From positions 1 to 25,425 of the IMG/VR virus record IMGVR_UViG_3300024518_003353: a stretch of DNA of 25,425 nucleotides. One strand, written 5' to 3'. This document shows, in pieces, positions 1-25,425 of this stretch (within the stretch, counting starts at the first letter, position 1; every line of letters begins with the position of its first letter). A program made the position numbers and the translations under genes. Source of the DNA: a virus. The notes below the pieces were generated by a model that was given only the letters and a program-made list of their open reading frames with translations, had not been told where the DNA came from and did no database searches.

Positions 1-17
1 AAAGTGGACGGTCATGA
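1..17 (+). CDS. 3' end of an upstream gene (partial)
   Basis: The first bases stay open in the frame that ends with TGA at 15-17, giving a C-terminus of Ser-Gly-Arg-Ser. The stop overlaps the ATG of the next gene as ATGA, the same arrangement seen at the next junctions of this operon. Only four codons are visible, so identity cannot be judged; the call rests on the repeated overlap pattern. Confidence 0.35.
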
Positions 18-307
18 ACAACCCAAGAAGGAAACTGGTGATAGCCAGAATGCGTGAAGAGGGCGTGACCACGGCGGAGGAGTTCTGGGATCTGGTCGAG
101 AAGGCGATGCTCCCCTTCGATCTCTCCGTGACCGAGGGCTGGTCACCCGGTGGTAAGAGTCTCGAAACCTTTGTCCGAGTCCCCTTGCGTGGTTCACCTG
201 ACCACTTCACCAAGGCCAAAGAGGGACACTACAAACCGAAGTCCGGTGAGGAAACTACTCCGAAGGGTCCGTCCGCCCTCGACCGTGCGCTTGAGGGGGT
301 GGAGTGA
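14..307 (+). CDS. Small hypothetical phage protein, 97 aa
   Basis: I do not recognise this protein. It begins at ATG 14, preceded by a purine-rich GTGGACGG that may serve as ribosome-binding site. The N-terminal half is charged and probably helical (residues about 5-35, with the stretch TTAEEFWDLVEKA). The C-terminal half is polar and rich in Gly, Pro and Lys, so probably flexible, ending in a short helix-like segment. No membrane segment, cysteine pair or catalytic motif is visible. Its TGA overlaps the GTG of the next gene as GTGA, so the two are probably translated as a coupled pair. It belongs to a plus-strand operon facing the virion genes, so it may be an early or middle gene; that is inference. 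Confidence 0.7.
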   Translation: MNNPRRKLVIARMREEGVTTAEEFWDLVEKAMLPFDLSVTEGWSPGGKSLETFVRVPLRGSPDHFTKAKEGHYKPKSGEETTPKGPSALDRALEGVE

Positions 308-519
308 TAATATCAATGCCATCAATCGAAGTCGATAATGCGTACAGGCGCAGACTCGCTATATATCTGGATCGTAATTCCCCTCCAGGAACCTTGGCAA
401 CCAGAAAAGAACTGCGGGCTCACCATGAACAGGTTGGCGAGTCTGAAGATGACGACATCTGGTTCCAAACCAATGACCAATACGAAGCAGAACAAAAAGG
501 AAGGGGGACGGGCCAATGA
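304..519 (+). CDS. Small hypothetical phage protein, 71 aa
   Basis: The frame opens at GTG 304, which overlaps the stop of the preceding gene by four bases. An in-frame ATG at 316 (residue 5) is an alternative start. The product is small, charged and has no recognisable motif; residues about 48-60 are acidic (ESEDDDIWFQ). It ends in RGTGQ, the same pentapeptide that ends the next gene, because both 3' ends contain the same 17-base cassette. Its TGA overlaps the ATG of the next gene. Function is unknown; coupling and conserved spacing support a real gene. Confidence 0.65.
   Translation: MIISMPSIEVDNAYRRRLAIYLDRNSPPGTLATRKELRAHHEQVGESEDDDIWFQTNDQYEAEQKGRGTGQ
503..519 (+). repeat. 17-bp start/stop overlap cassette, copy 1
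   Basis: The string GGGGGACGGGCCAATGA carries a strong G-rich ribosome-binding site, the stop TGA of the gene on the left and the start ATG of the gene on the right. An identical 17-mer occurs at 817-833 in the same role. Confidence 0.85.
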
Positions 520-833
520 GTAGGTTCTACATAGCGATGGCGCAGTCGATCACCGAAGGGCCAGAGCCAGAGGTTTTCAGGACAAAGCGTGAGGCGGTGA
601 AGTATCTCTCCCAGCCATGTTTCCGCAACAAGGAGGACTGGATCGACAACGAGACAGGCGAAACGATTGAGGAGAATGAGTGGGAGCGTGTGATTTACAC
701 CATCGAGATTGGAACGACGAAGGAGGATCAGATGCACGCAGCGAAGATACTAATGGCGAAAGGTATGGAACACGAGAACTCCCTCTGTGGTGATCCAGGT
801 GGCCCGATTGAGTACAGGGGGACGGGCCAATGA
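516..833 (+). CDS. Small acidic hypothetical phage protein, 105 aa
   Basis: Start ATG 516 lies eight bases after the GGGGGA of the first 17-base cassette, which fixes the start. The sequence begins MSRFYIAMAQ and has an alternating beta/helix look: a strand (residues 3-9), a segment FRTKREAVKYLSQ (about 21-33), an acidic loop around DNETGETIEENEWE, then a strand VIYTIEIG (about 59-66). A short strand followed by a KREAVKYL-type helix is common in small phage accessory proteins, but I cannot name a family. It ends in RGTGQ within the second cassette copy and overlaps the next gene by four bases. Confidence 0.7.
   Translation: MSRFYIAMAQSITEGPEPEVFRTKREAVKYLSQPCFRNKEDWIDNETGETIEENEWERVIYTIEIGTTKEDQMHAAKILMAKGMEHENSLCGDPGGPIEYRGTGQ
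817..833 (+). repeat. 17-bp start/stop overlap cassette, copy 2
   Basis: This is identical over 17 bases to 503-519. It again supplies the ribosome-binding site and the ATGA overlap between two consecutive genes, and it makes the two upstream proteins share the C-terminus RGTGQ. Confidence 0.85.
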
Positions 834-1360
834 CTCCCTCGCCAAGAGACTTCTTATCCGGCGCTAGGAGCGTTGGGGTGGTCGTCGATCCTGACAGCGG
901 GCGAGAAGTTGAAGCCTACGCTTATCCGGGGGCGGTCCTGCTGGTGACTAATCGAGCGCAGCCCTGGCCCATGATCTGGTGGGAGGGGGGCGACCCCAAG
1001 AGACTCACCGGATACCACAAAGATCTGACCATGCGAGAAACTTACAGCACGGTGGTCCCGCTAGACGAAGTGCTGTCCGGCCTTTCTGGGCTTGTCGCCC
1101 CATGCACGATGGAAGAGGTGATGGGCAAACCCTCTGCCCGTGCAGCGGTGCGTCTTTATAACAAAGCGAGAGAGTTGGCACAGACGCTGACGCTCACCAA
1201 GGAGATAACAGCGCCTTGGGCGGATCTTATTGATGAAGAACTCGCAAAGCGGGGACGGTGGTCGTGGGATCTCCTCCTATGGGTGTCACGAACGGACAAG
1301 AGCAGACTCAAGGAGAGGAACCACCTCCCCGCTCTGGATATGTTTAGAAGTGACTCGTAA
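830..1360 (+). CDS. Hypothetical phage protein, 176 aa
   Basis: Start ATG 830 is fixed by the second 17-base cassette. I do not recognise the family. The N-terminal 60 residues look beta-rich (VGVVVDPDSGREVEAYAYPGAVLLVTN) with an aromatic stretch WPMIWWEGGDP. The middle contains a helical segment ending in KARELAQTLTL (about residues 100-125). The C-terminal part is basic and tryptophan-rich (RGRWSWDLLLW). No cofactor or catalytic signature is evident. It is the last gene of the plus-strand operon, and its final 25 codons overlap antisense with the 3' end of the convergent nuclease gene. No intrinsic terminator is obvious at its end. Confidence 0.7.
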   Translation: MTPSPRDFLSGARSVGVVVDPDSGREVEAYAYPGAVLLVTNRAQPWPMIWWEGGDPKRLTGYHKDLTMRETYSTVVPLDEVLSGLSGLVAPCTMEEVMGKPSARAAVRLYNKARELAQTLTLTKEITAPWADLIDEELAKRGRWSWDLLLWVSRTDKSRLKERNHLPALDMFRSDS

Positions 1361-1687
1361 GACTCGCCAGCCGTCCACCGTTGCAGCGTTATACTTATCG
1401 CAGTCTTTATGAAATCCGACCGGGGAGGTGTGTCGTCCAGTCCTTGGGCCAAACACGCCTCCCTCTACCTCAAGCGCAACCATCTGATCGGGCCAGCAGA
1501 AGTCGAACCTCCACTTGCGGGTGGCGTGGAATCGGTGCTCCACTTCAGGGCGAGGAAGCCCAGAGGCTGCAATCTGAAGAGTCACCTTCCGCTCCAGCGT
1601 GCTCTGCTTCGGCGAGCAGCCCTCCAGGCTAATCACCTGGACGCCTCGTCTTGGCCTGCGCCGCTTACTTGGCAAGGGCGTGGTCAT
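1286..1687 (-). CDS. PD-(D/E)XK endonuclease (DUF559/Vsr-like), 133 aa
   Basis: This is a predicted single-domain nuclease. In the protein starting at ATG 1687 the core is Asp62 in WRFDF followed by Glu73 and Glu75 in ALEVEGG, then GRHT (84-87), KYNAA (98-102) and GWRVLRVT (106-113). This D...ExE plus terminal strand pattern matches small PD-(D/E)XK nucleases related to DUF559 and Vsr. The exact substrate cannot be read from sequence; Holliday junction, mismatch or host DNA cleavage are all possible. A TTG start at 1738 would add 17 residues, but ATG 1687 sits inside the end of the holin-like gene and suits coupled translation. No strong ribosome-binding site is visible. The last 75 bases overlap the convergent plus-strand gene. 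Confidence 0.8.
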   Translation of the reverse strand: MTTPLPSKRRRPRRGVQVISLEGCSPKQSTLERKVTLQIAASGLPRPEVEHRFHATRKWRFDFCWPDQMVALEVEGGVFGPRTGRHTSPVGFHKDCDKYNAATVDGWRVLRVTSKHIQSGEVVPLLESALVRS

Positions 1688-1847
1688 GCACTGCACGAGC
1701 AAGCACGAAGGCGACCAGGGCCGTCTGGATACCTTCAATAGCGTCTTGGCCGAGGCCGATATTTGGTCCCCACACCACTGTCAGGATCAGGAGCAGGGTC
1801 GCTTGGGCTTTGCGACTCACGAGAACATCAGTCAGTAACTTGGGCAT
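1665..1847 (-). CDS. Holin-like small membrane protein, 60 aa
   Basis: Start ATG 1847 follows a strong ribosome-binding site (AGGGGGGATTCCA before ATG). The 60-residue product has two hydrophobic segments, about residues 16-33 (ATLLLILTVVWGPNIGLG) and 38-55 (IEGIQTALVAFVLARAVHD). They are separated by a short turn, and Lys/Arg residues flank the first. Size, two membrane helices and position among small genes right after the ejection proteins fit a class II holin or holin-like protein of the T7 gp17.5 kind; homology is not demonstrated. It overlaps the preceding gene by 20 bases and the nuclease gene by 23 bases. Confidence 0.65.
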   Translation of the reverse strand: MPKLLTDVLVSRKAQATLLLILTVVWGPNIGLGQDAIEGIQTALVAFVLARAVHDHALAK

Positions 1848-2178
1848 TGGAATCCCCCCTTCGTTTCATGTAAGAGAACACTGCCAATGCGGACAGCACA
1901 GCAGTTAGCACCTCGGCTGCTGGGAACGGCAGAAGAGCCACCCCAGTCCGCACTCCCTCAACGATCTGCTCAGTAGTGGTGTCGGCCCCGGCGCTCCCCA
2001 GTTCCCCGCCACCTGCAACGATCCCCACATCCCCGAGGAATCCGCTGAGGCCAGAGCAACCGGGAACCGCCACCACTAATAGGCAGGCTAATCCCGTCAA
2101 AAAAAAGATTGAAGATTTTCTGTCAGGAATGATTCCCCGCGGCGTATGCGTCATGATATTTTCCTGCCTCTTATCCAT
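1828..2178 (-). CDS. Lipobox protein with C-terminal membrane anchor (unimolecular spanin-like), 116 aa
   Basis: The N-terminus is a signal sequence with a basic n-region (DRKSS) and a hydrophobic core (IFFLTGLACLLVVAV), followed by a possible lipobox VPGC with Cys41. The middle is rich in Gly, Ala and Thr. Residues about 84-104 form a membrane segment (AEVLTAVLSALAVFSYM) followed by KRR. A lipid-anchored N-terminus plus a C-terminal membrane helix is the architecture of unimolecular spanins such as T1 gp11, which join outer and inner membranes during lysis; that role is inferred. Pro before Gly-Cys is not typical of lipoboxes. An alternative start, ATG 2154 (residue 9), has its own AGGA site. 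A run of eight T residues lies in the signal-sequence codons. Confidence 0.65.
   Translation of the reverse strand: MDKRQENIMTHTPRGIIPDRKSSIFFLTGLACLLVVAVPGCSGLSGFLGDVGIVAGGGELGSAGADTTTEQIVEGVRTGVALLPFPAAEVLTAVLSALAVFSYMKRRGDSNAQVTD
2099..2106 (-). repeat. Homopolymer T8 (A8 on the plus strand) in signal-sequence codons
   Basis: Eight identical bases encode part of Ile-Phe-Phe-Leu in the spanin-like protein. Runs of this length can cause transcriptional slippage or replication length variation, but nothing here shows that they do. Confidence 0.8.
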
Positions 2179-2189
2179 TCCGCCTCTTA

Positions 2190-2477
2190 TTATTTTTTCC
2201 TGGCACGCTTCTTGGCCATTAACTTGGCAACCAGTCCAGGAGCCATGCCTTTCCCAGCACCAAGGCCCATGCCCCCCATTTTCCCAGCACCCCGACGACT
2301 ACTAGCAGCGGCTGCTGGCTTCCGAGTAGCACTTCCTGCTGGCTTCGGCTTCGGCTTCGGCTTCGGCTTCGGCTTCAGCGCCCTGCCCGCCGCCGTCCCA
2401 GCCGTGGCGCCGGGCTTCCTCTTGCCGAGTTTCGCCTTAAACAGACCTCCGCCGCTTGGTTTTCTTTTCTGCGCCAT
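2190..2477 (-). CDS. Very basic Lys-Pro repeat protein, 95 aa
   Basis: I do not recognise a family. The start at ATG 2477 follows AAAGGA in the 24-base spacer after the previous gene. The protein is dominated by Lys, Arg, Gly, Ala and Pro. It has an alternating Lys-Pro tract at about residues 35-47, encoded by six tandem copies of one hexamer, then an Ala/Gly/Met-rich part and a strongly basic end (MAKKRARKK). There are no acidic residues to speak of and no membrane helix. Such a polycation could bind DNA or membranes; its late-gene position would suit a minor virion or lysis-associated protein. Both roles are inference. Its stop TAA is immediately followed by another TAA within ATAAGAG. Confidence 0.7.
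   Translation of the reverse strand: MAQKRKPSGGGLFKAKLGKRKPGATAGTAAGRALKPKPKPKPKPKPAGSATRKPAAAASSRRGAGKMGGMGLGAGKGMAPGLVAKLMAKKRARKK
2341..2376 (-). repeat. Hexanucleotide tandem repeat, GGCTTC x6 (plus strand)
   Basis: Six perfect tandem copies of GGCTTC on the plus strand read as Lys-Pro dipeptides on the coding (minus) strand. The unit is a multiple of three, so gain or loss of copies would keep the frame and only change the length of the Lys-Pro tract. Confidence 0.95.
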
Positions 2478-2501
2478 TACGCAATCCTTTCACTCCCCCT
2501 C

Positions 2502-2810
2502 TTATCCTGTGCGCTTCGAGGCACGGCACTCCACCATGGCCTCTTTGAGTTCCTGTCTGCTCTCCACTATATGGTGTGTGAGCGATTCTAACACCTGCGA
2601 GTTATTACGAATAGTGTGCGTACTGGCCCTAATAGCCTCTTCAACTGCTTTCCAGCGTTCGAGTTGTAGTGCCTGTTGGACGGCAGACGCACCATGGCTC
2701 GACGAAGAGTGGCCATTGCCGTTCCGGTGCTTCAGGAATCCGAGGATCTCCCTTACCAGAAGCACGGCAACCAACCCACCAACACCTACCTGATAAGCGA
2801 TATCGTCCAT
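2502..2810 (-). CDS. Small membrane-anchored coiled-coil protein, 102 aa
   Basis: The start ATG 2810 lies three bases after the stop of the giant gene, in the string TAAGAGATG. Residues about 9-27 (GVGGLVAVLLVREILGFL) form one membrane helix. Next comes a short polar linker rich in Ser, His, Asn and Gly, then a long helical region (about 44-95, AVQQALQLERWKAVEEAIRAST and on) with heptad-like spacing. One N-terminal membrane helix plus a coiled coil is seen in inner-membrane spanins and in small podovirus proteins annotated as holin or hypothetical. It may act in lysis together with the lipobox and two-helix proteins downstream; this is inferred from architecture and order. Its stop TAA is embedded in ATAAGAG. 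Confidence 0.75.
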   Translation of the reverse strand: MDDIAYQVGVGGLVAVLLVREILGFLKHRNGNGHSSSSHGASAVQQALQLERWKAVEEAIRASTHTIRNNSQVLESLTHHIVESRQELKEAMVECRASKRTG

Positions 2811-2817
2811 CTCTTAT
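2811..2817 (-). promoter_or_regulatory. Stop / ATAAGAG / start junction of the giant gene
   Basis: On the minus strand the bases read A-TAA-GAG followed directly by ATG. TAA ends the giant protein and ATG 2810 starts the membrane coiled-coil protein. An upstream GGTGAGGA may act as the actual ribosome-binding site. The same TAA-GAG-ATG arrangement occurs at 19164-19173. Confidence 0.6.
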
Positions 2818-4181
2818 TCCTCACCAATCCCAGCAACGCCCGCCATACGACGGTGTAGAGGCTTGAAGTTAGCAAAGAAGTCGTCCCCGCCCTGGATAAG
2901 AGACGGCCCAACATCCAGAGCGAGCCGTGTCTGGATCAAGTTCTGGAATGCGAACATTCTCCGGGCCGCATCTATCTCGTATCCGCTGACATCGTCGGCA
3001 GTGAACATCTTAGGGAATGATCCAGCGATAGTCAGCATATCCTTCGCCGTTCCAAAGGTGGGGCCCATCAAGGCGTCTATTTTGTTACGAGAAGCGTACC
3101 GTGACAAGGGTCCACTGTCGGCGAACTGGGACAGGCCAAAGCCGAAGGTCTTCTCGAAGATGGCATTCGTCTCACTCAGGATTCCAAGGCCACCGCCTCT
3201 GTCCATGCCCTCGACAATGAACTTGGAGATGTCATTTTCGTAGCGGAATGGGTCACGGCCACCGAGCCACTCCTTGCCTGCATAGACGAACCCTCCAAGA
3301 GACGACAGCCCGGCCAAGAGGATCACCTGGGAGATATCTCCATACTCCAGTCCTCGTTGTAGCCCAGAGACGAGCACGCTGTTAGTGGCTGCGAAACTGA
3401 AGGACTTGAACTGGAAGAGGAGTTTCCCTATAGCGGAAGAGGTTGCGATAAGAGGCAGGTCACCAGCATTCGGGGTGACGATTGTCCGGTTCACCGCCTG
3501 CATGATCGCCATGTAGTATTGCTCCTTCAGGAACGCAACTTCGTCTGCTCTTAGCCCGTCAATCGGCCCGTCCCAGAGATCCACTCGGCTGTGGTAGAAG
3601 TCTCCACCAAACAGGTCCGCTCCAGTCTCTCCGACTACTTCGTGCACTCGGGCGACGAGTGTGGCCATTTCCGTGTCGATCCCGAACTGGCCGAGCATCT
3701 CCAGTTCAAAAGCGCTTGCGGTTCCTGCACGCACCTTCCGGCTTATCTCGATCACCCTGCTCTGGATTGCCGTGGCAGCCACCGCCTTGTTCACTGCATT
3801 CCAATACTGGATTCCTGACCACTTACCGAACTTGCGGGCGCTCCACTCCAAGCCCTTCTCGGCTTTCGTCTGCTCGATCTGCATTGGATTGTCGTCAAGG
3901 AAGTAGAGTTTTCTTACCCGCTCCTCACCTAGCACGGTCTCCGCAGCGTAGATCAGTTTAGCGATGTCGGCTCTCGCAACATCGTCGTTGAGGATCTCGG
4001 CCTTTAGCATTTTGGCCCAGGCCGTGAGGTAGGGGCGGAGACCAGCCACGGAGATCCCCATTGCGAGGTCGGGAATCGAACTCAGGGCCACGCCCCCCAT
4101 GAATCGAACATAGTTGAAGTCCTTCGCCGCCTTAGCGAGTCTCATTCCGTAGCCCACAGCGTCCGTATTGATGCCGTGAGT
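2814..4181 (-). other. Conserved C-terminal ejection-protein region of the giant protein
   Basis: Residues about 3900-4354 contain FNYVRFMGGVALSSIPDL (near 3921), NAVNKAVAATAIQSR, IGKLLFQFKSFSFAATNSVL (near 4150-4170) and a hydrophobic segment LLAGLSSLGGFVYAG (near 4185). I recognise this combination from the C-terminal parts of large podovirus internal virion proteins. It is the best evidence that the gene is a gp16 counterpart and part of the ejected trans-envelope channel. Confidence 0.65.
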
Positions 4182-7100
4182 GTTGAGGATTCGATCCTTC
4201 ATGGCCTGCAAGTCCATTGCGGTCTGGCGGAAGCGCTTCTCCAGCCTCTTAACCTCGGCATCGTCCCCGGCTGTTCTGGCCGCTGCCACCTTCTTCTCAT
4301 ACGCTCGTCTGATAACAGCAAGGTGCGGCTCAAGAGAGAGAGCGTCGCCGCTGGTTTCCGAGCGGACTTGTTCGGTGGCCGCTCTGGCCCTCCCTGCCAT
4401 GGCCTCCATCTCCTCACCCGACGACCCTCTCCGTTTTGGATAAGCATAAGAGTGCGGCTCGTAGCCATCGGCTGGCCGCCCCCTGGAGGAGGCGTCAGTC
4501 GGCACCCCCAGGTCAGCGGAAATAGCACGAAGTTCCTGGGTTGCTGAATCGAACTCGCTTTCTGCTCGGGCGACCCCGTGACGAGCGGCACGAAGGCCAC
4601 CCTGGGCCCCTGCGACCTCCGTTCTGGCGGGGGCACCACCAGGGTCGGCCTCATCCAGAGCCCCCCTAGCGGCCCTGACGGCGCCCTCCTGGCCTCTCGC
4701 TGCCATGAGATCCTGCACGCCTTGAGTCAGTTTGGGGAAGCCCGGTATCTCTGGCAGGTCACCAGTCTGTTCAGCCCGGCCAATAGCCTCACTGATAAGG
4801 CTCTCCAGCATTTGAGTGGGGTCAGTCTCGCCCCCGGCAGCCCGCGTTGCCGCTTCGATCCGGGCTCGCCCCTCTCTTATCTTCCCAAGTGCAGCCTCGA
4901 TCTCCGGTCGGTTACCAGCAATGGTCTCGCTGTCGAACAGGCCGCCGAGGCCAAGCGCTTCGAGGTCTGAGTTTATCTGTCGCCTTTCGTTGTGCTGGAA
5001 GTATTCTGGCTCCCGCCCTCGGACGGAGGGGTCGGAGGCGCCCCTTGAGAAGGTGTTTGTTCCCCGCCCGGCTTCGATGGAGGAGGAGTGGTCTGGGGTT
5101 CGGTAGGACTTGAGAAGTTCTGGGTTAACTTGGAGTCCGTACCGGGCTGCGGCAACTTCGTCGGCGGCATCCATTCTGGGTAAGAGTTTCCTGACAACTG
5201 CCTGAACCCTTGCTTTGACAGCCTTTCCACCAGGGCCCTTCCACGGGGCGTCGAGATATCCTTCTCCATTTGGATTCACACTCCAATCGTTTTCTAATCT
5301 GTTACCAACATAAGTGAAGCCTTCGTACTCGACCATCCCTGCTTCTGGGCGCCCCTTGTTCCACTCGGCCAGCGACCTCTTAACGGTGAGCGTCGCCTCG
5401 TGGAGTCTTGGAAAGAGGTTAGCGTCAATCTCCGTGCGCTGCTGACCGCTCCCTGTCTTCGAGTCAGGGAACCAGTTCAGCCCCCCTCTCTCCGTGGTGA
5501 TATAGATCCCAAGACCCTCCGGGCTCTGCTGCTCAAACCGAAGCCTCTTAGCGAGCGGGCCGAGCGTCTCGAAATGAGCACGGAGATCAGCGAGCGAGTC
5601 CCTGTCCCACACCGCACCTTCGGGCAACATGAGTGTATAGCCATTGTGCAGTTTTGAGTTCGTCAGATCCGGCGGGACGATCCGGCTCCAGGTAATCGAG
5701 TCGAGCCTGTAGAGCGCAGCGGTGGCTGCTGCCCATTGGTTGCCAGCATTGACTGTGTGCACGCCGTCGTTGAGCACTCCTGCGAGCGCTTTGATTATCG
5801 CCTTCGAGATATGCTTTCCGCCCTGCTCCCGGTTGGTCTTGGCGATCCACTCCTCCGCCTCCCTTCTGACCGCTGCCGGAATGACCTGATTCGGTAAGAA
5901 GAGACGGGTGGTGCCAGTCACCCCAGGCGTGACCGACGAGAGCCCCGGCAGCCCAAGTTCGAGGAGAACAGCGTCTGCCCCTGGAGCGTTATGCCCACTC
6001 CGTGCGCTGCTACCCGTAGCCCTTACGAGGGAATAACTATAAGGAACGCCCGTTCCGAGGGCTTTGTGGGCTTCGCTCCCTCGCTCGTCAACTCCTCTGA
6101 GGGTGTCTCGATAAGAGGCGGCGATGACTTCTTTGCTGGAGCCGTCGTCCGCCCCGACCCTTTCCGCTGTCCCCCTGACCTCTTCGTGCTTTTTGATTTT
6201 CCCATTGCTGACCCACTCCCTAACTTTCATGAGCACAGGCGAGCGCAACTGCGCCCCCTTGCCGTAAGTGTCATCGTAAATGAAGACACGATACCCGTCG
6301 CCTTCGCCCTTTGTGATCGAGTGCTTGCCCATCTTATGTCGCTTCAGCAAGTTCTTGATCTGAGTAGCACTGAGCGACTCATCGAACTCGACGATCTGAA
6401 GCGCTTGTTTACCAGACTGACGCACACGGAAGGTGAGGACATTATCGTGGCCACCAGCCAGTCCCATTCTCGCACCAGCCGCCCGTAGCCTGTCGTCGCT
6501 ACCTGTCCGCAACTCGACGACCTGGGTAGCGTGACCACGGTTCCCCTTGGGAGTGACCGCACCGTCCACTCTTATCACTTTCGCCTCTTCGGACACAACA
6601 CGACGCACAGCCTCAGTTGACCGGGCGTGGGCCTCGCCTCCAACTTCCTTGAGAGCGTGGTCGAGAGTTGCGTGGCCAGTGTCGCCTTTGTTTGTTGCAA
6701 TCACATAAGAGTCAGTCTGGAAGTCAGAGGTGGCACGGTTACGCAGCGCAGCGATCTGCACCTGTATATTGTCCGGCAGGGCCTCCAGGCCATTCAAGTG
6801 CGTGGAGGAGGGGCCCGGCGTGAACGGATGGTTCGCCCTCCACGGATACCCCTCTTCAAGAAGGTTGTGGTAAACCATGGGGTCAGACTCGCCCGCCTCG
6901 ATGAAGCGATGCGTTGTCCACAACATCGCTTGTACTTGCCAGGGCTTCCAGTCCGTCACTCCACGATAAGCGTCTTCATTGAGTTCGTCGGTCAGCATCT
7001 CAACCATGTCAGTCATGAACTTGTAGTCTTTGCCACTATCAAGGGAGCGAGTGGAATCCGAATAGTTCAGGTGCTTCTTGGACTTACGCTCCGCATTCCT

Positions 7101-10100
7101 GGCTTTACGCAACTCCTTCGAGTCACCCTTGGCGCTTAGATTCTCCATGTGAGTCTGGAACCGCCGTAGACGATCATTGAACTTTGCTGGAGTATCCTGC
7201 GCTCCGGTCTTGCCAAACTGGAAGTGGCGGAACATCCAAACATCCGCTACCACATCATGGAGTTCTGACTGCCAGTGACCTTGCATTTCCTCTCTGAAGA
7301 CATCGTACTGGAGCGCACGGTGAATCGTGCGAGCAAAGGAAGCGGTCTTGAATGCGTTTCGCTTCCCTGAACTGAGCCTGATAGACCAGTCCTTGTCGCC
7401 GAGCCGGACCGCTCGTCCAGCGGCGTCATATCCAAGAACAATCTTCTCCAACTTAGGCTTCAAGGTGAGAGGGAACGCATGGGACGGGAACAAGTTTGTC
7501 ACGCCCGACTTGAGGTTTGGCAGGTTCATTATCTTGGCCACGGTGTCTAATGCGTTACCGAGGTTCTGCTTTGGGTTGGTGTTAGCCGAGGTGATCGCCA
7601 GGATATCAATGAACATCGACGCCTGAAGTAGGTCTCCTTGGAACGCCTCAAGGATTCCGGCAGAGGAATCTTCGTACCAGAACCGGGCAGCCTCGTCCGC
7701 CTTGTCGTGGAAGAGCATCCTCTTACTGTTCGCTTGCAGGGCGAGCATCATTGATTTCAGTTGCTTGGGCGAGACCTGCTTCTTCCCTGCCTGAGTGGCC
7801 TGTCCCATCGGCACAGTCCAGCCAAGCCTTGCCAGCGTCTTTGCCACCGCAGCGTTCGGGGTGACCTTCTTGCCGTCAATAAGAGATTCAACCTCATCCA
7901 TGATCTTCTGGATGACCTCGCTGGTCTGGTATAGATCTGCGACTGTGCGATGCTTGTTATAGAGGAGGGCGTTCCTCTTGACATGGACCTCGCCCTCTCG
8001 GGCGGCACCCATGAACAAGATGTCATCAATATGAACGATCTCATGGACAGCGACGCCCGGCTGTGTGCCCTCTGCTTTGGCCATCTCGGCATCCGAGGGC
8101 TGCTCGAAGCCATCGGCTGGCCGATCCTTTCTGGCCTCCTTCAAGACCTTCCTGCCCTTGGTCACCTTCGCGATCTTATCGCCCTCATTGGTGAGGACTA
8201 TGTTCTGAGTCTCATGGTACGCTACATCGTGTGTGGCCGACCCCTCGGGGGCTCCACGAACTCCGTAAGGGCTCGGAGCACCAATGGTCGTCTTATGGAA
8301 CGCCTGAGGATGCTGAAGCGTAGCGGACAACATGGACCTGTCACCCATACTGAGCATGGCGGCCCGTTTTCCCTTCAAGGATATCGCAGTGTCTGGTGAG
8401 CGAGTCCCAGCAGTGGGGTATCTGAAGTCATGCTCTGCGCTTCGTGCGTTGCTCAGGAAGTCTCGCCACCGAGCAACCGGAACCAGACCTGACGGATAAA
8501 GGACTCGAAGCGCTGATTTCAGTTGCGCTTGATATTGACCATACTCCTCAAGCAGGCCGGGCACGATGTCTCTAATGTTCTCCAGGTCGATCAGGCCACC
8601 ATCGTGCTCCCACTCTCTGAGGGTCGAGCCGTGGTGATCAGGGCCAGTTTTTACAGGCCCGAACCCGTGGGGGTCCATCCTGCTACCCTTGCCGAATGCG
8701 GGCTCCCACTGCTCCTTATGGAACTTGGCGTCCCATTCTTTCCAAGCCTTGTCGAGAGCAGCCTCTCTCTTGAGCCTGACTTCAGTAGGGAGTTTCTCAT
8801 TCTGGAGTATTCTGAGTTCAATACCTTTCAGGGCATTCTCCTTGGCCCATATCTTACTCAAGCGGACATTGTCCTCGAACTGCCCAAGGCGAATGTCGAG
8901 GCTTTCCGGGTTACGATAGCCCTCCCCGATGAGATCCATGATGGCCCTGGCGACCAGCCCGCCTTCTTCGTGACCCTTCCATGACTGCTTATTGATTAGC
9001 CCAATCAGGTTGTACCAAGGGAGGTTTTCCAGGGGGCCTTGCGGTGGGTCGTCGGTCCTCGGCTTCACTTTGGCGCCTGACTCCCTATATACGCTAAGGC
9101 TCCACACATCCCTTGTAGACTCGGCGTCGGTGAGAGGGGCGCCACTTTTCTTCTTTGCTGCTAGGTCTCTGCTCGCCTTGTACACTCGGGACTCTCTCGT
9201 CCTGTTGTAAATCAACGAGTTGGACATATCAGACGCAAGCGAACTGAGCAGCCCACCTTGCACTTTCGGCGTGTTCTCCAGCACCGCCCGTACCTCTACT
9301 TTGAGATCATTGAGTACCTTGACCGTGGCGACGCTGGGTACCGATGGCATTCCCTCCCCAACCTGCTTGATAACATAATCAAAATCAGACATTGCTTGCT
9401 CAATATAATCCTTACGGAACACTTCATGGTCTAAGTCTGCTCGCAGAAGGTTTTCGTCAGTGATCGCAATGCCAGCGTTTCGAGCGATCTCGTACGCATT
9501 CATGGACCTATCAGGCTGCACGGCCTCCCCGCCGTTCCCACGAGCCCCAAGATTGATATCATCACCGACAAGGAACGGCTTGCCAAAAGGATACTGCCGT
9601 ATCGCCCACTCCAAGTAGGACTTGATCTCTCCGCCCTGGCTATCCAGCCCTTGGGCACTAAGGAAGTCGAGCCTCTTATGAATGAGGCGGGTGATCTCGC
9701 CATAACTTATTGCCTGTTCGTTATGGATCTTCCTTGCCACCAACGGGGCGTACCCCATCGCAGATACTTGCACTTGCTCCTCGTCCACTCCATCAATGTA
9801 GCGCAGCACCTTCTCATGGGGGACGAGAATCTCATCTTGCAACTTCATCGAGTCTTCTACCGAGAACGACTTCTTTCTTTCTTCGTCTGGCTTAGTTGCA
9901 TAGGTAGTCTCGTGCCAGCGGTCAATCTTCTCCTTGTCAGCGCCTTTGTATCCGGTCTCTCGCAGGGCTCCGGCTGTGGTGGACAGCCCAAACTCCTCGG
10001 TCGTGCCGGGGAAGTTCGGGTGGACAACCTCCCCCCTGGTCCCTTCTAGATCGTCTTCAACTCGCCCGGTCCTCCAAAACAGATCTCGAACCGGAGTGTT

Positions 10101-13100
10101 CGGCAGACTTGACCGAGGGTGAGTTCCAGTACCCTCTATGTTGTCGGGAGTCCCGAAGACTCTGAGAAGAATATCAGGGCTGTGTACTGCACGGGCAGCC
10201 AGCGACCCATGGTCTTCTCCCTCTATACGAGGCACCTCGCTCTCGGTCTGGAAATATTGTCTGGCCTTCTTCGGCGAGCCTTGGCTGGCACGGAAGGCAA
10301 TAAAAGGCTCGGAGGTCTGCCGGAGTTCGGTTGGCGGGTCGGTCAGCGAGGCAGTGTAGTTACCCGTATCATAGTCGAAATCCACGACAGTGTTATCGAC
10401 GCGCAGAGGTCTGCCACTCTGAACGGTATCTTTGACAAGAGCATTCCACTCAGCAGTGGACAGTGATCTTCCCGGACCGTTATTGGGGGATCGGAAGGGG
10501 CCGAGGTAAGGCAGTTTTTCTTTGGCGTTAGGGGAGTAGCCATCGAAGAAATAGAGGCCAGGCCCTGAATACGCATCCACCACATGGAATCCTGGCTCAA
10601 GTTCCCCTCGCTCAAACCGCCCGAGCATCTCATCTGGCTCGGAGTGCGTGCGATTGAATGGGTCGTCGGCTACTTCTTTCATCGCTGCTGGGAGTTCGGC
10701 CTCTGTGGCTTGGCGAACCTTTTCAATAACACTATCGGCCTCGGCCTTCTTTGGTCGATAGCCACCGCCAGTGCCCTCTGGATCATCATGCGGGAAGACG
10801 AACCCTTTGCGCTGATACCACGCCTTGAGTTGATCATTGGTGAGGCCAACCGACTGACCCTGACGACGAACATTTTGAGCCGACACGACTAGCGACACCG
10901 ACATATCCCTGGCGTCTGCTGCGGCAAGGATTCTGTCTAGTTCTTTGCTGGCAGCGCCTTGCCCCCTTGTTCCCGTGGAGAGGATCAAGTCTATCTCGAT
11001 GTCTCCCGCAAACTGCTCTCCGTTGATATAGATCAGTTCGCCGTCGTTTTTGAGGGTGACCTCTACCCCGTCATCGTTGAGGTAGTTGAATCGAGTTTCG
11101 TCGTATCCCGCTTCGAGGAAGCGAGTCTTACCGTCCGAAAGTTCGTCTGCCATATACGCCGCATCCGTCTTTTCTGGGGGGACGAATCTCTCCCGCTGAA
11201 AATATTGCTTGGCCTGTATGTCGAGTTCGTCACCTGTGCGCCCACCTACAGACTCTCGGATAAGTTCCTTGGCCTGGGTCTGTAGGGCAACTGCGTCGTC
11301 ATACTTATCCATCAAGAGGTATGGAACCTGATCCCTCACCTCGTTAAACGAATCAGCGTGCGGAAGCCTGAGCGCATCAGTTGGGTCATACACCATAAGA
11401 ACAATGTCAGGAGTCCCCAGGCCGCCCTCATCTATTGGCCTCATATCCCAGCCCTCAGGACGGAAGTCTGGATTGAACTCCGCCCTGGCTACCGGACGCC
11501 AGCCATGCCTGCCATAGAGGGTGGGCAGGTGGCCATTGATATCGAAGCCGTCGAGTGTTTCAGCGAACTTGCTTGCCTGCGAGAGAAGCCCGTTTATGTC
11601 TGCGGCACTGCCCGGCATCTTATGGACGCTTATCAGGTCTCTATCTGGAGTGACTACGAGCCCTGCGGTGGCGTCTCTGGCGAGGTAGATTCTGGTCTCT
11701 GGGTTGAGGTAGAAGGCTTGGTCTTTGACCTCGACGGCCTTCCCGAATCTGTGGGTTGTGGCGGTTTCGATAAGCCCGTCCCTGAAGAGAACTCCGGCTG
11801 TAGACTCAACGCGGAAGCCGCTCGTGCGTATGCGTCCCTCAATGACTTCTTCGCCATATCGTTCCTTCCAATCAGGGTGGTTTGTGAACTCGTCCACCCA
11901 CCCTGCAAGATCTACCTTGTTATCAGCAAGGAACTCTCCCTTGCCTTCGGTTCGCTGCTCCAGGCCGCCTGGGGCTACCTCGCTACTGTCCTTGAAAACT
12001 ATCATGCCCTTGTCAAGGTTGAGGGCGTCATACAGTTCGTAGATGCCATCGGCTTCAGAGTCCGACAAGTGGAAGACTCTCTTAATATCAGTCTTTTGAG
12101 ATTCGGTGAGCCGCCTGTGTGGTGAGTCGTTGGTCTCCCTGCCCGCCGCAGTCACTATGTCCTCGTCTGATAAGAGGAGTTTGTCGAACACGGTCTTCAC
12201 CTTCGGGTCGAGCGGCGTAGAGAAACGGCCAGCGAATGCCTGATACACCCTCTTCATCGCCTTCATCAACTCTTGCATGACTCGTTTCACACCAGCACTG
12301 ACGCCCGGTTGGAACTTGCCCTCGGCGACATACTGCTCGAACGCACGGGCAAACTTCTCCTCCATGTCTACTGTCCACACTCGATCCTTGCCCTCAGCCA
12401 ACGGATCAAGAGCCTTGCCGTCATTCGCCCACAACTCAAGGTCGTCCATATCCTGGTGGGTAACATCTCCCGCATGACCATCAGTAATCTTCGCCCTGGT
12501 AAGAGTCCTTAACCGAAGGGCGTGCCCAATCTCATGGACAGCGGTGGAAAAGTCGGCGCCCGAGAACCCTTGAATAACATCCTTGACGCCCTGCGGGTCT
12601 AACTTGAAGACGCCCTTGGTGACGCTCGCCCCCCCCGCTTCGGCTGTCCCACCCTTGAGAAACTTCGACTCCACCAAGTCGATCATCTCTCGGCTCGCCC
12701 AGCCCTCTGATATCAACTTCTCTGGATCATGGATGTTCTTAGCGAGGTGTAGCACCCAGGCGGCTGGGCCCATATTGGCAACCTTTGTACTAACATCACC
12801 GCCCTGGTTGTTGTTATTCGGCGTCCGGGACGACTCAACGACTGCGGCAAACTCCCGCTCAACCGTTTCCCTTATGTCCGCCTTCAAGCCGATAAGAAAT
12901 GCCTCGCCCCTGAGGGCTCTCTCGCCTTCATCTCCGAAGGCAGTCAGTGTGCTCACGGCTGCCTGCACCTCAGCGCCAGCATCACGAATCTCATCGGAGT
13001 CCACTCGGGCAACCATGTCGTCAAGCATTTGCACAATAAGAGAACCACGATGCTGTCTTAGTGTGGCGGCATCCAGCACGGATTCCGCCGGAGTCGTGCC

Positions 13101-15878
13101 CCCAATGGCGTCCCTCATCGAGTCTTGAATATCTTGCTCCAGTGACAGCAGTTTCTCCTCAAACCCGTCGGCAACAACTTGCTGGTTATGAGCCGTGTCA
13201 CTAGCGTCTCTGTGTTCTTGCAGCAGGTCTTTGATTCTGTTAGTGATACCGACCATATCAACGGCTTGACCATTGGCCTCGACCGCTTGGCCTGCTACTT
13301 CTGGCTTGAACACGGACAAGAGGCGCAAGCCATTATGAAGCCTCAACAAGTTAGTTGACTGGAAGAGGTCATTCATTGCTTTCGTGACTTTCTCCACCTC
13401 GGCCCTGGGCAAGTTGTCTGGAATCTTCCCAGTCGCAGGGTCACGCAGCGCCTTCATTATGTCGTCAAAAGCCTCATACTGATCCAGCGTGCGCTGCATG
13501 AGTTCCAGTTGCACCGGGGAGGCGAGGTATCGGTAGATCGCCACCTTCGGGATGTGCCTCTTAGTGATCGTCTGCATGACCAGCCCAATGTCCTTAACAA
13601 GGAACGGCTCCACAAACTCATCACGGAGCAACAAGACCCTCTCGTGTAAAGAGTTCTGCGGGCCCATTCGGCTAGAGGCCATGTCAGAGTTGATCGGGTC
13701 ATTGATTATGTTGCGGATCACGGCGTGGATACGAGCGTCGTCTATGCCTATAAGATCAGCCAGCCTTTGTTCCAGGACGACCAAGTGCGCAGCGTCAGAG
13801 GCTGTCGAGCCGGGGTCAGCAACCAGTTGCCTTTGGACCTCAATCGACGCTACTAGCGATGGCTCGTCGGAGGCTTTCCATTCCTCGATCCCGGCACGAA
13901 CAGACGCAAAGAACGCATCGTAGTGCTTCCTGATCTTCGTGGCGTCATACATCCTTGCCACATACATGGCTGCCATGCGTCGGGTCTGGCTGGAATCCAG
14001 TTTCAGAAGGCCCATGGACCTGAGGAGTTTCCCGGTGTTCTCGATGAACGGATCATATATCTCTTTGACCGCACGCTCGACACCGTCAACTGCCGCCTGT
14101 CTAGCAGTCGGATCTTCAATCTTATTGATTATGTCGTATACCGACCGTTCGGCCCCCTCTAGCCCTGAACTCTCATGGAACTCGTCCGCCAAATCTAGGG
14201 CACGAGGGGTCACACCGTCGTCCTCATAAGAGCGCACAGCATAAGAGTGGGCGAGGGAGCGCAGGTCTATCTCTGATACGCCAGACGACGCCGTGACCTC
14301 CCTGGCGAGTTGGGCAAGTTCTCCCACTAGCCTCAGGTTCATCACTTCCATGTACTGCGACGCTGCGTCCATTCCAGGACGATTAACACCGTGACCTCTG
14401 GACCCTGCCTCTTGAGTGAGTGCTCCACCAGAAAACAACTGATACATTTGCCGCCCGTAGTCGGTGATCTCTTGGCCCATTCTCGTGTTGGGACTCCAGA
14501 GCAGCCAGCGACCCACGAGGCGGCCCCAGAAGGTGTTGCCTTCGGCTAGGCCGACCAGTCTGGCCACCTTACTGCTTACGGTATTGGTGTCCGCATCGAG
14601 CCGGAGCAGGGCCTCATGCATCCTTTTCGAGATCAAGACTTCAGCAGGACTCGCAATGGCAGCATCGCTAGTGGCAACTTCGGTCGCACTCTCCCTCGGG
14701 GCAACTTCTTCTGCCTGCGCTAACTCAGTTGGGGCGTCATCGTCATCCGCCGCCCTCGCTGCGTCCTCCTCCTCCGCCGCCCTCGCTGCATTTTCCTCAT
14801 CCACAACCCTCGCCACTGCTTCGTCAGCAGCCGCCCTTGTATCTGCGCCGGGCGCCACCTCCACAAAGTCGTACTCGTCCCTGTGCCCGTCCGGGGGAGT
14901 GAAGCCCTCGTCCATCGCCTTTCTGTCACTCTTTCTTATCCAGCCTGTTGCACCCGCCTCAACCACCTCATTGAGCGTGTTAGATGCTTCGTGTCTCACT
15001 GCCGCCGCCACACCACCTGCAACTTCTTGTCCGAGCAAACTGGTCAAAGCCCCACGATAAGTCTTGCCTATGGCATAGAAGCCTCCTCCGAGAACGGCTC
15101 CGAACACGCCGCCTCCGACGATGCTCATCCAGGTTTCCTCCATGGTGCGGAGCGGTTGAGCCTTCTGAAGCACCATCTCGGAAACAGCCCCCGCTATCGC
15201 CCCCTCCAGGCCAGTGGCCAAAGCCGCCTGCTTGACCGTGGTCTTTGATAGAGCAACTCTCTGAAGCAGGTTTTGAGCGAGGCCGTGTGTCATATCGTCG
15301 CCAATGTGCGCCGCCGAGACGATTGCCGGGTGAGTTCTATGAGCGGCGATAAGAGCCGCCTTCTCAACCTCCGTTACCGCACGGAGTTCAGTTCCGGCAG
15401 CCACCTTGAAAGCACGCGCCCTCGAACCAGTCATGGCCAACCGGAAGCCGCGAGAGAGTGGCACCCAGTTCTCGGGGCTGGTCATTCCCACTGGGAGGTA
15501 GTACATGAGGCTCTCGAAGAAACCCAGGTTGTGGAGTATTTTCCTGTCCGCAAGATCCTGAGAGGCCCGCTTCGCCACCATCGAAAACTCGGCATAAGAT
15601 TTCGCACTCGCCATTCTCGGGTACTTATCCACCATGCCCTGCAAGTGCTTCATTTGGATCCACAACTGGTTCTTCTTTTGGGTCCAGTTGGGATCCGGCG
15701 CATAGACTTTGTGGTCCTGCGCAATCCTGCCTAGATTGTAGAGGATGTTCATGTCACGAAATGCAGCCGCGTAGGTCTCGCCAATCGTAGCCTTAGGGTT
15801 CCAGGCCGGGATAGGGTGGAAGCCTCTATGTTTGCGAACTGGCCGCCGTGATTGATCCTGCTGGCTACTGACTACCAT
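2814..15878 (-). CDS. Giant ejection (gp16-position) polyvalent protein, 4354 aa
   Basis: This uninterrupted 13-kb gene occupies the place of the T7 gp16 ejection protein, after gp14/gp15-like genes and before small lysis genes. T7 gp16 is 1318 aa, so this is over three times longer. N-terminus: no lytic transglycosylase motif recognised; hydrophobic segments about 220-275 with a glycine zipper; acidic Ala/Glu/Asp linker about 344-404. Middle: HEIGH at 1115-1119 with EEKFARAFEQY at 1173-1183 (zinc peptidase-like), acetyltransferase-like regions about 1340-1505 and 1580-1700, HEIVH at 2612-2616 and SANTNPKQN near 2763. C-terminus: coiled coils about 3640-3900, then a region seen in podovirus ejection proteins (FNYVRFMGGVALSSIPDL near 3921, GKLLFQFKSFSFAATN near 4155). 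Start ATG 15878 overlaps the previous stop by 14 bases. An ejected multi-effector protein is inferred. Confidence 0.85.
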   Translation of the reverse strand: MVVSSQQDQSRRPVRKHRGFHPIPAWNPKATIGETYAAAFRDMNILYNLGRIAQDHKVYAPDPNWTQKKNQLWIQMKHLQGMVDKYPRMASAKSYAEFSMVAKRASQDLADRKILHNLGFFESLMYYLPVGMTSPENWVPLSRGFRLAMTGSRARAFKVAAGTELRAVTEVEKAALIAAHRTHPAIVSAAHIGDDMTHGLAQNLLQRVALSKTTVKQAALATGLEGAIAGAVSEMVLQKAQPLRTMEETWMSIVGGGVFGAVLGGGFYAIGKTYRGALTSLLGQEVAGGVAAAVRHEASNTLNEVVEAGATGWIRKSDRKAMDEGFTPPDGHRDEYDFVEVAPGADTRAAADEAVARVVDEENAARAAEEEDAARAADDDDAPTELAQAEEVAPRESATEVATSDAAIASPAEVLISKRMHEALLRLDADTNTVSSKVARLVGLAEGNTFWGRLVGRWLLWSPNTRMGQEITDYGRQMYQLFSGGALTQEAGSRGHGVNRPGMDAASQYMEVMNLRLVGELAQLAREVTASSGVSEIDLRSLAHSYAVRSYEDDGVTPRALDLADEFHESSGLEGAERSVYDIINKIEDPTARQAAVDGVERAVKEIYDPFIENTGKLLRSMGLLKLDSSQTRRMAAMYVARMYDATKIRKHYDAFFASVRAGIEEWKASDEPSLVASIEVQRQLVADPGSTASDAAHLVVLEQRLADLIGIDDARIHAVIRNIINDPINSDMASSRMGPQNSLHERVLLLRDEFVEPFLVKDIGLVMQTITKRHIPKVAIYRYLASPVQLELMQRTLDQYEAFDDIMKALRDPATGKIPDNLPRAEVEKVTKAMNDLFQSTNLLRLHNGLRLLSVFKPEVAGQAVEANGQAVDMVGITNRIKDLLQEHRDASDTAHNQQVVADGFEEKLLSLEQDIQDSMRDAIGGTTPAESVLDAATLRQHRGSLIVQMLDDMVARVDSDEIRDAGAEVQAAVSTLTAFGDEGERALRGEAFLIGLKADIRETVEREFAAVVESSRTPNNNNQGGDVSTKVANMGPAAWVLHLAKNIHDPEKLISEGWASREMIDLVESKFLKGGTAEAGGASVTKGVFKLDPQGVKDVIQGFSGADFSTAVHEIGHALRLRTLTRAKITDGHAGDVTHQDMDDLELWANDGKALDPLAEGKDRVWTVDMEEKFARAFEQYVAEGKFQPGVSAGVKRVMQELMKAMKRVYQAFAGRFSTPLDPKVKTVFDKLLLSDEDIVTAAGRETNDSPHRRLTESQKTDIKRVFHLSDSEADGIYELYDALNLDKGMIVFKDSSEVAPGGLEQRTEGKGEFLADNKVDLAGWVDEFTNHPDWKERYGEEVIEGRIRTSGFRVESTAGVLFRDGLIETATTHRFGKAVEVKDQAFYLNPETRIYLARDATAGLVVTPDRDLISVHKMPGSAADINGLLSQASKFAETLDGFDINGHLPTLYGRHGWRPVARAEFNPDFRPEGWDMRPIDEGGLGTPDIVLMVYDPTDALRLPHADSFNEVRDQVPYLLMDKYDDAVALQTQAKELIRESVGGRTGDELDIQAKQYFQRERFVPPEKTDAAYMADELSDGKTRFLEAGYDETRFNYLNDDGVEVTLKNDGELIYINGEQFAGDIEIDLILSTGTRGQGAASKELDRILAAADARDMSVSLVVSAQNVRRQGQSVGLTNDQLKAWYQRKGFVFPHDDPEGTGGGYRPKKAEADSVIEKVRQATEAELPAAMKEVADDPFNRTHSEPDEMLGRFERGELEPGFHVVDAYSGPGLYFFDGYSPNAKEKLPYLGPFRSPNNGPGRSLSTAEWNALVKDTVQSGRPLRVDNTVVDFDYDTGNYTASLTDPPTELRQTSEPFIAFRASQGSPKKARQYFQTESEVPRIEGEDHGSLAARAVHSPDILLRVFGTPDNIEGTGTHPRSSLPNTPVRDLFWRTGRVEDDLEGTRGEVVHPNFPGTTEEFGLSTTAGALRETGYKGADKEKIDRWHETTYATKPDEERKKSFSVEDSMKLQDEILVPHEKVLRYIDGVDEEQVQVSAMGYAPLVARKIHNEQAISYGEITRLIHKRLDFLSAQGLDSQGGEIKSYLEWAIRQYPFGKPFLVGDDINLGARGNGGEAVQPDRSMNAYEIARNAGIAITDENLLRADLDHEVFRKDYIEQAMSDFDYVIKQVGEGMPSVPSVATVKVLNDLKVEVRAVLENTPKVQGGLLSSLASDMSNSLIYNRTRESRVYKASRDLAAKKKSGAPLTDAESTRDVWSLSVYRESGAKVKPRTDDPPQGPLENLPWYNLIGLINKQSWKGHEEGGLVARAIMDLIGEGYRNPESLDIRLGQFEDNVRLSKIWAKENALKGIELRILQNEKLPTEVRLKREAALDKAWKEWDAKFHKEQWEPAFGKGSRMDPHGFGPVKTGPDHHGSTLREWEHDGGLIDLENIRDIVPGLLEEYGQYQAQLKSALRVLYPSGLVPVARWRDFLSNARSAEHDFRYPTAGTRSPDTAISLKGKRAAMLSMGDRSMLSATLQHPQAFHKTTIGAPSPYGVRGAPEGSATHDVAYHETQNIVLTNEGDKIAKVTKGRKVLKEARKDRPADGFEQPSDAEMAKAEGTQPGVAVHEIVHIDDILFMGAAREGEVHVKRNALLYNKHRTVADLYQTSEVIQKIMDEVESLIDGKKVTPNAAVAKTLARLGWTVPMGQATQAGKKQVSPKQLKSMMLALQANSKRMLFHDKADEAARFWYEDSSAGILEAFQGDLLQASMFIDILAITSANTNPKQNLGNALDTVAKIMNLPNLKSGVTNLFPSHAFPLTLKPKLEKIVLGYDAAGRAVRLGDKDWSIRLSSGKRNAFKTASFARTIHRALQYDVFREEMQGHWQSELHDVVADVWMFRHFQFGKTGAQDTPAKFNDRLRRFQTHMENLSAKGDSKELRKARNAERKSKKHLNYSDSTRSLDSGKDYKFMTDMVEMLTDELNEDAYRGVTDWKPWQVQAMLWTTHRFIEAGESDPMVYHNLLEEGYPWRANHPFTPGPSSTHLNGLEALPDNIQVQIAALRNRATSDFQTDSYVIATNKGDTGHATLDHALKEVGGEAHARSTEAVRRVVSEEAKVIRVDGAVTPKGNRGHATQVVELRTGSDDRLRAAGARMGLAGGHDNVLTFRVRQSGKQALQIVEFDESLSATQIKNLLKRHKMGKHSITKGEGDGYRVFIYDDTYGKGAQLRSPVLMKVREWVSNGKIKKHEEVRGTAERVGADDGSSKEVIAASYRDTLRGVDERGSEAHKALGTGVPYSYSLVRATGSSARSGHNAPGADAVLLELGLPGLSSVTPGVTGTTRLFLPNQVIPAAVRREAEEWIAKTNREQGGKHISKAIIKALAGVLNDGVHTVNAGNQWAAATAALYRLDSITWSRIVPPDLTNSKLHNGYTLMLPEGAVWDRDSLADLRAHFETLGPLAKRLRFEQQSPEGLGIYITTERGGLNWFPDSKTGSGQQRTEIDANLFPRLHEATLTVKRSLAEWNKGRPEAGMVEYEGFTYVGNRLENDWSVNPNGEGYLDAPWKGPGGKAVKARVQAVVRKLLPRMDAADEVAAARYGLQVNPELLKSYRTPDHSSSIEAGRGTNTFSRGASDPSVRGREPEYFQHNERRQINSDLEALGLGGLFDSETIAGNRPEIEAALGKIREGRARIEAATRAAGGETDPTQMLESLISEAIGRAEQTGDLPEIPGFPKLTQGVQDLMAARGQEGAVRAARGALDEADPGGAPARTEVAGAQGGLRAARHGVARAESEFDSATQELRAISADLGVPTDASSRGRPADGYEPHSYAYPKRRGSSGEEMEAMAGRARAATEQVRSETSGDALSLEPHLAVIRRAYEKKVAAARTAGDDAEVKRLEKRFRQTAMDLQAMKDRILNTHGINTDAVGYGMRLAKAAKDFNYVRFMGGVALSSIPDLAMGISVAGLRPYLTAWAKMLKAEILNDDVARADIAKLIYAAETVLGEERVRKLYFLDDNPMQIEQTKAEKGLEWSARKFGKWSGIQYWNAVNKAVAATAIQSRVIEISRKVRAGTASAFELEMLGQFGIDTEMATLVARVHEVVGETGADLFGGDFYHSRVDLWDGPIDGLRADEVAFLKEQYYMAIMQAVNRTIVTPNAGDLPLIATSSAIGKLLFQFKSFSFAATNSVLVSGLQRGLEYGDISQVILLAGLSSLGGFVYAGKEWLGGRDPFRYENDISKFIVEGMDRGGGLGILSETNAIFEKTFGFGLSQFADSGPLSRYASRNKIDALMGPTFGTAKDMLTIAGSFPKMFTADDVSGYEIDAARRMFAFQNLIQTRLALDVGPSLIQGGDDFFANFKPLHRRMAGVAGIGEE
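7959..8081 (-). other. HEIVH ... EGEVHV segment of the giant protein
   Basis: Residues about 2600-2640 contain HEIVH (2612-2616), then IDDILFMG and EGEVHV (2628-2633). HEIVH fits the zinc-peptidase HExxH pattern, but no clear third ligand follows. Two strands ending in E-x-E are also compatible with an ADP-ribosyltransferase-like ending. Neither reading is secure. Confidence 0.3.
10779..11141 (-). other. GNAT-like acetyltransferase domain of the giant protein
   Basis: Residues about 1580-1700. The segment LILSTGTRGQGAASKELDRI has the R-G-x-G-x acetyl-CoA pyrophosphate loop (Arg1638, Gly1639, Gly1641) leading into a helix. A strand MSVSLVVSAQN follows, then QLKAWYQRKGFVF, the usual GNAT ending with an aromatic/Lys-Gly-Phe signature. 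The spacing fits the family. The substrate is unknown. Confidence 0.6.
11364..11861 (-). other. Second acetyltransferase-like domain of the giant protein
   Basis: Residues about 1340-1505. The end HLPTLYGRHGWRPVARAEFN (Leu1454-Tyr1455) followed by PEGWD and PDIVLMVYDP resembles a domain common in phage proteins, where a GNAT-type LYxxxGF strand is followed by a conserved Trp and a PDvvfMv strand. The acetyl-CoA loop is not obvious upstream, so it may be a degenerate or divergent fold. Confidence 0.45.
12309..12566 (-). other. Zinc metallopeptidase-like domain of the giant protein
   Basis: Residues about 1105-1190. FSTAVHEIGHALRLRTL has HEIGH (His1115, Glu1116, His1119). About 55 residues later EEKFARAFEQYVAEG (1173-1187) offers the downstream glutamate typical of gluzincin-like phage peptidases. 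The motif order matches MPTase-type domains described in polyvalent proteins. The target could be a host protein, the envelope or the protein itself. Confidence 0.65.
14667..14849 (-). other. Acidic low-complexity linker of the giant protein
   Basis: Residues about 344-404 are almost only Ala, Glu, Asp, Val and Arg, with near-repeats such as ENAARAAEEEDAARAADDDD. The segment separates the glycine-zipper N-terminus from the following helical region and is probably flexible or a single charged helix. Confidence 0.7.
15054..15131 (-). other. Glycine-zipper hydrophobic segment of the giant protein
   Basis: Residues about 250-275 read WMSIVGGGVFGAVLGGGFYAIG. The regularly spaced glycines (GGGxxGxxxGGG) in a hydrophobic stretch are typical of membrane-inserting glycine zippers, which fits a protein that must cross the host envelope during DNA ejection. 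Confidence 0.7.
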
Positions 15879-17418
15879 AAAGCCCCAGCGCCTCCACCAT
15901 GACTCTCGTGCCTACAGCCCCGCTGTCCGCCTCGCCAAAAAACACTTTGCTGAAGACCCGAGTCCATGCCCTCTCATACAACTTCTCATAGTCTGGATGC
16001 TCAGTCGTAAACTCGTGGAGGGACGAGTGCGAAGCCCAGCGCCGTCGATACTCCCGATCTTTCACGGTAGCGATTTGGTGAGCCTTCTCCGCTGCCTGCT
16101 GCACCCTCAAATGCAATGCCTCGTCACCACGAACTCCAGGAGGCAAACCCACCTCCTTGTTGACGGTAGCATACAGGGCTGCCAGCCCCTCAGAGATGGG
16201 CCATGGCTCTTCGGGGATGGGCTTATGCCCAGGGCCCAGGCGCTGCCACGGCTTTTTGCCAGAGTTCGAGCGAATCTGATGGGGTCCGGGCTTAAAGTTT
16301 GTAATCTGGGACTGATACTCTGGAAGGGTGTCGGGCATCAGGGCGGGGTCTGAGAAGGCCAGTTTCCCTAGCAGGCGAACAACCGCCCGGCGGTTATACT
16401 CAGGCTCCGGGTGGACACCTAGACCCAACAGACCATCGTACTCCCCAACCGTAGCCAGTTGTTTTTGCATCATGTGCACCATGTGATGGTTTGTGGTCTT
16501 GTAGTCTTTGAGGTTGATAAATATCGGGTCATCATTATGCGGCCAATCGGATCTATATGTGCCCTCCTCGCCAGTCCTAACCACACGAAACACCCCATAA
16601 AACGGATCCTCGGGATCTGATCCTCCTGCGGGCGCCAGGGAGATCGTCAACTCATTAGCGTCTTCGTCGGTCGTAAACTTGCTCCAGAACTCTCGTCGCG
16701 ATGGCAAGGCAGCAATCAAGGATGCGTACTCCTCATTGTCGGGGACAGCGCCACTGCGAACCCTGGCACGCACCGCCTCCATTATCTCCATCTCAACCAC
16801 CTCACCCAAGGAGAACCGAACTTGCTGGTCGTCCATATCCACGCCACCATCGACCGGGGCGTCAAGAAGGCCTCCGGTTTGGTTAAAGGAGAGCCTGAGG
16901 GTCGTTTGCCCCAAGGACTCAACTCCGCCTAGACGAACTGCGGTCCCGCCAATAACGCCCCATCTTGCTTCCTGAATCACTTCCGAGGTGATCTCGGTGG
17001 CCCTGTTCTTAAACCAGCCAGCGCTAGGTGTTGCCTGCTTGCTGTGGAGGTAACGCACAACATCCTGCTGGAGCCTCCCATAGATCGCTTGTCGATCTTC
17101 TAGCCGCAGAAACCTCGTTGCCCTCATGGAGTCTGCACGAACATCAGGCTCGCCCCTCCAAGACCCCCTGAATAGGTTGGCCGGATTCCACGATCCCACC
17201 ACATTCTCCATGTTGGGTGCCCCGTTTGCTTGCATCATATAGCCTTGAAAAAAGTCCAACTCTTGCCCAGTCAGAAGTGTCAGCAGTTCCTCCGCCCGCT
17301 CCCCTGTAACCCCGGCGTCCTCCCAGTCCTTGCGAAAATCAACCGCAGTCATATCACCGGAGTACGCCTGGAATATCTCGGCGTAAGCCTTCTCATCCTG
17401 CTCTTCGTCGGCAATCAT
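15865..17418 (-). CDS. Internal virion / ejection protein, second gene in the gp15 position, 517 aa
   Basis: I infer a role in the ejected internal core from position; no family is recognised with certainty. An upstream in-frame start at 17454 exists, but ATG 17418 (MIADEEQDEKAYAE) overlaps the preceding stop as ATGA and has GGGAG eight bases before it, so I prefer it. The protein is acidic at its N-terminus, then mixed helix and strand, with a beta-like middle (FYGVFRVVRTGEEGTYRSDWP), a basic Pro/Gly-rich loop (GKKPWQRLGPGHKPIPEEP) and a helical C-terminus. No transglycosylase or other enzymatic motif is visible. Together with the previous gene it may correspond to the two parts of T7 gp15 (747 aa), or be a separate core protein. 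Its stop overlaps the giant gene by 14 bases. Confidence 0.75.
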   Translation of the reverse strand: MIADEEQDEKAYAEIFQAYSGDMTAVDFRKDWEDAGVTGERAEELLTLLTGQELDFFQGYMMQANGAPNMENVVGSWNPANLFRGSWRGEPDVRADSMRATRFLRLEDRQAIYGRLQQDVVRYLHSKQATPSAGWFKNRATEITSEVIQEARWGVIGGTAVRLGGVESLGQTTLRLSFNQTGGLLDAPVDGGVDMDDQQVRFSLGEVVEMEIMEAVRARVRSGAVPDNEEYASLIAALPSRREFWSKFTTDEDANELTISLAPAGGSDPEDPFYGVFRVVRTGEEGTYRSDWPHNDDPIFINLKDYKTTNHHMVHMMQKQLATVGEYDGLLGLGVHPEPEYNRRAVVRLLGKLAFSDPALMPDTLPEYQSQITNFKPGPHQIRSNSGKKPWQRLGPGHKPIPEEPWPISEGLAALYATVNKEVGLPPGVRGDEALHLRVQQAAEKAHQIATVKDREYRRRWASHSSLHEFTTEHPDYEKLYERAWTRVFSKVFFGEADSGAVGTRVMVEALGLYGSQ

Positions 17419-19166
17419 TTCACACTCTCCCAGACTTCGCTCTTTTTGGCCCATGCGTCACTCTCGTACCCGCCAGCCTTCACGGCATTGTTGTATGCCT
17501 TGATCCTGTTTCCTATGGGAGTGCTCGACCAGAGGGGCCCGGTTATTAACTGACGGTTACGGTCAAAAACCCTAAACTGCCCCGGAATAGTTGCCTCAGG
17601 CTTGGCCCTTAGATCCTTTGCTTTGTTCTCCTCTAGGCTATTAATAACACTCAGCCAGATCAACCGCCTGGAAGGGTCATCCGCAGCCGCCAGAATCCTT
17701 GCTTCGAGGTACTCGGCCAGCATGAATGGAAGACCATCGGAGCCAGTAAGTTCCTGCATACCTATAAGTTTATCGCCAAGGGATTTACCTTGCTGGATGT
17801 AACCCCGATCAGTCAGCCTTCGCCCGCCCCCCTCGACCGCCAGGGAAGTATCATTGTTCTGCCGCAACTCCATGCCCAACCTTGTCGAGAAGGCATCGAA
17901 GTCATTCACAAGCGCCACGGCCTCTGGGCCGCCCGTAATCGACGCCATGCGCCACGAACCTGTTAGGGTTCGCTTTTGCTTTGGAGTCAGTGGAGCGCCG
18001 TTAAGAAACCCGATCTGAACCCCCCTGGCTTCTACGCTACGGGCCACCGCCTCAGTCGCCAGGAGCGTCTTCTCCTTAAGGTCTTCCCGCTCATTGTCCG
18101 TATACCAAGACTGCACCCTTGGGTTCTTCTCTAGCAAGGCGTGGTATTCCTGAAGAGCATCAATATAGGGGCCAGGATCAGGCGCATCGAACGCGAGCGG
18201 CGCAGTGAGGGACTCTCCGCCCGACTGGGCAAGCGCTTGTTGTCTAGCAAACTCTTCGCCGCCCATCTCGGCGGCCATCACCCTGGCGTCTTCAAGAGAC
18301 CTTTCGATTATGCCGTCCTTTGAGTTGAGGAGGGTGACAAGAAGATCGCTCGCACGGTCCATGGTCGCCGCCACCGTCTCTGGATCGGCTCCCATGGCTA
18401 ACAGCCTCTTACGAAGTCCGCCCTCTTCTGCCGTTGCCTTGATAGCAGACACCGCTCCTTGCAAGTTCTTCGACCCAGACTCCACCCAGGCCAGCACCGA
18501 ATCAGTGATGGCACCATCAACCTTCTTCATGTATTCCGTCGAAGAGATCGTGCTCTCCTCGTCCATATACGAACGAGCCAGCGCTACCTTACCCCGGTAT
18601 GGACTGAGCAGGGCCTCGAACGCAGCCGCGCTGAAGTCTGTTCTTCCTGCCTGGGAAATCTTATCCCGTAGTTTGACGGCGCCCTCGTCCAACTCAGTCA
18701 TGAGTAGTTGATGCACCTGGGCAGCGGCCTCAGCCTCTGCTGAAGCACCCACCACCTTCTTAGTCAACTCCAAGGCGCTTCTTATCTGACTAGACAGTTC
18801 CGGGAGTGCAAGGCGGTCATTGATCGGGGCAATCGACGCACTCACTAGGTCGGCATGGAGTTGTACGGGATCACCGTGCTCACCAAACCCGTCATGGGCC
18901 TTGACGCGCCACTCCAAAGCCTCAATCCCCATACGCTGCTGCTCGACCTTGAACCAATCCTCGTCCGCCTCGTCCTGCTGGCGCTGGAGGTTTTTGCCAG
19001 CCTTCTGCACCCCCTTAAACAGGTTGTTCAGGCCAACACCAATGCCGGGCCGTTGTGCCGCCTCATACACAGCCCGTGGGTCCGCCTGTTCCGCTGCCCA
19101 CAACTGAGTGCGATAGCGGGGCGTGGCTGCTGAACCTTCTCTTATTGGGCGGCGCATCTTTGCCAT
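17415..19166 (-). CDS. gp15-like internal virion protein, 583 aa
   Basis: The protein is largely alpha-helical and charged, with a basic start (MAKMRRPIREG) and long helical stretches throughout, for example NLQRQQDEADEDWFKVEQQRMG cut in pieces around residues 58-80 and AEAAAQVHQLLMTELDEGAVK. It has no membrane segment. Order gp13-gp14-this gene-giant gp16 matches the T7 internal core operon, where gp15 is a helical tube protein of the ejectosome; assignment rests on position and composition. Start ATG 19166 comes three bases after the previous stop in TAA-GAG-ATG, with GGA further upstream. Its TGA overlaps the next ATG by four bases. Confidence 0.75.
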   Translation of the reverse strand: MAKMRRPIREGSAATPRYRTQLWAAEQADPRAVYEAAQRPGIGVGLNNLFKGVQKAGKNLQRQQDEADEDWFKVEQQRMGIEALEWRVKAHDGFGEHGDPVQLHADLVSASIAPINDRLALPELSSQIRSALELTKKVVGASAEAEAAAQVHQLLMTELDEGAVKLRDKISQAGRTDFSAAAFEALLSPYRGKVALARSYMDEESTISSTEYMKKVDGAITDSVLAWVESGSKNLQGAVSAIKATAEEGGLRKRLLAMGADPETVAATMDRASDLLVTLLNSKDGIIERSLEDARVMAAEMGGEEFARQQALAQSGGESLTAPLAFDAPDPGPYIDALQEYHALLEKNPRVQSWYTDNEREDLKEKTLLATEAVARSVEARGVQIGFLNGAPLTPKQKRTLTGSWRMASITGGPEAVALVNDFDAFSTRLGMELRQNNDTSLAVEGGGRRLTDRGYIQQGKSLGDKLIGMQELTGSDGLPFMLAEYLEARILAAADDPSRRLIWLSVINSLEENKAKDLRAKPEATIPGQFRVFDRNRQLITGPLWSSTPIGNRIKAYNNAVKAGGYESDAWAKKSEVWESVK

Positions 19167-19173
19167 CTCTTAT
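19167..19173 (-). promoter_or_regulatory. Stop / ATAAGAG / start junction before the gp15-like gene
   Basis: On the minus strand ATAAGAG contains the TAA stop of the gp14-like gene and abuts the ATG of the gp15-like gene. This is the same layout as at 2811-2817. There is little room for a normal ribosome-binding site spacing, so start recognition probably depends on the upstream GGA or on coupling. Confidence 0.55.
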
Positions 19174-19631
19174 GTCCAATCGAAGTAGGAAGCGGTGGGG
19201 CCGTAGTTAAGCCCGGAAGTGCCTGTCGGCCCGTCCCCCCAGGCGCCTATTATCTGCCCGCCAGCAGAGAGCATGGAGTTTGCGAAGTTCGCAGAGTTCG
19301 CGTTGTACCGCCCCTGGAGTGTGTTGTCTGCCTGCTGCGTCATGTTGAATGAACCCTGCATAACTCTCGCAATATCCAGTGCCCCCATCCTGCCGCTGCC
19401 CTGTGCCGTGGCGCCTCCCGCCATCCGGCCAAGTGACCACGCGAGGTTTTTATCGCCCATGAGCGCGTCCCCTAGCCCTTGAGCAATCTGGGCCACGCTG
19501 CCCTGCCTCTGAGCCTTGATCTGGGCAAGTTCGGCCCGGTGGGCAGCACGAGCGGCATTATCTCCGTGCTTCTTGTTCTGGTAGCCCTGCACCGCTCCAC
19601 CGATTGCCATGACGGCGGTCTCAATACCCAT
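19170..19631 (-). CDS. gp14-like internal virion protein, 153 aa
   Basis: The N-terminus has a short hydrophobic segment (MGIETAVMAIGGAVQGY) followed by a charged helix (AARAAHRAELAQIKAQRQG). Then comes an Ala/Gly/Ser/Asn/Gln-rich region with NMTQQADNTLQGRYNANSANFANSMLSAGGQIIGAWGDG. The composition, size and place between the gp13-like and gp15-like genes fit T7 gp14 (196 aa), the ejection protein that forms the outer-membrane part of the channel. ATG 19631 has GGGGGTGA just upstream; GTG 19637, two codons earlier, is the alternative. It overlaps the stop of the preceding gene by 11 bases. Confidence 0.75.
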   Translation of the reverse strand: MGIETAVMAIGGAVQGYQNKKHGDNAARAAHRAELAQIKAQRQGSVAQIAQGLGDALMGDKNLAWSLGRMAGGATAQGSGRMGALDIARVMQGSFNMTQQADNTLQGRYNANSANFANSMLSAGGQIIGAWGDGPTGTSGLNYGPTASYFDWT

Positions 19632-20064
19632 TGTCACCCCCGCCCATATTCAGCATTGCTATCCCGCCCTCTTTCCGTATTCCCCGGTCCTCAAAGCCCA
19701 ACCATGAAAGCCACCGCTGGGTCTTTATGTCGTCCTCCAGCACATGAACTATAAGATCCTCACGATGCTCATCTGCCGCCACATCGACAAGTCTCATAAC
19801 AAGCCTGCAATACTCTACAAGATGATCCTCAACCAATCCTATACTGGGAGCACTCCACAGTTCAATACCGTCATCAACTGCGACAACCCCCATACACGCT
19901 TCCACCACTCCATTCCTGATAAGAGTCAGGGCATATCCCTCTTGTGCAAACTCCTCGTATTCATAAGATCTGCCTGCGCTAGGAATGAGCCTTCCTTTGA
20001 GCAACCATAGGTCACCAGTCTCGTACTCTCGATGGCACAGTTCCGCCACCGTCTTAGTCGCCAT
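19621..20064 (-). CDS. gp13-like internal virion protein with GNAT-like fold, 147 aa
   Basis: The segment VVEACMGVVAVDDGIELWSAP looks like the central strands of a GNAT domain, and residues about 108-130 (LIVHVLEDDIKTQRWLSWLGFEDRG) match the usual GNAT ending, where a residue-rich helix is followed by Gly-Phe and a last strand. A clear acetyl-CoA loop (RxxGxG/A) is not seen, so catalysis is doubtful. The gene lies between the nozzle and gp14-like genes, as gp13 does in T7, where the protein assists core assembly. ATG 20064 is preceded by the window's best ribosome-binding site. It overlaps the nozzle stop by 11 bases. Confidence 0.7.
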   Translation of the reverse strand: MATKTVAELCHREYETGDLWLLKGRLIPSAGRSYEYEEFAQEGYALTLIRNGVVEACMGVVAVDDGIELWSAPSIGLVEDHLVEYCRLVMRLVDVAADEHREDLIVHVLEDDIKTQRWLSWLGFEDRGIRKEGGIAMLNMGGGDNGY

Positions 20065-22744
20065 AACTCACCTCCATGTTCACAGCGCACACCTCGATCT
20101 GGTAGGGCGCTGTCTGGGTCACGGTTATGGAGGGCTGATTGCCGTAATCTCCGATAACAGGCACGCTCACCCACCCACCAAATGTGGGGACCGCTGCACT
20201 AGCAGGCACCCCAGGAACGGTGTCCATGGCATAGCCCTCAACAATCAACCCACGAGCGTTCTGCACATACACCAGTATTCGGCTGATGTTGCGGCGGTGC
20301 CCGTGGGTGGTCCCCCTCCCCACATCGGTCTCCTGGATACACGGCTCAATCTTATAAGAGACCGCCCTCCCCACAGTCAGCGAGGTGGGCATGGCGACCA
20401 TTCCCAGGTTGCTCACATCTGCCCCAGTGTCGTCAGTGAAGCCCATGGTGACATCCCCGTAATACACCCCATCCGCTACCACCTGGACCGTCTGCCCCCT
20501 CAAGGCGCCAATGGTCAAGCGGTCTGGAGCACCACCAACATCAGTGAGCACGGACTCTAGAGTTGGCGAGGTGGTCGAGGTGTAGGTGTTCTCCTGATCC
20601 ATCGTGTATATCTCGCCAAAGGACTCGATGCTTCGGTATGTCTTGTCTTGAACCCCTCCAACAGGCCCACCGCCGAACTTCCTCTGGATAACAGCCCAGA
20701 CATTGTCATGCGATGTGCCTTCTGTTTGGGTGGGCCGGGAAGAGATCCAGTCCACCGCGTCCGGTGCACCCGTCTCCACTCGGCTCCACCCCATTACTTT
20801 CGTGCTAGGCTTCCAGTTCAGCACCCGTAGTTTTCCTGACTTGGTTCTTACCCAGACCAGAATGTCCGGCGAGGTGGTGACGACCAACTGCGCAATCGAC
20901 TCGTTAATAAACAGATGGTCAGCCAAGTCAGTGACATCAGCAACATCGTAGGTGTCCTGCATATCGCTGTAGGTGGCCATATAAAGGCTTCTGCCATCAC
21001 GGGCAACATATAGGGTGGCGGCTCCCAGTCGAACAGGCATGACCCGGCTGCTTCCATAAGAGGATGTCTTGATAAGAGCCGCCGTGGTTGGGGAGATTGG
21101 TACGCCATTCACCCTGTACTCTGCTCGATCACAGCCGACGAGGAGATCCCTGTTGGAGTCAACCCATTGAATCGGGCCTCCGTCACGGGCTATGAGGCCA
21201 AACCCATCGACGGCGTCCCCGTTTCCTTGGGAGAAATCCAGCGGCTCGCCCACCCGGCTCACCACGAGGTTCTCGGAATAGAGTCCAAGGCCAGCGGTGG
21301 GGCCAATAAAGCCCCCCAGCACTGCCCGGCCCTGGTGGGTGGTGCCCACGGAGGGGAACCCCACTCCCTCGCTCATGCCGAACCCGATATTGAAGGTGGG
21401 GCCAATGTAGCCACTTCCGTCGATATTGACGACTTCGTATCCTCGCCACCCCTCCTGAGACTCCGTACCCGTCACTGCGACAATCCCGTCCGCTATGAAC
21501 ACGGTGCCCCCTCGGGTGACCGTGCCGTCGGCTCCGTCAAAATGAGTCTCGTGGCCAGTGGGGAGCCAAGCCTGCTTTGTAGACCAAATCGGCGCATCCG
21601 AAGAAAGCGTGGACCGCATATAGTAGTCCCTCGTCACCCCCTTTCTCGTCCCCATTACTTTGTGAATGACCGTGGCGCCGATGACGCCGCCTCTTATCAC
21701 TTTGACCGTGACACTGTCTCCAGAACCAATGGCAATGACCATTGCAAACAGATCCCCGGTCGGGCCAACCAAGAGGCTGCCGATCAAGGCCGTGGTGGGA
21801 GTGGTGGGCCAAGTTACTACCTGCGTGGTATTGGTGACAGGAGGAGTGGTGGGCCAAGTGATGGCCAAGGACTCGGAGGTTACAAATGGCCCGCACCAGT
21901 CCAGTGAGTTGTTTCCGGGCTCATTAGCAGGCCCGTTTCCGTCTACATGGCTATAGCCAACCATGGTAGGCGACAGGTACTCGGTCACCTTCACCCACTC
22001 GGAATAAGAACTCCCAGGCTTGGTTCCGCCCACCCGCCAATAAGAACCCAAGTCCTCTGGCACAAACAAGTCAGAGGTGGCGGTGATCTCATTGTCCCCA
22101 GTGTTCACTAACAGGCCAATGGTGTTGCCCTCTACATGAACCCGTGGGGAGGTGTCCATGAATGGCGCTACCTCATACTTCCAGGTCTCAGCCGTTCCTA
22201 TCACCGTCCGCTCCAGCACCAGAGGGGGGTGCGCCGGGTGGAGCAGGAACAACTTATTCTCCATCTGGAAATACTGAATGTCTTGCAGTTCGGAATCCTG
22301 CGGCGGGGGGCCGTCAGCCTTCAACTTGTAGAAGGTATTGTACTTCGTGTTGTCTGCTGGAGAGACCGCCGGGATGGGGCCGTGCGCTTGGTCGTCAGCG
22401 AACCCGATGTAGGAGTAGCCCTCCAACACCTTCAGAGTGGCCAGGGTGTCAGTCTCGGCCACCTTGGTAAGAACCACCATGTACCTGCCGCCCGTTGTGG
22501 TCTCGTAGGGAATGGCTATTGCCTCGCCACCCAACAAATCATTCCCAACTTCCGAAGCGTCTGGCTGGTAGTCGGAGAACTTGACGAAACGGCTGCCGTA
22601 GCGCTTCTGGGCCGCGCCATAGGCTGTTATGAACGCATTGAGCATCGTCTTGGCGCCGCTTTGCACCTGGGGGAGGCTCGCCCTTGGGAAGGCGCGAGGA
22701 CTCATTTCCCCAGAACTAAAACTCTCCTGGACCTGCCATGCCAT
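20054..22744 (-). CDS. Tail nozzle protein (tail tubular protein B, gp12-like), 896 aa
   Basis: The N-terminus VQESFSSGEMSPRAF, then LPQVQSGAKTMLNAFITAYGAAQKRYGSRFV, is the hallmark of podovirus nozzle proteins (Q-x-SF-x-x-GE-x-SP, then LxNF and GxxxRxGxxFV). The rest is beta-rich with many Gly, Thr and Val residues, as expected for the propeller-based nozzle that closes the tail and contacts fibres (T7 gp12, 794 aa). ATG 22744 overlaps the previous TAA by one base (TAATG) and has AGG seven bases upstream. The order after the gatekeeper domain and before gp13 is as in T7. Confidence 0.9.
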   Translation of the reverse strand: MAWQVQESFSSGEMSPRAFPRASLPQVQSGAKTMLNAFITAYGAAQKRYGSRFVKFSDYQPDASEVGNDLLGGEAIAIPYETTTGGRYMVVLTKVAETDTLATLKVLEGYSYIGFADDQAHGPIPAVSPADNTKYNTFYKLKADGPPPQDSELQDIQYFQMENKLFLLHPAHPPLVLERTVIGTAETWKYEVAPFMDTSPRVHVEGNTIGLLVNTGDNEITATSDLFVPEDLGSYWRVGGTKPGSSYSEWVKVTEYLSPTMVGYSHVDGNGPANEPGNNSLDWCGPFVTSESLAITWPTTPPVTNTTQVVTWPTTPTTALIGSLLVGPTGDLFAMVIAIGSGDSVTVKVIRGGVIGATVIHKVMGTRKGVTRDYYMRSTLSSDAPIWSTKQAWLPTGHETHFDGADGTVTRGGTVFIADGIVAVTGTESQEGWRGYEVVNIDGSGYIGPTFNIGFGMSEGVGFPSVGTTHQGRAVLGGFIGPTAGLGLYSENLVVSRVGEPLDFSQGNGDAVDGFGLIARDGGPIQWVDSNRDLLVGCDRAEYRVNGVPISPTTAALIKTSSYGSSRVMPVRLGAATLYVARDGRSLYMATYSDMQDTYDVADVTDLADHLFINESIAQLVVTTSPDILVWVRTKSGKLRVLNWKPSTKVMGWSRVETGAPDAVDWISSRPTQTEGTSHDNVWAVIQRKFGGGPVGGVQDKTYRSIESFGEIYTMDQENTYTSTTSPTLESVLTDVGGAPDRLTIGALRGQTVQVVADGVYYGDVTMGFTDDTGADVSNLGMVAMPTSLTVGRAVSYKIEPCIQETDVGRGTTHGHRRNISRILVYVQNARGLIVEGYAMDTVPGVPASAAVPTFGGWVSVPVIGDYGNQPSITVTQTAPYQIEVCAVNMEVSYGD
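20067..20075 (-). promoter_or_regulatory. Strong ribosome-binding site for the gp13-like gene
   Basis: GGAGGTGAG sits two bases before ATG 20064, an almost full match to the anti-Shine-Dalgarno sequence. It lies within the last codons of the nozzle gene. Confidence 0.8.
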
Positions 22745-23388
22745 TAGTACCTGCTGTCAAGTATTGGAGTGGTCTGGAACATCTGCGGGGTGCCCTCTTG
22801 CCCGTCCACCCCCTTGGCGTCCATGAGCGCCTTGTTTGCTCTCTCCTGAAGGAGCGCAATATCCTGTTGAGACTTGCCGAAGTTGGGGGCGGCATGGGCC
22901 GCCAGCGACACTCCCATTGCCCATTTCGTCATCGGTGATAACAGGTCAATGTTGGCGTTACCCACATCAAACATATATTCCAACATGACAGTCCCCTCGT
23001 CAGTAAGAAGACAGCGCTTGAGGAGGCCATCGGCGTTCTCCACCACCTCGATCTCAAAGAGGTCGTGGCCGCCCGATTGGCCGCTGGAGCCGTAGTTATG
23101 AGAGTCGGGCTGGAGTTCCTTGCCGTTGATCCTGAAGGCCCGCACATAGTCGTCCGGCAGTGAGTAGGCGTGGCTCCACCTGTTGCCTGTGGGGGAGGAG
23201 ACAAACTCCACCAGTTTCTTGGTCCTCTTGGCGCCGTTCCAGGCGTGATCCGCTAAGAACATCACGCGGAAACCACCGTCCCACACAGCATTCAACAGGT
23301 TAGCCTGCGGGCTGCCTTCGCCCGTGGTCTGGACCACCGTCACGCCTAGCACGGTCAATGCCGTGTTCCATACCTCTTCTACGCTCAC
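22744..23388 (-). other. Gatekeeper (gp11-like) module with possible internal GTG start
   Basis: Residues 669-882 of the 882-residue frame form a unit of 214 aa, close to T7 gp11 (196 aa). It contains VEEVWNTALTVLGV, then NAVWDGGFRVMFLADHAWNGAKRTKKL, where the Asp...hxHxWNxA pattern is typical of tail tubular protein A. GTG at 23386-23388 has GGAG with five-base spacing upstream, so a separate short product could be made in addition to the fusion. No direct evidence for its use. Confidence 0.45.
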
Positions 23389-25392
23389 GAGTTCTCCGTC
23401 CGATAGTAACTCCGGTGCCACGCTGCCAGCCCCGTCAATAAGAGCCAACTCATCCAACAACAACCAGTTCAACTGGGCGGGGGCGCTACCCTTCCCGTCT
23501 ATAGTAGCCTCAGCGTCCCAAGTAGATCCAGAGCCATCCCCGGATGACCCCCCAGACATGGGCACCACAACCTCCACGATAACCATCGGACCAGCACCGT
23601 CAGCGCCTGCGTCCCCGGCGCCCCCAGCACCTATCACTAAGTCCGTCACCACCACTATGTCCGTGCCGCCTGTTATGTGAGCAAGAACCTCCTGTGTGAT
23701 CTGGCCGTAGGCAGTGACCCCTGTCACCGCAGCGACAACGCCCTCCCCGTGCAGTTCCGTACCCGTGGCACCAACTATCGCCACCTCTAGCGCCACGCTC
23801 ACTCCCACCGTCGGGTAACCCGTGTCGATGGCCGTGTGAACCACAACGCTCTCGGTATGCGTGACGGCTCCGCCCGTGGTCTTGGTGGCCACCATGGCGT
23901 CACTTGCCGTTGCGCTATCAGAGGCGGTTGCGCTCCTGGTGGCTACCGGGCGTTCCGCTACCGCTGCGTCGGAGGCGGTGGAGGAATCGGCGGCTGTTGC
24001 GCTCTTGGTTGCGGCAGGCCGCTCAGTTGCCACCGCGTCCGAGGCAGTGGCTGAGTCCGAAGCCGTTGCCGCCTTGGTAACTGCTGGCCGCTCCGCCAGG
24101 GCTGCGTCGCTTGCGGTGGCGCTGTCGCTGGCTGTTGCATCGGTGCCGCCTGCTACGCGCTCCGCTACTACTGCGTCGGAGGCGGTGGCGCTGTCCGAAG
24201 CCGTTGCCGCCTTTGTGGCGGCTGGCCGCTCCGCCAGGGCCGTGTCTGAGGCAGTGGCGCTGTCGCTGGCTGTGGCGCTCTTGGTTGAGTCCTTGTTCGC
24301 CACTACTGCGTCGGAGGCTGTGGCGCTGTCCGAAGCCGCTGCGCTCTTGGTAACTGCTGGGCGCTCCGCCAAGGCCGCGTCACTTGCGGTGGCCGTGTCG
24401 GAAGCCGTGGCCGCCTTGGTTGCGGCAGGGCGTTCGGCTACTACCGAGTCTGAAGAGGTGGCGCTATCTGAGGCGGTGGCCTCTTTAGTGGCTGCTGGCC
24501 GCTCGGCCACCGCTGCGTCGGAGGCCGTTGCGCTGTCAGCGGCGGTGGCCTCCCTGGTGACCGCTGGCCGCTCGGCCAAGGCTGCGTCACTTGCGGTGGC
24601 GCTATCTGAGGCGGTGGCCTCTTTAGTGGCGGCTGGGCGTTCCGCCACTGCTGCGTCGGAGGCCGTTGCGCTGTCGGCGGCGGCCCTGTCGTAAATGAAG
24701 ACCGCCCGCTCGGCGGCAACTGCGTCCGAAGCGGTTGCGCTGTCAGCGGCAGTTGCGCTCTTGGTAACTGCTGGCCGCTCGGCTAGGGCTGCGTCACTTG
24801 CGGTGGCCGTGTCGGAAACCGTGGAAGAGTAGGTGGTGGCCGAGGAAGGGATTGTTACTTCTGAAACAGAGTCTAGGCTGACAATAACGCTATTCTTCTG
24901 CGTCCATCTGGTCTGGAACTGCCAAGTGGTTCCCGCAGTACACCTGTCGAAGTTTATTGCCACCTGCATTTCCGTGTAATCGTCACGGGCACTGCTGCTG
25001 AAGTTGAGCGAGTTGCTACCAGCATACTCTCTCATAATCGCAACGAATGACTTAGCGCTTCCGTTCGTTACTTTAGCCTCTGCGGCGGTAACTCCGTTGT
25101 CATCAGTGAGGTCGTGAGGAAAAGTAGTGTTGCTAGCATGGGTGTAGGGTCGGCCACCAGTTGCCGCGGTGGCGAGAAGGGCAAAGGAATTGGGGGTTCC
25201 AGTGGTGACTTTCTCGCGATAGTAGACGGCAACTGGATCTCCAGGATCGAAACGCTGACTATTGTCCGCCGCTGCGTGACACAGGATGATAACATCTTCG
25301 GATGCCCCTAGCGTGTAGGCAGTCCCATTTGCGACTCCTGTTATTACGGTTCGGGTTGAATCAACAATCCTGTCGCCAACAGAAAAGGTCAT
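22744..25392 (-). CDS. Repeat-rich beta protein fused to tail gatekeeper (tail tubular protein A), 882 aa
   Basis: Three parts are visible. Residues 1-190 are beta-rich (YTLGASEDVIILCHAA, TQMQV-type strands, WQFQTRWTQ), resembling a beta-sandwich. Residues about 192-504 hold about 14 copies of a 23-residue Ala/Thr/Ser/Asp repeat. After a Gly/Val-rich stretch, residues about 660-882 match gatekeeper proteins such as T7 gp11 (AVWDGGFRVMFLADHAWNGAK; YSLPDDYVRAFRING). Gatekeepers form the ring between portal and nozzle, and the adjacent nozzle gene supports this. A long repeat extension on a gatekeeper is unusual. It could be an external fibre or decoration arm, or two proteins read in one frame. 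ATG 25392 follows GAGGA and overlaps an upstream stop as ATGA. Confidence 0.75.
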   Translation of the reverse strand: MTFSVGDRIVDSTRTVITGVANGTAYTLGASEDVIILCHAAADNSQRFDPGDPVAVYYREKVTTGTPNSFALLATAATGGRPYTHASNTTFPHDLTDDNGVTAAEAKVTNGSAKSFVAIMREYAGSNSLNFSSSARDDYTEMQVAINFDRCTAGTTWQFQTRWTQKNSVIVSLDSVSEVTIPSSATTYSSTVSDTATASDAALAERPAVTKSATAADSATASDAVAAERAVFIYDRAAADSATASDAAVAERPAATKEATASDSATASDAALAERPAVTREATAADSATASDAAVAERPAATKEATASDSATSSDSVVAERPAATKAATASDTATASDAALAERPAVTKSAAASDSATASDAVVANKDSTKSATASDSATASDTALAERPAATKAATASDSATASDAVVAERVAGGTDATASDSATASDAALAERPAVTKAATASDSATASDAVATERPAATKSATAADSSTASDAAVAERPVATRSATASDSATASDAMVATKTTGGAVTHTESVVVHTAIDTGYPTVGVSVALEVAIVGATGTELHGEGVVAAVTGVTAYGQITQEVLAHITGGTDIVVVTDLVIGAGGAGDAGADGAGPMVIVEVVVPMSGGSSGDGSGSTWDAEATIDGKGSAPAQLNWLLLDELALIDGAGSVAPELLSDGELVSVEEVWNTALTVLGVTVVQTTGEGSPQANLLNAVWDGGFRVMFLADHAWNGAKRTKKLVEFVSSPTGNRWSHAYSLPDDYVRAFRINGKELQPDSHNYGSSGQSGGHDLFEIEVVENADGLLKRCLLTDEGTVMLEYMFDVGNANIDLLSPMTKWAMGVSLAAHAAPNFGKSQQDIALLQERANKALMDAKGVDGQEGTPQMFQTTPILDSRY
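23881..24819 (-). repeat. About 14 tandem 69-bp (23-aa) repeats
   Basis: The coding-strand unit is close to SATASDSATASDAAVAERP followed by AATK, each with an internal ATASD doublet. Copies differ at wobble positions and at a few residues. Units ending AALAERPAVTK roughly alternate with units ending AVVAERPAATK, suggesting an earlier 138-bp double unit. A few units are 22-25 residues. All changes keep the frame. Confidence 0.9.
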
Positions 25393-25425
25393 GACACCGT
25401 CCTCAAGGTGAAGCCGTTATTCAGA
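25389..25425 (-). CDS. 3' end of an upstream late gene (partial)
   Basis: On the minus strand the last 37 bases stay open and end LNNGFTLRTVS at TGA 25389-25391. The stop overlaps the ATG of the 882-residue gene as ATGA. In T7 order the gene here would be the capsid protein or a capsid-adjacent decoration or fibre gene, but 11 codons cannot tell. Confidence 0.4.
   Translation of the reverse strand, partial: LNNGFTLRTVS

Follow-up and report, generated by a model that had tools for sequence, protein, structure and literature searches.

A putative lipoprotein gene with a C-terminal membrane helix, and candidate short unimolecular spanin, in a marine podovirus and related contigs

The lipoTM locus

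The window analysed here is a whole virus record of 25,425 bases, from a podovirus of marine bacteria. In reading direction its gene order is: a giant gene; a gene for a small protein with a transmembrane (TM) stretch and a coil (TM-coil); a basic ORF; the gene considered here, which we call lipoTM; a 60-aa ORF; and a gene matching phrog_503. All are on the minus strand. The giant gene is a single ORF of 4354 aa (2814-15878) with several HExxH-like motifs recognizable by eye, and Pfam gives nothing above cut-off for its product; the near relative G001 has two long ORFs here, one of 1203 aa and one of 2343 aa. The TM-coil gene (2502-2810, 102 aa), the conserved upstream neighbour of lipoTM, encodes an acidic N-terminus, one TM stretch, and a coil containing Cys95. 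Between these two genes is a 95-aa ORF rich in Lys, Arg and Pro (2190-2477), whose place in contig G035 is taken by a 75-aa HNH-type ORF. Behind lipoTM, and overlapping its end by 20 bases, is a holin-like 60-aa ORF with two hydrophobic segments (1665-1847).

The phrog_503 gene (1286-1738, minus strand; E 1.1e-31) has no function assigned in PHROGs. In G019, G028 and G035 the same end of the late region holds genes that look similar by eye, and in G035 and G028 the phrog_503-like stretch lies inside a longer ORF whose first half is HNH-like; L094:5319-6215 and L057:6901-7725, both on the minus strand, are listed alongside the window's gene. Elsewhere in the window an 882-aa ORF (22744-25392, minus strand) is rich in SATASDA-type repeats, and a repeat search found eight 300-nt copies within 23881-24867 (62-100% identity, mostly at 69 nt spacing).

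The lipoTM gene (1828-2178, minus strand) encodes 116 aa, or 108 aa if translation starts at 2154; the two candidate ATGs, at 2178 and 2154, are eight codons apart and each follows a purine-rich SD-like run, the second making the lipobox cysteine residue 33. The codon score over 1828-2178 is +0.07 bits per codon in this frame and -0.18 to -0.34 in the other five. A hydrophobic signal stretch with the lipobox VPGC (2053-2112, minus strand; approximately residues 23-41 plus one residue, from a hydropathy window over 23-41) places Cys41 directly after LLVVAVPG, and a second hydrophobic stretch (1867-1935, minus strand; approximately residues 82-104 by hydropathy, with a best 19-residue window at 82-100 and mean Kyte-Doolittle value of 1.85) is followed by the basic tail KRR at 105-107. 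The middle is Gly/Ala/Thr, without Cys.

ORFs were screened by hydropathy and a lipoprotein-signal rule of our own (loose lipobox, hydrophobic stretch and positive n-region), a rule that fails to pick up the homologues G034 and L049, whose signals are very short; among the 155 window ORFs of at least 50 aa, lipoTM alone passes. An earlier note on this DNA had described a 116-residue ORF with Cys41 after a signal sequence, a C-terminal helix and KRR, and each of these is borne out by the ORF, hydropathy, codon score and signal rule; the holin-like and membrane coiled-coil neighbours that it reported correspond to the 60-aa and 102-aa ORFs. The lipobox, with Pro at -2, falls outside the strict consensus [LVI][ASTVI][GAS]C given in a spanin survey (PMC6139136).

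The lipoTM family

Among viral contigs, the window lipoTM protein matches only those of G001 (98%) and G002 (93%). G001 (45,157 bases) is probably near complete, with a capsid gene at its start and a scaffold-like ORF at its end. The window and G002 genes differ at 12 bases, distributed 5/4/3 over the codon positions (dN 0.037, dS 0.030); with dN about equal to dS there is no sign of purifying selection, although 12 differences are too few to decide.

More distant members were reached by way of terminase relatives of the window, which lead to G019, in which the order is giant gene, TM-coil gene, and a gene for a lipoprotein with a C-terminal helix. Searches with the G019 lipoprotein and with a profile each yielded 17 loci in the same contigs; together with the window, G001, G002, G035, L029 and L030 these give 23 lipoTM-bearing contigs. 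Gly-Cys and VEGPGGD are invariant in 12 aligned members, and Gly-Cys is invariant in all 15 aligned proteins. Eleven of the 12 are alike: mean pairwise identity is 76% over their ectodomains and 35% over their signal regions. L029, the remaining member, is distant, at 30% identity to the first. The distant lipoTM-like genes L029:1953-2264 and L030:2277-2588 lie directly behind the large terminase gene, that of L029 between terminase and portal genes, and the lipoTM gene may thus have moved between operons.

A lipoprotein signal, C-terminal helix and basic tail are present by hydropathy in the 14 homologues measured, the helix values ranging from a weakly hydrophobic 1.02 in G035 to 1.95. Of 16 sequences, eight have a strict-consensus lipobox, five deviate at -3 only, and three (window, G001 and G002) have Pro at -2; none of the 16 has a Cys between the lipobox Cys and the helix. 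The +2 residue is S, A, T or E, and never Asp.

The window protein is connected to the larger family through G035, which was reached via the window TM-coil protein (82% identity). The G035 order is giant gene, TM-coil gene, HNH-type ORF, lipoprotein gene, and a 61-aa two-segment ORF, and the 61-mer is a clear relative of the window 60-mer (0/3000 shuffles), as is the G035 lipoprotein of that of G019 (0/3000 shuffles). By tblastn the G035 lipoprotein matches eight of nine other contigs (E 3e-7 to 4e-4), always at the lipoTM gene, the miss being G001. The window and G035 proteins align with a score of 48 (shuffle mean 24), a score reached by 2 of 3000 composition-matched shuffles. When the window protein is set directly against the larger family, the evidence is weak: the hhalign probability is 44%; shuffles reach the score in 28/1000 cases for the mature part, 37/1000 for the C-terminal part and 221/1000 for the ectodomain; and 18% of shuffles reach the score against G019. 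The window protein is tied to the larger family only through G035, and gene position is a stronger argument than sequence for its membership. LipoTM appears to be a small family carried by viral contigs that are relatives of the window's podovirus, and in our reading the window gene is a member that has diverged fast.

Database searches returned little. The window protein has no PHROG match at E 1 and a single weak Pfam match below cut-off (DUF7471, E 0.11); for twelve homologues the best PHROG match has an E-value of 0.017, with none for the G035 protein. Against 50,697 phage records the window and G019 proteins are unmatched at E 10, and the best E-values for the G025 and G035 proteins are 0.7 and 4. 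The best E-value for the family among PDB sequences is 0.022, with no match for the window protein. A pattern search of GTDB contigs gave 293 matches, none of them a lipoTM relative, and no lipoTM counterpart was seen by eye among the translated small genes of phages whose tail or giant proteins are similar (ZP6, HTVC024P, 1.138.O, EC.W1-9 and TL-2011b). No description of the family was found in the open-licence literature, where searches for EGPGGD and LLPEPWN gave at most spider silk, for EGPGGD only. AlphaFold models have three short strands for a G026-type protein (mean pLDDT 60) and no strands for the window protein (pLDDT 50), both too weak to judge the fold; a beta-rich ectodomain is reported for u-spanins of the T1 family.

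Lipoprotein genes and lysis genes

Of 1802 ORFs of at least 40 aa in six larger contigs, eight have a signal and a later helix: one lipoTM in each contig and two further ORFs in G019, of which one is inside a larger ORF and the other partly overlaps an opposite-strand ORF. ORFs with a signal only are inside larger ORFs, except G028 27992-28255, whose hydrophobicity is at the limit of the rule. In G035 the signal rule selects two of 333 ORFs: lipoTM, with a helix that falls short of the helix threshold, and one of 45 aa that overlaps a larger ORF. Each of these seven larger contigs thus has one credible lipoprotein gene, lipoTM, as would be expected of a unimolecular spanin (u-spanin).

No endolysin was recognized. 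Phage_lysozyme is absent from all 12 contigs searched, and no lytic family was matched by Pfam among 30 pooled proteins (23 of G001 and seven of the window), among 91 of the 133 ORFs of 80-560 aa in G019, G026, G027 and G028 (the other 42 being lipoTM, structural or doubtful), or in the giant protein, nor by PHROGs in seven large proteins. The candidate lysis neighbour is the holin-like 60-mer, directly behind lipoTM in both the window and G035. Among the pooled G001 proteins the bpMoxR and VWA families are each matched once, by eye by the adjacent ORFs L012:3034-4485 and L012:4578-6143 (both minus strand), a pair unusual for a phage of this size.

Length of the Cys-to-helix stretch

The distance from the lipobox Cys to the helix was measured with one script in 14 lipoTM proteins (G034 and L049 left out) and is 41 residues in the window, G001 and G002, 31 in G035, 44 in L029, and 50 in the nine others. 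The same script gives 60 for SIO1, 79 for VpV262, 84 for CW02, 85 for T1, 87 for KP34, 94 for PB1 and 117 for 11b, using annotated spanins for T1, KP34 and CW02 and script-picked ORFs for the others; VpV262 and T1 each have a second, unlikely ORF (23 and 24 residues), and of two ORFs in Flavobacterium phage 11b the one beside the endolysin was taken. At 31-50 residues, the lipoTM stretch is shorter than those of all seven known or presumed u-spanins (60-117). The second 11b ORF (L105:12286-12552, 88 aa) has 39 residues from Cys to helix and lies within the structural region, at a distance from the endolysin; a short protein of lipoTM shape may therefore not be unique.

An extended chain covers about 0.34 nm per residue, so that the 41 residues of the window protein would reach 14 nm, less than the usual E. 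coli periplasm of about 20 nm; this, on the E. coli width, is the main argument against bridging. Periplasmic lengths of u-spanins vary in the spanin survey, in which none of 58 has a Cys in the periplasmic part and CW02 is listed among u-spanin phages (PMC6139136). The shuffle test detects no similarity of lipoTM to the u-spanins of T1, KP34, SIO1 and PB1, although by the same test T1 and SIO1, both accepted u-spanins, are not alike either; descent of lipoTM from known u-spanins is unsupported by this test.

Function of lipoTM

A one-piece spanin is anchored by lipid in the outer membrane and by a helix in the inner membrane, and bursts the outer membrane at virus exit. The earlier note had put lipoTM forward as a candidate u-spanin. 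The architecture it invoked is real, and recurs at the same gene position as the one credible lipoprotein gene in seven larger contigs; membership itself is less secure, given the short stretch, the lack of a recognized endolysin, the atypical lipobox, and the lack of similarity to four u-spanins. In favour we count the signal, helix and basic tail, the invariant Gly-Cys, the conserved Cys-free ectodomain, the holin-like 60-mer, and a placement like that in CW02; against are the short stretch, Pro at -2, the weak G035 helix, the missing endolysin, the lack of similarity, the L029 position, and the weak structural models. The architecture fits the u-spanin definition, and lipoTM is probably a short variant, with function inferred. 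We give a probability of about 0.5 to its being a short u-spanin-like lysis protein. Disruption of the outer membrane is the likeliest function at about even odds, a figure that reflects how short the stretch is, the lack of a recognized endolysin, and the undecided part played by the TM-coil neighbour.

Lipidation, sorting, bridging, fusion and timing are our conjecture and would proceed as follows. The hydrophobic N-terminus would direct export, and the Cys would be lipidated and sorted to the outer membrane, as the absence of Asp at +2 suggests under the E. coli retention rule. The C-terminal helix would lie in the inner membrane with KRR inside. The wall mesh would confine the protein until cleavage of the wall, after which the protein would draw the two membranes together and cause fusion. 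A further, tentative reading, to which we assign clearly less than even odds, is that lipoTM is a family of minimal u-spanins joining or fusing the inner and outer membranes across 31-50 residues, whose ectodomain has the conserved VEGPGGD in one branch and is rich in Gly and Ala in that of the window. If true, either the lower size limit of spanins is well below what has been assumed or the hosts' periplasm is thin, and lipoTM would be a u-spanin family from uncultivated viruses, unrecognised by Pfam and PHROGs here and with the shortest stretch among the u-spanins measured. With homologues ranging from 31 to 50 residues, the set would in that case allow a direct test of the minimum length at which a spanin still disrupts the outer membrane.

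An unlikely alternative is that lipoTM is an inner-membrane lipoprotein whose lipid and helix share one membrane and which, without bridging the envelope, controls the holin or the timing of lysis. Both the shortness of 31-50 residues for crossing a periplasm and the adjoining holin-like and TM-coil genes are consistent with this, but there is no Asp at +2 that would retain it by the E. coli rule.

The TM-coil neighbour raises the rather unlikely possibility of a two-component spanin, in which TM-coil is the i-spanin, lipoTM the o-spanin, and the extra C-terminal helix secondary. The TM-coil gene is intact upstream of lipoTM in 16 of the 23 contigs (window, G001, G002, G019, all eleven of G025-G035, and L055), the comparison covering all but L030, L051 and L063; it is truncated in L059 and L062, not found in the 872 bases upstream of lipoTM in L049, and not seen on the 5.5-kb contig L029, a point against this reading. 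The window and G019 TM-coil proteins are clear relatives (score 152, shuffle mean 29, 0/2000). All 12 TM-coil proteins measured have a Cys, and in the spanin survey Cys is general in two-component spanins, with a given minimum of 62 residues that the summed lipoTM and TM-coil stretches exceed (PMC6139136). An i-spanin, however, would be N-in and C-out, whereas by the charge rule the flanks of the TM stretch predict N-out/C-in in 11 of 12 (the exception being G028), which would put the coil and its Cys on the cytoplasmic side; nor does an o-spanin need a C-terminal helix. Weak PHROG matches point both ways, to Rz-like spanins (E 0.0075 for G019 and 0.012 for G025) and, as the best named match of G025, to a holin family (E 0.0013). 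A possible likeness of the TM-coil proteins to BhlA/UviB holins was not borne out in Pfam, where no match to these was obtained at E 1.

It is improbable that lipoTM, rather than serving lysis, is a lipoprotein for superinfection exclusion or acts in DNA entry or in the virion. Its gene is behind the giant virion gene and among basic proteins in relatives, one of which weakly matches the DNA-pilot family phrog_220 (E 2.6e-5), and the L029 gene is flanked by terminase and portal; but the single superinfection-exclusion match covers the L029 signal region at E 0.36, and CW02 provides an example of a spanin gene placed behind virion genes. Least probable is an unlipidated, holin-like two-helix protein with both ends inside, as the two hydrophobic stretches with basic residues outside both, the atypical VPGC and the two possible starts might suggest, against which stand a Gly-Cys kept in all aligned proteins despite a variable signal region and the separate holin-like 60-mer.

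Comparison with known spanins

As a short u-spanin, the preferred reading, lipoTM resembles T1 gp11 and KP34 gp54 in having a predicted lipoprotein signal, Cys-free ectodomain, C-terminal helix and basic tail, but these have ectodomains of 85-87 residues rather than 41, are encoded beside holin and endolysin genes, and have no similarity to it by the shuffle test. The lambda Rz/Rz1 type shares with the lipoTM locus a short lipoprotein encoded close to a small gene for a TM stretch and coil, and a Cys in the coil protein, whereas lipoTM has its own C-terminal helix and the TM-coil charges predict the opposite topology. The u-spanin of SIO1 (cobaviruses) is like lipoTM in architecture and the shortest of the seven measured, although longer than any lipoTM protein and without similarity to it. 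The u-spanins of CW02 (gp38) and VpV262, both Zobellviridae, are likewise similar in architecture but longer from Cys to helix (79-84 residues), and in CW02 the gene directly follows internal virion genes, far from the endolysin, a placement like that of lipoTM.
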